Source: Desulfonatronovibrio magnus (lineage in GTDB: Bacteria > Desulfobacterota > Desulfovibrionia > Desulfovibrionales > Desulfonatronovibrionaceae). From it: 58,600 bases of DNA. The stretch spans positions 1 to 58,600 of the forward strand of contig NZ_JYNP01000038.1 of assembly GCF_000934755.1 (NCBI RefSeq), given 5' to 3'. The position numbers and the translations under genes were made by a program. Positions 1 to 58,600 of the stretch are shown piece after piece (position 1 is the stretch's first letter; each line of letters starts with the position of its first letter). Below the pieces are notes generated by a model. It was given only the letters and a program-made list of their open reading frames with translations. It ran no database searches and was not told the origin of the DNA.

Positions 1-533
1 TCCATAAGGATAGAGGTTTTGAAAGCCTCGTCTGCCATATGGGTTATGTCATGCAGTAAATGCCTGAACTTAGGAATAAAAACCCTGAATGATTCATGGG
101 GTATTTCAAAATAGTCTTCAAAGTCGCAGCTGAATGTCCACTTACTTACACCGTGATAGATAATCACTGGAATGACTATAGGCAAGTAGCCTGACAGCTT
201 GTTACGTCTATACAGGTTCATCCATTTCTGGACCGAATAGTGAAGAGCTTGAAGCAGTGCATACTTGTCCAGATAACTTTTATGTTCAAAGAGGAAATAG
301 AGTTCTGCAATCTCGTTGCTGTTTTTTAGCCGAACCCTGACAACCACGTCAGTACGGAACTCTTTGAACTCTTGAGCTACAAACCCGCTGATATCTATTT
401 CTATTTCTGACAAATCCAGGTAGGCCTTGATTTCATCTGGTATGTAATAGTTGATGAAATCTCGGACCAGCTCTTCATCCTGGAAAAAAGTCTTGAAGCC
501 TACATCGTGTGGGGATGGAATTTCAAATGACAT
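1..533 (-). CDS. Rpn-family recombination-promoting nuclease / transposase_31 (partial, C-terminus outside window)
   Basis: Reads from an ATG at 533 leftward off the window edge (177 residues visible). The N-terminus has the family signature PHDVGFKTFF, followed by IDISGFVAQEF and a conserved ELYFLFEHKS segment, whose E-x-K/H-rich core resembles the PD-(D/E)XK nuclease centre of Rpn proteins (PF04754, formerly annotated as transposase). These enzymes are DNA endonucleases that stimulate RecA-independent recombination. No strong ribosome binding site precedes the ATG. The gene sits beside element relics, which is usual for this mobile-associated family. The family call is firm; activity cannot be judged without the C-terminus. 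Confidence 0.75.
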   Translation of the reverse strand, partial: MSFEIPSPHDVGFKTFFQDEELVRDFINYYIPDEIKAYLDLSEIEIDISGFVAQEFKEFRTDVVVRVRLKNSNEIAELYFLFEHKSYLDKYALLQALHYSVQKWMNLYRRNKLSGYLPIVIPVIIYHGVSKWTFSCDFEDYFEIPHESFRVFIPKFRHLLHDITHMADEAFKTSILM

Positions 534-619
534 AGTGGTCTTAAAATATTGTAAGAGGATTGTATACGTGCATGAGGTACAGATATAGTAAGGTTTTAAG
601 GAGCAGGCAAGGGTAAATT

Positions 620-885
620 GGTTCTTCGACGTTTTATGTGGAATTGCAGCAAAAATCATGAAGTGTCCGGAGGCTCTTTTCGCCCCCTTTATGGGGCACG
701 AGCGCCAAGCCCGTCAAGGCAGTCCCCTTCGGGGTTGGCTTTCGCCATGCCTTGACGGGCTTAGCTTTCTCGTACCTACTTCAATCATGGGCGACGGACG
801 GAGATGCCTCCGACGGGGACTCAGAACAGAGATTGCGCATTGTGCCAGACTTTTTCGTGAATTCCACATGAAACGTCGAAGAGCC
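620..885. mobile_element. 266-bp MITE-like relic with ISL3-like terminal inverted repeats
   Basis: The ends are 26-bp inverted repeats matching at 24 of 26 positions: 620-645 reads GGTTCTTCGACGTTTTATGT plus GGAATT, and the complement of 860-885 reads GGCTCTTCGACGTTTCATGT plus GGAATT. GGCTCTTC...ATGTGGAATT ends resemble ISL3-family tips. The interior has no transposase; it holds a 15-bp hairpin (707-721 with 748-762) around smaller hairpins. No clear target duplication is seen. It is a non-autonomous derivative or decayed element; the ISL3 assignment is tentative. Confidence 0.6.
707..762. repeat. Large imperfect hairpin inside the ISL3-like relic
   Basis: AAGCCCGTCAAGGCA (707-721) pairs perfectly with TGCCTTGACGGGCTT (748-762). 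The loop carries CCCCTTCGGGG and GGCTTTCGCC, each a small hairpin. This is the structured core of the 266-bp relic and could fold in RNA or ssDNA; no function is evident. Confidence 0.6.
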
Positions 886-927
886 ATAATTTGTTGCAAT
901 TTTCTAAAAAGAATGTATTCATCAATT

Positions 928-1191
928 ATGAACTTCGAATGGGACCCATTAAAAAACACAAGCAACCAGATAAAACATGGCATCAGCTTTGAGAAAGCCA
1001 GTGCACTATGGGCTGATCCTGATCGCCTGGAAATTGAAGCCCCGTATCCGCTGGAGAACAGGCAAATCATGATCGGTAAAGTCGATGAGTGCATTTGGAC
1101 AGCGATATATACTTTAAGAGATTCTGCGGTTAGACTCATCTCGTTTACGATCGGGGTCGGACCTAACCATCATACTCAAATATCAGGATAA
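928..1191 (+). pseudogene. brnT: BrnT-family toxin (DUF497), C-terminus replaced by inserted element
   Basis: The ATG at 928 opens MNFEWDPLKNTSNQIKHGIS, the typical BrnT/DUF497 start (F-x-W-D-x-x-K-x-x-x-N-x-x-K-H-G-I-x-F). BrnT is a ribonuclease toxin of type II BrnT/BrnA modules. Similarity stops after VRLISF, near position 1152, where the GGGGTCGGACC terminus of a RAYT-derived element begins; the last 15 codons are element sequence. The conserved ending of the family (normally an 'SARRA/KRE' segment) is missing, and no BrnA antitoxin gene lies downstream. It is most likely an inactivated toxin fragment. Confidence 0.7.
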
Positions 1192-1619
1192 ATTTCCCAA
1201 ATTAGCCTGTTTTCAGAGCTTAGAAGCCTCTTTTTACCATCAAAAACATCATTGCAAGCCGACAATGGTTCTTTCAAAGCATATAGTCCAGCCTTACTCA
1301 CTTCATGAACTTTGCGGCCACAAGCATTTCCGCCAAGCCTCACCTTGACCTTTTCTACAAAATCCATGTAGCCCACAGTAACACTTTCAGTCCAGCTGGC
1401 TTCTCTGGGAGTGCGCTCATCCACTGCTGCCTGAACCCATCCAGAGTAAACCTGCAAAAAACTATGCCACACATGATCAGGCAGAAAATATCTGTTTGCT
1501 CTGGGCATGTTCTCTTACATCTATGTTTTTGGCCCTAAAAAAGGTAACCTAAGGCAATTTTTTGGCCCTGTAGAGGACCTTTACTCAATTAGTTCAATGG
1601 TTTGGTTAGGTCCGACCCC
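1153..1619. mobile_element. RAYT-derived miniature element, copy 1 (467 bp)
   Basis: It is bounded by inverted termini GGGGTCGGACCTAACCA (from 1153) and TGGTTAGGTCCGACCCC (to 1619). Inside, on the minus strand, lies an internally deleted REP-associated tyrosine transposase frame. Copy 2 at 36908-37603 has the same termini and the same gene ends. The left end interrupts brnT, and the right end lies 25 bp before a pgi fragment. No target duplication is seen, which is consistent with Y1/HUH transposition. Confidence 0.75.
1176..1508 (-). pseudogene. Internally deleted REP-associated tyrosine transposase (RAYT, Y1_Tnp)
   Basis: The 110-codon frame begins MPRANRYFLPDHVWHS, the start of delta-proteobacterial RAYT proteins. 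It then jumps to a C-terminal part with WTESVTVGYMDFVEKVK, KVHEVSKAGLYALKEPLSA and a final WEIYPDI. The central part with the HUH metal site and catalytic tyrosine is absent, so it cannot be an active transposase. The deletion left the frame open, explaining why it still reads as one protein. Confidence 0.75.
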
Positions 1620-1644
1620 ATAAAAACATAAAAAGTAATAAGCC

Positions 1645-2007
1645 ATGATGATGGGCAAAACCAGTGCCGAGGCCGGGCAGGAGCTTCTGGACCAGGGCAG
1701 ATCCATGGACGAGATCAACAGTATTCTGCCCCACAAGGTCTTTCCCGGCAACAAGCCGTCCAACTCCATCTTATTGCCTGAACTTACCCCTGAAAATCTG
1801 GGCGCGCTCATCGCCCTTTATGAGCATAAGGTCTTTGTGCAGGGTGTGATCTGGAATATCAATTCCTTTGATCAATGGGGCGTGGAGCTGGGCAAACAGC
1901 TGGCCAAAGATATTGAGCCGGAGCTGGAAGACCCCTCACCTGTAAATAACCACGACAGCTCAACCAACGGACTGATTAATACCTGGAAAAAGATGTACTG
2001 GCTTTAA
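1645..2007 (+). pseudogene. pgi: Glucose-6-phosphate isomerase, C-terminal fragment
   Basis: The 120 codons match the last quarter of phosphoglucose isomerase: [20 protein letters not shown], then [34 protein letters not shown] and HDSSTNGLI. Intact Pgi is about 550 residues; here roughly 430 N-terminal residues, including most of the active site, are missing. A stop lies just upstream (1639-1641) and the RAYT-derived element ends at 1619, so the gene was cut there by insertion or deletion. It is convergent with the CheB-CheR gene, whose stop overlaps its end. It is non-functional. Confidence 0.85.
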
Positions 2008-5000
2008 CAGACCGCTCCCTGGTCTTCTCCTGCACCTGAGTCGGAGATGTCTTTTGCCAGGCACAGAACCCAAATGGGTTTTCCATGTTCGTTGCCAACA
2101 GGTTTAACCTGCAACTGATATGCTTTTTTCTCACCGGAGCCTGTAACTGATTTGCTCAAGACCTCCCCCTCTTCTCCACCGGCAAGCACCCTGCGGATAA
2201 GGCTAAGCTGCACACCATCTTCATCAGGCAGGAAAAGGTCGCCAAGAGTCTTCCCGAATATTTCTCCGGGCTTCCTTTTCAATTCCCGGGCAAAGGCGGT
2301 GTTCACAAAACGGTAAGTTTCATCGCTGTTGAGGATACATATCCGGTCTGTGGAGCTCTGGGCGAGCAAACGGTATAATTTTTGGCTTCGCTCCAGCTCA
2401 TCCCGAGCCTTCTTCATCTCGGTTATGTCCACAAATGTCAGCACGGCACCCTCAATCACATTGTCCAGAGTACGGTAAGGCAGAATGCGCATGGTGTACC
2501 AGGAACCCATGCGGGTCTGAACTTCCACCTCTTTGGAGATCAAAGTGTCCAGCACGGCCTTGATATCTTCCACCAGATGGTCATACCCCACAAGATTGGA
2601 AACGATGTGAGCCACGGGTCGTCCTACATCGCTGGGAATCAGGTTGATGATCCTTGTAGCCGAGGGAGTAAATCGCAGGATACGCAGGTCATGATCAATA
2701 AAAATAGTGCCAATGCCTGTACCGGCCAGCAGATTATTCATGTCATTGTTGGCCCGGGTCAGTTCGGATACATTGGTTTGCAGTTCGGAATTGACCGTGG
2801 ACAACTCTTCATTGACTGCCTGCAGTTCCTCTTTAGAAGTTTCAAGTTCTTCATTGGTGGATTGCAATTCTTCATTGACCGACTGCATATCCTCATTGGA
2901 GGATCTGAGTTCTTCATTGGAGGTCTGCAGTTCTTCAGTGGAAGTCAGGAGATATTCTTCCTTGGCCCTTAGTTCCTGTTCAAGGGCGGCAATGCGTGCT
3001 TCTGCGTCAATCAGGTCCGGCTGCCCTGTTTTTCCCCCATGGTCAAAAGAGGAGTCTTTTTGTCTTGCCGATTGCAGTTCCGAGACCTGTCTCTGTTCCA
3101 GAATTACCATATACAGATCAGTCTCTTGCCCGGTGTTTGAACCTGCAGCTATCGGTAAAACGGTCAGGTTGACAAAAATATAGTTACCATTGTTTTTGAC
3201 CCGCAGGTCAGAATAACTCACCAGTTTTTGGTCCGAAACAACACTGTGCAGGGCGATGGTCAGGTTGTGCTTCAGACCTTCACGGGCCATCTTCAGGATG
3301 TTGTTTGTTCCGGCTTCGCCAGTAGCAGGCTCCAGATAAGATCCGGCGCGGCCATGCAGATACAGGATGTCGCCCCGGGAGTTAATGAGGGCCGCAACAG
3401 GCGACATCTGTCTCAAAAGGGCCTGTTCGGTCAGTTCACGCAGGGACGGTTTGCCGGGTCTGTCCGTCTTTGACGTAGTCGGAGATAATGGCCAGGCAGT
3501 TGATCTTGTGGACGGAGAAAAGAATTTAAGAGCCGCATGGTTGGTTTGGTAATGATCATCCTTACGTTCAAACAATTTTGACTTGCGATCCAGGGGGGCG
3601 AATAAATCGTTAAAATCCCCCACAGTCTCCGAAGTGCCAAGGAAAAGAAAACCTCCAGGATTCAGGGAGTAATGGAACAAAGGGATGATTTTTTTTTGCA
3701 GCTCCCCACCCATATAGATAAGCAGATTGCGGCAACAAATCAGGTCAAGCCTGGAAAAAGGGGGGTCCTTGATCACGTCCTGTTCGGAAAAAATCACCAT
3801 ATTACGGATTTTTTTGTGAATGCGAAAGGCGCTGCCATCGGGTTCAGCCACAAAAAAACGAGCCAGCCGTTCCCTGGTGATATCCGGAGCAATACTGGCC
3901 GGATACAGACCAGCCCTGGCCGTGGCTATAGCCTGGGAGTCAATATCCGTGGCAAAAACCTGAATATCGATACTTTGTTTCAGATTATCCTGATGTTCAG
4001 CCAGCAACATGGCCAGAGAATATGCTTCCTCGCCAGAGGAACAACCTACCGACCAGACCCGGATCGGATTTTTCTTTTTTTTCTTTTCGGATTCTCCGGT
4101 AAAAAGCCTGGGGATAACCTGTTGTTCCAATGTCTTGAAGGCTTCCTTGTCACGGAAAAAACTGGTCACGCCAATAAGCAGGTCACGAAACAATCCTTTC
4201 ACTTCTGAAGGGTCCTGCTGCAGGAATTTGACGTATCCATCCATGGATTCGATCTGATGGACAGCCATGCGCCTTTCCACGCGGCGATGAATAGTGCTTG
4301 GCTTGTACTGGGAAAAATCATGTCCGGTCTGATCGCGCAATAGAATAAACATTTTTTTCAGGGCATTCTTAGGGGGCTGGACCATGGCGGACTTGGGGAT
4401 ATTGCCGAAGGCTTGGGCCACATAGGCCATGATCTGGGCGGGCATTTTTGCCGGCGGCAATTCATAGTCCACCAGCCCTGTGGCCAGGGCGCTGCGCGGC
4501 ATGCCGTCATGCTCGGAGGATGCCAGGCTTTGGACCATGACCATGCCGCCCTCGCCCTTAATGGCTCGCACGCCCAGGGCGCCGTCGCTGCCCGTGCCCG
4601 AGAGCACCACGCAAATGGCCCGCTCACGTTTATCCTGAGCCAGAGACCTGAAAAAAAAATCAATGGGCAGGCGCTGACCCCGTGGAGCGGATGGTTCCAG
4701 CAGCTGCAGTGCGCCGTTTAAAAAGGCCATGTCGCGGCCCGGCGGGATTATATAGGCGCAGTTGGGTCGGACCGTCATTCCGTCCTCGACTTCAAATACC
4801 TGCATGCGGGTATAGCGCCTTATGAGTTCGGTAAGGATACTCTTGTGGTCCGGGGCCAGGTGCTGGACCAGGACAAAGGCCATACCAGGATCAATGTCCG
4901 CCGGCATGCCGGAAAAAAAGGCTTCAAAAGCAGCAAGTCCCCCGGCTGAGGCGCCGATGCCGACAATGGGAAAGTCCGGGGAAGAATCCTGGTCCGACTG

Positions 5001-5093
5001 TTTTATATCGGTGGAATCCGGTTCAGTCCTTTTTTCTTTGATGACCTTGGAAGATTTTGGAGGTTTTACCTTATTTTTTTGGGAGGAAGTCAT
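2004..5093 (-). CDS. CheB-CheR fusion with coiled coil and PAS domains
   Basis: The 1,029-residue protein combines both chemoreceptor-modifying enzymes. Residues about 41-230 are a CheB methylesterase with the catalytic triad visible: Ser49 (GIGASAGG), His78 (VQHLAPDH) and Asp170 ([10 protein letters not shown]). Residues about 240-510 are a CheR methyltransferase with SAM motif [13 protein letters not shown] and the CRNLLIYM motif. A long heptad segment rich in EELQ/NEEL repeats (about 690-765) follows, then two PAS domains (about 785-890 and 905-1020). There is no CheB receiver domain and no kinase domain, so output probably goes to a partner; the PAS kinase next upstream is the obvious candidate. 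The start is supported by AAGGAGAC before the ATG. Confidence 0.88.
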
Positions 5094-5469
5094 GCCGGTC
5101 TCCTTGGACTTTGATCCTTATTAAAAAACGTCACTAATGATCAAGGGCAAGGAGTTTCAATTACATTTTACCGGTTAACAAAGCAAGATCATATCAAAAT
5201 CCGTGATCTGTTGAGTTTTAAGTGAAAAGTTTTAAGCTGATTGTTGAAGAAATCAACAATCATTTCTGGCACTTGACAGTCAAAAGTTCTCTTAACCATT
5301 TGAATTCATTTACCATGATTCTACCTGTTCGTCATTCCGGCGAAAGCCGGAATCCAGTGTCTTTTCAATAGGATAAAAGACTGGATGCCGGATCAAAGCC
5401 TGTCCCGGACTTTGATCCGGCATCCGGCATGACCGGGAGAACTTTTGACTCTCAAGTTCTGGAAACAGA
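5094..5469. repeat. Intergenic region with dispersed palindromic (REP-like) repeats
   Basis: This 376-bp gap holds no gene. ATTCCGGCGAAAGCCGGAAT at 5334-5353 is a perfect palindromic hairpin. GGATGCCGGATCAAAG (5383-5398) pairs with CTTTGATCCGGCATCC (5410-5425). The same ATTCCGGCTTTCGCCGGAAT unit recurs at 21508-21527. These are intergenic REP-type repeats; any role in termination here is unproven because no T-run follows. Confidence 0.65.
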
Positions 5470-6756
5470 TCATCCCTTAAGAACCGGAAGTGTAATGAAA
5501 AACCTGGATCCCTGGTCAGGGATGCTTTCCGCCCAGATTTGCCCTCCGTGTTTTTCAACAAATTCTCTGCACAGGATCAGCCCCAGGCCTGATCCTTTCC
5601 CCCCACTTTTGCCGGAGTGCCATGTTTTGTGGTCAGTGGAAAAAATTTTATCTATTAACTGCTGATCCATGCCGATGCCGTTGTCTTGCACGGAAACTGT
5701 GACCATATCATCGCTCTGTGTGGCCTTGATGACTACCGTGCCGTGGGTCTTACTGAATTTTACAGCGTTGGAAATGAGATTTCGCAGTACAGTGTTGAGC
5801 ATATGAGGATCGGCGAAGATATTAAAACTCTCGGGAACAATGATTTTCAAGGCTACTGATTTCTGATCGGCCATGGTCTGAGTCAAATCCGTATTGTTTT
5901 TAACCATATCCTTCAGGTTAATCTCTACTGGTTCCAGTTCAATTTTTCCACATTGAAGGGAGGACCATTCCAGCAGATTTTCGAGCAGGAGAAACAATGT
6001 TTCCGCGGAGTTTTTCATTCCTGAAAAAACTTCCTGCAGTTTGTTCGGCGACCACTCAGTAATACCATTGGCCAGCAGCCTGGCAATACCGACAAATCCA
6101 ACCATGGGTGAGCGCAGATCATGGGCGATTATTGAGAACAGTTTATCCTTTTCACTCAGCACCCGCTGAAGCTTCTCATCAATCTGCTTACGTTTGGAAA
6201 TATCATTGATCACCACACGGCAACGGTTTGAAGGTTCTTCATCCTTAGCTTGTACTGTACTTCCCCTCAGATGCGTCCAGAGGGTTGTTCCGTCTGCTTT
6301 GAGCAGTCGCAGCTCACATTCCTGGGGTTCGCCGGTTTCAAAGAGTTTTTTATGGTGCAGGTAGTAGATATCCTGATCTTGTTTGAGGATGAATTGAGAA
6401 AGCGGCTTTTTCGCCAAAAAGCTGCGAGCCAGTCCCAGCAGGGTGGCGGCAGTAAGATTGGCTTCCAGGATCAGCCCCTGTTGGGAAATAGTGCAGTAGC
6501 CCACTGGGGCCAGGTCGTAGAGATCAAAATAGCGCTCACGGCTTTCCTCCAGTTCTGCCTGGACTGCGCGCAGTTCCTCGTTCTGCAGCTCCAGCTCGAT
6601 CTGATGCACCCGCAGTTCATATAGTTTCCGGCTGATGTCTTCAGGAGACAGGACAGTAATGTCTTCAAGCTTAAGAGCATAGTCCTTCGAGGCAATTTCT
6701 TTGGCCTGCCGACGCAGATCAGAAACTCCTTCAATGCGATAATCCAAGCCCGTCAT
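5470..6756 (-). CDS. PAS-domain sensor histidine kinase
   Basis: This 428-residue protein is a cytoplasmic hybrid-type sensor with no membrane segment. A PAS domain (about 80-190) carries RYFDLYDLAPVGYCTISQQG. A HisKA dimerisation domain has phospho-acceptor His212 in IIAHDLRSPMVGF, and an HATPase_c domain shows NLISNAVKFS (N box), DNGIGM (G1) and GKGSGLGL (G2). The ATG at 6756 is chosen because AAGGAGGATCCC lies immediately upstream; an in-frame ATG five codons earlier lies inside that binding site. No response regulator is adjacent; the CheB-CheR-PAS protein is downstream on the same strand. Confidence 0.85.
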   Translation of the reverse strand: MTGLDYRIEGVSDLRRQAKEIASKDYALKLEDITVLSPEDISRKLYELRVHQIELELQNEELRAVQAELEESRERYFDLYDLAPVGYCTISQQGLILEANLTAATLLGLARSFLAKKPLSQFILKQDQDIYYLHHKKLFETGEPQECELRLLKADGTTLWTHLRGSTVQAKDEEPSNRCRVVINDISKRKQIDEKLQRVLSEKDKLFSIIAHDLRSPMVGFVGIARLLANGITEWSPNKLQEVFSGMKNSAETLFLLLENLLEWSSLQCGKIELEPVEINLKDMVKNNTDLTQTMADQKSVALKIIVPESFNIFADPHMLNTVLRNLISNAVKFSKTHGTVVIKATQSDDMVTVSVQDNGIGMDQQLIDKIFSTDHKTWHSGKSGGKGSGLGLILCREFVEKHGGQIWAESIPDQGSRFFITLPVLKG

Positions 6757-6980
6757 GGGATCCTCCTTCATTTACCGGTCCAGTAAAAAGTTCATTGTTA
6801 AGTCAGGATATGCATCTCAAAACCGTAACTATTCATCATGCTGTAAGGCCGGCCTGCATCCTGAATTCATTTCTGCCCCGGCAAACTCCCGGCATGAGCC
6901 CGCAAGTCAAAACTATAAGGCGCTTAGTACAAATTTTAAACCGACATGTTGTTTCATTTTGAAAGGCTGCCAAGAGGTTT

Positions 6981-7151
6981 TGCCCACGGAACACACGGAA
7001 GGACACCCCAGTGAAATAAGAAGAAATTTCACGGGGCAGGCGGAAGGAAGAAGTGATAATTTATCCGCCAGGGAAAAAGACGCCTAGCGGATAAGGCTTC
7101 GCCGCAAGGCGAAAGAATTTATTCCGTGCTTTTCCGTGTGTTCCGCGGGCA
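6981..7151. repeat. 171-bp terminal-inverted-repeat element (MITE-like)
   Basis: TGCCCACGGAACACACGGAA (6981-7000) is the near-exact complement of TTCCGTGTGTTCCGCGGGCA (7132-7151). The interior contains nested complementary segments (TTATCCGCCAGG/CCTAGCGGATAA and GGCTTCGCCGCAAGGCG) and no ORF. The rest of the 6757-7233 gap shows nothing else recognisable. It is probably a mobile palindromic repeat. Confidence 0.65.
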
Positions 7152-7233
7152 GTCTCTTTTGCCCCGAAGAACAATTACTCAAAACTTTTATAAGCCCTGG
7201 AATGTCGGCTTGTCTGCAACCAGGGGCAGCTGT

Positions 7234-7446
7234 TTACAGTTTGCCTTGTGGCGCATGCCCTGAAACATCTTCAGAAGGTTCAATGATGATGTCGCCTTTG
7301 CTGATGCAGCTGCGATCCCTGTAAACCTCCAGGGCCCAGCCCTGAAACTTTGCACCGCATTGGGTACATTTTCCCTTGAGCGGCAAATTTACTTTCTGAG
7401 CATTGTATTCCATTGTTGATTCAACCTTATCAGTGAGTTTGATCAT
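7234..7446 (-). CDS. Small zinc-ribbon-like hypothetical protein (paralogue 1)
   Basis: The 70-residue protein has a CTQCGAKFQGWALEVYRDRS core and ends in GDIIIEPSEDVSGHAPQ. It is clearly paralogous to the protein at 12093-12293, which carries CMKCGARIKGWALEVYENR followed by CICGGDIIIEPS. In this copy the second cysteine pair is degenerate (CISKGD against CICGGD), so a four-cysteine metal site cannot form in the same way. Function is unknown. It lies downstream of the radical SAM gene beyond a terminator-like hairpin, so it is probably transcribed separately. Confidence 0.6.
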   Translation of the reverse strand: MIKLTDKVESTMEYNAQKVNLPLKGKCTQCGAKFQGWALEVYRDRSCISKGDIIIEPSEDVSGHAPQGKL

Positions 7447-7518
7447 TAAAAGAGGCCCCTTCCTGGCAACTGACTGCTATGCCTTTGTAAAGTGGGGCCT
7501 GCTTCCAGCAGGCCTTCT

Positions 7519-7546
7519 TTAAAAACAGCCGGCAGGATGCCGGCTC
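7519..7546 (-). terminator. Rho-independent terminator downstream of the radical SAM gene
   Basis: Read on the minus strand, GCCGGC-ATCCT-GCCGGC (7544-7528) is followed by TGTTTTTAAAG. It lies about 55 bp after the stop of the gene at 7601-9115 and probably ends the transcript that starts near 11.9 kb. A second hairpin, GCCTGC-TTCCA-GCAGGC, follows just beyond. Confidence 0.65.
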
Positions 7547-7600
7547 CACTTACAACTTCCATTACGACCAACATGCTGGTTTGAAATTTGTGCTAAGCGC

Positions 7601-9115
7601 CTACAACACCCTCAATTCACATACCTTCCTAAAATGGTACCCGTAGATGGCCAGGGTGACTGCCAGGGGCAGGGCCCTGGGACGCCGGAACAGGGTCCAG
7701 AAGAAGAGCTTCCAGTAGTGGAAGCGTTCTTTGCCCAGGATGCCCAGGCGGATAATTGACCGAATCAGGGCCAGCATGCTTTCCGAGGTGCTCCGGATAT
7801 GCATCGGGTTTTTGTTGCTTGGAAAATTATACTCCCGAAGAAAGGTCATGACCCGCTGATAATATGCTGCAGGCGAATAAATGTTCTTCAACAGTTCCCT
7901 GTATCCTTTTTGCAGTGACTCCAGATTCATGACCGGAATGATATTGGTGGTCCCATCCACATTGTTTCCTGAAAAGCACTCCTGCAGCCGGCCGGACTGC
8001 TTGAGCCTGCTGTAGAGCCTGGTGCCTGGAGGGGCCTGGAGCAGACCGACCATGGCTGTAGCTATACCGCTTTCCTGTATGAACTCCACAAGACTGGAGA
8101 ATATTCCACTGTCATCATTGTCAAAGCCGATAATAAATCCGCCCTGGACCTGGATTCCAAAGCGCTGGATGCGCTTCACGTCCCGGATCAGATCGCGATG
8201 GATGTTCTGTCCCTTGCCGCATTCGGCAAGACTGGCCTCGTTGGGGGTTTCAATGCCGATGAACACGTTGTCAAAACCTGCTGCAACCATCATGGTCAGC
8301 AGTTCTTCGTCGTCAGCCAGGTTGATGGAAGCCTCGGTGCCAAAGGGCACGCCTTTTTTATCTTCCCTCCAGCGGATCAGGGCAGGCAAAAGCTCGGTCT
8401 TGAGCCGACGTTTGTTTCCGATGAGATTGTCATCCACGAAAAAGATTCCGCCCCGCCACCCCTGGGCATAAAGACTGTCCAGCTCGGCGATCATCTGAGG
8501 CGCGCTTTTACTTCTCGGAATGCGTCCCAAAAGTGCCGTGATATTGCAGAAGTCGCAATTAAAGGGGCAGCCCCGGGAATACTGAACGCTCATGGTGGCG
8601 TACTGCTTCAGTTCCAGCAGGTCCCAGCGGGGAATGGGCGTCTGCCCCATGTCAGCATACTTATCCGAGGAATAAATGCGTTTTGGCCGCCCCTGATCCA
8701 GGTCCTTCAAGAATTCGGGCAGGGTCAGCTCGGCCTCGTTGAGCACAAAATAATCCACTTCAGGAAAGTGTTCATGCTCAACCGTGAACAGAGGTCCCCC
8801 GGCAACCACTTTCAGGCCCGCTTCCACGCACCTGTTAATTACCTTTCTGGATGATTCGCGCTGCACGGTCATGGCGCTTATGAACGCGTAATCCGCCCAG
8901 TCCAGATCTTCCATGGATAACCCCCTGATGTTCATGTCCACCAGACGCAGACTCCAGTTTTTGGGAAGCATGGCTGCTATAGTCACCAGCCCAAGAGGAG
9001 GCAGGGAGACCTTCTTGCCCACAAATTTCAGGGCATGCTTGAAGCTCCAAAAAGTGTCCGGAATCTCCGGATAGATGAGCAGGATATTTGGGGTATTTGT
9101 TTTAACAGGAGTCAT
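7601..9115 (-). CDS. B12-binding domain radical SAM protein (DUF4070 type)
   Basis: The 504-residue protein starts with a cobalamin-binding-like Rossmann domain (residues about 10-140, ILLIYPEIPDTFW...PPLGLVTIAAM). A radical SAM core follows with CPFNCDFC, the CxxxCxxC cluster motif, near residue 185. The C-terminal third resembles the DUF4070 domain found with these enzymes. Members carry out methylation or other radical chemistry on unactivated carbons, often in lipid or hopanoid biosynthesis; the substrate cannot be read from sequence. GAGGAGGG precedes the ATG. It is the last gene of the small-protein stress cluster and is followed by a terminator hairpin. Confidence 0.85.
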   Translation of the reverse strand: MTPVKTNTPNILLIYPEIPDTFWSFKHALKFVGKKVSLPPLGLVTIAAMLPKNWSLRLVDMNIRGLSMEDLDWADYAFISAMTVQRESSRKVINRCVEAGLKVVAGGPLFTVEHEHFPEVDYFVLNEAELTLPEFLKDLDQGRPKRIYSSDKYADMGQTPIPRWDLLELKQYATMSVQYSRGCPFNCDFCNITALLGRIPRSKSAPQMIAELDSLYAQGWRGGIFFVDDNLIGNKRRLKTELLPALIRWREDKKGVPFGTEASINLADDEELLTMMVAAGFDNVFIGIETPNEASLAECGKGQNIHRDLIRDVKRIQRFGIQVQGGFIIGFDNDDSGIFSSLVEFIQESGIATAMVGLLQAPPGTRLYSRLKQSGRLQECFSGNNVDGTTNIIPVMNLESLQKGYRELLKNIYSPAAYYQRVMTFLREYNFPSNKNPMHIRSTSESMLALIRSIIRLGILGKERFHYWKLFFWTLFRRPRALPLAVTLAIYGYHFRKVCELRVL

Positions 9116-9140
9116 ATGCCCTCCTCATGAAAGTATTAGA

Positions 9141-9365
9141 CTAAGTCTTCCTGTTGCTTCCGACAACCAGAAGCACTCCACCGATCACTACCGCTCCAAT
9201 GCCGGCCCAGATAGGAATATTAACCGTTTCCCTGTCCTGTACAGACAATGAAAGTGGTCCGACACTGGTTTCATGGGTCGCCTTGGTGTAGGTGAAACCG
9301 CCGTAGGCCAGTCCCAGGACCCCGGCAAGGATCAGCGCGATTGCGGCAATCTTGATTCCATTCAT
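9141..9365 (-). CDS. Small two-TM membrane protein (stress-associated)
   Basis: The 74-residue protein has two hydrophobic helices (residues about 4-25 and 50-69) separated by a polar loop SVGPLSLSVQDRETVNI. Such proteins commonly accompany CsbD and BON genes. The ATG at 9365 is chosen because GGGAG precedes it; a longer frame to 9428 lacks a binding site and adds an unlikely cysteine-rich leader. The gene ends 26 bp before the radical SAM start, so the two are probably cotranscribed. The precise function is unknown. Confidence 0.7.
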   Translation of the reverse strand: MNGIKIAAIALILAGVLGLAYGGFTYTKATHETSVGPLSLSVQDRETVNIPIWAGIGAVVIGGVLLVVGSNRKT

Positions 9366-9438
9366 CTGACATTCTCCCTTTGAGCAAACTGAAATGCAGA
9401 GGCTGATAAATGATGGGCCCCTGCACAACTTGCCCCTG

Positions 9439-9618
9439 TTATTTATTAAAAGACCTTTTCACGTCGCCGACCTTTTCCTGAGCCTTGCCGCCGAGATTCT
9501 CGACTTTTCCCTCTGCTTCAAGGTCGGGATTATTAACTGCTTTCCCGATGACTTCCTTGACCTTGCCTTTGGCTTGGTGCATCTTGCCTTCGGCCTCATC
9601 CCTTGTACTTGATTTCAT
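9439..9618 (-). CDS. CsbD family stress protein
   Basis: The 59-residue frame from the ATG at 9618 reads MKSSTRDEAEGKMHQAKGKV, then KEVIGKAVNNPDLEAEGKVE and GKAQEKVGDVKRSF. That is the charged, glycine-lysine repeat pattern of CsbD/YjbJ proteins (usually 55-70 residues). CsbD was described as a general-stress (sigma B) gene in Bacillus; its molecular role is unknown. It lies between the VWA-OmpA gene and the small membrane protein. Confidence 0.85.
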   Translation of the reverse strand: MKSSTRDEAEGKMHQAKGKVKEVIGKAVNNPDLEAEGKVENLGGKAQEKVGDVKRSFNK

Positions 9619-9647
9619 GATCTTTTATCCTCTGTGGTTAGTTGGCT

Positions 9648-9678
9648 TCCATCCGGAAAGAAAGACTTTCCGGATGGA
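9648..9678 (-). other. 13-bp stem-loop between VWA-OmpA gene and csbD-like gene
   Basis: TCCATCCGGAAAG (9648-9660) pairs perfectly with CTTTCCGGATGGA (9666-9678) across a 5-base loop, starting 7 bp after the stop of the upstream gene. There is no following T-run on the minus strand, so it is more likely an mRNA-stabilising or processing hairpin than a simple terminator. Confidence 0.55.
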
Positions 9679-9684
9679 GACTAG

Positions 9685-10761
9685 TTAATTAAGGTTGAGC
9701 TCAACCCTGCGGTTCAGAGCGCGGCCTTCTCTGGTATTATTGTTAAACTTGGGATTAGTCAGGCCATACCCCTTTATTTTAATCCGATCTTTGCTTACTC
9801 CTTCCTGGATCAGGAAGTCAGCCACTGACTGAGCCCTTCTCTCGGACAGTTCCATGTTATACTGGGCTGGGCCTGTATAGTCTGTATGTCCTGCTACAAT
9901 AACTGTTTGGTCAGTTCTGACTATAATCCTGGCGGCTTCCCTGAGGTTTTCCCTGAACTCGGATTTTATTTCGGTCCGGTCAAAGTCGAAGTTGATATTA
10001 TTGAATACAATCACTTCTTCCACAGGCACAGGTCTGGGTTCAGGTCTGGGTTCAGGTCTGGGCTCAGGCGCAGGAGCAATGACGACTTCCCTTGTGTCAA
10101 AAAAGACTTTTTGTATGAAATCGGCCCTGACATTGTCTCCGGCCAGGTCAGCAGCACCAGCAACCGCCGAACACGGGTTCAGCCCGGCCCACTCATCCAC
10201 GGCCGTCTTTTCTGCCTCAGACTGAGCAAAACTGATGAAATGAAAACAGATCCGATCACCATATCTGTTATACATGTCCTGCATGACGCCTTTGGGATCT
10301 GGTCCGAGGTTTGATTCCCCATCGGTCACCACAATTAGGGCTGTCCTGTCCTGAAGACGGGAAACTGGAACATCCAGACTCTCAAACCCGGTACCCATGG
10401 GAGTCCGGCGTCCGAAAATTTCAAAATCAACCGGGATGGTGTTAAAAGCATCTTCCAAACCCTGGCGGTTAAAACCGGACACCGGCTGGAACTCTTTATA
10501 TGGCGCATAGGTATAGACCCCGAAATCGGCATCAAGTTCAGGTACTTCATTGTTTATGGTTACAAGCAGATCCCTGGCGGCCACACTTTTTTTCTTGCCC
10601 AGGGCTTCATACTGAAAACCCATGGATCCTGAATTATCAACATGATAAACAAAATTTTCAGCCTTTGGTTCCAGTACCTGCTGAGCATCGGCCGCACTCA
10701 AGCTGCCGAAACCGAGCAACAGGCACAGAGTAAAACAACCTGTCAACAAAAATTTTTTCAT
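9685..10761 (-). CDS. Exported VWA-domain protein with C-terminal OmpA peptidoglycan-binding domain
   Basis: The 358 residues open with a signal peptide (1-24, ending LSAADA). A von Willebrand A domain follows with the MIDAS motif DNSGS (42-46) and VVTDGES. A repetitive linker PEPRPEPRPEPRPVP (about 232-248), encoded by direct repeats near 10030-10072, leads to an OmpA C-terminal domain (about 255-358) with INFDFDRTEIK, VAGHTDYTG and YNMELSERRAQSVADFL. It is probably periplasmic or outer-membrane anchored, binding peptidoglycan while the VWA domain engages a partner. AGGAGA precedes the ATG. Confidence 0.88.
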   Translation of the reverse strand: MKKFLLTGCFTLCLLLGFGSLSAADAQQVLEPKAENFVYHVDNSGSMGFQYEALGKKKSVAARDLLVTINNEVPELDADFGVYTYAPYKEFQPVSGFNRQGLEDAFNTIPVDFEIFGRRTPMGTGFESLDVPVSRLQDRTALIVVTDGESNLGPDPKGVMQDMYNRYGDRICFHFISFAQSEAEKTAVDEWAGLNPCSAVAGAADLAGDNVRADFIQKVFFDTREVVIAPAPEPRPEPRPEPRPVPVEEVIVFNNINFDFDRTEIKSEFRENLREAARIIVRTDQTVIVAGHTDYTGPAQYNMELSERRAQSVADFLIQEGVSKDRIKIKGYGLTNPKFNNNTREGRALNRRVELNLN

Positions 10762-10832
10762 ATATGTATGTCTCCTGTCTCTTTAGTTTCAAGTTTAAAA
10801 AAGTTTGATTAAAAGTTCGAGAAAGGTCGGGA

Positions 10833-10967
10833 TCATCTAATCAGTCCGAGAATGCCGAATATGATCAGGTAGACCGCGACGATGTAGTTCAACAGTCTCG
10901 GGAAAACGAGGATCAGAATTCCCGCGATTAGAGCAGCTAACGGCTCAGGCGCTATACTTATTCCCAT
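10833..10967 (-). CDS. DUF3096 family small membrane protein
   Basis: The 44-residue frame starts at the ATG at 10967, behind a strong AAGGAGGTAAC site. It reads MGISIAPEPLAALIAGILIL and continues FPRLLNYIVAVYLIIFGILG. It consists almost entirely of two short hydrophobic helices joined by FPRLLNY, the DUF3096 pattern. It lies within the run of stress-type small proteins. Confidence 0.85.
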   Translation of the reverse strand: MGISIAPEPLAALIAGILILVFPRLLNYIVAVYLIIFGILGLIR

Positions 10968-11073
10968 ATGTTACCTCCTTGTTTTTACCTGTTAAGTCCG
11001 ATGTCTCCAGAAAAAAACCATGCAGGGGGCACTCTTGTTCCCGAGTCCAGGCAAAAACCCTGGAAAATGCTTC

Positions 11074-11388
11074 CTACTTCACTATGAGATCGTTTTTAAC
11101 AGCCGTGACCCCTTTGACGTCTCTGGTGATTTCAACAGCCCTGTTCACGGCCTGATGCGAATTAACAAATCCGCTCAGTTGGACCGTACCTTTATAGGTT
11201 TCAACGCTGATCTGAAAAGACTTGAGAAAATCATCAGCCGCAAGCAGGGATTTGACCTTGGTGGTAATGACCGTATCATCTATGTATTCACCGGTGCTCG
11301 ACTGTTTGGATGATGATCCGCATCCCGCAAAGGATGCAATGAGCATAATAATTATTACGTAGCCGAAAAAAATATACATTTTTCTCAT
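11074..11388 (-). CDS. BON-domain lipoprotein
   Basis: This 104-residue protein has a lipoprotein signal (lipobox SFAGC, Cys23) followed by one BON domain (residues about 35-104) with the pattern DDTVITTKVKSLL...GTVQLSGFVNS...RDVKGVTAVKNDL. BON domains bind phospholipid surfaces and occur in OsmY-like envelope stress proteins. TAAGGAGC lies upstream of the ATG. Confidence 0.85.
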   Translation of the reverse strand: MRKMYIFFGYVIIIMLIASFAGCGSSSKQSSTGEYIDDTVITTKVKSLLAADDFLKSFQISVETYKGTVQLSGFVNSHQAVNRAVEITRDVKGVTAVKNDLIVK

Positions 11389-11438
11389 GACAATAGCTCC
11401 TTAGATACCCTGCCTTGTCCGGCAAGGTTGTTGGGTGA

Positions 11439-11588
11439 TCAGGTGATCCTTCGTCCCTGAAGAACCTGAACCACGATAACAATGATGGCGATGACCAGAA
11501 GAATATGCAGTACACCACCCAGGGTGTACCCGCTCATCAATCCCAGCAACCACAAAACCAAAAGTATGACAAAGATTGTCCACAGCAT
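11439..11588 (-). CDS. lmo0937 family small membrane protein
   Basis: The 49-residue frame from the ATG at 11588 reads MLWTIFVILLVLWLLGLMSG, then GGVLHILLVIAIIVIVVQVL and QGRR. This is the lmo0937-family pattern of two hydrophobic helices with a central SGYTLGG turn. An AGGAGG site lies upstream. Such proteins are stress-induced in several bacteria; the mechanism is unknown. Confidence 0.85.
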   Translation of the reverse strand: MLWTIFVILLVLWLLGLMSGYTLGGVLHILLVIAIIVIVVQVLQGRRIT

Positions 11589-11631
11589 AATTTACCTCCT
11601 GTACGGCGCGGTTCATTACCATCGAGCTCAA

Positions 11632-11745
11632 TTACTGCTTCTTCATGGGCTCGCCGCAACAAACCAACTCGCCTTCACCTGCTTTCCTGACTTCCACGAC
11701 ATTGCCACATGCTTCACATTTATAAACTTCTTGAACCTTAGTCAT
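11632..11745 (-). CDS. Desulforedoxin-like FeS4 mini-protein (desulfoferrodoxin N-terminal domain)
   Basis: The 37-residue protein [20 protein letters not shown] plus [17 protein letters not shown] has the four-cysteine signature C-x2-C ... CC of desulforedoxin, the Fe(Cys)4 domain at the N-terminus of superoxide reductases. It lacks the catalytic SOR domain. It is the first gene after regulatory motif A. A role in electron transfer or oxidative stress is inferred. Confidence 0.85.
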
Positions 11746-11878
11746 TGCTTCCCTCCCGGATTATATGGTTATTTGTATGCATGGGATCTTTTTTTAATCA
11801 TTCCCAAGCCTCTGCCAAAAAAAATCTACTCTTGCGTCATCTATTCTATTTTACTTATATTAATAATTTTCCAGATCC

Positions 11879-11942
11879 GCGTCTGTAGGGAAAACACACA
11901 TTTTTCGTGAGGAATAATCCCGAAAATCAGGAATATGTCACG
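11879..11942 (-). promoter_or_regulatory. Shared stress-cluster regulatory motif, copy A
   Basis: The minus strand reads ATTCCTGATTTTCGGGATTA, TTCCTCACGAAAAATGTGTG and TTTTCCCTACAGACGCGG. Near-identical sequences lie at 16117-16170, 18780-18843 and 33889-33955, always upstream of minus-strand stress genes; here it is about 134 bp before the desulforedoxin-like start. Conservation outside any gene implies a promoter or operator. It does not fit sigma-54 spacing. The rest of the 11746-12092 gap shows no gene. Confidence 0.6.
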
Positions 11943-12092
11943 AATGGACATTGAGGACCGAAAAATCCGCTAGCCGGCATTGCCTGACGAGCCGTTGACC
12001 CTGGGTTGAATATCATGTTGAAGATATCCATGCAGGGGGTCGCTTTCCGAATACAAGCCTTTGTCCTTTTTCGGCATTTAATTATTGTAATT

Positions 12093-12293
12093 TCAGGTGG
12101 CCCTGAACAGGTCCTCTACACCATGGGCCATGACCATGAATTCTGGCTGCGGATGCCTTTCAATGATCCGGCTGTATTTGGAAGGTTCAATGATGATGTC
12201 GCCTCCGCAGATGCAGACGCGATTCTCGTAAACCTCCAGGGCCCAGCCCTTAATCCTTGCACCGCATTTCATACATTTTCCTTCGGGCTGCAT
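12093..12293 (-). CDS. Small zinc-ribbon-like hypothetical protein (paralogue 2)
   Basis: The 66-residue protein has two cysteine pairs, CMKCGARIKG and CICGGD, spaced like a zinc ribbon, around a conserved WALEVYENR segment. The start at 12293 (MQPEGKC) is selected by a perfect AAGGAGGTAAAT directly upstream. A paralogue with a damaged second knuckle is at 7234-7446. It follows a BON protein and a lipoprotein on the same strand and may be cotranscribed with them. Function is unknown. Confidence 0.65.
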   Translation of the reverse strand: MQPEGKCMKCGARIKGWALEVYENRVCICGGDIIIEPSKYSRIIERHPQPEFMVMAHGVEDLFRAT

Positions 12294-12380
12294 ATTTACC
12301 TCCTTAATATTGCATTTCATCCCAGGTTCTACCTTCTCTCTGATCGTATATACTCATGGTTCACCTCGTAAATCGGGTTG

Positions 12381-12947
12381 CTACCGATACCGATTCAGTT
12401 CCATTTCCAATGGGTCGAGCCTGCGAGAGATGTCTGCTCTCTCTTCGTGCGTGGTGGACCTGCCTCCTTCCGTCATATGCAGGTAATCACGCCGAATGGA
12501 GTCCAGCCTGTATTGAATTTCCCGACCCTCTGCCGAGGGCAAACGCCTGTTGATTCTTGCATCATCAATTTTCATTTGGAGAGCGTTAATCCTGTCCGCG
12601 TTCCTTGGTTCTTCAATTCTCAAAGGGCGAACAAGAGTCCTGTCAATTTCATTTCCAAGCCTTTCAAGTCGCACATTGAGCCTGTCCCATTCATCCCGGT
12701 GAACGGGTGTGTTTCTCAAATCCGTATAGTCTGTTCGAATGCCTTTCAGTGTCGTCAGAAACATCTGTGACTGGTCAGGAGTGAGCGCGCCGGTTTTCAG
12801 CCCGTCTCCAATCTTTTCCTGGATGACGACCATCCTGTTTTCCGCGCTTCGTTCATAATCCGGCCATGTTTGCGGCATGGTCGCGCATCCAGCGAACAAT
12901 GCGATTACAAAAATCATGAATACTGTCCCTGCAATAGTGTTCTTCAT
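12381..12947 (-). CDS. Coiled-coil lipoprotein, stress cluster
   Basis: The 188-residue protein begins with a lipoprotein signal (lipobox LFAGC, MKNTIAGTVFMIFVIALFAG). The rest is highly charged and helical (VHRDEWDRLNVRLERLGNEI and similar), suggesting a periplasmic coiled coil. The ATG at 12947 has AAAGGAGC upstream. Part of the gene (12642 to about 12720) is duplicated at 15946 to about 16022 as a fragment. The product family is not recognised beyond this. Confidence 0.65.
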   Translation of the reverse strand: MKNTIAGTVFMIFVIALFAGCATMPQTWPDYERSAENRMVVIQEKIGDGLKTGALTPDQSQMFLTTLKGIRTDYTDLRNTPVHRDEWDRLNVRLERLGNEIDRTLVRPLRIEEPRNADRINALQMKIDDARINRRLPSAEGREIQYRLDSIRRDYLHMTEGGRSTTHEERADISRRLDPLEMELNRYR

Positions 12948-13046
12948 TTTATTGCTCCTTTCTCTAGCCGGTATCCTAAGACAGGCATGATAAAAAATCA
13001 CCGGAACAGCCGACTCCCGGCTGTTCCGGTTGATCCAGAACGAGGG

Positions 13047-13808
13047 TTACTGGACGGTCATGTTGTTGACCACATTCTTTACGCCCTTTACATCACTGGC
13101 GTATCTTGCGGCCAATTCCTTTTCCGCCGCGTTTTCAGCCTCACCGCTTAGCGTGACCACTCCGTCACTGGTCTCGACCTTGGTGTTCATGCCGCTGGTC
13201 GAGCGATGATACAGCAACGCTGCTTTGACCAGGGCGGTGATGGAGGCGTCGTCAATCTTTTCACTTACGGTTTTTTTGACCGGTTCTTTGGCAGCCTTTG
13301 CAACTGTCATCTCATTCTTGACTTTTTTAACTCCCTCAACATCCTTGGCGTATTCCGTAGTCAGATCAATTTGGGCCTGGTTGTCAGCTTCACCTTTCAG
13401 GGTCACTATTCCGTCCTTGGTGCTCACTTCCGTCATGGCGCTTACGCTGCGATGGAACAGGAGCGTTGATTTCACTTTCAGGGTGATCCACGTATCCGAC
13501 ATCTCAGCGGGGCGTTCACCTTTTAATTCCAGTTCGTTGTTCACACTCTCCACTCCGGGCAGATTCGCCGCGGTCTCCTGAGCCAGTTGTTTGTGGGATT
13601 CTTCGGCGACCGTTCCCGATAACGTCACAACACCATCCTTGGACTGGATTTGAACATCTCCGTCCTTGAGGAATGTCTTGAACACGTAAGAATCTTTTGC
13701 GGATGAGACGATGCGGTCGTCCGTTACGGACGCGAAACTGATGCTGTTCAATAACACGAGTGAGAGCATGGCAAATGCCACAGCCAAGCGATACATTGAA
13801 CTTTTCAC
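13047..13808 (-). CDS. Three-BON-domain periplasmic protein (OsmY-like)
   Basis: The 253-residue protein has a signal peptide (1-26, ending SISFA) and three BON repeats at about 28-98, 108-175 and 183-253. Each follows the pattern 'alpha...DGxVTLxGxA...A...VxGVkxVxNxm'. It starts with GTG (13808) behind AAGGAGAATGCATC. OsmY-like proteins stabilise the envelope in osmotic and other stress. A nearly identical but truncated copy lies at 18197-18562. The downstream lipoprotein gene starts 99 bp after its stop. Confidence 0.88.
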   Translation of the reverse strand: MKSSMYRLAVAFAMLSLVLLNSISFASVTDDRIVSSAKDSYVFKTFLKDGDVQIQSKDGVVTLSGTVAEESHKQLAQETAANLPGVESVNNELELKGERPAEMSDTWITLKVKSTLLFHRSVSAMTEVSTKDGIVTLKGEADNQAQIDLTTEYAKDVEGVKKVKNEMTVAKAAKEPVKKTVSEKIDDASITALVKAALLYHRSTSGMNTKVETSDGVVTLSGEAENAAEKELAARYASDVKGVKNVVNNMTVQ

Positions 13809-13942
13809 GATGCATTCTCCTTGTTTTGGTTATCTTCAGCTGAAGGTAACGCATTTATTGAACTTCTAACCGGACACTACTGATGTCAGATATCTGAAAA
13901 ATCAAGATGTTATAATTGGTTAGTTGAGAATCAATAGCAGAA

Positions 13943-15709
13943 TTATTTGTAGCTGAAGCTAAATATTTCAATCTGTGCATTGGGAAATACGGTCCTGATT
14001 TCCTGCTCAAACCGGACTGGATCGAGCACATCATCTGTGTTTGACATCTGTGAGGTCAACTCAGCAAACCCATCAACAGCATTATCAAAATAAACCAGAT
14101 AAAACACTTCTGAGCCTGAATCCGCTGTAAAGCAGGACCTGGAAACTTTGTCAGGAAAGATCTGGGTTGAGTCTTTATGAAGTGGTCCTTCTAAATATTT
14201 AGTAGTCTGGCCTCCAGCATCCTGGTGCAGCAGGTAGGCATAGACGTCTCTGGTTGGGGTGAAGAGGAGCTGGAAGCAGTCTTTGGAGGAAAGAACAGCC
14301 CCGGATTCTGCGGTTATGACTGTCTCTGCCTCATCTGAGCGGGTCAGGGGCAATACCTGATACACACGCATTTCAAAGTTTATGTGCATCTGGTCTTCTT
14401 GGCGCAAGAGAAATTGGACAGAGATCACAATAAGAAATGCGGCCACTGCTGTGATAAGGACAATTGGGTTGCCAAGCCAGGCTTTCAGTTTCTCCAGCCA
14501 GGACTTTGGCTTGTCTTTTCCAACGCTTGAGGCTGGTCTTTGTGGTCGGGACTTTATCTTTTCAACCCCATCTGAATCCTCGACCGAGATAATAGATCTT
14601 ACCAGGCCAGCCATGTCTGCTTTTCTGTTTCTGGCTTCAGCCTGGACCACATTCAGCTGTTCAATCCAATAATCAAGTGTGGCTTGAACTGCCTCTTCAA
14701 GGCTAAGTCTGCCTTGCTGGAGTAGATTCAGCCTTTGAATCACTCTGCCTGCAGGGTTGTCCGGGCTAGATGTTTCCTTGATGCGGTCAAATATTTTTTC
14801 ACATTGCTCAAGCAGCTTAAAACGCTCTGCTTCATCAATATCAGGGGCAAAAAGAGCTGCGGACAGCCCCAGTGCAAACCTGTCCTGGATTGTCATTGTC
14901 GAGCTTTGCAGAAGAGACTGGCTGAGTCTGACCGCCGCTTTCTGTTCTACCATCTCAGGCAGAATTTTATCCAGATTTATTTCTTCCACGAACCTCCAGA
15001 GACGAAGCGACCAGTGAGTGTCAAGCAATTTAACGAACTTTCTGGCGATGAGGCTCTGTTTCTGAATATAATTTTTCAGGACCTGATCTTGCTGGATTTC
15101 TGCATAAAAAAGGGGAAGTTCGTCTTTGATTTCTCGAGGCAGGTTGTCTGGCTGGTTTATGTTTTCAGCAATAAGAAACAGGGTGTCAGAATCAACCTTG
15201 TTGAAAAGATCATACCAGGGGAAAAGGTAATGCTGCTCAGGCCGGATATATTCCAGAGCTTTTCGCCGATATTTGTGAAATGTCGACAAACGAAGCGCTG
15301 AAAAGTCATGTGAAAAGAAGAAGGAAGTTACTTGTTTATAACACCTTGTTGTTTTTTGCAGTAATTCTTCTGCCATTTTTTCGTCTTTGGGGGCAAGAAG
15401 TCTTTCTGCTGCTTCCATAAAAAAGACTAGGTTGTCCAGCCTGTCAAAGGCTTCAAGGACCGAGGCCTTGTCTGAGTCATCCTCTGTCATGTCCAGGATG
15501 TCTGGCTGATTAAGAAAATCTAACGCTTCCAAGGCCTTTTTGATAATCAGATCCAGGTCGTGGCGCAATTCAAGGCCTAACTTTTCATAAGAAAAGACAT
15601 CTTTCCCCAGGTGTTCTAGGAGCTCCTGCTGCTCAATATGATCCCTAAAGGACAACCGCCCCCATTCCAGAAAGTTGATGGTTGAAATGTGTAATTCATT
15701 TGGGATCAT
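13943..15709 (-). CDS. Single-TM protein with DUF4384-like C-terminal domain
   Basis: The 588-residue protein has a long helical N-terminal region (residues about 1-400). One transmembrane helix (about 415-440, NPIVLITAVAAFLIVISVQF) is followed by a C-terminal domain (YQVLPLTRSDEAETVITAES, FTPTRDVYAYLLHQDAGG) resembling DUF4384. Topology suggests an inside helical sensor and an outside beta domain. The ATG at 15709 (MIPNELHIS) is preferred over an upstream GTG for its AGAGAG site. It sits directly after a frameshifted sigma-region-4-like fragment, so a regulator/membrane-protein pair is likely ancestral. Function is unknown. Confidence 0.6.
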   Translation of the reverse strand: MIPNELHISTINFLEWGRLSFRDHIEQQELLEHLGKDVFSYEKLGLELRHDLDLIIKKALEALDFLNQPDILDMTEDDSDKASVLEAFDRLDNLVFFMEAAERLLAPKDEKMAEELLQKTTRCYKQVTSFFFSHDFSALRLSTFHKYRRKALEYIRPEQHYLFPWYDLFNKVDSDTLFLIAENINQPDNLPREIKDELPLFYAEIQQDQVLKNYIQKQSLIARKFVKLLDTHWSLRLWRFVEEINLDKILPEMVEQKAAVRLSQSLLQSSTMTIQDRFALGLSAALFAPDIDEAERFKLLEQCEKIFDRIKETSSPDNPAGRVIQRLNLLQQGRLSLEEAVQATLDYWIEQLNVVQAEARNRKADMAGLVRSIISVEDSDGVEKIKSRPQRPASSVGKDKPKSWLEKLKAWLGNPIVLITAVAAFLIVISVQFLLRQEDQMHINFEMRVYQVLPLTRSDEAETVITAESGAVLSSKDCFQLLFTPTRDVYAYLLHQDAGGQTTKYLEGPLHKDSTQIFPDKVSRSCFTADSGSEVFYLVYFDNAVDGFAELTSQMSNTDDVLDPVRFEQEIRTVFPNAQIEIFSFSYK

Positions 15710-15781
15710 GGTTTTTCTCTCTTTCAGAATATGGAAATGCCTGTATATGAAGCAACAATCCTTTGGCCGGACCATGCCTTG

Positions 15782-15945
15782 TCAATCATAATCATCTCCC
15801 AGTGCTTTCAGGACCTTATTGCGGGCACGGCTGATTTTTTTTGCGAAAGGCCGCATTGGTTCAGGCCCATCTTGCCAGCCATGCTTTTCTGAGACAGCCC
15901 CTGGACCTGCCATTCATAATGGTCAATGAGATGCGGTTCGGCCAT
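15782..15945 (-). pseudogene. Sigma-factor region 4-like HTH fragment, frameshifted at an A8 tract
   Basis: From the ATG at 15945 the frame reads MAEPHLIDHYEWQVQGLSQK, then SMAGKMGLNQCGLSQ, a helix-turn-helix resembling sigma-70 region 4. The frame breaks in a run of eight A (complement of 15835-15842). Adding one base restores KKISRARNKVLKALGDDYD ending at 15782, 73 bp before the next start. It is either a pseudogene, a sequencing indel, or a slippage site. Its 5' end abuts a duplicated lipoprotein fragment, so its own N-terminal domains are lost. Confidence 0.5.
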
Positions 15946-16022
15946 GTCAATTTCATTTCCAAGCCTTTCAAGTCGCACATTAAGCCTGCCCCATTCATCC
16001 CGGTGAACAGGTTTGTTTCTTA
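15946..16022 (-). pseudogene. Duplicated fragment of the coiled-coil lipoprotein gene
   Basis: The segment encodes PVHRDEWGRLNVRLERLGNE and matches 12642 to about 12720 almost base for base. It is joined abruptly to the sigma-like fragment at 15945/15946. It is a recombination scar with no signal peptide of its own. Confidence 0.7.
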
Positions 16023-16116
16023 TACGCTTCAAGTTACGTAAGATCGAGTAGATAAAACACCCCATCCACAAACGGCAGATTTAAGAATCAAACTGGGCAA
16101 TAGTCTTTTTATTAAC

Positions 16117-16170
16117 CGTGTCTGTAGGGAAAACGCACATTTTCGTGAGGAATAATCCTATGAATAGGGA
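16117..16170 (-). promoter_or_regulatory. Shared stress-cluster regulatory motif, copy B
   Basis: The minus strand reads GGATTATTCCTCACGAAAAT, GTGCGTTTTCCCTACAGACA and CGG. Similarity to copy C continues on the 3' side (TTAATAAAAAGA and CTGCCGTTTGTG), so B and C derive from one duplication. It lies upstream of the lipoprotein/sigma fragment and the gene at 13943-15709. The remaining 15710-16301 gap holds only the fragments listed. Confidence 0.6.
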
Positions 16171-16301
16171 CTTTCTCCCAGGTCATGCATTTCCCGGGCG
16201 AGGGGAATTAAAGCGTGTGGCGGTTCTAAGGAAGAAGAAACACTCTCCCCGTCGCATGAGATTTTTCCTTGCAAAAAAAGATTGTCCCCGTTTTCCGCGG
16301 C

Positions 16302-17456
16302 TCAATACCTGAAGATCGCGGCTGCTCCGGTTTTGGTCGGCATACGTTCGGTGGGGACGATGATCACGAGTCCGCCCCTCTTCAGGGTTAGCTCCCCAAG
16401 GTCGTCGAGCAGGTCGTCAACCTGTGGGTGGGACAAGTCGTCCGGATCAACATCGCCTGTAGCGGCGTTGATCCGGCCGGGAAGTACCCGGTCGGCTTCG
16501 ATCAACAGGGTGGCGACCCGACCTTCCAGACCGGCCTTGGTGATTAGCGACGGATCGTCGCTGCCGAGTCCCTCGGACCATGCCTTGCCGAACTTTTCAA
16601 CCAGATGGGCCAAACGCGCCAGGTATCGCGGCTCCACAAGCCGCCAGGCGAGCTTGCGGAGTTCTTCGACGGACGGCAGGGCATCCGGGTGGATATCGAT
16701 GCTTTCCGGAATTAGAAACGGATTGCGGCTGAGTTCGTGGAACATATGGTGATGCTCAGGCAGGGAAGCCAGGATCAGCGGCAGGCCTGACGCCCGCGAG
16801 TGGTACTCCAGGATCGCCTGGTCAACGGCCCGGAAGAAGCGCTGTGCATCGCTGTCCACCTCAGACTCTTTACTGCCGTGGCCATGGTGCATGCCTTGTT
16901 CTCCTCCACCTGCACCTCCGTATGATGCGACTGTCTGATGCTGCTCGGTCAGTTCTTCTCCCAGAGCTTCGATCAAAGTCCGCGGAACGCCCTGAGCCGG
17001 TTCAATCTCACCCAGAACATCCCGGTTGCCCTCGAACAGCCTTATCGTATGCCTGTTCAATGCGAGAATCTGAAATCGGTCGGCCGACTGCAGAATGCGC
17101 AAAAGCGGCTTGATGTGGAAGCTGTCCGCCACAACGGCCAATTCCTGGGTCGGTCGCTGGAGGTTGTAGACCCGGAAAAAGCCTTTCGCGCCCAATATGG
17201 CCAGCCCGTCAAGGGTATGTTTCCAAAAGGAGGTGTCAACGGCTAACGCCCAGAAAGGTTTCAGCAGCGGCTGGATTTCGTCATCAGGGAAGCGTTGCTG
17301 AAGCGACTCCTCCAGCACCTTTACAAGGTTTTTAAAACGGATCCGATCCTGTTTGTTTTCCGGGTGCCCCCGGTGGGTCGACTGGTAGAGTGAAAGACAG
17401 GGGGGTTCGCACTTGCCCCAGATCGTGGACAAATCGTCTTTTCCAAATGTGTGCAT
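16302..17456 (-). CDS. baeRF family protein (bacterial archaeo-eukaryotic release factor-like)
   Basis: The 384-residue protein opens CLSLYQSTHRGHPENKQDRI, the 'C(L/V)S(L/I)Y.PTHR' start and 'QD.IR.KNL' segment of baeRF family 3/7 proteins. These share the fold of archaeo-eukaryotic peptide-chain release factor eRF1 domains. The centre has a histidine/glycine-rich insert (GGAGGGEQGMHHGHGSKESE), and the C-terminus has DDLLDDLGELTLKRGGLVII as in the family. The proposed role is ribosome rescue or nuclease activity in stress, which is not proven. AAGGTAATAAA precedes the ATG. It lies near glycolytic kinases and BON genes. Confidence 0.7.
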   Translation of the reverse strand: MHTFGKDDLSTIWGKCEPPCLSLYQSTHRGHPENKQDRIRFKNLVKVLEESLQQRFPDDEIQPLLKPFWALAVDTSFWKHTLDGLAILGAKGFFRVYNLQRPTQELAVVADSFHIKPLLRILQSADRFQILALNRHTIRLFEGNRDVLGEIEPAQGVPRTLIEALGEELTEQHQTVASYGGAGGGEQGMHHGHGSKESEVDSDAQRFFRAVDQAILEYHSRASGLPLILASLPEHHHMFHELSRNPFLIPESIDIHPDALPSVEELRKLAWRLVEPRYLARLAHLVEKFGKAWSEGLGSDDPSLITKAGLEGRVATLLIEADRVLPGRINAATGDVDPDDLSHPQVDDLLDDLGELTLKRGGLVIIVPTERMPTKTGAAAIFRY

Positions 17457-17490
17457 TTTATTACCTTTTTAATTATGTGTCTGTTTAAAG

Positions 17491-18120
17491 AATCCTGACC
17501 CAAAGGGCCAGGAATTGAATTAGCCCCTGGAAGGGGCAAGACTGCCTTGCCCCCACAGGAGGCAAGGATTTACGCTGTCCCCGTTTGATTAATTATTGCT
17601 CGTACTTCTTTTCTTGCTCTTCTTGATATTTGACATATTTTCTGATTTTTTCTGAATCGAGGCCTACAGTGTCCACACAGTAACCTCGAGCCCAAAAATG
17701 ATTACCCCAATAGGGTTTTTGCCTGAGCTGCTTGAACTTGTTCAGCACCCTGATGGCTGTTCGTCCTTTGACTGTACCCACAAAATTCGAAATCGATATT
17801 TTGGGGGGTACCATTACCAGAAGGTGCACATGGTCCAAAGGGATGCTGAGTTCTAATACCTCAGCTCTTTGATGTTGACAAAATGCCCGGATACAGCTCT
17901 CAACTTCTGCTGCCAATCTTCCTTTCAGTATTCGGAACCTGTATTTAGGGGTCCATACGATATGGTATTGGCAAAACCATATTGTATGGGATAGTTTTCG
18001 AAAACGGGCCATGGTTTACTTCTGTGTCAGGTTGTGGGGACAACGTGACATCGGGGTACCATGGACCGTTCAACTAGCAAAGCTGTTGAACTCTGACCCG
18101 GTCCAAAGGACCGGGATTTC
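17491..18120 (-). mobile_element. IS200-like element (TnpA only)
   Basis: A Y1 transposase gene (17593-18012) is flanked by subterminal hairpins: TCCTGACCCAAAGGGCCAGG near 17493-17512 and CCCGGTCCAAAGGACCGGG at 18097-18115. Both are preceded or opened by CTGACCC. IS200/IS605 elements have such hairpins rather than inverted termini. There is no TnpB. Exact ends are not determined. It separates the baeRF gene from a truncated BON copy. Confidence 0.6.
17593..18012 (-). CDS. tnpA: IS200/IS605 family transposase TnpA
   Basis: The 139-residue protein is a full-length Y1 HUH transposase. It shows FCQYHIVWTPKYRFRILKGR at the start, the HUH motif in LDHVHLLVMVPPK, and WGNHFWARGYCVDTVG followed by KIRKYVKYQEEQEKK. 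The catalytic tyrosine is expected in the KYVKYQ helix. It catalyses single-strand excision and insertion. The gene appears intact, so the element may be active. Confidence 0.92.
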   Translation of the reverse strand: MARFRKLSHTIWFCQYHIVWTPKYRFRILKGRLAAEVESCIRAFCQHQRAEVLELSIPLDHVHLLVMVPPKISISNFVGTVKGRTAIRVLNKFKQLRQKPYWGNHFWARGYCVDTVGLDSEKIRKYVKYQEEQEKKYEQ

Positions 18121-18196
18121 TATGCCGATATTAAAAATGTTGCCCGCGCTGGTTTTTTAGCCATATTCAGTTTACCCCCCCCAGCTAAGGCCGCAA

Positions 18197-18562
18197 TCAC
18201 GAACCCTGGGCAGGCTTTCGAATTCGCGTGTAAAAGGTGATCCACGTATCCGACATCTCAGCGGGGCGTTCACCTTTTAATTCCAGTTCGTTGTTCACAC
18301 TTTTCACTCCGGGCAGATTCGCCGCGGTCTCCTGAGCCAGTTGTTTGTGGGATTCTTCGGCGACCGTTCCCGATAACGTCACAACACCATCCTTGGACTG
18401 GATTTGAACATCTCCGTCCTTGAGGAATGTCTTGAACACGTAAGAATCTTTTGCGGATGAGACGATGCGGTCGTCCGTTACGGACGCGAAACTGATGCTG
18501 TTCAATAACACGAGTGAGAGCATGGCAACTGCCACAGCCAAGCGATACATTGATTTTTTCAT
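18197..18562 (-). pseudogene. Truncated near-identical copy of the BON-domain gene
   Basis: Residues 1-108 match the 253-residue BON protein at 13047-13808 with very few differences (MKKSMYRLAVAVAMLSLV against MKSSMYRLAVAFAMLSLV). Identity stops after SDTWIT, near 18237, and 11 unrelated residues lead to a stop. Only the first BON domain remains. The ATG start with AAGGAGAAAAGC is intact, so a one-domain protein could be secreted, but loss by duplication and deletion is the simplest reading. Confidence 0.8.
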
Positions 18563-18615
18563 GGTGCTTTTCTCCTTGTTTGGTTATGGTTGCAGTTCTT
18601 GAAATGTGTTCCGCG

Positions 18616-18639
18616 TTACACTTGTTTTTTGATTGTCAT
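18616..18639 (-). other. Seven-codon frame behind a strong ribosome binding site
   Basis: AAGGAGAAAATACT is followed by ATG ACA ATC AAA AAA CAA GTG TAA. The initiation region is well formed but the frame ends after seven codons. It is probably the remnant of a gene lost between motif C and the BON copy; a leader peptide is a less likely alternative. Confidence 0.35.
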
Positions 18640-18779
18640 AGTATTTTCTCCTTGTTTGAAAATGTTATCTCTGCCGAAAACATGCAGAGTAGACTTTTTT
18701 TGAGGCAGATTTAAAAACAGCACGGCTTACACAAACGGCAGACTCAGGTGCTTAAACAGACAATACTCTTTTTATTAAC

Positions 18780-18843
18780 CGTGTCTGTAGGGAAAACACA
18801 CATTTTTCGTGAGGAATAATCACAAAAGGCGGGAATAATTCCC
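18780..18843 (-). promoter_or_regulatory. Shared stress-cluster regulatory motif, copy C
   Basis: The minus strand reads GGGAATTATTCCCGCCTTTT, GTGATTATTCCTCACGAAAA and ATGTGTGTTTTCCCTACAGA followed by CACGG. The core is identical to copy A over about 38 bp. It lies 218 bp upstream of the truncated BON copy. The rest of the 18563-19013 gap shows only the seven-codon frame. Confidence 0.6.
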
Positions 18844-19013
18844 TGGATGGGCGAAAGGATGAATGGACGCGCTCCCCCTTTGTACATTTCGTGCCAGAAC
18901 TCGCAGGCGGCGGCATGCTTATCCCGTGTGAAAAACGCAATCCAGCAGTATAGTCCAGGGTGGCAGACCCCGTTGATCTGTTCCTTTCAGTGGCTGTTGT
19001 CAGGCATAGGGGT

Positions 19014-20456
19014 TCACCGTGTTCTGATTATTTTGAGCGAATCGGTTTCGTGCATGTCTTGGGGTGATGCATCCTCAACCAAAATCACTCTCTCGTCTTT
19101 TTCAACCATTCCTGCCTTGTCCATAAACTGCATGACCCCATCGGCAAAGCCAGTTGTTTCATAGTCAATACAAACAGGATAAACCCCGTAAGACAGAGCC
19201 AGAAAATGATTCATTTTTTCATCGCCGCCACAGGAAAGTATCCAGCAGTCAGGTTTGAATCTGGAGATAAGGCAAGCGACGCCCTTGCTTTGCGTGCGGG
19301 TCAGTATGAAGCGCACATTTAATGCGTTTGCAGATTCGACGGCATTCAGGGAAACAATATTCTCAACTGTGGTATTGCCGGAACCCGCACCTGTTTTGAA
19401 GTATGCGGGCAGATCGGCCAAAGCACTGACAGCTTTTTTTTCCCGCTCTGCGGATGCTGCTATTTTGGTTATCATTTCAACCGTTTCTACAGGATATTTT
19501 CCTATAGCCGTCTCTTCGGACAACATCACCGCGTCTGTCCCATCAAAAATCGCATTGGCCACATCGGAGACCTCGGCACGGGTGGGCCTGATATTCTCAG
19601 TCATGGATAACAACATCTGCGTCGCTGTTATCACGGGCCGACCCAAAAGATTTGCCTTGTGGGTCAGTTTTTTCTGAACGGCAGGCACGTCTTCTAAAGG
19701 GATTTGAACCCCCAAGTCACCGCGTGCAATCATGATGGCATCCGCCGCGGAAAGAATCGCATCGAAATTGTCAAGGGCCTCGGGCCGCTCGATTTTGGCA
19801 ATCACATACGCTGATTGCCCATCTTTTTGTGCAAAGCCCTTCACCTTGCGTATGTCATCCGCTGTCTCCGCAAATGAAACACCAAATGCATCCACGCCCT
19901 CCTGCAGGGCAAATGCGACGAACGCAAGGTCCGTGTCCGACACCGCATCTGCATATATATTTACTCCGGGAAGGGCTAATCCTTTGTAAGACAGGAGTGG
20001 ACCGCCGATAACCGTTCGGCAGAAAACCTCCTCATCCGACACCCTGTCTACCTGGAGCTGTATGAAGCCGTCATTAAGGAAAATCAGGCTTCCCGGGCTT
20101 ACACTCTCAGGCAGTCTCTTGTAATCAACAGGTATCTTGTTAGGTGTGCCGATAAGATCTTTAACGGTCAGTATGACCTCCTGCCCTTTTTTTAGAATAA
20201 GCGGCTCATCCAGGAGTTTACCGATTCGTATTTTGGGTCCGGGAAGATCCGCCATAATCAGGCAGTGACTTTGAAGCCTTGACGCCACCGCGCGTATCCG
20301 ACGGATATCCTCCTTGTGCCCCTGCAAGGTTCCATGGGCGAAATTGAGCCGCGCCACATTCATGCCCTGCAGCATTAAGCGCTCCAAGACATCCTCTGAG
20401 CGGGAGGCCGGGCCAATGGTGCAGACGATTTTGGTTTTATAAGCCGGCAATCTCAT
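19014..20456 (-). CDS. pyk: Pyruvate kinase
   Basis: The 480-residue protein converts phosphoenolpyruvate and ADP to pyruvate and ATP. Seen: KTKIVCTIGPASRSEDVLER, MNVARLNFAHG, LPGPKIRIGKL, the active-site lysine segment VIAKIERPEA, MIARGDLGVQIP, and ATQMLLSMTENIRPTRAEVS with DVANAIFDGTDAVMLSEETA. A C-terminal domain with LTRTQSKG follows. Length is normal for bacterial enzymes. GGAGGCGGCC precedes the ATG. The PfkB gene ends 37 bp upstream, so the two glycolytic kinases are probably cotranscribed within the stress island. Confidence 0.95.
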   Translation of the reverse strand: MRLPAYKTKIVCTIGPASRSEDVLERLMLQGMNVARLNFAHGTLQGHKEDIRRIRAVASRLQSHCLIMADLPGPKIRIGKLLDEPLILKKGQEVILTVKDLIGTPNKIPVDYKRLPESVSPGSLIFLNDGFIQLQVDRVSDEEVFCRTVIGGPLLSYKGLALPGVNIYADAVSDTDLAFVAFALQEGVDAFGVSFAETADDIRKVKGFAQKDGQSAYVIAKIERPEALDNFDAILSAADAIMIARGDLGVQIPLEDVPAVQKKLTHKANLLGRPVITATQMLLSMTENIRPTRAEVSDVANAIFDGTDAVMLSEETAIGKYPVETVEMITKIAASAEREKKAVSALADLPAYFKTGAGSGNTTVENIVSLNAVESANALNVRFILTRTQSKGVACLISRFKPDCWILSCGGDEKMNHFLALSYGVYPVCIDYETTGFADGVMQFMDKAGMVEKDERVILVEDASPQDMHETDSLKIIRTR

Positions 20457-20493
20457 GGCCGCCTCCCTGTTAAATTAAGGTAAATGGGATGGA

Positions 20494-21429
20494 TCAAAGA
20501 CTTGAAAGCATGTTTTCATACAACCTTTCGGCATCCTCTCTACGGCACAATTCCGTTCCCGGGGTCATGACGGCTGCCGTGCCGGCCGCCACGCCGAACA
20601 GGACGGATTCCCTGGGTGTTTTGCCCCGGGCAAGGCTCAAGACAATACCGGCCACCATGCTGTCCCCGGCCCCGACCTTACTGACAATCGGCACGGTCGG
20701 CGGCAGGATACGTTCGGAAATCTCGCTGGAAATCATCAAAGCGCCAGCCGCGCCCAGTGAGATGATCAGCATCTCGCAGTAGCCGTTCTTGACCATTTTT
20801 TGGGCCTCTGCCTTGATCTGTGATTCCTCTTTGATGTCCTTGCCGACCAATTCCCTGAACTCGCGAATATTGGGCTTGATCAGATACACGCCTTCCTTCA
20901 GCACCTTTTCCAGAGCTTCACCCGAAACGTCGATGACCGCTTTTGCGCCCCTGTTCTTTCCGGTACGAACCATCCGTGTATAATAGTCAGTGGGTACGCC
21001 CGGAGGAAGGCTTCCGCTGACCACTAAGTAATCGGGAGCCGGTTCTACGAACGACAATTCATCCAGGAACTGTTCCCTTTCTTGTTCTCTCAACTCTGGC
21101 CCCGGCATCCCGAAACGATACTGTCGGCCGGTGGATTCCTCCAGAATCACCAGACTCTCCCGGGTCAATCCCGCAATGGGAAACCGGTGATGGTCCAGGT
21201 CCTCCTGATCCAGGAGTTCTTGAAGTCTGGCGCCGGTCAGGCCCCCTGCAGGATAAAGGAGGATGGATTCCCCACCCAGTTTTTTGATGGCTCGGGAGAC
21301 ATTCACTCCGCCGCCTCCGGGTTCGAAACGTGGGGGTTTGCAGTACAGCTTTTGCTCGGCTACGACATGAGCAACACTTGAACTCTTGTCGATGGCCGGA
21401 TTCAAAGTCATTGTCACGATGGTTTTCAT
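20494..21429 (-). CDS. pfkB: PfkB-family phosphofructokinase (6-phosphofructokinase II type)
   Basis: The 311-residue sugar kinase shows TMTLNPAIDKSS at the N-terminus, the substrate loop EPGGGGVNVSRAIKKLGG (37-53), VSGSLPPGVP, and the catalytic GAGDSMVAG with Asp256. These fit the PfkB/LacC/FruK subgroup; 6-phosphofructokinase is most likely given the adjacent pyruvate kinase, but 1-phosphofructokinase or tagatose-6-phosphate kinase cannot be excluded. The ATG at 21429 (MKTIV) is chosen; 25 residues further upstream are not conserved and have no binding site. Confidence 0.85.
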   Translation of the reverse strand: MKTIVTMTLNPAIDKSSSVAHVVAEQKLYCKPPRFEPGGGGVNVSRAIKKLGGESILLYPAGGLTGARLQELLDQEDLDHHRFPIAGLTRESLVILEESTGRQYRFGMPGPELREQEREQFLDELSFVEPAPDYLVVSGSLPPGVPTDYYTRMVRTGKNRGAKAVIDVSGEALEKVLKEGVYLIKPNIREFRELVGKDIKEESQIKAEAQKMVKNGYCEMLIISLGAAGALMISSEISERILPPTVPIVSKVGAGDSMVAGIVLSLARGKTPRESVLFGVAAGTAAVMTPGTELCRREDAERLYENMLSSL

Positions 21430-21725
21430 GGATAGCCCTTTATCAGAATGTTTAAAAAAATTGTAACTGTTCACCACATATGGAATCTGACTATTCAACG
21501 GCAATGGATTCCGGCTTTCGCCGGAATGACGGAAAAGAGCAGCGGCCTGCTTTAACCGTCACCCCGGACCAGATCCGGGGTCCAGGTCTTCTTATTCGAA
21601 CTTGCTGAATAGTTCCAAAAATTGTAACTGTTCAGCAAATTCCAGGTTGCTCCCTGTACCGAAGGCTGGATAGCGTTAACGCTATCCACTCCACTTACTT
21701 ACTCGGATTTGCTGAGTAGCTACTT
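21430..21725. repeat. Intergenic palindromic repeats between pfkB and the ATPase gene
   Basis: Palindromes are ATTCCGGCTTTCGCCGGAAT (21508-21527, also at 5334), ACCCCGGACCAGATCCGGGGT (21561-21581) and GGATAGCGTTAACGCTATCC (21668-21687). The phrase AATTGTAACTGTTCA occurs twice. No gene is present. The last palindrome lies about 40 bp after the ATPase stop and might form an mRNA 3' hairpin. Confidence 0.6.
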
Positions 21726-24464
21726 TTACTTTACCTTTTCAAATTTTCGATACACGACTTTTTCGAGTTCCGACAGGGTGAAGACCATCAGGCCGATACC
21801 CAGTGGAACCAGCCAATGGCGAAGTTCCAAAGGGGCTGAACCGAACCAGAGATTCATGAACGGCGCATAAACGAAAATGAGTTGGAAGAGGATCAGGACT
21901 CCGGAAGCGATCAAGGCGACCTTGTTGCTCAGAAGCCGGGAGGGCAGCCACGCGGCTTCTCGAAGAAAGCGGCTGTTGAACAGGTAGAAAAGTTGGCCGG
22001 CCACTAAAGTGTTCACACAGACGGTGCGCACGATTTCTACGTCCATGTCCAGGGACATTTCCACATGGAAAACAGCCAGGGTGGCCCCTCCGATAAGTAC
22101 GGAGACAAAGCCGATCCGCCAGAGAAAGTAACCGCCCAGAATGGCCGTACCGGGACGGCGCGGAGGACGGGACATCAGGTCTGGTTCGGAAGGTTCAAAG
22201 GCCAGGGCCATGGCCAGGGTGATGGCAGTCACCATGTTCACCCAAAGGATTTGGACCGGTGTCAAAGGGAGCACGGCAAAGCCGGCGACGATGGCGGTGA
22301 GGACGACCAACCCTTCAGCGCCGTTGGTCGGGAGAAGAAACAAAATCGCCTTGCGCAGGTTGTCATAAATGGTACGGCCTTCTTCCACGGCGTGTTCAAT
22401 GGTGGCGAAATTGTCGTCCATGAGTACGATCTCCGCGGCCTCCTTGGTTGCCTCGGTGCCCTTGATGCCCATGGCTATACCGACATCGGCCCGTTTCAGA
22501 GCCGGAGCGTCGTTGACTCCGTCTCCGGTCATGGCCACCACTTCCTTTTCGGCTTGCAGGGCCGTGACCAGGCGTAACTTGTGTTCAGGGCTGGTGCGGG
22601 CAAAAATGTCGTGCTTCATGGCCAGGCGGCGCATTTCCGTATCGCTCGCGGCTTCCAGCTCCGGTCCGGTGATGGCCGCCGTGCCGTTGCCGATCCCCAT
22701 TTCCTTGCCGATGGCCATGGCCGTGGCCGCATGGTCTCCGGTGATCATCTTCACCCGGATGCCGGCTTCGCGGCAGATCTTGATTGCCGCAATGGCCTCG
22801 GTGCGGGGGGGGTCAACAATGCCCACCAGGCCGGCAAAGATCATCTTTTGATCAACGTCTTCCAAAGACAGGGCCTGGCTTTTGGTCAGTCGCACCGAGT
22901 CCGAATCTTCACGGGGAAGTTCTTGCCAGGCCGCGGCCAGGATTCTTTGACCCTGAGCGGCCAGTTCCTCCAGCCTGGCTTCCCACATGGCACGGTCCAG
23001 GGGCTCGGTGCCGCCGTCAGCGGCAAGCTGGAGCGTGCAACGGTCTAGCAGACGGTCTGGCGCACCTTTGAGCAACAGAAGGATTTTTTCTTCAGGACTT
23101 TTATTCAGGGTGGCCATGAACTTGGTTTCGGATTCAAAAGGAAGCTCCGCCAGGCGAATATATGGCGTTGGATCAAATTCAGCCTTGCGGCCCAGAGTGC
23201 GCAGCGCTCCTTCCGTGGGCTCGCCGTTCAGTTTCCAGCGACCGTCCTCCTCGAAGATAATTGCGTCATTGCACACGGCCATGATCTCAATAACCTGCAA
23301 GAGATCGGAATTGTCTCCGAGTTCGGCGCGTTGTTCGTCCGCCCCTCGGATGTGGCCTTCGGGAATGTAGCCGGTGCCGCTGACGTGGTAGGTTTGGGTC
23401 GCGGTCACCACGGCCCTGGCGGTCATCTCGTTGCGGGTCAGGGTGCCGGTCTTGTCCGAACAGATCACCGTCACCGAACCCAGGGTTTCTACGGCGGGCA
23501 AGCGGCGGATAATGGCCTTGCGCAGGGCCATGCGCTGCACGCCCAAGGCCAGTGTGATGGACAGAATGGCCGGCAGTCCTTCGGGAATAGCGGCCACGGC
23601 AAAGCCGATGGCCGCAAAAAAGAGGTCTTCCATGGGCATGTCATGGAGTAGCCACCCGACAGCAAACATCAGGCCGGCCAGGAAGAGAATGACCACGGAC
23701 AGCACCTTGCCGAAGTAGGCCATCTGGCGTGTCAACGGAGTAGCCAGTTTTTCCACTTCCTGGATCATTTTGTTGATTCGGCCAAGTTGGGTTTGTAAAC
23801 CGGTGTGTACGACCACGCCCACGCCGCGTCCGGCCGCCACAAGGCACCCGGAATACGCCATGCTTTTGCGATCCCCCAGGGGGGCGTCCTTAAGCACGGG
23901 GTCGGTCTGCTTGGCCGCGGCAACGGATTCGCCGGTCAGTGCGGATTCCTCGATGCGCAGGTTTGTGGTGTTCAACAGCCGTATATCCGCTGGAACCTTG
24001 TCCCCGGAGCGCAAACGGACGATGTCTCCTGGAACCAGCAACTCCGCTTCGATGTCATGAAAATCTCCGCCGCGACGGACCTGGGCGTGCAGGGAGAGCA
24101 TCTTGCGAATGCCGGCCAGGGCCTCTTCGGCCTTGCCCTCCTGGAAAAAACCGATCAACGCGTTGATGACTACCACGCCCAGAATGACGAAGGTGTCTAT
24201 CCAGTGACCCAGCAGAGCGGTGATGCCGGCCGCGGCCAGCAGGATGTAGATCAGGATGTCATGAAAATGTTTGAAAAAGCGTTTCAGTAATCCATCCGGC
24301 TCCGGCTCCGGCAGTTTGTTCGGGCCGAAGCGTTCCAGGCGCTTTTGGGCATCGTCCGGTTCCAGCCCGACAGCCTGGCTTTGCAACGTGTCGAGGCACT
24401 CTTGTACCGTGAGGGCATGGGGATGTTTGATGATGGTGTTGTTCGTGTCTGGTTGTGTGGACAT
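21726..24464 (-). CDS. P-type cation-transporting ATPase (P2 family)
   Basis: The 912-residue membrane pump shows every core motif: N-terminal cation-ATPase domain, TGES (177-180), M4 motif PEGLP (294-298), phosphorylation site Asp337 in CSDKTGTLTRNE, KGAPDRLLDR, MITGDHAATA and MTGDGVNDAPALKRADVGIA. About ten transmembrane helices follow the usual 4+6 plan. PEGLP in M4 matches Ca2+-type P2A pumps, while M6 (NMVTAITLAMALAFEP) departs from the SERCA NxxTD pattern, so ion specificity is uncertain. AGGAA precedes the ATG. It sits between the cyclic glucan synthase and pfkB, probably in one stress transcript. Confidence 0.9.
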   Translation of the reverse strand: MSTQPDTNNTIIKHPHALTVQECLDTLQSQAVGLEPDDAQKRLERFGPNKLPEPEPDGLLKRFFKHFHDILIYILLAAAGITALLGHWIDTFVILGVVVINALIGFFQEGKAEEALAGIRKMLSLHAQVRRGGDFHDIEAELLVPGDIVRLRSGDKVPADIRLLNTTNLRIEESALTGESVAAAKQTDPVLKDAPLGDRKSMAYSGCLVAAGRGVGVVVHTGLQTQLGRINKMIQEVEKLATPLTRQMAYFGKVLSVVILFLAGLMFAVGWLLHDMPMEDLFFAAIGFAVAAIPEGLPAILSITLALGVQRMALRKAIIRRLPAVETLGSVTVICSDKTGTLTRNEMTARAVVTATQTYHVSGTGYIPEGHIRGADEQRAELGDNSDLLQVIEIMAVCNDAIIFEEDGRWKLNGEPTEGALRTLGRKAEFDPTPYIRLAELPFESETKFMATLNKSPEEKILLLLKGAPDRLLDRCTLQLAADGGTEPLDRAMWEARLEELAAQGQRILAAAWQELPREDSDSVRLTKSQALSLEDVDQKMIFAGLVGIVDPPRTEAIAAIKICREAGIRVKMITGDHAATAMAIGKEMGIGNGTAAITGPELEAASDTEMRRLAMKHDIFARTSPEHKLRLVTALQAEKEVVAMTGDGVNDAPALKRADVGIAMGIKGTEATKEAAEIVLMDDNFATIEHAVEEGRTIYDNLRKAILFLLPTNGAEGLVVLTAIVAGFAVLPLTPVQILWVNMVTAITLAMALAFEPSEPDLMSRPPRRPGTAILGGYFLWRIGFVSVLIGGATLAVFHVEMSLDMDVEIVRTVCVNTLVAGQLFYLFNSRFLREAAWLPSRLLSNKVALIASGVLILFQLIFVYAPFMNLWFGSAPLELRHWLVPLGIGLMVFTLSELEKVVYRKFEKVK

Positions 24465-24632
24465 GGTGAGGTTCCTAAAAAAGTTACTCTGGCTGCCTGA
24501 GGCGATGCCTGGATCAGTTTTTGCAGCTTGTCTAATATTCCCGCTATCGCAAACACAGGAAGTCCAAAGATCACATGGAAGAAAATTTGTAACTGCCGGG
24601 TGGACTCATAGTTGGCCAGATGGTCGTCAATA

Positions 24633-27600
24633 TCAGCATGTCAGCACTACTTCCACAGTATGATCTTGTCTGTCATCCACAAGCGCAATGGTCATTTCCT
24701 GTTGTACCACCCCGTCCATCGTAACACTCGCCTCTCTGTCCCCGTCAGCCTGTTGTTGTCTGATATTGATATGGTACATGGTTTCCCGAAAGCGGTAACG
24801 GATCGTAAAAGCGTCCCACTGTGTGGAGAGGCAGGGTTCGAAAGACAATCTGTTCGCTTCCAGCCTGAAACCCAGCAGGGATTCCATGATCAGGCGGTAC
24901 ATCCACGCGGCTGATCCCGTATACCACGTCCATCCTCCCCTGCCTGTGTGCGGCTTGACAGCGTAAACGTCTGCCGCGACCACGTAGGGTTCGACCTTGT
25001 ATTTGTTCGCTTCTTCAGGAGAATTTCCGTGATTGACGGGGTTGATCATGGCGAACAGTTCCCAGGCGCGGCGCTTGTCCCCCAGTGCGGCAAAGGCCAT
25101 GGTCGTCCAGATGGCGGCGTGGGTGTACTGTCCGCCGTTTTCGCGTACTCCAGGGACGTAACCTTTGATATATCCCGGATTCAATGAGGATTTATCAAAT
25201 GGCGGGTCAAAAAGCTGAATCAGGTTGTCTTCCCGGCGCACCAGGTGCTCGTCCACCGCTTCCATGGCCGTCCGTACACGCTCTTTGCGGCCCATCCCGG
25301 ACAGGACCGACCAGCTTTGGGCTATTGAATCGATCCGGCATTCCGGACTTTCAGCAGAGCCCATGGGGGTGCCGTCATCAAAATACGCCCGAAGATACCA
25401 TGCCCCGTCCCAGCCATGTTCCTCAATGTTTCTGCCAAGCTGTGCAGCCTCATCTAGGCATTGTCGGGCAAAGTCCAGATCGCCGCGCAGCTTGGCGACC
25501 TCGGCGAATCGGTTCAGCACCTCGCACAGAAAAAAGGCCAGCCACACGCTTTCCCCTTTGCCTTCGTGGCCGACCATGTTCATGCCGTCGTTCCAGTCGC
25601 CGGATCCCATCAGGGGCAGTCCGTGCTCACCGAACCTGAGTCCCCTCTGGATTGCACGTACGCAATGCTCATACAAGTCGGCAGTTTCTTCGGACCTGAC
25701 CGGAAGATCATAATAGGATTCCTCCTTGTGATCCAGCTGGCGGCCGTTGATGAAGTGAATCGATTCGTCCAGCACCCCCGTATCCCCGGTACTCAGGACG
25801 TAGCGGCAGGTGGCCAGGGGCAGCCAGAGATAGTCGTCGGAACATTTGGTCCGCACCCCTCTGCCGGTTGGCGGGTGCCACCAGTGCTGAACATCGCCTT
25901 CTGGAAACTGGCGGCCGGCGCAGCGGAGTAGATGCGCACGCACAAGACCCGGCTCGGCATGGATCAGGGCCATGGAGTCCTGCAACTGGTCACGGAAGCC
26001 AAAGGCGCCTCCGGACTGATAGTAGCCGCTTCGGCCCCAGAACCGGCAGGCAATGGTCTGGTACAAAAGCCAGCCATTGACAAGGAGATCCACGGACTTG
26101 TCGGGTGTTTCCACCTGGACGGCGCTCAGGGTGTGATTCCAGTATTGCCATACAGCCTCCAGGGCTTTTCGCGCTGCAGTGGAATCACGATAGCGCCTGG
26201 CTAGACGTGCGGCCTCGTCACCGTCTCGCCCGGCGCCGAGGGTGAACACGATCTCGCGGTCTTCACCGTCGTCCAGATCAAAAACAACATGCATGGCCGC
26301 GCATGGATCCATTGCGGCTCCGACCCTGCCGGAGAGGCGGGACCGGGTCATGGCCGCGGGGCGGGCCAGGGTTCCATTGCGACCGATAAATTCGGTCCGA
26401 TCCGCGGTTACCGTTCTGGTGGCGTGATCCACGTTAAAGAAGGCCACCCGTCTGCTGAATTCGGTGTTGTACGGGTTGTTCGCCAGAATCGCGCCGCTTT
26501 CAGGGTCGATCTCGGTGCTCACATGCATTCCTGTCTTGGGACGCACATCCCCCAGCACCCACTCGGCAAATCCGCTCACTGAGAGCCGTCGCGGACGGCC
26601 GCACCGATTGCGCACCTTGAGCACCGTGAACTTGACCGGCGCGTTCATGGCCACAAAGACCCATACCTCCGAACTGATGCCGCGCTCTGTGTGTTCGAAC
26701 ACCGTGTATCCGAATCCGTGCCGGGTGACGTAGGGAGAAGCGCCTCTGACGGGATGCGGCATGGGAGACCAGAAATGGCCGCGATCTTCGTCGCGCAGGT
26801 AAAAGGCCTCCCCGCTTAAATCCATGACAGGATCATTGTGCCATGGGGTGAGGCGAAATTCGTGGGCGTTCTCGCTCCAGGAGTAGGTTGGGCCGTTTTC
26901 CGAGACAATGGCGCCGAAATTCGGATTGGCCAGCACGTTGACCCACGGGGCCGGTGTGACCTGCCCGCGACTGGTTGAAATGACGTACTCATGACCATCC
27001 GGGGTGAATCCCCCGATTCCGTTGAAGAACAGGAGGTCTTCACGGGGCAGGGCCGCTACAGTGGGCTGCAGGGTGCGAAAAATTCGGGTCGGCTCCAGGG
27101 CTGGAATGTTCGGTTGATTAAGATCAACGCGGTTCAGTTGATCCTCGAGGGTTCCCAGGCTGTCGCGAATGACTATGCGGGCCAGGGCCTGAAAGATGAT
27201 CCGGTCTTCCTCAGAAATTTGATCAGCGTTGCGCACAAACACTTCACCCGGTCGATCTGCCCGCTTGCCATGCACTCCGGCGGCGATAAACCCCATGATC
27301 TGGTCGTGCAGAACCTGCCGATAACCGGCATGATCTTCATTGATGATCACCATATCCACGGGCAGCCCTTTGAGTCGCCAGTATGCATGGGCCTGAATGA
27401 GCTGGCGGGCCAACTGGATGTTCTCCCGATCCTCGATCCACAGCAGGACAATGGGCAGGTCTCCGGAGATGGAATAGCCCCAGAGGCTGGATTGTCCCCG
27501 AAAATTTTTCATGATCAGGCTGGAATGGGGGCGCAGTCCTGAATTGGCGTAGAGAACCGAGGCCGCAAGCCGCCCGTAGAGCTGCGCCTCAGCTTCCGTG

Positions 27601-30600
27601 GCGTTAATCTGTTGCAGAAGGACCTGGCTATGGGTCCATGCCAGCTCAAAAACACGGTCCACAAGATATCGATCCCGGTATTTGCCCACCAGGCCCGCAC
27701 AGACATCGCGGGTTTTTGCTGCTCCGGTGAATATGTTTACGGTTGCCGATGCTTGCGGCTCCAGGGTGATTTGACAGCGAATTGCTACGATGGGGTCAAG
27801 GACCGGACCTTCGCTGCCGGAAAGGGGAGAGAGGCTCTGCATGGCTTCTGGATCGGCAGGGGTGTTCCCGCGACCGATAAACCGCAACCGGTCGGTCTCA
27901 TAGGACATCTCACCTATGTCCGCATCGTGGACAGCCATGGTATGAAACATCCACGGCGGTTTCTCGTCTGCAAACCGGGGCCTTCGGGTGGCCATAATTG
28001 CGCACTGGGGCCTGATTATCTCGGTCTGAACAAAGAGATTGCTGAAGGCCTGATGCGCTGCGTCGGATGCAGGGGATGCCAGGACGACTTCAGCATAACT
28101 GGTTACTTCGATGGTTCTGCGGGTTGTGGATCGGTTGGTAATGGTGACCCGGCGCAGTTCAGTATCATCCTCGGGTGAAACAGCAATTTCGGTATGGGTG
28201 TTAATATCCTCGTCCCGGCGGCGGAACTCAACCCGGCCTTCGGAAAATATTGCTTCGTAGTGATCAGGCGACTTAAGCGTAGGCTGGTGCGCCGCGGACC
28301 AGAAGACACCGCTGGAAATGTCCCGGATATAGCAGAAAGCCCCCCAATTATCGCATGTTCCGTCTTCACGCCACCTGGTCACGGCCAGATCTTTCCAGCG
28401 GCTGTACCCGGCTCCTGCATTGGTGACCATGACATGGTATGTTCCGTTGGACAGGAGCTGCACCTCAGGGATGGGCGTATTGGGAGTTGTGGAGATGCGC
28501 AGAGGCTTTTCCTTCAAAGATGCCGACGTCTTCCGTGATTCGGAAAGTTTCGATATTTGCGAATGATATGCCGTGGCCTTGGGCAGCCGTTCCTGAAGCA
28601 GCAGTACAGTCGCCTGAAACATGGGATTCGCTTCGAACCGTTTCTGCATGGGTTGGTCCAGCAGCAGATGCGTCAGGGCGAGCAGGCTCATGCCTTGATG
28701 GTGGGCCATGTAGGACTGAACCACGGCACTGGTTCGTCCGCGAGGAAGATGACTTGGAGTGTAGTCAATGGCCTCGTATAAGCCGTACCTGCCTTGAAAA
28801 CCACGGGACGAGAGATCTTCAAGATTGCGACAGGCCGCCTCGGGTGCCACCATGAGCGCCAACGCCGAAGCATGGGGGGTGATGACCAAATCTTCGGCTA
28901 ACCCTCGTTTCAGGCCGAGGCCGGGCACCCCGAAGGCCTTGTACTGGTAGTTGAACTGACTGTCGGTCATGTTGTAGCCTGATTCCGAAATTCCCCAGGG
29001 TACGCCACGTAGCTTGCCGTAGTCGATCTGTCTGGCCACGGCGGCCCTGCAGCTTTGATTAAGAATCGTCTGATCATAGGTGGGCATCAGCAAAAGGGGC
29101 ATCAGATATTCAAACATGGAACCGCTCCAGGAAAGAAGGACCGACTCTCCGCCGGCAATGGTCAGCAGACGTCCCAGGGCAAACCAGCTTTCCTGAGGAA
29201 GTTGCCCCTGGGCAATGGCAACGAAACTGCTTAGTCGCGCTTCCGAAGCCAGCAGGTCGTAGAAGCTTCCGTCCCTGCGCCCCTCGCTGACGTTGTAGCC
29301 GATGGCCAGGAGACGGCGGGTGCTGTTGTACAGGAAGTCAAATTCCATGTTCCGGGCAAGTTCCTGGCAACGGTGCGCAAGATTTTCCAGGCGGACGATT
29401 CTTCTCCCGGCATTTAGGCTGGATTCGGTGATCAGCTGTTGGATCTTGTCCAGGCGTTGTTTTTCTTCCGGCGTCCCGCTGCTCTGGCGTGATTCCTCTA
29501 TTAACGACATCACCTCGTTGTCCAGGCCGGCCACCCGGCGAAGTGTGAGGCTTTCCCCGAGGGAGGGAATGTAGTCGACAATCATCCCGGCAAGCGAAGG
29601 TTCGGCCCAGGGCGCCAGCACGTTCAGCTCGTCAATCACATCCCGGCACTGTTGCTCAAGGGACCGCGCCCACCACAAGGCGTCGCTCTCAGGGTCGGCT
29701 TCGAAGCTCAGGACCACCCCCCCGGCGGATGTGGCCAGCCGGCCGAGGCACGCCTTCAGGTCCCAAAGGGTCGTGTCCGGCGGGGTCTTCTCCGGCGGGG
29801 AAGACCGGACAGACTCCATGTCTTTGATAAATTGCGTAAGCTCCGCGGGTATGCTTTCACTCGAGACATCCATGAGTACCAGGGCTGTATCGACAATTCC
29901 GTCGAACAGTCGTTCTCTCGTGAGCTTCTCGTCGGGAAGCGCGAGCAACCCTTCCCGCAAGGTCATCAGGCTTGCTGCCAGGTTCCCGCTGTCCACCGAC
30001 GAAACGAACATGGGCAAAAGCGGATTGAGGGTTTGGGTGTCGTACCAGTTGTAGAAGTGGCCGCGGTACCGTTCCAGCCCATCCATTGCGCCCAGGGCGT
30101 TCTCCGTGCGATCCATGAAGCGCCCGTCGGTGATGTAGCCGAAGTCGCGGGCCGACAGATTCGAGAGCAGCGCAAATCCCATGTTGGTGGGCGACGTACG
30201 GTGGGCCACCACCTCGCGCGGGGCTTCCTGAAAGTTGTCCGGGGGCAGCCAGTTGTCTTCAGGACCGACGAATTGTTCGAAAAAGGCCCAGGTCTTGCGG
30301 GAAAGCTTGCGCAGGAAGACCAATTGATCATCGGTCAACCGGACTCTCCGGGGCCTGATGGGCAGACTGATCCACCAGGCGATGAGGGGTGAGGCAAACC
30401 AGAGGATCAGCACCGGCAAGGCTGCGGGCAGGGCCATTGTCCGGGTTTGAAACAGATAAGCTGCCACAATGATTGCCGCGATCGGAGCGATCCACATCCT
30501 GCGATACGATGCGCCAAGCATCGACAAACCTGACCCTGTTCGTCCCGTGCCTTGGGCAAGGCCCGGCGGGTTCCATTCCAGAAGCCCCCGGCCGGATACG

Positions 30601-33407
30601 CCCATCCGCCACATGGTTCGCAGGATGGCGGCGCCATTGGTGGCCGCCTCATACGGCAGGCAGAGCAGCGTGAACGTAGATTGGGCGAGGCATCTCCCGA
30701 TGACCTGGACCGAGCTTGCGAGGTGATGGCTCATCAGGGCGTGGCCGGTCGTATTGAAGAATCCCATCAGACAGTTGATCAGGGCCGGAACCAGCACGAT
30801 ACCGATGACCGCCGCGGTCCAGAACCAGGGCGAGGCCGAGATGGTCCAGCCGAATAAGAGCAGGAGGGTCAGCGCCATGGGCATGAGGCTGCGCCGGAGA
30901 TTGTCGAAGATCTTCCACCGGGACAGGAATGAGAGCGCGTTCCTTGTGAATTTCGTCTTCGGGCCGGGAACTCCCGGAAACAGCCATCGCAGGATCTGCC
31001 AGTCCCCACGGATCCAGCGTACACAGCGATCCATATCCGCGTCGTAGCGCGCCGGATACTCCTCAATGAGCTGTACATCGCTGATCAGTCCTGATCGGGC
31101 ATGGCAGCCCTCGATAAGGTCGTGGCTGAGGATCATATTTTCGGGGAAACGATCCTTGAGGACCTGCTCGAAGGCGTCGACGTCGTAAATTCCCTTGCCG
31201 ATGTACGAACCTTCGCTGAAGAGGTCTTGATAGAGGTCTGAGGTAACCCCGGTGTAGGGATCGATACCAGCGTCAATTCCGTGCATGCGGGCATAGCGCG
31301 ACCTGTTTGCTCCCGGCAGACTGACCGCCACCCTGGGCTGCAGGATGCCGTATCCGGACACGATGCGCCCCTGGTCCGCATCGTATTGGGGATGGTTCAA
31401 GGGATGGGCCATGGCACCCACGAGCTGCCACGCGCTATCCCGCGGAAGGTCCGTGTCCGTGTCCAGGGTGATGACGTATTTTACGCTCTGCAGCACGTCG
31501 AGGTTTCCAACAATGTGCGAGAAATTTACATCAGTGCCTTTATGGGAATCCCTTGAATTGCCGCCACGGAGCAGCGCATTAAGCGCGGCCAGCTTGCCAC
31601 GCTTGCGTTCATGGCCCATCCAGATTTGTTCCTTTGGATTCCATTGGCGAGGTCGATGAAAGAGAAAGAAAATGTCTTCATTGGCCCCGTATGTCGCATT
31701 AAGTCTTTGGATTCCTTGCCTGGCCAGCAAAACCAGAGATTCGTCTTCAGGGGTCCTTTCCTCAGAGGCGTCCAGAAAGTCGGTCAGCAGGCCAAAGCGC
31801 AGGTTTTCCTCCTGGCCGGCCAGAAACCGGACCTCCAGAGCATCAGTTAATTTCGTGATATGTTCAGAACTGGAAAGCATGGCCGGAACCACGACCAGGG
31901 TGGACGATTCCGGAGGAATGCCCTTGGAAAAATCCATGCGGGGGAGTCTATGCGGTTTGGCAAGACGAACAGCAATGAGGTTGATCAGCGCCATGACCAC
32001 CTGGCTTACCGCCAGCAGAGAGAGCCCGCCCACGAACCAGAGCAGCACTCCGTCCACCCCGTCTGAACGGGTTTTTGCCAGCAGGGCGGCACAAATAATC
32101 ACCGAGACCAAGGCAATAGAGCCGAGATACAGGAACAAAGGGAACCGGCCACCGGGGCCGCGGATTATATCCAGAACCGTTGACCTGAACTTGACCCGGT
32201 CTTTGAGGTCTGCAAGACCCTGGTCAATGAGGTAGAAGCCAACATGACCCTCCCGGCTGTGGCCATCCGCCCGGACGCTGTTTTCCTTAGCTAGCTCAAT
32301 GGCTGCACGGGCCACGGCCACTTCGTTGAATGCGCTTTTCCTGGCGACTTCCTCTATGATGTGCCGGTATTGGTCACGGGTGTTGAAATGCATCCGGCCA
32401 TGAATTCCGGCCGGGTCCTGTTGCAGGATGTTCTCAACAGCGCTCAGGGTCTCCACGAATCCTTGCCAGTCGATGACGCTCAGAACGCGCAGGCCCGAGA
32501 TGCTGTTGCTGATGGAAAGCTGATCAGCAGCCTGTTGTTGATTCTCAGACTGCACCATCTGATCGATGGTCAGGTTGGATTCTGAAAGTTGCTGCTCGAT
32601 CCAGGCCAGAGGCAGTGAGAATGCGGTACCCTGTCCATGAAGACGCCGAACCAGCTCCGCGACAAAGGAACTGGTCATGGGCGGTGTTGCCCTGGCCATG
32701 TCGGCAACAGTGAGGATCAGTCGTTTCTGGTCGTTTTGCGCTGTCTCTATGATGTTATCAGCCCACTGCCCGGCCAGATCGCGATTTGTCCGGTTCACGG
32801 CGATTCGAGCGGCAATCCGCCTCAGATTCTCGATCAGAGCCAGGCGCAGCATGATCGGAATGGCCCACAACTCTCCCAGACACAGTGGCGTAACCGTCTG
32901 ATAGGCAGCGACAAATCCGCTCAGGCTTTCCAGATCCACCCGTCCGTCGCCGTGAGCGATCGTCTCCAGGGCAATGTCGTACACCCGGGGAAGGTCTCTG
33001 GACGGGCCGTCCTTCAGACGGGGAAGCTTTTTGGCGTAGCCCTTGGGCAACAGTTTTCTTGCCACCAGAATCTGTTCTTCGATCAGATAGAAGTTATCCA
33101 GCAGCCATTCCCCTGCAGGGATAATCACACGGTTGGCCTGCACGACCTCAGTCAACAGATCGCGAACCTCGAAAAGGACCTTCTCGTTCTTGGCAAGCCT
33201 GGCCAGCAGTCGCTCCGGGGCTTGCTTCGCGCTCAAAGTATGCAGGTCCGCGAGAATTTTGCCGTGCTCCTCCATCTGGGAGGTGCTGAACAATTCGGAG
33301 CGCAGCGGGGCTTCGTCGCCTTTGTTCTCCTGAAAACGGGGATCCCCGCGCAGACGCCCCAGGAATTGCGCTGATTTCTCGATAATTGCCGATGTGGTAA
33401 GCGTCAT
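24633..33407 (-). CDS. ndvB: Cyclic beta-1,2-glucan synthase (GT84-GH94), NdvB/ChvB-like
   Basis: The 2,924-residue giant inner-membrane enzyme makes cyclic beta-1,2-glucan from UDP-glucose. The GT84 part shows DTDTDLP near residue 650 and QILRW (QxxRW) near 804. Transmembrane segments flank it at about 425, 460, 840-880 and 975-1020. A glycoamylase-like domain lies near 1,500 (FGVPGLGLKRGLAEDLV). Two GH94 N-terminal beta domains and a GH94 phosphorylase domain follow, with GSGDWNDGMN near 2,604 supplying the catalytic Asp. Length is typical of ChvB (about 2,800). The ATG at 33407 is preferred over a GTG four codons earlier. Cyclic glucans act as periplasmic osmoprotectants; the Thivi_2564 gene immediately precedes. 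Confidence 0.92.
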   Translation of the reverse strand: MTLTTSAIIEKSAQFLGRLRGDPRFQENKGDEAPLRSELFSTSQMEEHGKILADLHTLSAKQAPERLLARLAKNEKVLFEVRDLLTEVVQANRVIIPAGEWLLDNFYLIEEQILVARKLLPKGYAKKLPRLKDGPSRDLPRVYDIALETIAHGDGRVDLESLSGFVAAYQTVTPLCLGELWAIPIMLRLALIENLRRIAARIAVNRTNRDLAGQWADNIIETAQNDQKRLILTVADMARATPPMTSSFVAELVRRLHGQGTAFSLPLAWIEQQLSESNLTIDQMVQSENQQQAADQLSISNSISGLRVLSVIDWQGFVETLSAVENILQQDPAGIHGRMHFNTRDQYRHIIEEVARKSAFNEVAVARAAIELAKENSVRADGHSREGHVGFYLIDQGLADLKDRVKFRSTVLDIIRGPGGRFPLFLYLGSIALVSVIICAALLAKTRSDGVDGVLLWFVGGLSLLAVSQVVMALINLIAVRLAKPHRLPRMDFSKGIPPESSTLVVVPAMLSSSEHITKLTDALEVRFLAGQEENLRFGLLTDFLDASEERTPEDESLVLLARQGIQRLNATYGANEDIFFLFHRPRQWNPKEQIWMGHERKRGKLAALNALLRGGNSRDSHKGTDVNFSHIVGNLDVLQSVKYVITLDTDTDLPRDSAWQLVGAMAHPLNHPQYDADQGRIVSGYGILQPRVAVSLPGANRSRYARMHGIDAGIDPYTGVTSDLYQDLFSEGSYIGKGIYDVDAFEQVLKDRFPENMILSHDLIEGCHARSGLISDVQLIEEYPARYDADMDRCVRWIRGDWQILRWLFPGVPGPKTKFTRNALSFLSRWKIFDNLRRSLMPMALTLLLLFGWTISASPWFWTAAVIGIVLVPALINCLMGFFNTTGHALMSHHLASSVQVIGRCLAQSTFTLLCLPYEAATNGAAILRTMWRMGVSGRGLLEWNPPGLAQGTGRTGSGLSMLGASYRRMWIAPIAAIIVAAYLFQTRTMALPAALPVLILWFASPLIAWWISLPIRPRRVRLTDDQLVFLRKLSRKTWAFFEQFVGPEDNWLPPDNFQEAPREVVAHRTSPTNMGFALLSNLSARDFGYITDGRFMDRTENALGAMDGLERYRGHFYNWYDTQTLNPLLPMFVSSVDSGNLAASLMTLREGLLALPDEKLTRERLFDGIVDTALVLMDVSSESIPAELTQFIKDMESVRSSPPEKTPPDTTLWDLKACLGRLATSAGGVVLSFEADPESDALWWARSLEQQCRDVIDELNVLAPWAEPSLAGMIVDYIPSLGESLTLRRVAGLDNEVMSLIEESRQSSGTPEEKQRLDKIQQLITESSLNAGRRIVRLENLAHRCQELARNMEFDFLYNSTRRLLAIGYNVSEGRRDGSFYDLLASEARLSSFVAIAQGQLPQESWFALGRLLTIAGGESVLLSWSGSMFEYLMPLLLMPTYDQTILNQSCRAAVARQIDYGKLRGVPWGISESGYNMTDSQFNYQYKAFGVPGLGLKRGLAEDLVITPHASALALMVAPEAACRNLEDLSSRGFQGRYGLYEAIDYTPSHLPRGRTSAVVQSYMAHHQGMSLLALTHLLLDQPMQKRFEANPMFQATVLLLQERLPKATAYHSQISKLSESRKTSASLKEKPLRISTTPNTPIPEVQLLSNGTYHVMVTNAGAGYSRWKDLAVTRWREDGTCDNWGAFCYIRDISSGVFWSAAHQPTLKSPDHYEAIFSEGRVEFRRRDEDINTHTEIAVSPEDDTELRRVTITNRSTTRRTIEVTSYAEVVLASPASDAAHQAFSNLFVQTEIIRPQCAIMATRRPRFADEKPPWMFHTMAVHDADIGEMSYETDRLRFIGRGNTPADPEAMQSLSPLSGSEGPVLDPIVAIRCQITLEPQASATVNIFTGAAKTRDVCAGLVGKYRDRYLVDRVFELAWTHSQVLLQQINATEAEAQLYGRLAASVLYANSGLRPHSSLIMKNFRGQSSLWGYSISGDLPIVLLWIEDRENIQLARQLIQAHAYWRLKGLPVDMVIINEDHAGYRQVLHDQIMGFIAAGVHGKRADRPGEVFVRNADQISEEDRIIFQALARIVIRDSLGTLEDQLNRVDLNQPNIPALEPTRIFRTLQPTVAALPREDLLFFNGIGGFTPDGHEYVISTSRGQVTPAPWVNVLANPNFGAIVSENGPTYSWSENAHEFRLTPWHNDPVMDLSGEAFYLRDEDRGHFWSPMPHPVRGASPYVTRHGFGYTVFEHTERGISSEVWVFVAMNAPVKFTVLKVRNRCGRPRRLSVSGFAEWVLGDVRPKTGMHVSTEIDPESGAILANNPYNTEFSRRVAFFNVDHATRTVTADRTEFIGRNGTLARPAAMTRSRLSGRVGAAMDPCAAMHVVFDLDDGEDREIVFTLGAGRDGDEAARLARRYRDSTAARKALEAVWQYWNHTLSAVQVETPDKSVDLLVNGWLLYQTIACRFWGRSGYYQSGGAFGFRDQLQDSMALIHAEPGLVRAHLLRCAGRQFPEGDVQHWWHPPTGRGVRTKCSDDYLWLPLATCRYVLSTGDTGVLDESIHFINGRQLDHKEESYYDLPVRSEETADLYEHCVRAIQRGLRFGEHGLPLMGSGDWNDGMNMVGHEGKGESVWLAFFLCEVLNRFAEVAKLRGDLDFARQCLDEAAQLGRNIEEHGWDGAWYLRAYFDDGTPMGSAESPECRIDSIAQSWSVLSGMGRKERVRTAMEAVDEHLVRREDNLIQLFDPPFDKSSLNPGYIKGYVPGVRENGGQYTHAAIWTTMAFAALGDKRRAWELFAMINPVNHGNSPEEANKYKVEPYVVAADVYAVKPHTGRGGWTWYTGSAAWMYRLIMESLLGFRLEANRLSFEPCLSTQWDAFTIRYRFRETMYHINIRQQQADGDREASVTMDGVVQQEMTIALVDDRQDHTVEVVLTC

Positions 33408-33425
33408 GATAAAAACCACCAGCGC

Positions 33426-33614
33426 TTACCCAACGCGAATCCCTGATAAAGAGCCAATCACCCCGAAGACATTCAGCAGCCAAATAACCACCGCGATAAT
33501 AACGACGACATTTAATATTGTTTTAATGGTGGACTGCATCGGTATGTAGTTGTTAATCAGCCACAGAACCACACCTATGACAACCAGAATAATAATTAAA
33601 TTGATAATGGGCAT
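33426..33614 (-). CDS. Thivi_2564 family small membrane protein
   Basis: The 62-residue protein has two hydrophobic helices around a polar turn: MPIINLIIILVVIGVVLWLI, then NNYIPMQSTIKTILNVVVII. The YIPM...IK.ILN pattern is typical of this family. AAAAGGAGAAAAACT precedes the ATG. It ends just before the glucan synthase start, so translation may be linked. Function is unknown; relatives occur in stress clusters. Confidence 0.85.
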   Translation of the reverse strand: MPIINLIIILVVIGVVLWLINNYIPMQSTIKTILNVVVIIAVVIWLLNVFGVIGSLSGIRVG

Positions 33615-33705
33615 AGTTTTTCTCCTTTTTCATTTGATGATGGCGCGTCGTTACACCCATGTGTTAGCAATTCGGGCTTGAAAAACGGATTCCGGCCCAG
33701 TTGTT

Positions 33706-33798
33706 TTATTCCCATCCGGGCCTGAGCCATAAGCCGACAACACCCAGCAGCAATAAGACAGACACAATCCACACGCCCATTTTTAGGATGCTCTTCAT
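33706..33798 (-). CDS. 30-residue single-TM peptide
   Basis: The frame MKSILKMGVWIVSVLLLLGV plus VGLWLRPGWE starts at 33798 behind GGAAGGGCGAAAA and forms one hydrophobic helix with charged ends. It is the first frame after regulatory motif D and before the Thivi_2564 gene. Good initiation signals and context support it; there is no family recognition. Confidence 0.45.
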   Translation of the reverse strand: MKSILKMGVWIVSVLLLLGVVGLWLRPGWE

Positions 33799-33888
33799 TT
33801 TTCGCCCTTCCTGATCACAATTGAGTATACTGCGCAAAAAAATTGCCAGCCACCTCGTCTATTTTCAATAATACATTTCTGTTTGGCC

Positions 33889-33955
33889 ACGTCTATAGGG
33901 GAATTGCTTATTTTTTCCGAGAATAAATCCCGGGAGACAGGAATATCTCCCGGGT
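33889..33955 (-). promoter_or_regulatory. Shared stress-cluster regulatory motif, copy D (diverged)
   Basis: The minus strand reads CCGGGAGATATTCCTGTCTC, CCGGGATTTATTCTCGGAAA and AAATAAGCAATTCCCCTATA followed by GACGTGG. The framework ATTCCT...GGGATT.ATTC.C...AAAAAT...TTCCCCTA.AGAC is shared with copies A-C. It lies 91 bp before the 30-residue peptide and heads the run Thivi_2564, ndvB, ATPase, pfkB, pyk. Confidence 0.55.
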
Positions 33956-34045
33956 GGATATTGAGGAGGGTGTTTTAATGATTTGATCTAAGGGGCTGGA
34001 GGAAGGTGTTCTCCTATGGCATGACGCCCCATGGTTACCTGTAAA

Positions 34046-34732
34046 TTACGGGTCTTCACCCTTCCAATGATCGATATCGATCAGACCGATTCGTGCCGCG
34101 TAACGAACAAGATCAAGAGGGCTTTTGGCTTGCAGCTTGTGCATGATATTGGTGCGATGGTTCTCAACTGTTTTCGGGCTGATATACAGCCGGTTCCCGA
34201 CATCTTTGGTGGAAAGGCCTTCCACCAACAAGCGCAGGATTTCTTGTTCGCGGGTCGTCAGGCTCCTGTAATCGGTGTCAGCAACGTACACTTCCTTGTC
34301 TGCGGCTTTCAAAATCTTTGAAACCACTGCACGGGAAACCGAGTTGTCAAGGAAAAACTCGCCTTTTACGATGCATCCCAGTGCTTTCAAAAGCCCGTCA
34401 CCGGCGGATTCCTTGACCAGGTATCCAATGGCTCCGGCCTGAAACGCCTCGATTATATATCCCATTTTGGAATGCATACTGACAATCAGGATATGCGTCT
34501 CGGGCAGGACGCTTTTCAGGGTCCTGGTCAGATCGATGCCGCTTTGATCGGGGAGTGATATGTCAACCAGGGCGATATCCGGCCTGCACTCCGATGCCCG
34601 CTGCAGTCCCGTTTGCGCGTCGCTCGCCTCTCCCGCCACCTCGAATTCCGGGCTGCGTCCAATGATTGCCTTGATGCCTTCCCTGAAAAGAGGATGATCA
34701 TCGACAATCAACACTTTTGTTTTCTTAACCAT
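34046..34732 (-). CDS. NarL/FixJ-type response regulator
   Basis: The 228-residue protein has a receiver domain with acidic pair DD (11-12), phospho-acceptor Asp57 (IALVDISLPD) and Lys in YLVKESAG. A LuxR-type HTH (about 163-225) follows: LTTREQEILRLLVEGLSTKD with SPKTVENHRTNIMHKL. It binds DNA when phosphorylated. Its start overlaps the upstream kinase stop by 8 bp, so the two form a two-component pair. It is the nearest transcription factor to the stress cluster headed by motif D. Confidence 0.93.
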   Translation of the reverse strand: MVKKTKVLIVDDHPLFREGIKAIIGRSPEFEVAGEASDAQTGLQRASECRPDIALVDISLPDQSGIDLTRTLKSVLPETHILIVSMHSKMGYIIEAFQAGAIGYLVKESAGDGLLKALGCIVKGEFFLDNSVSRAVVSKILKAADKEVYVADTDYRSLTTREQEILRLLVEGLSTKDVGNRLYISPKTVENHRTNIMHKLQAKSPLDLVRYAARIGLIDIDHWKGEDP

Positions 34733-36857
34733 TTTTCCTCCCTAAACACGGCACCTCGATATGGATTTCAGTGCCTCTTCCCGGTTGTGACTGAATTCTC
34801 ATTTTGCCCCCGAGCAGACTGGCCCTTTCCTGCATGCTGCGAAGGCCCATGCGTTTCTCCCTGATCGAGGCTGAAAGCCGTTTCTCCGGATCAAACCCAA
34901 TACCGTCATCTTCTATCCTTAAGATAATCGACGGATGGGAGGCCACCATTTTTACCGCAATCCGCTTGGCACGGGCGTGTTTATGGATATTGTTCATGCC
35001 TTCCTGGATCAGACGATACAGGTTGATTTCCGTATCAAAATCAAGAAGCAATTCTTGAATCCCCATAAAGCTCATATCCACATCCAGCCCTGTTTTCTCT
35101 CTGAAATCATTGCCGAATTGAATAATGGTCTGCATGAATCCGAAATGATCCAAGCCCGGGGGCCGCAATTCATAGGCAAGATCCCGGATATCCGAGACGG
35201 TCTCTTGCAGTAAAGAAGAAATCTCCGCGATCTTTTTTCGAGTCTTCGGAAGGTGATCCGGGTTCACATTGCCGAGGCTGTCAAAATCCATTTTCAATGA
35301 CGCAAGGTTCTGTCCCACCCGGTCGTGGAGTTCACGGGCAATCATCTGGCGCTCGCTTTCCTGTGCCCTGATGAGCTGCTGGGAAAGAGCGTGAATGCTC
35401 CGTTCAGCATCCTTTCCCTCCGTGATGTCCTGGACCTGGGCCATATATCCGACCACGGACTCGCCCATACTCATCCCCAATGGGGTGATCAGCACATCCA
35501 GATACAAAGTCCCTGTTCTTGATGGATCAAACATGGCTGGGTCCGCGGTTTTCGCATAATCAAGAGCCAGTTCTTCTCGAATCGCGTTGCCTGCCAGCAG
35601 TCTTTTTTTAGTCTCGCTGCTCAGCAGAGGGTCGTCAAAGAGCGATTTTCCCATGATTCGAGTTGTATCAGATATCCCGTAAAGTTCAATATAGGATTTG
35701 TTCATGCCGTACAAAAGGCCTTGAGCATCATAAACCGCAATACCGATGGGCGACTCCAGAAAAATATTCTTGAGCTGTTCGTCGATCTCCTTCAATACCT
35801 GCTCGGATTGTATCTGAGCTGTAATATCCTCAAGAAAGCTCAGGAAGGCCGGCCGGCCCTTCCACTCGATCCGCACCCTCTTGTTCCGAAGCCATCTTGT
35901 TTGCCCATCCTTGTCAACCACCCTCAGATTATATGGCTTTGGCTGCATCCGGTCCTGCATTGCCTGCGTATGATATTTCATGACCATTTCTGCATCGTCC
36001 GGATGGACAAGATCAACCATGGTCAAGCCGGCCGACTCTTTTTTGGAATATCCTGAAATATCCTCGAATTTAGCATTTGAAAATTCAATTCTGCCGTCCT
36101 GAGTAACGACAATACCTTCATTCGCGTTTTCCACAACAATCCGGTATTTTTCTTCAGAATCCTGCAATTTCAGCTCGATCTGTCGGCGCTGAACAATTTC
36201 CTCCTTGAGCTCCAGGTTTGCTTCTGTCAATTCACTCGTGCGGGCCTCGACCTGTCGCTCCAACTTCTCGTGAGACACCTTGAGATTCTCCTCAAGACGA
36301 ATTCGTGCGGTAATGTCAATGACCGCGATGTAAAGCTGGTTGCTGCTATGTTTGCCGTCATCCACGGACACGGTTTGCAGTTGGGCATGGAATTGTGCAC
36401 CGTTCCTGTTCACAAGCACAAGTTCGCAAACCTGCCTGTCTTCGGACGCAAGCACTCTTTTTCGATGGAAATAGAACGTATCCTGAGAGCTAGGCGCGAT
36501 GAAACGGGAAAACCGTTGCCGGATCAAACGCGCCCTTTCAAGGCCCAAGAGTTCCGCGCCGGCAAGGTTGACCTCCTTAATCAGGCCTTTCTTGTCCAGG
36601 GTGAAGTACCCGATGGGGGCAAAATCGTAGAGTTCAAGGTATCTGTCCCGTGACTGTGCAAGTTCGGCCTGGGCCTGACGCAATTCCTCATTCTGCATCT
36701 CCAGTTCAACCTGGTGTACCCGCAGTTCATGAATGAGCTTTTGAGTATCAACATCTGAAAATTCCGGCTGCCCGGCAAAATCTTTGCTTAGCGATTCTTC
36801 CGCCCTGCGGCGGAGTTTCTTGTCAGCCTCTTCTCTTTGCAGGTTTTTCTTGGTCAT
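34725..36857 (-). CDS. Multi-PAS sensor histidine kinase (HisKA_3/NarX type)
   Basis: The 710-residue protein is cytoplasmic, with no clear membrane helix. An N-terminal helical segment (KLIHELRVHQVELEMQNEEL) resembles that of the kinase at 5470-6756. Three PAS domains (about 70-185, 240-350 and 370-480) follow. The HisKA_3 domain carries phospho-acceptor His near 511 in MIARELHDRVGQNLASLKMD, and HATPase has RIEDDGIGFDPEKR and MGLRSMQERASLLGG. The partner regulator overlaps downstream. PAS domains suggest redox, oxygen or small-ligand sensing; the ligand is unknown. Confidence 0.9.
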   Translation of the reverse strand: MTKKNLQREEADKKLRRRAEESLSKDFAGQPEFSDVDTQKLIHELRVHQVELEMQNEELRQAQAELAQSRDRYLELYDFAPIGYFTLDKKGLIKEVNLAGAELLGLERARLIRQRFSRFIAPSSQDTFYFHRKRVLASEDRQVCELVLVNRNGAQFHAQLQTVSVDDGKHSSNQLYIAVIDITARIRLEENLKVSHEKLERQVEARTSELTEANLELKEEIVQRRQIELKLQDSEEKYRIVVENANEGIVVTQDGRIEFSNAKFEDISGYSKKESAGLTMVDLVHPDDAEMVMKYHTQAMQDRMQPKPYNLRVVDKDGQTRWLRNKRVRIEWKGRPAFLSFLEDITAQIQSEQVLKEIDEQLKNIFLESPIGIAVYDAQGLLYGMNKSYIELYGISDTTRIMGKSLFDDPLLSSETKKRLLAGNAIREELALDYAKTADPAMFDPSRTGTLYLDVLITPLGMSMGESVVGYMAQVQDITEGKDAERSIHALSQQLIRAQESERQMIARELHDRVGQNLASLKMDFDSLGNVNPDHLPKTRKKIAEISSLLQETVSDIRDLAYELRPPGLDHFGFMQTIIQFGNDFREKTGLDVDMSFMGIQELLLDFDTEINLYRLIQEGMNNIHKHARAKRIAVKMVASHPSIILRIEDDGIGFDPEKRLSASIREKRMGLRSMQERASLLGGKMRIQSQPGRGTEIHIEVPCLGRKNG

Positions 36858-37024
36858 GATTTCATGTCCCTTTTCAAAATTAAAAATCCGGTGAATAAGT
36901 ATTCTTTGGGGTCGGACCTAACCATCATACTTAAATATCAGGATAAATATCCCAAAACAGCCTATTTTCGGAGCTTAGAAGCCCCCCAATGAAACCCTGC
37001 TTTGCAGGAACGCTTTGCGTTGTT

Positions 37025-37216
37025 TCATAAGGTAAACATTTTACCCTCAAAAACATCATTGTAAGCCGATACAGGTTCTTTCAGTGCGTACATCCCTGAC
37101 TTGCCTACTTCATGGACCCTGCGGCCGCAAGCTCTGCTGCCAAGCATTTCCTTGACCTTTTCGACAAAATCTTTGCAGCCCACTGCAACACCTTCAGTCC
37201 AGTCGATTGGCTTCAA
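37025..37216 (-). pseudogene. RAYT transposase C-terminal remnant (copy 2)
   Basis: The 63 codons (DWTEGVAVGCKDFVEKVKEM, then ACGRRVHEVGKSGMYALKEP) match the C-terminus of RAYT proteins and the corresponding part of copy 1. The HUH catalytic core is absent and the frame ends early (MFTL), followed by a short unrelated stretch. Confidence 0.7.
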
Positions 37217-37258
37217 ATAACCATTTAATCCATGTGCTACGGTCCTTGGCGAACTTAA

Positions 37259-37409
37259 CAGGCTGTTGAAAATCCTCCAATTGCTGCGTCGCTACAAAAA
37301 GTTCAAATTCTTCCGTATGTCTAAATACGCTGCGACCTTGAACTATTTTTGCTCCTTGCACTTGGAATTTTTGAACAGCCTGCCTGATAAGGACTTTTTC
37401 AACACGCTG
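37259..37409. mobile_element. Nested 151-bp MITE with TTAA target duplication
   Basis: CAGGCTGTTGAAAA (37259-37272) and the complement of TTTTCAACACGCTG (ending 37409) are inverted termini with two mismatches. TTAA sits on both sides (37255-37258 and 37410-37413) as a target duplication. The interior holds a second internal CAG..CTGTTC terminus (to 37382). Removing it rejoins the RAYT frame, which proves insertion into that element. Confidence 0.7.
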
Positions 37410-37649
37410 TTAAGCAAAAATTCCTTTTTATGGCATCTATGGGTAATATGCCATACATGATCAGGCAAAAAATATCTGTTGGCTCTGGGCATATTTGCTT
37501 ACAACTGGTTTTTGAGTATCGAAATGGGCGTTCTAAGGCCAATTTTAAACTATATAGAGGATATTTATACAATCAACTCAATAGCTTGATTAGGTCCGAC
37601 CCCAAATCTTCCTGGGTGGCAAAATAATTGAGCTGAAATACCTTATCAG

Positions 37650-37841
37650 TTATCTCTGGTCATAATCCTGGGATTGCACGGACTTTGAGCTGCAGGACTT
37701 GGTATCTTGAGCTTCTTTGATCAATTGATCTATTAACAGCAAGCCGGAAATTTCGTCTTCAACTGGTATCCTGCATCCATTTCCCACGACATACCACTGA
37801 ATGCCAATGTGTATCAGTTTGTAGTCAAAATTTTGTGCCAT
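37650..37841 (-). CDS. Small hypothetical protein
   Basis: The 63-residue frame (MAQNFDYKLIHIGIQWYVVG, then DEISGLLLIDQLIKEAQ) starts behind AAGGGAGAGACAACTACTT. It looks protein-like but matches no family I recognise. It lies between the RAYT element and hsdR and could be the end of an older gene. Confidence 0.35.
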   Translation of the reverse strand: MAQNFDYKLIHIGIQWYVVGNGCRIPVEDEISGLLLIDQLIKEAQDTKSCSSKSVQSQDYDQR

Positions 37842-37977
37842 AAGTAGTTGTCTCTCCCTTCAGCTTGCTCGAAACAGATCTTCAAACATTCCCTCTCCAA
37901 AAGAGTTCATATGCCGTGGATAATTGCCAGCTATGTTTACAGTTATGTGGGGCTTTATCCATCATTACAAAACACAA

Positions 37978-40935
37978 TCAATAATACTCCCTGATATACC
38001 CGTAAGCCTTATCAAAAAGTTCCTGGTCCTGGTGCAGACGGTATTTGAACAGGGTTTTGCGCAGGGCAAGCTTGACCTCGCGCTCGCCTGCATGGGTGCT
38101 TTGCCAGCCATCAAAACGCACGTATTTGACAATCTCGTCAATATCACCCACCACCCGTTCAACAATGATGGGGGTTTCTGAATTTTTGGCTTCTTCAAAA
38201 AGCTCTGTCAAAGCAGCCTTGCCCTGCTCTTCTCTTGCTACAGGAGGCTGGGTTCGTTCGGCATTGACCACATCTCTGGCCAGATTCAGCAGTTCTTTGA
38301 GAAATTCCACACTGGTCAAAAGACCCTTTTCATGTTTTTCCTTGAGATCTTCCAGCCGTTCACCCAGAGCCCGGAATTTGGGATTATTCAGCCGTTTCCG
38401 CAGCCAGCGCGACACTTTGATTTCAATCTCTTTGGCTTTCTTCTTGGGGTCAGGCGTGCCAAGGACAGCTTCCAGCAGGTCAGCGTCCAGAACAAGGGTC
38501 TCAAGATCATCTCGTACCGCGTCCACATGGACATGCTGATGGATCAGTTCAATGGTCTTGGCTCCAAGGGCGTGCCAGAGCAGTTTTCCACTGCCTGATG
38601 AAGGCCGGACAGAATCATAAACCTGAGACAGCCAGCGGTAGTCTGTCTCAAAAGGACTTAGCACCGGGTCCGGAGAAATTGCTTCCCAGAGCCTGCTGAG
38701 ATAACTGTAGTCAGCTGCAAAACTGTCCCGAACTTCATTGTTGGGCAGGCAGTCCTGAGCAGCCATAAGGCCTTCATAGCCAGTAACTGTTTTGTCCACT
38801 CCTGGAAAATAGGTTAGGCATTTCTGCACGGCCTGGGGCAGTTTGGCCTTGAGCTCATTAATATTGGCCACCACCCGGGTAATGCCCTCTTCATCAAACT
38901 GGATGGCCTGGGCAACATCATCAAACACCCCGAGATAATCCACAACAAGCCCGTGAGTTTTGGCAGCACCGTATGGGCGGTTGGTCCGGCATATGGCCTG
39001 AAGCAAAGTATGATCGCGCAGAGGCTTGTCCAGATACATGGTCTGCAAAATGGGAGCATCAAATCCGGTAAGAAGCTTTGAAGTAACAATGAGTATCTTC
39101 AGGGGATCTGCAGGGTCTCGAAACCGGTCCAAAAGCTTTTCTTCAGCATCCCGGTCCAGCTTGTAATCAGCATATTTATCCTCGCCGCTGTTAACGGTCA
39201 TGACCACAGCAGACATTTCTGCAGGCAGGTATTCATCCAAGGCATTTTTGTAGAGCACGCAGCTTTCCCGGTCAAAAGCAACCACTTGAGCCCCAAACCC
39301 GCTGGGAGCAACCTTTTCCTGAAAATGTTTTGCAATATCCTGACATATTGTCTGGATACGCTCAGGTGATTTGACCAGCACAGCCATTCTGGCTGCTGTT
39401 TTGGCCAGCTGATCCCGATCCAGATCGCTCAGGCTGCCGGTCATATCCTTAAAGGCTTCATCAATGGCCTGTTTATCAATATGCAGTTCAAGCAGTCGCG
39501 GCTCAAAGTGCAGAGGCTTGGTTGCTCCGTCCCGGATGGAATCTTCAAAACCGTACCTGCTCATGTAGCCTTGCTGATCTTCATCAGCCCCAAAAGCATA
39601 AAAGGTGTTACGGTCCGCACGGTTGATTGGCGTGCCTGTCATACCGAACAAAAAAGCATTAGGCAGGGCTTCACGCATTTTACGCCCCAGGTCTCCCTCC
39701 TGGGTCCGATGGGCTTCATCCACCATGGCAATGAGATTGCCGCGGTCATTGAGTATCCCATCTGCCTCGCCAAACTTGAATATGGTGGTAATGATGATTT
39801 TGCGAACGTCCTGAGCCAGAAGGCGCTGCAAGTCATCTCTGCTTTCAGCCTTGACCAGGTTGGGTGTGTCTGCTGCATAAAAAGTACTGGAAATCTGAGC
39901 ATCAAGATCAATGCGGTCCACCACGATTATTACTGTGGGGTTTTTCAAAGCCGGGTGCAGACGAAGCTTTCTGGCGGCAAACAACATGAGCAGGGATTTA
40001 CCTGAACCCTGAAAATGCCAGATCAAACCCTTTTTGGGATTGCCGGCCACAACCCGCTCCACAATCTTGTTGGCTCCGTCATACTGCTGATAACGGGTCA
40101 CAATCTTGATTCTGCGCTTTTTCTTGTCTGTGGCAAAACAGGTAAAATTGGCCAGCAGATCCAGAAGTACATGAGGCCGGAGCATGGAATCCACTCCCCT
40201 TGCCACTTCCCTCATATCCGGGGAAACAATATCTGTTTCAATGCGCCACGGCCCCCAGAGCTCCACAGGCAATCCAATAGAACCGTATCGAAATTCCTTT
40301 CCATCAGTGGCAACTGAAAACAGATTGGGCACAAACAGTTCTGGAACATTACGCTCATAATCGTCATGGATCTGGATGGCCCCGTCCAGCCAGCTCTGAC
40401 TGGAACGCACCGGAGTCTTGGCCTCAATGATAACCAGCGGAATGCCGTTGATGAAAAGCACAAGGTCGGCCCGCTTTTCTGCTGCCCCGGCTCTGAAGGT
40501 GTACTGAGTTGTAACCACATAACTGTTACTGCTAAGATTTGAAAAATCCATAAGCCGGATGGTCACGTGTTCACCGTCAGGACCAAAGGGCATGGACCGG
40601 CCGCCTGTAAGCCAGAAAGCAAATTCTTCATTGGCCCGGACAAGACCATCACTGCGCACACTCATAATTATAGCCCGCAGTTTATAGAGAACATCATCCG
40701 CCAGCTCAGGACGGGCAGCAATTTCAGGATTGAGTCGAATCAATGCCTCCCTCACCCACGGCTCAGCCAGCACCTCTTGGGTTTGCCTGGGCACATCCCC
40801 GGGCAGGGCATACTTCCAGCCGGTTCCGTAGGTTTCCTTGGGAGCAACAGCTGTCTTGGCTGAAGTGCCTGGAGTAAATCCGATGAGCCGATCCCGGATA
40901 AAGGCTTCAACTGTGTTGGATTCGGTGAAGGTCAT
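37978..40935 (-). CDS. hsdR: Type I restriction enzyme, HsdR subunit
   Basis: The 985-residue restriction and translocation subunit has a PD-(D/E)XK nuclease with Asp157 and Glu171-x-Lys173 (RADLVLFINGIPLVIIEAKT). Helicase motor motifs are Walker A GSGKSLLM (near 310), DEAH box MVDEAHRTQEG (near 402), MTGTPINRAD and CRTNRPYGAAKT. A helical C-terminus probably docks on the methylase. The start overlaps the hsdS stop (ATGA), with GGAGGAAATCC upstream. All expected motifs are present, so it should be functional. Confidence 0.95.
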   Translation of the reverse strand: MTFTESNTVEAFIRDRLIGFTPGTSAKTAVAPKETYGTGWKYALPGDVPRQTQEVLAEPWVREALIRLNPEIAARPELADDVLYKLRAIIMSVRSDGLVRANEEFAFWLTGGRSMPFGPDGEHVTIRLMDFSNLSSNSYVVTTQYTFRAGAAEKRADLVLFINGIPLVIIEAKTPVRSSQSWLDGAIQIHDDYERNVPELFVPNLFSVATDGKEFRYGSIGLPVELWGPWRIETDIVSPDMREVARGVDSMLRPHVLLDLLANFTCFATDKKKRRIKIVTRYQQYDGANKIVERVVAGNPKKGLIWHFQGSGKSLLMLFAARKLRLHPALKNPTVIIVVDRIDLDAQISSTFYAADTPNLVKAESRDDLQRLLAQDVRKIIITTIFKFGEADGILNDRGNLIAMVDEAHRTQEGDLGRKMREALPNAFLFGMTGTPINRADRNTFYAFGADEDQQGYMSRYGFEDSIRDGATKPLHFEPRLLELHIDKQAIDEAFKDMTGSLSDLDRDQLAKTAARMAVLVKSPERIQTICQDIAKHFQEKVAPSGFGAQVVAFDRESCVLYKNALDEYLPAEMSAVVMTVNSGEDKYADYKLDRDAEEKLLDRFRDPADPLKILIVTSKLLTGFDAPILQTMYLDKPLRDHTLLQAICRTNRPYGAAKTHGLVVDYLGVFDDVAQAIQFDEEGITRVVANINELKAKLPQAVQKCLTYFPGVDKTVTGYEGLMAAQDCLPNNEVRDSFAADYSYLSRLWEAISPDPVLSPFETDYRWLSQVYDSVRPSSGSGKLLWHALGAKTIELIHQHVHVDAVRDDLETLVLDADLLEAVLGTPDPKKKAKEIEIKVSRWLRKRLNNPKFRALGERLEDLKEKHEKGLLTSVEFLKELLNLARDVVNAERTQPPVAREEQGKAALTELFEEAKNSETPIIVERVVGDIDEIVKYVRFDGWQSTHAGEREVKLALRKTLFKYRLHQDQELFDKAYGYIREYY

Positions 40936-42092
40936 GGATTTCCTCCTAGTATATTATCCAAGAATATTTTCATTTTATTCTGAAGAAAGTTCATTCGCAC
41001 TTCAATCTTGTCTTTGAATGATAGCAGTTGCAGAAAGCTTTCTGATATTCTTTGCTGGATATCCTTTGAAGGAACAGGAATCTTAATTTGGGAAAAAGAG
41101 CTTTTATTCACAATCGGCACGGCAGTAGTGGCTCTATTAGCCTCAAGCTGTCGTCCAGACTCGATAAGGCACATAAATAGATACATTGAATCCATATCTT
41201 TAGGAACAACAGCATTGATCTGCTGATTGAATGTCATCGACACATTGCACAGAGCAACCTTGCCAATTGTTGATCCAATGCAGACAACCAAAACTGATCC
41301 AGCTGGAACAATTACTGAATGCTTAACTCCGTATTCAGTAAGCGCCCTTTGGCATGTTATTAGGTTTGGCTCAATAAAATCCATGTCTCCTGGGGTTGCA
41401 AAAGGGATACTATTTCCCCAACATCCTTTTTTAGAAGAGCTTGGCGTTCTTCCTGTAAAGATAGTTGCAACCTCTGAAAGACTCTTAATATTTGATTTAT
41501 TATGTTTAAACATCTCAATTTTTGAATGAGCAAAAGAACGAACTAATTTCCAAGCATCAATTAGCAGACTATTCATAGATCCATACAAATCATAACTTGC
41601 CCCCAAAACCTCCGCAATCCTTCTCTGCTCATCCAGCGGCGGCAGGGCGAATTCATACCACGCAAGATCAGAAAAATTTACGTAAGGATTTACTGAACCT
41701 TTAGACTGCTTGATGGAATGGTCATGAAAGGACTCGGTCTGCATAATGAAAGGCAATAGTTCAGGCAGCAGTACGCTTGGGTCTTTAGGCTCTAAAACAA
41801 ACGTCGTATTAGCAGTAATCCCTTCAAAATCAGCCAGCGCAACCTTGCGCAAATATGTTCTCCGTGAGCCGTAAAGCACATGCCCCGGTTTAAAGCGCAT
41901 ATGAAAAGCCGGACCAAGGTATCCATCCCCAATGATCCCCCAACGCCTTATTTTCAAGTCGTCAGTATCCATATGCTCACCAGCTACATAGCACTCTATA
42001 TCTGTTTCCTCCGGGTTTACACGGTCACGAACCTGCCTGACTACATCCCCAAAAGCAACCTTAGTCCACCCCTTCTTCAGCTTATCCGGCAT
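40932..42092 (-). CDS. hsdS: Type I restriction enzyme specificity subunit HsdS
   Basis: The 386-residue protein has two target recognition domains (about 1-170 and 185-360). Each ends in the helical segment typical of HsdS (PPLDEQRRIAEVLGA and PSKDIQQRISESFLQLL). The recognised sequence cannot be read from the protein. The ATG at 42092 lies inside the hsdM end (overlap 11 bp) with GAGGAGACTGATA upstream, so translation is coupled. Its second half reads AT-rich compared with the first, suggesting domain exchange. Confidence 0.92.
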   Translation of the reverse strand: MPDKLKKGWTKVAFGDVVRQVRDRVNPEETDIECYVAGEHMDTDDLKIRRWGIIGDGYLGPAFHMRFKPGHVLYGSRRTYLRKVALADFEGITANTTFVLEPKDPSVLLPELLPFIMQTESFHDHSIKQSKGSVNPYVNFSDLAWYEFALPPLDEQRRIAEVLGASYDLYGSMNSLLIDAWKLVRSFAHSKIEMFKHNKSNIKSLSEVATIFTGRTPSSSKKGCWGNSIPFATPGDMDFIEPNLITCQRALTEYGVKHSVIVPAGSVLVVCIGSTIGKVALCNVSMTFNQQINAVVPKDMDSMYLFMCLIESGRQLEANRATTAVPIVNKSSFSQIKIPVPSKDIQQRISESFLQLLSFKDKIEVRMNFLQNKMKIFLDNILGGNP

Positions 42093-43593
42093 TATCAGTC
42101 TCCTCATCAACAATGCCGTCCAGCATATCCACAAGCTCATCCATTTGCTTCCAGAAATCCCGGCCCTCTGCTTCAAATTTTGTCCAGGCTTTTTTCAGAT
42201 CCATGTCATTTCCATCATTGTTGTTATTTATCACCGGCCTTACATAACGGGGGATGGACAGGTTGGCGTCTTTGGAAAGTATGTCTTCCACAGAAGCAAC
42301 CCTTGCAAAGCCCGGTTCATCCTCAAAAGACTGGTAAGCATTGAGAATGCGCTCCTGGTGTTCATCTTTCAGAAAACTCTGGGCCCGTTCCCGGGCCACT
42401 TCCTTGACAGCATCAATAAACAGGACTTTTCCCTGACGCTCCTTTGGCTTACTGGTGCGGCAGACCACAACACAGGCTTCCATGGGTGAATTGTAAAAAA
42501 GATTAGGGCCAAGACCCAATACGCACTCCAGAAGATCATGCTCCACCAGTTTGCGCCTCATATCAACTTCTTCATTGCGGAAAAGTATTCCGTGGGGAAA
42601 AAGGATGGCGCAGCGCCCAGTCTTAGAGTCCAGGCTTCTCAGGATATGCTGGAAAAAAGCATAATCAGCCCGGCCCTGGGGCGGGGTTCCCAGAAAATTT
42701 CTGCCCCAGACATCATTTTGCCATGCTTCCCGGTTCCATTTCTTGATGGAATATGGAGGATTGGCCAGAACCACATCAAAGGTGCGCAGCCGGTCTTCAC
42801 GGGTAAAAGCTGGAGTGCTTAAGGTATTGCCGGCCACGATATGGAAGTCCTCAACCCCGTGCAGCACCAGATTCATGCGGGCAATGGCTGCGGTAATATG
42901 AATCAGTTCCTGACCATAAAGCCCCAGGGTCCGGACATCACCTCTCCTGCGCTTTACTTCAGACAAACAGGAAATAAGCATCCCGCCTGTTCCAACAGTG
43001 GGGTCATACACTGATTCGCCGGATTGTGGCTCCAGCATCCGGGTCATGAGGTGAACCAAAGTCCGGTTGGTGTAGAATTCCTGGGCTGTATGACCGCTGT
43101 CATCAGCAAATTGTTTGATGAGATATTCATAGGCATTGCCCAGTTCATCCTCTGGCACTGCGCTCAAGCTCAAGGTATGTCTGGAAAAATGCTCAATAAG
43201 GTTTTTCAGGGTGGAATCAGGCAGATGGGCCTTGTCAGTCCAGGGAGCGTTTCCAAACACCCCGGCCAGACGCTCAGGATTGGCAGCCTCTATGCTCCTG
43301 AAGGCATTGAGCAGTGTCCGGCCCACATCCTGAGAAACAGAGCGAACATCTGACCAGTGAGCTCCAGCAGGAATGGTAAAACGATCATCAGCAGTCGCCT
43401 TGGCAAACTCTGAATCATGGGTTTCAGTTAGACTGACATTGTATTCCTCATCCCACACATCAGAGAGGCGCTTGAAAAAAAGAAGCGGAAAAATATACTG
43501 CTTGTAATCCCCTGCATCCACCAATCCCCTGAGGAGCTTGGCCGCTCCCCAGAGATAGGATTCAAGTTCACGCTGGGAGAGATGGGTGCTCAA
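42082..43593 (-). CDS. hsdM: Type I restriction enzyme methylase HsdM, first paralogue
   Basis: The 503-residue adenine-N6 methyltransferase has an HsdM_N helical domain (YKQYIFPLLFFKRLSDVWDE), SAM motif DPTVGTGGML (near 201) and catalytic NPPY (near 279, VLANPPYSIKKWN). A TTG start at 43593 overlaps the upstream TGA (TTGA) and has AGGAGG at good distance; an in-frame GTG three codons earlier overlaps that binding site. A second, different HsdM is immediately upstream. Confidence 0.9.
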   Translation of the reverse strand: MSTHLSQRELESYLWGAAKLLRGLVDAGDYKQYIFPLLFFKRLSDVWDEEYNVSLTETHDSEFAKATADDRFTIPAGAHWSDVRSVSQDVGRTLLNAFRSIEAANPERLAGVFGNAPWTDKAHLPDSTLKNLIEHFSRHTLSLSAVPEDELGNAYEYLIKQFADDSGHTAQEFYTNRTLVHLMTRMLEPQSGESVYDPTVGTGGMLISCLSEVKRRRGDVRTLGLYGQELIHITAAIARMNLVLHGVEDFHIVAGNTLSTPAFTREDRLRTFDVVLANPPYSIKKWNREAWQNDVWGRNFLGTPPQGRADYAFFQHILRSLDSKTGRCAILFPHGILFRNEEVDMRRKLVEHDLLECVLGLGPNLFYNSPMEACVVVCRTSKPKERQGKVLFIDAVKEVARERAQSFLKDEHQERILNAYQSFEDEPGFARVASVEDILSKDANLSIPRYVRPVINNNNDGNDMDLKKAWTKFEAEGRDFWKQMDELVDMLDGIVDEETDNAG

Positions 43594-45089
43594 TTCAACC
43601 ACCCTCCTTTATTCAATACTTCGCGCAGTTTATCCTCAGCTTCTCTGGCCCTGGTCAGGGCATCTTTGAAAGCAGCGACAGCCTCAGGCAAAGGCGGGAT
43701 ATCTTCGCCAATGGGCGGCAGAACATACCTGGAAATATTCAGGGTCCAGTCCTCAGTCTTAATCTCATCCAAGGGAACAACCTTGGCCCTGTCCTTAACA
43801 TCTTCAAAAGATTTAACCCATGATACAATCTCATTCACATGTTCAGAATCGAGAAAGTTCTGAGCCCGGCCTTTGCGCATCAGGCTGGAGGCATCCACTA
43901 CCAAAACTTTACCTTTACGCTCGCTTGGCTTGTTGCGCCGAATAATGAGTACGGCAGGAGCCAGTCCTGTACCGTAAAATATATTGGGAGCCAGACCGAT
44001 TACCGCCTCAACCAGATCCTGCCTAAGAATCTTCTGTCTTATCTTACCTTCTGCTCCTTTGCGAAACAGTGCGCCCTGGGGCAAGACAACTGCCATGCGG
44101 CCTGTTGGAGTGGCCATGGAAGCAACCATGTGCTGCACCCAGGCAAAATCCCCGTAACTTTTGGGAGGCAGGCCGTATAAAGCTCTGCCCCATGGATCTG
44201 ACTCCCAGACCTCAATTCCCCATTCTTTGAGGGAGAATGGCGGATTTGCAATTACGCAGTCAAATGTGGCTAAGCTGCCCGTGCTGGAGTCAGTAAAGGC
44301 GGGGTTGCGAAGAGTGTCTTCCCTGACAATCTTGAAATCTTCAATACCGTGCAGGACAAGGTTCATGCGGGCAATGGAGGCTGTAGTCAGGTTTTTCTCC
44401 TGTCCATAAATTTTGCCAAAAAACCTTCTGGGATCGCCGCCATTCTGCTGAACATGCTCAATGGCCCCCAAAAGCATGCCCCCAGTACCGCAGGCCGGAT
44501 CATAAATACTTTCACCTTCCCTGGGATCAAGGATATTGACCATCATGCGCACAACACTGCGAGGTGTATAAAACTCGCCCGCTTTTTTGCGCCTGGTTAT
44601 ATCTGCGAACTTGCCAATGAGGTATTCGTAGGCATCACCAAGGATATCTGAACTGACTGCCTGATTGCCAAGAGAAACCTGGGAAAGGCCTTCAATTAGA
44701 TCCTTGAGAATTTCATCAGACAAAACTTCACGGTTCCCCCAGTCAGGAGAGCCAAATACCCGGTACAAGGTTTCAGGATTGGCCAGCTCTATTTCGCGCA
44801 TGGCATGAGAAAGGGCCGCCCCGACATTGACAGGCGTCTCGCGAACATCCCGCCAGTGGCAACCTTCTGGTATGGTAAAACGGTGGATCTCAGGAAAATC
44901 AACCGGCGCAACCTCGCCAAACATCTCTGCTGCCTGGGCTGTTTCTTCATCCCAGACATCACAGATACGCTTGAAAAATAAAAGGGGCAGGATATAGGCT
45001 TTCCAGTCTGTGCGGTCCACTGCGCTTCCACGCAAAACCTCAGCACAATTCCAAAGGTGTGATTTCAGGGATTGAAGGTCAAGAGGCAC
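43590..45089 (-). CDS. hsdM: Type I restriction enzyme methylase HsdM, second paralogue
   Basis: The 499-residue protein is a full methyltransferase with HsdM_N (WKAYILPLLFFKRICDVWDE), DPACGTGGML (near 200) and NPPF (near 283, VIANPPFSLKEWG). It clearly differs in sequence from the next gene (HsdM 1), though both carry complete catalytic motifs. A GTG start lies behind AAGGAACAATA. It is the first gene of the four-gene hsd operon. Two distinct M subunits with one S subunit is unusual. Confidence 0.9.
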   Translation of the reverse strand: MPLDLQSLKSHLWNCAEVLRGSAVDRTDWKAYILPLLFFKRICDVWDEETAQAAEMFGEVAPVDFPEIHRFTIPEGCHWRDVRETPVNVGAALSHAMREIELANPETLYRVFGSPDWGNREVLSDEILKDLIEGLSQVSLGNQAVSSDILGDAYEYLIGKFADITRRKKAGEFYTPRSVVRMMVNILDPREGESIYDPACGTGGMLLGAIEHVQQNGGDPRRFFGKIYGQEKNLTTASIARMNLVLHGIEDFKIVREDTLRNPAFTDSSTGSLATFDCVIANPPFSLKEWGIEVWESDPWGRALYGLPPKSYGDFAWVQHMVASMATPTGRMAVVLPQGALFRKGAEGKIRQKILRQDLVEAVIGLAPNIFYGTGLAPAVLIIRRNKPSERKGKVLVVDASSLMRKGRAQNFLDSEHVNEIVSWVKSFEDVKDRAKVVPLDEIKTEDWTLNISRYVLPPIGEDIPPLPEAVAAFKDALTRAREAEDKLREVLNKGGWLN

Positions 45090-45398
45090 TATTGTTCCTT
45101 ATTGGGTGGGTCAGGAGTTTGTTGAAAACTAAATATGAATGAGTTTGGTGCAAAAAAGGATTTTGCACCAGATAGATGGCAAAGGACTATAAAAACAATG
45201 AATTGCAAATTCGCCCTTGTGCCCTAAATGCGGCAAAAGACTTTTTGCGCTGACATTTGAGTAGGTTTTATTGAGGCAATTTATGTAAGCAATAAATAGC
45301 GGCTCGGAATATGACTATCTCGGCTTCAAAACTGTCAGCAGTATGTATAAAAATCTTTATGCTCATGTATTTATTTTAAAAATACTTGATTCTTTATC
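45090..45398. other. 309-bp leader region of the hsd operon
   Basis: No gene is found. It contains the inverted repeat at 45146-45170 and is AT-rich; it must hold the hsd promoter if the operon is independently transcribed. No reliable -35/-10 pair could be assigned by eye. Confidence 0.4.
45146..45170. promoter_or_regulatory. Perfect inverted repeat upstream of the hsd operon
   Basis: TGGTGCAAAA-AAGGA-TTTTGCACCA is a perfect 10-bp inverted repeat 57 bp before the first hsdM start. It could be an operator or an mRNA hairpin. A related half-site TTTTTTGCACC occurs at 55632-55642, upstream of the dynamin operon. No T-run suggests it is not a terminator. Confidence 0.5.
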
Positions 45399-45566
45399 TC
45401 ATTTTTTAAATCCGCTGAGTGATTTTACAATGTATTTAAGAATTTTTTTTGATATATTCATACTGTCATTACTAATTTGATAAAGAGCTATTTTACTGAA
45501 TCTTTCCTTAATTACTTTCTCCCCGTCAGTAATATATTTATTACGCAAATCATGTTCTTTATGCAT
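45399..45566 (-). CDS. Small basic hypothetical protein (55 residues)
   Basis: The frame from the ATG at 45566 (MHKEHDLRNKYITDGEKVIK, then ERFSKIALYQISNDSMNISK) begins 18 bp after the stop of the 333-residue helical gene, behind AGGAATTATTT. It is lysine-rich with no recognised family. Position and spacing suggest it is cotranscribed with that gene. Confidence 0.4.
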   Translation of the reverse strand: MHKEHDLRNKYITDGEKVIKERFSKIALYQISNDSMNISKKILKYIVKSLSGFKK

Positions 45567-45584
45567 AAATAATTCCTATATTCA

Positions 45585-46586
45585 CTATATGTTGATTCCC
45601 AATAATTCACAGGCTCTATTTCCATCTAAAGGTGCTAATCTAAAGTTGCTGATATCTGCAACACCCTTTATGGCACTTATTGTTGATTCTACAACTTTTG
45701 TTGTAGCAATAAGATTTAATACATCTATTTGATTGGCAGCATTTTGTCTTATTATCTCCAAATGTGCAACAAGCTTTTGAGCTTCTTTAGCTCTTTCATT
45801 AAGTTTCGAAATTTCCTGACCAATTTTTTTCCATCTCTCTTTGACTTTGGTCCGTGCTTCTTTTCTATAGTTTATATCATCCAGCGTATTCAATCTTAGA
45901 GACTCTGGGGCCTCATCAAGAGATTTTTCTAATTCTAAATCTTTTCTTTCACCTTGCTCAAGGTCTTCAAAAACCTCTTTTCTAATTGTTTTAAAATCAT
46001 CTATACCCTGCAAACCAAACTTATTTAAAAAATTTGCAGCAAAATTTGTGAGCTCATATACAAGCACAGCATTCTTAAAATACAACTTCAACTGATTATT
46101 GCTTTCATTTGCAGCAGAAGCATCGTTTATTTGATCCAAAATATCTTCATTAATTTGTTTAAAAACATCAATAACCACTGTAAGTGTTTGAAAAGATCCG
46201 CTTAGCTTTTTTTGTGCTAAAATAAGATTTTCTATTCTATTTTTGTCAAACTTGCTTAAGTCTAACTTAGCAATTTTATCATCAATTGACTTATACTGAT
46301 CTTCCTCGATATAAAAAGCTGTTGCGTAAATAATTTTTTCTACATTTGCACTATAATCTAACACCTTATTTTTTATTTCACTATTTATATGCTCACTTGC
46401 AACAAGGTTATCACTTAATATTTCAATATTTTTAAGCTCAGTCTTTTTTTGTGTATCTGTCAAATAATCAATTTGAGAGATCAACTCATTTTTAATCAAT
46501 TCCGTTCCTTGTAACAAAAACTTTTCTCTAATAGATTTATTATCATTACTATCTTGATTAATTAAAATACTGTTATCATTGTTCAT
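45585..46586 (-). CDS. Unrecognised helical/coiled-coil protein
   Basis: The 333-residue acidic protein is predicted mostly helical, with heptad-like stretches (about 30-110 and 225-290, e.g. ARTKVKERWKKIGQEISKLN). It has no signal peptide, no membrane helix and no nucleotide-binding motif. AAAGGAATTTAGAA precedes the ATG. It lies between the DUF262 gene and the hsd operon. I do not recognise the family; a scaffolding or partner protein is plausible. AT-rich like its right-hand neighbours. Confidence 0.55.
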   Translation of the reverse strand: MNNDNSILINQDSNDNKSIREKFLLQGTELIKNELISQIDYLTDTQKKTELKNIEILSDNLVASEHINSEIKNKVLDYSANVEKIIYATAFYIEEDQYKSIDDKIAKLDLSKFDKNRIENLILAQKKLSGSFQTLTVVIDVFKQINEDILDQINDASAANESNNQLKLYFKNAVLVYELTNFAANFLNKFGLQGIDDFKTIRKEVFEDLEQGERKDLELEKSLDEAPESLRLNTLDDINYRKEARTKVKERWKKIGQEISKLNERAKEAQKLVAHLEIIRQNAANQIDVLNLIATTKVVESTISAIKGVADISNFRLAPLDGNRACELLGINI

Positions 46587-46929
46587 TTCTAAATTCCTTT
46601 AGGTTGTTTCATGTCTATTATTTCCTGTAAAAATTGGTACAAAATCTTTGAAAATAAATTTAAAAAAATTCTTGTCCCTCTGTGCCTCCAACTGATCTTA
46701 AACCATAGCAAGATATACTCATGGTTCGTTTTTTTTTCAATCAAATCCCATTAAGTTGTCAAGTAATCTTTGTTCTGCTGTTGAAATCAAATGGTTTATT
46801 CTTTTTCCAATAGATAAGCTTAAACAAATTTATGTCGTACATTCTGTGATCTATTTGGACATTTTTTACTCCCATTCACTATACCAAATATAGCTCCTCG
46901 CACCTAAATTATCAAAAATGATAAGAAAC
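46587..46929. other. 343-bp AT-rich gap without a gene
   Basis: There is no supported ORF. On the minus strand TTGACA (46762-46757) could be a -35 box for the helical-protein gene, but no convincing -10 follows at standard spacing. A run of nine T (near 46730) is present. This separates the DUF262 gene from the next transcription unit. Confidence 0.35.
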
Positions 46930-48726
46930 TTAAAGCCTGAAATAGAAATCTTTGATTTTCTGGGCCATGAGCTTTCTTCTTTCCTTTAAAAAATCTTCAT
47001 AATGATCAATGGTCATCTTATCCATATCCTCTGGGATACAGTGAAGCTTGAAATTAACTGCCAGCTGATCTCTGTCGGTAATGGCTCCATAGGCTGCGTT
47101 ACCATTCGAACACTGCTCCAGGAGGCATGAAAAGTACCTTGATGGTTCCTGCGCACCAATGGAAATGTTGATTTCACTTTGCATCATAACATAATTGGCG
47201 ATCTGATTGTATTTTCCTTTGGTTAGTCCATGTTTTTTCAGGTACTTTTTTGGGAAGAGATGGTGAACATCCCCTCTGTGGGTAATCAGGTCACGCACGG
47301 TTATATCTCTGGACAAAAAGCCTTTGTCGTTGTCAAAGACTTGGGATGCCAGATAAACTTTGAAATAGGGACTGCTGGCAACAGAAGTTCTCATCTGCTG
47401 GGGAAGGCCTGACTTCCAGAATGCGTCGGATAGTTCTGCCTCTTCTATTGAGTCCAGTGTGTTGCGAACACCGTTTTCATGGATCAGTTTGACATCATAG
47501 TCCATAGCAGATTCAGGAGAGGATGAATATCGCCCTGTAAGTACAGACATCACAAACCATCTGCGGACACACGATTCTATTTCTGGAGCAGGACGCTGGT
47601 TGCTGCGCATTACAAGATATATGGCATAAGCCATATTCAGGGTATTTTGAGAGCGAATAAGCGTGCTGTCTACAAATCCGGCTGAACGGATAATCATGAG
47701 AAACCTTTTGAAATGGTTCTCATGCATGAAATTGAAAATCCCTTTTTCAAGAGATGCAAAGGAGCTTTGAGCTATTGCCTCTTCAAAGTCTCTTGTCTCA
47801 AAATTTCTTCCAGACAAAAGAGCTACAAGATCTTCCAAGCGTCCTCTTCTGAACTCTGAGATAAAAGCAACTCTTAGTGCGTCTGTATAGGATGGCTCAT
47901 AAAGGTCATCATTTTCATTCCGAAGCCAAGCCATCTTTCGAAAATAATCGGTACTGCTAAAATCCTTGTCCACTTGAGCGATTTGGTCATAAAATTCAGG
48001 CGCAGCTAATAAATGACAAAAATAATCAATACATTTCCTGAGATTATTACCGCCATATATTTCATTTGCAGCTATCTTGGACATAGCAAAGTCCGCTTGA
48101 CTTAGAACCACCCCAGACGAGTTGATACGAATAAATATTTCTGTGACTGTTTCAATATCCAAATCTGAATTAAGTTCGATGAGACCAATATGGTTGTTCA
48201 CAATGCCTTTTAGAAGTGAAAGGCTCTCGTAAACATCATCCTGTTTGTTTCCTGGATTTCTTTCACAATAATCATTCACCAGTTGCAACATTTTGGCATT
48301 GGGAGATAACACCTCGGAAATATCATGAATCCATTGCTTGTCCTTTCCAATGGCAGGATTGAATACTTCAAAACGCTTCTCTGCTGGATGGAAAGATATC
48401 TTGATCCTTGTTTTCCTGTAATTCTTATCAACAACCTGCATTCCCAAAATCGCTGCCATAAGAGCAGTAACCCGCTGCTGACCGTCAATTAAGATTCTTT
48501 TTCCATCAGATGTGCTTCCATCTTTCAGCCTGACTGCAGGATTCCTCCAGGCGATAAGATAGCCCACAGGATACCCTGAATAAAGGGAATCAATAAATTC
48601 GCGGACTTTTGTAGCAGACCAGACAAAAGGACGCTGTATCTCAGGGATGGCTATGTCTTTTGATTCTACCCAGGTAAGCAGGGTTTGGATGGTGTATTGG
48701 TTTACTGAGTACTTTTGGATGGTCAA
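46930..48726 (-). CDS. DUF262/HNH protein (GmrSD-like, defence-associated)
   Basis: The 598-residue protein starts with a DUF262 (ParB/Srx-like) domain: [34 protein letters not shown], and DGQQR (81-85), the nucleotide-hydrolysis motif of GmrS-like proteins. The C-terminus near residue 505 has [15 protein letters not shown] with a downstream [14 protein letters not shown], an HNH/DUF1524-type nuclease motif. GmrSD enzymes cut modified phage DNA; related proteins take part in BREX and Ssp systems. A TTG at 48726 is chosen because CGGAGCAAAACT precedes it and family members begin at IQKYSVNQ; the ATG at 48765 lacks a binding site. It follows the membrane/coiled-coil gene. Confidence 0.8.
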
Positions 48727-48778
48727 AGTTTTGCTCCGGAAAATTGTGGTTGCAAACAGAATCAAAAAGGGAGTTCAA

Positions 48779-49651
48779 CTATATTGAATATTCGAGCATT
48801 ATCCTGTTTTCTTCAGAATTCACTATCGATTTTATTTCAGGCATTTTCTTTTGTAGTACTATGGAGTTTTCATTATGTTCACCAGCAATGATTGCCCTGT
48901 ACTCTCTGTTAGCCCACTCTTTGTATTTGTTAATTATCATCTCATATTTCTTTTGTGATTCCTTTTTTATAAAGTCGCCAAATTCGATTTTTTCAAGCTG
49001 ATAATAACCTTGAGACTCAATAAAAAAGGCCTTGGGTACAAGGTTAAGTGTAACGTTTATATAATCAATGACAATTTCTTTGTGTTCTGGAGAAAAATTA
49101 TCAGATATATGTATAATGTTATCCAAAAAAAATAAATATTGATTCCTTAAATCTGAAAGTGAAGAAAGCTTTATTATTAAAATATCATTATTATCAACAT
49201 CATTATTTGAATGATATCTCATTGCAATTAATTCTCGAGTAGATTCTACTGCCCCAAAGTATGCTGTCGTTTTTTCCAAATAATAAACTAAATTTTGTGA
49301 TAAAAACTCTTGTTTAACAACTTTTTGCAAGTTATTTATTGACTTTTGTATCTTATCCAATTTTTTACATATATACATAGTAGATATAACTACAGCACCA
49401 ATAATTGCTACAGAAGATAAGCCAATAGATCCTGCAATTAAAGCTTGTCCACCTTGAATTTGTTTGGCAATACTAATCAAGTCTTGCCCATTCCCAACTG
49501 AAATCTTTTGGAAAGGAATATGTTTAACAATCTTATAATTATCTAGCACATCCCTTGCTACACCATTCCTGATAATTACTTCTCCTGTTTTTATCTTCTT
49601 TATCAAATCATTTGATAAAGAAGACCAGTCAATTACATATAAGTCATCCAT
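48779..49651 (-). CDS. Membrane-anchored coiled-coil protein coupled to YaaW
   Basis: The 290-residue protein carries one strong transmembrane helix (about residues 72-95, IAGSIGLSSVAIIGAVVIST) followed by a coiled-coil (KKLDKIQKSINNLQKVVKQE) and a helical C-terminus. The ATG at 49651 shares one base with the upstream stop (TAATG), behind AGAAGGG. No enzyme motif is seen. Proteins of this shape can act as membrane partners or effectors. The family is not recognised. Confidence 0.6.
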   Translation of the reverse strand: MDDLYVIDWSSLSNDLIKKIKTGEVIIRNGVARDVLDNYKIVKHIPFQKISVGNGQDLISIAKQIQGGQALIAGSIGLSSVAIIGAVVISTMYICKKLDKIQKSINNLQKVVKQEFLSQNLVYYLEKTTAYFGAVESTRELIAMRYHSNNDVDNNDILIIKLSSLSDLRNQYLFFLDNIIHISDNFSPEHKEIVIDYINVTLNLVPKAFFIESQGYYQLEKIEFGDFIKKESQKKYEMIINKYKEWANREYRAIIAGEHNENSIVLQKKMPEIKSIVNSEENRIMLEYSI

Positions 49652-50391
49652 TATATGAACCCTTCTTTCTTTCCTAAAAGTTTGTAGCGCATATAACATA
49701 TATGCAATGTGGCAGGCATAATTACTCGGTAAGCAGGGCCACTTACCAGGGGTAATGCTAATAAAGCTGTGATAGCCCAACCGATAGGCCCGGCAAACAT
49801 GGCAACACCTCTTACTAGGGCAGCATTTGCTCCTAAGGCCAAACCTCTACCCAAGATTGCTCTTGCTACAGCATTTGCAACAATTACTGCCAACTTGTAT
49901 GCAAGAAAGCCATTTAACTTAATTGCCGTCTGCAAGGCTGCCATAATGACAGGTGGAGCTAATATTTGAACATCTAAGTTAAAATCCTTAACAAATTCTG
50001 CTCGTTGCCTTTCATCCATTTCTTCCAGTGACTTTTCTACTACCTTCATTAAAAGTTCATTTTCTATCTCTAAAGTTTTAGAATTATCATTACATTTCAA
50101 GCTAAATTTGCTGCATACTCGTGATAAAATTTTTCTGTATAAGACACCTTTACCTCTGAAAAGATTTACAAAAGTATCTCCTCCAAAATGTTGCACTTCG
50201 GCTGCAATCAAGTCCCATATTTCACTATAGTCAGTGCAAGACTTAAACCGTTGTTCTTGAGTCAAGCTTTCTGTAAAACGTTGATTTCCACTTTTGGTCT
50301 TAGTCAAAATATCTACAAGCACCGATAGATCATCATGTTCGCAGTACTGCAGAAAATCTAGATCAGGATCAATTCTATATCGTAACCCCAT
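49651..50391 (-). CDS. YaaW-family protein (DUF3944/UPF0174)
   Basis: The 246-residue protein has the YaaW hallmarks from end to end: DPDLDFLQYCEHDDLSVLVD, then a segment matching 'WxLIAAEVQHFGGDxxxNxxRGxGxxYRxIL' (about 59-88), and a C-terminal hydrophobic region ending SGPAYRVIMPATLHICYMR. The hydrophobic, alanine/glycine-rich part (about 145-225) could insert into membrane. E. coli YaaW has no established function. AGGAGTTTT precedes the ATG. It lies 53 bp after the third dynamin gene and is translationally coupled to the next gene. Confidence 0.85.
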   Translation of the reverse strand: MGLRYRIDPDLDFLQYCEHDDLSVLVDILTKTKSGNQRFTESLTQEQRFKSCTDYSEIWDLIAAEVQHFGGDTFVNLFRGKGVLYRKILSRVCSKFSLKCNDNSKTLEIENELLMKVVEKSLEEMDERQRAEFVKDFNLDVQILAPPVIMAALQTAIKLNGFLAYKLAVIVANAVARAILGRGLALGANAALVRGVAMFAGPIGWAITALLALPLVSGPAYRVIMPATLHICYMRYKLLGKKEGFI

Positions 50392-50443
50392 AAAACTCCT
50401 CCATCTTATAGCTTATCACTGTTTGTAGTTACAGATACTCATA

Positions 50444-51937
50444 TTAATTCAGCGATAATAACGTATTTCGCAAATTTACAAGATGAATTTTATCTTCAAC
50501 ACTAATATCACCAGTCAATGAATGTATTAAAAGAATAATAAGATTATTTTGGACCTTATGCAGCTTAGAAACGAGGCTACTATTTAATTTTTTACTATAT
50601 TGAATACAGTATTCCTGCAAAGACTCTGCATAGACAAGCATCTTTTCGCTGATATGTTCAGAAACAGAATTCAAGTTGCGTTCTGTTATATCTTCACTAT
50701 AATCTTTAAATCTATTGACAATATCTTCGGCGTAAGAATCACCCAAAAAATATTGATCTGACACTTCCTCCAGTACGTTGACTATGCTAAAATGATTAAG
50801 ATTTATATCGAGGGTAAATGATGGGATAAATTCATCATCTGAGAACGTGCTGAATATTTTAATTCTATCTATTGTTTTTTTTGATTCATAATTGGCGAAC
50901 TCGTACAACGATTTACATCTTTTTGTTATAGCATCATGCACTCTATCTTGATACTTTATCACTATAGGCCTTGCTTTATCATCCTTGCTGGAAAAGGGAT
51001 TGATTGAGTCAATGAAGGAAATGTTGTTTTTAAGATCTGCTTCGAGCAGCTGAGTAATTGTGCCAATATCAACTTTTGCATTATAGCGTGTTTTGTCAAA
51101 GTAAAAATCATCCACTTTAAGAACAAGCTCTTCAATTTCAGACAAGCTAAACTTCTGAAAACTTAGCATGAACACAGTAGTGAGTAATACTTTTTTCATA
51201 AAAAATTCAAGCACATCCAGTGCAGGCGAGCTTTCTTTGATTTTGCCAACCAGGGACTTCAAGGCGCTAAAGGTAAATATTGCTACAAGTCGGTCACTGA
51301 GATCCTGTTCTTGAAAAAGCTTATTAACCTGTTTTACTTGCTTATTTATTTCAGATATTAACACCTTAGAGTCAGTACGCTCATTACACAATGCATCAAT
51401 CTTATTCAAAATGACTATTATTTTTGCGTCCGAACCCTTCAGAGCCTGTAGAAACTCTAAGTCGTCCTTCTTAAATCCACTGCTTGTATCAACTACCCAG
51501 AACAAAACATCTATGGCGGTTAACAGATGACTCAGATCATCATGAGAAAAGGTCTGACCAAATCCGGGCACATCAAGAAGGTTCATATAATTCAGATAGT
51601 CATAATCTGCTCGAACCATTTCAATATTCAAGCTGGGATCAAGATCAGGACAATGATCTCTATATAAGGCAGTCACTTTCTGGGTTGTTTCACCAAGTCC
51701 CATTTTAAACTGATCTTTTGTTCCCAGAAGAGCATTTAAAAAAGTAGACTTGCCAGTTGAGTTTTCACCAAAAACCGCAACACTGGGCTTGAATTCATCA
51801 AAGCTATGTCCGCCCATAAACTGATCCAGTTGCTGGCTCATATCTTGAGCGGCCCTGCTTAACTGTCCAAATTGAATGGTGTTTGGCTCACTCATAGCAG
51901 ACTGGATGAAATCAATTATATTCCTGAAGAAGCTCAT
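50444..51937 (-). CDS. Dynamin-like GTPase 3
   Basis: The 497-residue large GTPase has G1 GENSTGKST (57-65), a G2 threonine pair in GLGETTQKV, G3 DVPGFG (from Asp122) and G4 NKID (178-181). The rest is helical (stalk-like), ending near the GTPase-distal tip without a clear transmembrane helix. ATG at 51937 follows AGGGG; the TTG just upstream is ignored. It overlaps the second dynamin gene by 26 bp. Dynamin-like proteins remodel or tether membranes; this one is most diverged at its C-terminus from its two neighbours. Confidence 0.85.
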   Translation of the reverse strand: MSFFRNIIDFIQSAMSEPNTIQFGQLSRAAQDMSQQLDQFMGGHSFDEFKPSVAVFGENSTGKSTFLNALLGTKDQFKMGLGETTQKVTALYRDHCPDLDPSLNIEMVRADYDYLNYMNLLDVPGFGQTFSHDDLSHLLTAIDVLFWVVDTSSGFKKDDLEFLQALKGSDAKIIVILNKIDALCNERTDSKVLISEINKQVKQVNKLFQEQDLSDRLVAIFTFSALKSLVGKIKESSPALDVLEFFMKKVLLTTVFMLSFQKFSLSEIEELVLKVDDFYFDKTRYNAKVDIGTITQLLEADLKNNISFIDSINPFSSKDDKARPIVIKYQDRVHDAITKRCKSLYEFANYESKKTIDRIKIFSTFSDDEFIPSFTLDINLNHFSIVNVLEEVSDQYFLGDSYAEDIVNRFKDYSEDITERNLNSVSEHISEKMLVYAESLQEYCIQYSKKLNSSLVSKLHKVQNNLIILLIHSLTGDISVEDKIHLVNLRNTLLSLN

Positions 51938-53519
51938 CAATCACACCCCTAATCTCTTGTTGATATTTTTTATAGAAATCAGCTTTTTCCTTTTTCGCCT
52001 GAATTTCCAGTGAACCCTGCTCTTTGAGTTTTTCCAGGCTTACAAGCTCAGCACGTATCTTACCAAGATCAGCATGTTCATATTCCTGCATGAGTATCAG
52101 CTTATGATCTCGCAATGCATCTGTTATTATTGATTCGCATTTTGACAGGATTATTGAAGTCTGCTCTTCCACATTTGACTTAATAAACCAGCCACCAAAA
52201 GCATCGACAAGCTTTCGGACATTGTCTTGAACAACAGTAGCCAAAGGTCCTGCTACTTTACCGTACTTGGGGACGTGTGATGCTATCAGGGGAATATATG
52301 AAATTATATCATCAATATTTCTCAGGGCAGACAGCAGTAAATATCTGAATTGATCGAAATGAGGCCTGAAATCATCAGTTGAAATTGAACTAACCTCAAT
52401 ATACTTGGAAATATCATCAATGGCAGCCTTAACCAGTCCAGGCACTTCTGTTTCAAGCTTATCAAGCATAAACTCTGTATTGGGAACATCTGTAACGCAC
52501 CTGTTAATTTCCTCAACAAGTTCTTGAAATCTCGAAGCTACCTTTGCTTGAATACTTTGAATTGACTCGTTCAGCTCCTTTTCGAGACGTTCCTTTTTTT
52601 CAATTAAACCTTTAAGCTCTATATCGTGCGCCTGTATTTTCCTTTCCAGCTCTTCGCTGCTTAAGCTTTCGTTTTCTATTAAAGCGTTAATTTGAGCATC
52701 TGCAAGCTTGGAGATATTTCTGAAAGACCTTTGAACCCTTTCAGAAAAGACCCTTTTTTTATCTAATGCATTAATGTATGTATTGAGACTTTTTTCAAAA
52801 AATTCAGCCTTGCTCTTGGCTATCCTCTCCGAATCACCTTCCAGAATGCCAGCCAAAAACTTAAGGGCTGAAACAGGAAAAACATCGTATTGATTCATTA
52901 TTTCTCTGGGCAGGATGCTGTCCAGACTCTGATTTTCGTCCAATGAGTCAATCTTATTCAACACTATAAAAATCTTGTCCTTATGAGATAGTACTACCTT
53001 GCTCTGGAAAAACAGCTCTTCTTCTTTGGTCATTCCTTTGGAAGAATCCAGAACAAAGACAACAGCGTCTGCAAGAGGGACATAGCTCAAAGACCTTCCT
53101 TCCCGTTGACCGGAAATATCGTCAATACCTGGAGAATCAATAAACCTTATCCCCCTGTGCTTAAAGTCCTTGAGTTCAATACTGAGATGGGTGACATTAT
53201 CATCTTTACCAGCGTCAATAATTCTCTGCTGTGTCAAATTGTAGTTGGAAAAAGAACCATCATTGGAATGAACTGTCAGGATATCCTCAGGTCCATATTT
53301 GATAGTTGTAATCAGGGATGTTGTTGCCCCAAGGCCTGCGGGTAAAAGATTTTTTTTGATTAGACAGTTAAGCAGCGTAGATTTGCCATTGGCCACTGTT
53401 CCACAAAATATTATTTCAATATCTGTTTTTTTTGATAGATGCTTAATGTTATCTAAAAAATACTGAATGTCATCGTTGTTCAGGATCTCCAGCTTATTTA
53501 CCAAGTGCATAATGCTCAT
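51912..53519 (-). CDS. Dynamin-like GTPase 2
   Basis: The 535-residue large GTPase has G1 GTVANGKST (40-48), G2 TTSLIT, G3 DSPGIDD (from Asp128) and G4 NKID (188-191). A long coiled-coil stalk (about 285-345, EELERKIQAHDIELKGLIEK) and a second helical bundle follow. A short hydrophobic stretch (about 410-425) could be a membrane-contact paddle. It overlaps gene 1 by 26 bp and gene 3 by 26 bp, indicating translational coupling. GGGGGAAATA precedes the ATG. Confidence 0.88.
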   Translation of the reverse strand: MSIMHLVNKLEILNNDDIQYFLDNIKHLSKKTDIEIIFCGTVANGKSTLLNCLIKKNLLPAGLGATTSLITTIKYGPEDILTVHSNDGSFSNYNLTQQRIIDAGKDDNVTHLSIELKDFKHRGIRFIDSPGIDDISGQREGRSLSYVPLADAVVFVLDSSKGMTKEEELFFQSKVVLSHKDKIFIVLNKIDSLDENQSLDSILPREIMNQYDVFPVSALKFLAGILEGDSERIAKSKAEFFEKSLNTYINALDKKRVFSERVQRSFRNISKLADAQINALIENESLSSEELERKIQAHDIELKGLIEKKERLEKELNESIQSIQAKVASRFQELVEEINRCVTDVPNTEFMLDKLETEVPGLVKAAIDDISKYIEVSSISTDDFRPHFDQFRYLLLSALRNIDDIISYIPLIASHVPKYGKVAGPLATVVQDNVRKLVDAFGGWFIKSNVEEQTSIILSKCESIITDALRDHKLILMQEYEHADLGKIRAELVSLEKLKEQGSLEIQAKKEKADFYKKYQQEIRGVIDELLQEYN

Positions 53520-55506
53520 TATTTCCCCCAGTCTGAATTTTTGAAAGTCTTTCCTGAAAAATATTGATCTCGTCCATCTGCCTTTTCAACTTCTCTATCT
53601 GCTTCTCTTTTTCTTCAGGTTTTTCAATGGTATCCAAAATTGTTTTAAGTCTTATCTGAGCAGCATGAGATGCCTGCATTATTGCTGTTTTGATTAGATT
53701 CAACTGGTCGAGAATACTGGTCATTCTCTTTTCCAAATCTTCTCTCATACCAGATGCAATCTTATCAGAAACTTCATCAGCGATCTTTTTATTGGAATCG
53801 GTAGAAGATCCTAACAACGTTAAAACAATAGTTAAAACTGCGCCAACAATCAGGCCAATACCAGGAATCATAAAAGCCAGCCTTGTAGCTATAACCTGGG
53901 CTGCTACTCCTCCAATCGCCCCGCCAGCAACCCCTACAAGCAAATCTTTCGCAACCCCTAAATCATCAGCATAAGATGAATTTGGATTGAATTCATACTC
54001 TCCAGACAAGTTTTTCTGAAAAATATCTAAACGTTCGATATTATCTATATTGTAACCTTCAAATTCATTAATTTTATCGTTAATCAGATCGATAACAGTG
54101 TTAATTTTGTTTTGGCTTTCAATGTAAGATGAAAAAATTGAATTTATATAGTTTGAAACGCTGCTGTTCATGTCTGATTTGGAATCATTTATTGCTCCTA
54201 CAATACACTTCTCATATTTTCCTTTTAAACCAAAAATTATGGCTTTATCAAAAAAACCAATATCACTATCCAATCTATTCTTAATTTTATCCTTAAGAAT
54301 AGATTTTATAGTTTCAACTATTCCATGAATGCTATATGTAGTTGTTGACAAGCTCTTGTTAATATCATGCAAACTGCTTATTTTATGATTAAAAAATGAT
54401 TTCAATTCTTCATTTCTTTGAACTAAATCATTTTTAATTTTTTCTATTTGCTTAAGGTTATTTTCACTTTCCTTTTTTCCAATACTCAAAACATTTGCAA
54501 TTTGATCCATACAGCTGTTTGCAGACTTTATTCTTGTACACAATATTTCGCTCTTATTTTTAATTATATGATCCCAGAAATCATCTTGAAACTCCTTAAA
54601 TCCAGATTCAATAATCTTTTCCTTGTTGTTCAATATATAACCACTAAGCGCTTTCAATGATGATAAATGATAGTGCCTGATTTCATCCGGATTAATTTTA
54701 GCACTTTCTGCAACATTGATAATTGCTTTTTGGGTAACATCATGTATCTGTTTCTCCACCTCTTCATTGGACATTACCACTCGCATGTCATCATTTATTA
54801 CTGTATCCATCTTGTTAAAGACCACAAATCTCTTGGAAGATTCTATCCTGTTGATTACTTGTCGCACAAACCTATCTTCGCCTTTCTTCATCCCAGAATG
54901 AATATCAAGTAACATGATTGTCCCATCACTCTCTTCAACAGCCCTTTCTATGATATCAAACACAATACCCTCATCTAATGAACCGAATCCTGGGGTATCG
55001 TAAACTGTAATGCCCTTCTTAAGCATAGGGTGGCGGACGCCTACATTCACAACATTTTTATTATATTTACCTGTTTTATCTTCTATATTTCTTCTTTCAG
55101 ACTGATTTAATTCCACAAGGCATCTTTTTAGTTCATCTATGCTTTCACATTCAATAGCTTTGCTTCCATCTTCATAGAAATATTTGTCACTGTAATTAAT
55201 CTTAAAAAGTCTTGCGGTAACAGCACCAACCCCACTATGAAGGACATCACCACCGAATATCAGGGCATTGAGAAAAGTTGACTTACCACTTGACACTTCT
55301 GCCACAATTGAAATTGTAATATTTGGATTTCCAAACTTTTTAGAGAGCCCCTGTAGCTTATGTTTACAATTACTTTCGCTGAGTGGACTTACGACTTGCT
55401 CAATATCGCTGGAAAGAATATCATTCACAATATCAAGAGCTTTGATACATTTTTGCTCATAATTTTTAGACTGACTATTATAATAGTCCAAGCTATCAAT
55501 CGACAT
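53494..55506 (-). CDS. Dynamin-like GTPase 1 with C-terminal membrane hairpin
   Basis: The 670-residue large GTPase is first of three in the operon. G1 is AEVSSGKST (69-77), G2 threonine in GAVTARL, G3 DTPGFG (from Asp170) and G4 NKMD (231-234). After helical stalk regions a hydrophobic hairpin (about 548-592: VGVAGGAIGGVAAQVIATRL and FMIPGIGLIVGAVLTIVLTL) should insert in membrane, as in bacterial dynamin-like proteins. AAAGGAG precedes the ATG. It is the largest and probably the membrane-anchoring member. Confidence 0.9.
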   Translation of the reverse strand: MSIDSLDYYNSQSKNYEQKCIKALDIVNDILSSDIEQVVSPLSESNCKHKLQGLSKKFGNPNITISIVAEVSSGKSTFLNALIFGGDVLHSGVGAVTARLFKINYSDKYFYEDGSKAIECESIDELKRCLVELNQSERRNIEDKTGKYNKNVVNVGVRHPMLKKGITVYDTPGFGSLDEGIVFDIIERAVEESDGTIMLLDIHSGMKKGEDRFVRQVINRIESSKRFVVFNKMDTVINDDMRVVMSNEEVEKQIHDVTQKAIINVAESAKINPDEIRHYHLSSLKALSGYILNNKEKIIESGFKEFQDDFWDHIIKNKSEILCTRIKSANSCMDQIANVLSIGKKESENNLKQIEKIKNDLVQRNEELKSFFNHKISSLHDINKSLSTTTYSIHGIVETIKSILKDKIKNRLDSDIGFFDKAIIFGLKGKYEKCIVGAINDSKSDMNSSVSNYINSIFSSYIESQNKINTVIDLINDKINEFEGYNIDNIERLDIFQKNLSGEYEFNPNSSYADDLGVAKDLLVGVAGGAIGGVAAQVIATRLAFMIPGIGLIVGAVLTIVLTLLGSSTDSNKKIADEVSDKIASGMREDLEKRMTSILDQLNLIKTAIMQASHAAQIRLKTILDTIEKPEEKEKQIEKLKRQMDEINIFQERLSKIQTGGNNEHYALGK

Positions 55507-55657
55507 ATTGACTCCTTTTGCAAGTTAAAAAAGTGCATTATCTCTAAAGCCACGACCAGACATCTTAGTACAAAAAAATTATGCAGTAATACTAACCTTT
55601 TCTTGATCCGTATTCATGGCAATAACTTGTTTTTTGCACCCAGCATTAAAACTGTTT

Positions 55658-57799
55658 CTATAGACTTTCATCCTTGAACCCCAAAAACTTAGAAGGCTCC
55701 CCATAACTGGTAACCAGAAGTGTCTTCCTTGCTCTGGTTGCAGCTACATAGAGCAGTGACCGCTCCATGACCTCGTTGTCTCGGGCAATAAACTCATCGC
55801 TGGTCGCAAAATGCTCACTGTCATAAGGCACAATGGTCTTGTTCACCGAGGCTATGATCATATGATCAAATTCCAAACCCTTGACCCTGTGCATGGTGGC
55901 CAATCGGAGCCCTTTCTTTTCTGAGCTGATGGCATCACCTGGTAAAATCTTGATGACATCAATATTTAAATCTTCGAGTCTTTCCTTGTATTGTTCCAGT
56001 ATTTTGTTGGTACGAACAGCAAGGCAGACACAGCTCAAGTCTTCACCTGCCTGTTCAAGTGCCTGGATATGCTTCAGGATATGAGTAATTTCATCTTCAA
56101 AGGTGGGCAGGTTATGGACTGCCGGCTGGAGCCCATGCATCATGGACAAGTACCCATTACTTTCTTTCTGTGCTTCACCCAGGCTCTCACCGGGGATGCT
56201 GCTAATGATACTTTCCGCCCAGATCCGGTTTTCTTCAGTTGTCCGGTAATTTATCCTTAGCTTTTTTCCCCTGCCGCGAATATTAATCCCGCATCTACCA
56301 AGCACTGCTTTACGGCGATATATTCTCTGGTGAGCATCTCCGGCTATGAACAGATCATTTGCACTTTCTGGAACTAATTGCCTGAGAAGTCTGAAGGCCA
56401 GAGGCCCCATGTCTTGAGCCTCATCAACTATTGCAGCACTGTACTTTACCAGGCCGGGATTGTTTTCAAGCATGACCAGGGCGTCATGCATGGCATCATC
56501 TGGTTCTTTGAGCATGTTGTCATTCAAAAGCAGCCTGTACTCCTCAAAAACAGCCCATAGAGCCACTCGCTCTTTGCGGCTTATCCTTATGCCTCGTCCG
56601 GTCCTGTCTGTATCTAAGTATTGCTGCAGGGTAGTAATACCTTCAGACTGAATAAGGTGTTCCCACTCCTCACGAAAAAATGATTTATCAAATCTGATTG
56701 ATAAATCACCTGAGGCACGCTTCAGAGCTTTTTCCCAGAAAACGAGGTGTCTGCCATCATAGGAAATATCGAATTCATATCCGTTCTGACGCAGAAAGAG
56801 ATTGACCCACCTATCTAAGTTGACCACTTCAATCTTGCTAAAACCATCTGCTGAACAAATCTTTTCCAGATTAAATTCAAGATCTGCTGCCAGATTTCTG
56901 GTGAATGTGGTGAAAAGTATCTTATCGCTGTTTTGATTAAATATATTTTCTGCCAGCCACTTGGCCCGGTGCAGGGCAGCAACGGTTTTGCCTGTTCCGG
57001 CTCCTCCCATTGCCCGAACCGGTCCGTTCCAGGAACGCTCCACCAGCATTCTCTGGGCAGGGTGAAGGAATACTCTCCATTTTTCCAGGGGAGCCTCAAG
57101 CATGGCCATCAACTCCTTATCATCTGCAACTACTCGGAAACGGCGCTTTGAATCAGGATGTTCCAGGGCTTGAGCAATGTCCTGCCGGTCTATATTGGAA
57201 GGCTGATCATAATTAATAAGCTCGTTGAAAACCTCTTCCACAGAAAACCCTTCAGCAAGAAAATAAAGCGCCTCGTATGCTTCATGGGGCAAACCTGACG
57301 ACATTGCCTCCAGCTGCTTCATTGTTCTAATATTTCTGATTTTGGGAAGGAGCTCCTCGGGAACTCCCATTTTTTTCAGATGTCGATCATGTACGCCATC
57401 AAAAAGGCAAGGCTCACTTAAGTCAAAGGTATCTTCTTGTGGTTCGGCTTCAAAAACGCTTTCATATATCTGAATACTTCCTGTTTCGGGATTGATTGTG
57501 CACTTTTTATTTCTGGCCCAGCTGTATGCGTCATCATGCTGATCAACCCACAACAAAACATAAACATTTCCTTTTGCAGGTTTGAGCACTATTCCTCTGT
57601 AAGCATCATCAATCCGCACTGAACGGTAGTTGGAATCAGCAGCCACATTAATTTTTTCATAGTTGATACCCGGAAGCATTGGATTACTCTGGAATTTCTG
57701 AACAAAATTCGCCACCCGTGACTGTTTCTTGGGGGGTATCTTAGAAAAAGAATCAAGGAAATCACTGGAAATGGCTACCTTGATATGGGGATGAGTCAT
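55658..57799 (-). CDS. UvrD-type helicase with N-terminal RelE/ParE-like domain
   Basis: The 713-residue superfamily 1 helicase has an N-terminal RelE/ParE-like toxin fold (about 1-95; KIPPKKQSRVANFVQKF, SVRIDDAYRGIV and VLLWVDQHDDAYSWARN). Helicase motifs follow: GGAGTGKT (265-272), VDEAQDMG (near 460), INYRTTEENR, and ATMHRVKGLEFDHMIIASVN, with VAATRARKTLLVTS last. Such fusions occur in defence loci. AAGGACAGATC precedes the ATG. It lies 48 bp after the LRAT gene and 151 bp before the dynamins. Confidence 0.88.
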   Translation of the reverse strand: MTHPHIKVAISSDFLDSFSKIPPKKQSRVANFVQKFQSNPMLPGINYEKINVAADSNYRSVRIDDAYRGIVLKPAKGNVYVLLWVDQHDDAYSWARNKKCTINPETGSIQIYESVFEAEPQEDTFDLSEPCLFDGVHDRHLKKMGVPEELLPKIRNIRTMKQLEAMSSGLPHEAYEALYFLAEGFSVEEVFNELINYDQPSNIDRQDIAQALEHPDSKRRFRVVADDKELMAMLEAPLEKWRVFLHPAQRMLVERSWNGPVRAMGGAGTGKTVAALHRAKWLAENIFNQNSDKILFTTFTRNLAADLEFNLEKICSADGFSKIEVVNLDRWVNLFLRQNGYEFDISYDGRHLVFWEKALKRASGDLSIRFDKSFFREEWEHLIQSEGITTLQQYLDTDRTGRGIRISRKERVALWAVFEEYRLLLNDNMLKEPDDAMHDALVMLENNPGLVKYSAAIVDEAQDMGPLAFRLLRQLVPESANDLFIAGDAHQRIYRRKAVLGRCGINIRGRGKKLRINYRTTEENRIWAESIISSIPGESLGEAQKESNGYLSMMHGLQPAVHNLPTFEDEITHILKHIQALEQAGEDLSCVCLAVRTNKILEQYKERLEDLNIDVIKILPGDAISSEKKGLRLATMHRVKGLEFDHMIIASVNKTIVPYDSEHFATSDEFIARDNEVMERSLLYVAATRARKTLLVTSYGEPSKFLGFKDESL

Positions 57800-57845
57800 G
57801 ATCTGTCCTTGCGGGTTAGAAAGAAATCATTCGGCTACACCGGGT

Positions 57846-58460
57846 TCAGCGACTCGGAAACTTGTTTTTATGGTCAACAATCAATTCAAGCGCTTCATAA
57901 AGACTGTCCTGCTTGATATCGTCCTGACTGGAATGTTTTGTCCTTTCAGGATTGCTGATCACCTTAATTTTCTTGCGGTATTTACTCGGAACACTTTCAA
58001 TCTCAGGTAGTTGCTGGCACTTACGCATGGTTTTATAGATTTCCACTCCGATCTTTGCCACAGCTTTGACCGATGAAGATGAACTTTCCGATGAAATGTA
58101 GGTTTGCTCAAAAATATCCACCACAGCATCAGCAGCCCTGACAACCTGCTCGCTATTTTTTTTGCCGGTCTTGCACCAGGTTGCAAAGTGCTCGCAGTTG
58201 TTGAAAAATAGATTATAGCTGTCTTCACCCAGGCGACTGAAGGCTCTTTCAAGTGTCTTGTCCGCTGAGTCATGCTTGCTGTAGTAACGGATCATTAAGT
58301 TACCGCCGGCAGTAAACTCGTGGATGTCAGTCCTTTTGACCGCTGCGTTGCGCTTTTGACCGGGTTCGCCGGTATAATGAATTACAGTCCCATCCCCGCA
58401 ATCTATGCCATGATGTGAGTACAATGCTCTTTGCACGAAAATGTGATCGCCTTTGGCCAT
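57846..58460 (-). CDS. LRAT/NlpC-P60-like domain protein
   Basis: The 204-residue protein opens with GDHIFVQRALYSHHGIDCGD, the LRAT-like 'GD.I....YxHHGI' motif. It has His17 and the catalytic Cys in NNCEHFATW (Cys89), the family's NCEHF box. LRAT-family proteins are thiol acyltransferases or hydrolases; bacterial members often appear in conflict systems. The C-terminal half is helical and basic. GGGGAGTAATCA precedes the ATG, 12 bp after the stop of the WYL gene. Confidence 0.85.
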   Translation of the reverse strand: MAKGDHIFVQRALYSHHGIDCGDGTVIHYTGEPGQKRNAAVKRTDIHEFTAGGNLMIRYYSKHDSADKTLERAFSRLGEDSYNLFFNNCEHFATWCKTGKKNSEQVVRAADAVVDIFEQTYISSESSSSSVKAVAKIGVEIYKTMRKCQQLPEIESVPSKYRKKIKVISNPERTKHSSQDDIKQDSLYEALELIVDHKNKFPSR

Positions 58461-58471
58461 TGATTACTCCC

Positions 58472-58600
58472 CTATTTCAGCTGACCAACATAGCCTTGCA
58501 ACTCTTCCCGCAAACGCCCAGTCAACCTCTCATCACCCACAATCCTCACATCCGGAATCCAATGCTTGACAAAACAAAGCACCTCAATATCCCGGTGATA
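58472..58600 (-). CDS. WYL-domain transcriptional regulator (partial, N-terminus outside window)
   Basis: Only the last 42 residues are visible (YHRDIEVLCFVKHWIPDVRI, then ERLTGRLREELQGYVGQLK). They fit the 'EVLxWVLxxGPxxRVLxPxxLRxRLREELxxxLxxY' C-terminus of WYL regulators, which commonly control defence islands. It lies directly upstream of, and probably cotranscribed with, the LRAT and helicase genes. Family call from the C-terminus only. Confidence 0.6.
   Translation of the reverse strand, partial: YHRDIEVLCFVKHWIPDVRIVGDERLTGRLREELQGYVGQLK

Follow-up and report, generated by a model that had tools for sequence, protein, structure and literature searches.

Do three large GTPases and the two genes that follow them on the minus strand of Desulfonatronovibrio magnus DNA work as a single machine? 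The original prediction took the five genes, which occupy 48779-55506 of the 58,600-nucleotide stretch analysed (the window), to be one membrane-remodelling machine, in which a YaaW-family protein and a TM/coiled-coil protein were partner or effector of the GTPases. Its coordinates were confirmed: all five ORFs lie on the minus strand, in the 5′ to 3′ order GTPase 1, GTPase 2, GTPase 3, jukA, jukB (the names of the last two are justified below).

53494..55506, minus strand: GTPase 1, 670 aa, dynamin-like, with a TM-like hairpin near the C-terminus
53797..53946, minus strand: TM-like hydrophobic segments of GTPase 1, residues 521-570 (Kyte-Doolittle), candidate membrane paddle
51912..53519, minus strand: GTPase 2, 535 aa, dynamin-like, without a TM segment
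50444..51937, minus strand: GTPase 3, 497 aa counted from the ATG, more weakly dynamin-like
49651..50391, minus strand: JukA, YaaW family, DUF3944, 246 aa (PADLOC and Pfam)
48779..49651, minus strand: JukB, 290 aa (PADLOC and PDB), a membrane pore effector in the known system
49358..49447, minus strand: TM-like segment of JukB, residues 69-98 (Kyte-Doolittle)

The GTPase genes overlap by 26 bp each, as originally described. The stop of GTPase 1 and the ATG of GTPase 2 fall within 53494-53519, and the end of GTPase 2 overlaps GTPase 3 at 51912-51937, given a GTPase 3 start at the ATG at 51937, which AGGGG precedes; an alternative TTG start lies at 51940. The YaaW gene does follow the trio, at a distance of 52 bp rather than the 53 bp given earlier, and the jukA stop and jukB ATG have one base, 49651, in common, as had been noted. 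The 52-bp gap contains a ribosome-site-like stretch, GGAGGAG, which leaves room for separate expression of the trio and jukAB. A promoter scan of the array returned 29 sites against a shuffle mean of 32.5, and a terminator scan of it was also at chance level; since promoter sites were no commoner than in shuffles, an internal promoter is neither shown nor excluded. Neighbouring genes in the window encode a type I R-M system, a DUF262 protein and a UvrD-like helicase, placing the array in a defence island, where unrelated systems adjoin one another. The compact same-strand arrangement, the membrane-type GTPases and the defence-island setting were all borne out, and the Dynamin_N scores and near full-length JukA and JukB matches given below indicate that the five-gene observation is not due to chance.

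The two downstream genes are, judging from sequence matches, almost certainly JukA and JukB, a known anti-jumbo-phage system. JukA matches the PADLOC model PDLC04113 over residues 1-241 of 246 (E 1.9e-85) and DUF3944 at 45 bits. JukB, directly downstream of this full-length homologue, matches PDLC04115 (E 2.9e-67, with a 333-aa version as query) and, over residues 4-286, the solved JukB (PDB 9jht, E 3.8e-38). Both are thus near full length, adjacent and in the same order as in Juk, and the pair, being the known JukAB, is not an unknown partner. In the known system JukA is the sensor of the jumbo-phage early vesicle, according to the review PMC13282480. JukAB itself is already known, and phage protection by this copy is predicted from homology. 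The window differs from Juk in having three GTPases directly upstream of JukA; no GTPase-Juk link was found in the literature searched, a body that the effector list of the primary Juk description lay outside.

GTPases 1 and 2 very probably belong to the dynamin superfamily, and GTPase 3 probably does too, as far as their sequences indicate. The predicted G1 boxes (AEVSSGKST, GTVANGKST and GENSTGKST in GTPases 1, 2 and 3) are present, together with the G3 motifs DTPG, DSPG and DVPG, respectively, and an NKxD motif in all three. A dynamin-type G domain with G1, G3 and G4 scored above the Dynamin_N cut-off (27 bits) in 3/3, at 63, 71.6 and 42.9 bits, GTPase 3 being the weakest. Residues 64-648 of GTPase 1 also align to BDLP (2j68, E 3.8e-9), and the protein matches the PADLOC model LeoBC (E 4.9e-17, 60.3 bits, query without the first Met); GTPase 2 matches the BDLP G domain (E 1.5e-14). 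The claim of a dynamin-like trio therefore stood for GTPases 1 and 2 and was weakened for GTPase 3, whose best Pfam model is MMR_HSR1 (44.3 bits). Its sequence matches in the PDB are septin, Era, translation factors and interferon-inducible GTPases, the last of which also appear among its fold matches. The predicted models of GTPases 1 and 3 contain long helices, with low pLDDT in those regions (mean pLDDT 59.8 and 58.0, respectively); because only the G domain is modelled with good confidence, the Foldseek matches support mainly that domain. A Kyte-Doolittle scan found the TM-like hairpin in GTPase 1 only among the three, which agrees with its proposed place as the anchor candidate.

A G domain followed by long predicted helices, and the top Foldseek matches, liken the GTPases to BDLP (2j68), CjDLP1/2 (5owv), IniA and mitofusins, although identity is low and confidence in the GTPase 1 model is low beyond the G domain. 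The trio resembles Eleos/'Dynamins' (LeoBC and LeoA) in its adjacent large dynamin-superfamily GTPases, its defence-island location and its weak LeoA/LeoBC model matches. Eleos, however, has two GTPases and the window three full ones, and these score 24-60 bits (best LeoA model score 52.1), in contrast to ~300-460 bits for the true LeoBC and LeoA of two JukA loci described below (L164 and L105). The DLP_helical domain, present in LeoA of both these loci, was absent from the matches of all three window GTPases at E 0.1. On the low scores and this absence, we rejected the trio as a member of Eleos. DynA of Bacillus subtilis is also dynamin-like and, to our knowledge, has no Juk partner; GTPase 2 matches its model weakly (41.4 bits versus 1600 needed). 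PMC8844932 describes phage resistance by DynA acting alone, and PMC4159319 describes DynA as a fusion of two dynamins, in which it differs from the window trio. The latter source also describes LeoC and LeoB of ETEC as one dynamin split in two, so that the original count of LeoA, LeoB and LeoC as three dynamins does not hold (PMC4159319).

No second locus with the trio, JukA and JukB was found among 80 genome, 17 viral and 7 plasmid loci (the last covering 7 of 63 records) and 19 class regions. The nearest, L040, combines JukA with two other GTPases and a weak JukB-like gene. Across the order (297 genomes), GTPase 3 gave just short G-domain matches, in 3 other genomes, and a full-length relative in none of the other 296; exact 8-residue pattern scans of viral and genome contigs, insensitive and of limited reach, gave no match. 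GTPase 2 searched against 395 genomes of the phylum returned generic dynamins (best 29% identity, residues 5-315), and against plasmids 10 records of low identity. Relatives of the trio sought in E. coli DNA gave no match.

A second trio lies in a Campylobacterales MAG (L088), whose JukA is the top-scoring relative (49% identity) among the best 80 of 227. Three Dynamin_N GTPases in a row come after JukA there, separated from it by two small ORFs and ~2 kb. If only the L088 trio is considered, BLAST best partners pair one to one with the window's GTPases, but GTPase 2 has its best overall match in another locus, L136 (L136 and L148 are both from Selenomonas). We rejected this one-to-one match as evidence, the G-domain tree being without such a pairing; because the branches of that tree are very long, it neither shows nor excludes the pairing.

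Is the proximity of JukA to GTPases found elsewhere? We analysed JukA loci, the best 80 of 227 by similarity to the window JukA, many of which end at contig edges. A GTPase lay within 10 kb of JukA in 11 of these best 80 of 227 (10 by HMM, L099 by inspection), and in five it adjoined JukA directly on the same strand. In L164 the genes 28 bp downstream of JukA are a bona fide LeoBC-LeoA pair (E 1.6e-89 and 7.3e-139), the spacing in L099 is 34 bp, and L103, L107 and L166 have one GTPase family in common, IIGP/AIG1-like, 4, 10 and 12 bp upstream of JukA, respectively. The IIGP scores of these three (34, 27.5 and 42.3 bits; Pfam cut-off 24) come from the G domain only, and other GTPase models score equal or better. 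L105 has bona fide LeoBC and LeoA near JukA (E 8.6e-103 and 1.8e-104), homologous HTH-dynamins occur near JukA on an Acinetobacter plasmid and in Clostridium tyrobutyricum, and in a genome of the same order (G014) two GTPases lie upstream of JukA, with a weak JukB-like gene also present. In a tree with long branches, the GTPases linked to JukA fall into no single clade. JukB was not detected in any of the five directly adjacent loci (L099, L103, L107, L164, L166), and four confident JukAB pairs elsewhere (L084, L089, L142, L184) are without such GTPases, as are L170 and L181, which have weaker JukB matches. JukA was found in 0/11 LeoA-bearing regions, a number so small that a frequency of up to 24% stays compatible. 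Of 17 viral-contig JukA loci one had any GTPase, 7.8 kb off on the opposite strand; L107-type GTPases on plasmids stood beside other genes in the 3 examined of 24 records. Among phages, JukA occurred in 2/50,697 records.

GTPases were moderately commoner near JukA than near other defence genes, in several overlapping tests with uncorrected p values, most of them not below 0.05. Sixty control windows (40 N6_Mtase and 20 GmrSD_N, one per genome and gene) were drawn from the first 50 genomes, and the 80 JukA loci from all 80; four controls were left out because they contain JukA. A GTPase HMM, built from 36 proteins including the window's three GTPases and a second copy of GTPase 2, was positive in 10/80 JukA loci (best 80 of 227) versus 2/56 controls (p 0.06), and in 7/50 versus 2/56 with JukA cut to the same 50 genomes (p 0.06). 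GTPases of at least 450 aa were found in 7/80 JukA loci (best 80 of 227) versus 0/56 controls (p 0.02). Direct adjacency gave 5/80 (best 80 of 227) versus 0/56 (p 0.07), not a blind count, since L099, missed by the HMM, was entered by inspection; the control figure is based on the coordinates of two HMM matches. A motif scan gave 7/80 (best 80 of 227) versus 1/56 (p 0.09), skipping L047, L053 and L084, in which the ORF picker missed JukA and all of which the HMM included. Strong Dynamin_N matches within 10 kb occurred at 4/50 JukA loci versus 0/113 for N6_Mtase and 1/69 for GmrSD_N (p 0.008), and the single GmrSD_N positive adjoins JukA. In this comparison each genome contributed one JukA locus; contig coordinates served to place the four positives, and the remaining 46 loci scored negative because no such GTPase was found in the stretch covered. 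Having Dynamin_N scores under 45 bits, L105 and the small GTPases fall outside the count, and the N6_Mtase figure of 113 leaves out four of the 117 matches, which were second pieces of a split match. A JukA replicate in another class (3/340 genomes) yielded only the three already known and so had no power.

An obligate five-gene machine is therefore unsupported: the set occurs in no other locus examined, JukAB occurs without such GTPases, GTPase 3 is without full-length relatives in the other 296 genomes of the order, and the 11 LeoA regions lack JukA. The co-occurrence check that the original prediction called for went partly against it, the homologues being together in no other locus examined; of the proposed YaaW-dynamin linkage, what survives is that JukA recurs beside varied GTPases in unrelated bacteria, more often than other defence genes do, with moderate statistics. 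This looser linkage is real enough to test. For the window, we tentatively read the array as a Juk locus to which a membrane-GTPase module was added upstream, at close to an even chance, and find it slightly less probable that the trio and JukAB share a target. When phiKZ-like phages inject, they form a lipid vesicle; by homology, JukA would sense an early phage protein on this vesicle and would recruit JukB, which would make pores on it. The three GTPases, co-expressed with JukAB, may form a hetero-oligomeric dynamin-type assembly, with GTPase 1 inserted in the membrane via its hairpin and GTPases 2 and 3 as soluble partners. This assembly might tether, deform or break the same vesicle, or its source, the inner membrane, and JukA would be its plausible recruiter.

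The main rival to this added-module reading, a serious contender at somewhat short of even chances, is that two independent anti-phage systems stand side by side: JukAB, directed at jumbo phages that form vesicles, and an Eleos-like trio acting alone. An independent trio could seal membrane damage. It might also limit lysis, as DynA does, and DynA alone confers phage resistance according to PMC8844932. JukAB pairs without such GTPases, LeoA regions without JukA (0/11) and the defence-island context all suit this rival, but large GTPases are commoner at JukA loci than at other defence genes, with moderate statistics, and several unrelated kinds of them directly adjoin JukA. A role for the trio as a Leo-type operon for vesicle secretion or membrane maintenance, one that has nothing to do with phages and came to lie here by accident, is highly improbable. 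The leo genes do alter membrane vesicle release in ETEC (PMC4159319), but the trio sits inside a defence island, and a GTPase 3 without full-length relatives in 296 other genomes of the order fits a mobile accessory set better than maintenance.

The IRG and GBP immunity GTPases of animals are directed at the pathogen-containing membrane compartment. By analogy with them, JukA might mark the vesicle for GTPases that would coat it and break it open, taking the place of JukB in some loci; we consider this bolder form of the added-module reading, which overlaps it, unlikely. The IIGP scores above cut-off in L103, L107 and L166, the sequence and fold matches of GTPase 3 to interferon-inducible GTPases and the five loci without detected JukB are consistent with it. 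Against it, the IIGP match is limited to the G domain, with other models equal or better, the arguments against JukA-GTPase coupling apply here too, and the likeness to IRG/GBP is an analogy, with similarity confined to the G domain.

Infection by nucleus-forming jumbo phages gives rise to a lipid compartment inside the cell, the early vesicle, for which JukA is the known sensor. We know of no membrane target for most bacterial dynamins of defence islands, and the recurrent JukA-GTPase neighbourhood offers these proteins a concrete, testable substrate and recruiter; L164, L099, L103/L107/L166, L088 and the window are loci suited to such tests. It is conceivable, if rather doubtful, that JukA is a general vesicle-recognition adaptor, which independently recruited Eleos pairs, IIGP/AIG1-like GTPases and dynamin trios as effectors. 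Were this so, bacteria would use GTPases to attack the membrane of the giant phages' lipid compartment and so destroy it, a counterpart of the attack of immunity GTPases on pathogen vacuoles, and the window would combine a pore, JukB, and GTPase effectors in one locus.

We found the stretch 48779-55506 to be filled by five minus-strand genes, listed here in order of transcription.

GTPase 1, minus strand, 670 aa
GTPase 2, minus strand, 535 aa
GTPase 3, minus strand, 497 aa from the ATG at 51937
YaaW gene (JukA), minus strand, 246 aa
TM/coiled-coil gene (JukB), minus strand, 290 aa from the ATG at 49651

GTPase 2 overlaps GTPases 1 and 3 by 26 bp each; the YaaW gene follows after 52 bp and has one base in common with the TM/coiled-coil gene. 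Upstream, the nearest gene ends at 55658, and the 151 bp between it and GTPase 1 could contain a promoter. The original prediction regarded the last two genes as an unknown partner of the GTPases. They match, however, PADLOC JukA (E 1.9e-85) and JukB (E 2.9e-67), and residues 4-286 of the latter align to the solved JukB 9jht (E 3.8e-38); the pair is therefore a known defence system, Juk (jumbo phage killer). By homology, JukA is the sensor of the phage vesicle and JukB the pore-forming effector; JukB is described in PMC13282480 as forming tetrameric pores on that vesicle.

All three GTPases exceed the Pfam Dynamin_N cut-off of 27 bits (63, 71.6 and 42.9 bits, respectively). For GTPase 1, the alignment to the bacterial dynamin BDLP spans residues 64-648 (E 3.8e-9), and a TM-like hairpin (residues 521-570) is seen in this protein alone; GTPase 2 resembles BDLP in the G domain (E 1.5e-14). 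Similarity to dynamins is lowest in GTPase 3, which has PDB sequence matches to septin, Era, translation factors and interferon-inducible GTPases. For GTPases 1 and 3, AlphaFold models built from shallow alignments are reliable in the G domain only, and with such models Foldseek ranked bacterial dynamins, mitofusins and IniA first. By homology, the three are therefore GTPases of the dynamin type, and a TM-like hairpin is present in GTPase 1. They were not classed as Eleos (LeoBC plus LeoA), because their matches to the LeoA/LeoBC models (E 3.9e-6 to 4.9e-17) are far weaker than those of true pairs (E 1.6e-89 to 7.3e-139).

The complete five-gene set was absent from every other locus read, and JukAB occurs elsewhere without such GTPases, which argues against the obligate five-gene machine originally proposed. 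GTPase 3 had no full-length relative among 296 other genomes of the order, and two exact-pattern scans gave no match. Within the class, 19 of 348 genomes have JukA, including that of the window, and 19 regions were read from the other 18. In one of these regions (L040, genome G014), JukA is preceded by two GTPases; a JukA fragment lies in between and adjoins the intact copy. A weak JukB-like gene follows (E 2.2e-5 over 54 residues), which direct BLAST did not match to the window JukB. Genome G240 of the same order carries tandem JukA copies (L037:9477-10997), one matched with an internal stop.

Of 227 relatives found by scanning 84,980 species with a JukA alignment of ten sequences, the 80 best were kept. 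An HMM placed a GTPase within 10 kb of JukA in 10 of these 80, inspection added an eleventh (L099), and in five a same-strand GTPase directly adjoins JukA.

JukA loci with a nearby GTPase
L164, Bacilli MAG: JukA, 28 bp, LeoBC, LeoA; adjacent, same strand
L099, Anaerobacillus: JukA, 34 bp, two DUF697/septin-type GTPases; adjacent, same strand
L103, L107, L166, Oxalobacteraceae, Stenotrophomonas, Parapusillimonas: GTPase 4-12 bp upstream of JukA, same strand; one family with IIGP/AIG1 matches
L105, Azohydromonas: LeoBC and LeoA, one small ORF between them and JukA
L088, Campylobacterales MAG: JukA, two small ORFs, then three Dynamin_N GTPases in a row
L095: divergent GTPase, 239 bp
L090: GTPase on opposite strand, 2.8 kb
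L136, L148, Selenomonas: GTPase at 6.0-6.7 kb

On plasmids, one of seven JukA records read (Acinetobacter pMsp11) has a GTPase nearby, an opposite-strand HTH-dynamin homologous to that of L090; among 17 viral JukA loci, one has a GTPase, 7.8 kb away on the opposite strand.

The p values that follow are uncorrected, from several overlapping tests on rows that are not phylogenetically independent. Strong Dynamin_N matches (at least 45 bits; 44 in total in 50 of the 80 JukA genomes) lay within 10 kb of 4/50 JukA loci versus 0/113 N6_Mtase and 1/69 GmrSD_N loci (p 0.008), the sole GmrSD_N positive adjoining JukA in L090; random placement predicts 0.18 loci. A looser HMM run used 60 N6_Mtase/GmrSD_N windows, 56 after removal of four holding JukA. 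It was positive in 10/80 JukA loci (best 80 of 227, as in the three further tests) versus 2/56 controls (p 0.06), and in 7/50 versus 2/56 when restricted to the same 50 genomes (p 0.06). GTPases of at least 450 aa gave 7/80 versus 0/56 (p 0.02), direct adjacency 5/80 versus 0/56 (p 0.07) and a motif scan 7/80 versus 1/56 (p 0.09). GTPases occur in the vicinity of JukA more often than around the control genes, but the enrichment is moderate and not settled.

We tentatively read the array as a Juk locus with an added GTPase module, plausibly acting with JukA on the phage vesicle. The trio would be co-expressed with JukAB and, because bacterial dynamin genes mostly come as operon pairs (PMC6104087), may form a hetero-oligomer, acting at the vesicle possibly via JukA. 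Almost as likely is the main rival, in which two independent defence systems lie next to each other. JukB follows JukA in L084, L089 (31% identity to the window JukB), L142 and L184, and more weakly matched in L170 and L181; no GTPase of this kind turned up in the stretches read. LeoA-like genes occur in 10 of 394 genomes of another order, at 12 places; the 11 regions covering them held no JukA, though some stop at contig ends, one has only 3.4 kb, and a true rate of up to 24% is still compatible. GTPases of the L107 kind also lie beside other genes on plasmids, in the three records read out of 24. In the literature matches listed, neither Juk nor YaaW was linked to dynamins or GTPases; the primary Juk paper, outside the search, may list such neighbours. 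'Dynamins' and Eleos are both annotated defence systems in PMC11811056. PMC12595487 contains both terms, Juk solely in its reference list; its section on a jumbo-phage-carried island reports dynamin genes inactive against the phages tested there, and one region that could not be deleted.

Other neighbours were also seen. In the window, a same-strand DUF262/GmrSD_N gene (46930-48765) follows JukB, its closest possible start (TTG 48726, by eye) lying 52 bp past the JukB stop; in Paraburkholderia, JukAB precedes two DUF262-like genes, judged by eye from their N-termini (L084:10804-14248). DUF262 genes are another possible neighbour of Juk. A family of 519-577 aa proteins lies beside or near JukA in six loci read (L127, L039, L115, L117, L119, L169), among them loci of Campylobacter jejuni and of a Raoultella plasmid; one member (L127:10592-12325) matches PADLOC PDC-M40B, and the family is a candidate recurrent Juk effector. 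Five enterobacterial loci (L104, L108, L109, L124, L158) have a 233-237 aa gene 25-105 bp after JukA, with an HTH-like N-terminus by eye, in agreement with the transcriptional regulators named in the review PMC13282480. The surrounding island (40932-45089 and 55658-58460) holds type I restriction-modification-like genes (43590-45089 being HsdM by eye), an LRAT-domain protein and a UvrD-like helicase whose N-terminus carries a long extension. Between the hsdM-like and DUF262 genes, a 333-aa coiled-coil-like ORF (45585-46586) had no convincing family match in PADLOC or Pfam.

JukA homologues also occur in plasmid records of E. coli and Klebsiella that bear phage genes (L087, L170); perhaps phages or satellites use Juk to fend off competitors. 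In a tree with very long branches, the JukA-linked GTPases fall into several groups. No JukA-GTPase pairing looks obligatory, and JukA appears to have been joined with membrane GTPases more than once.
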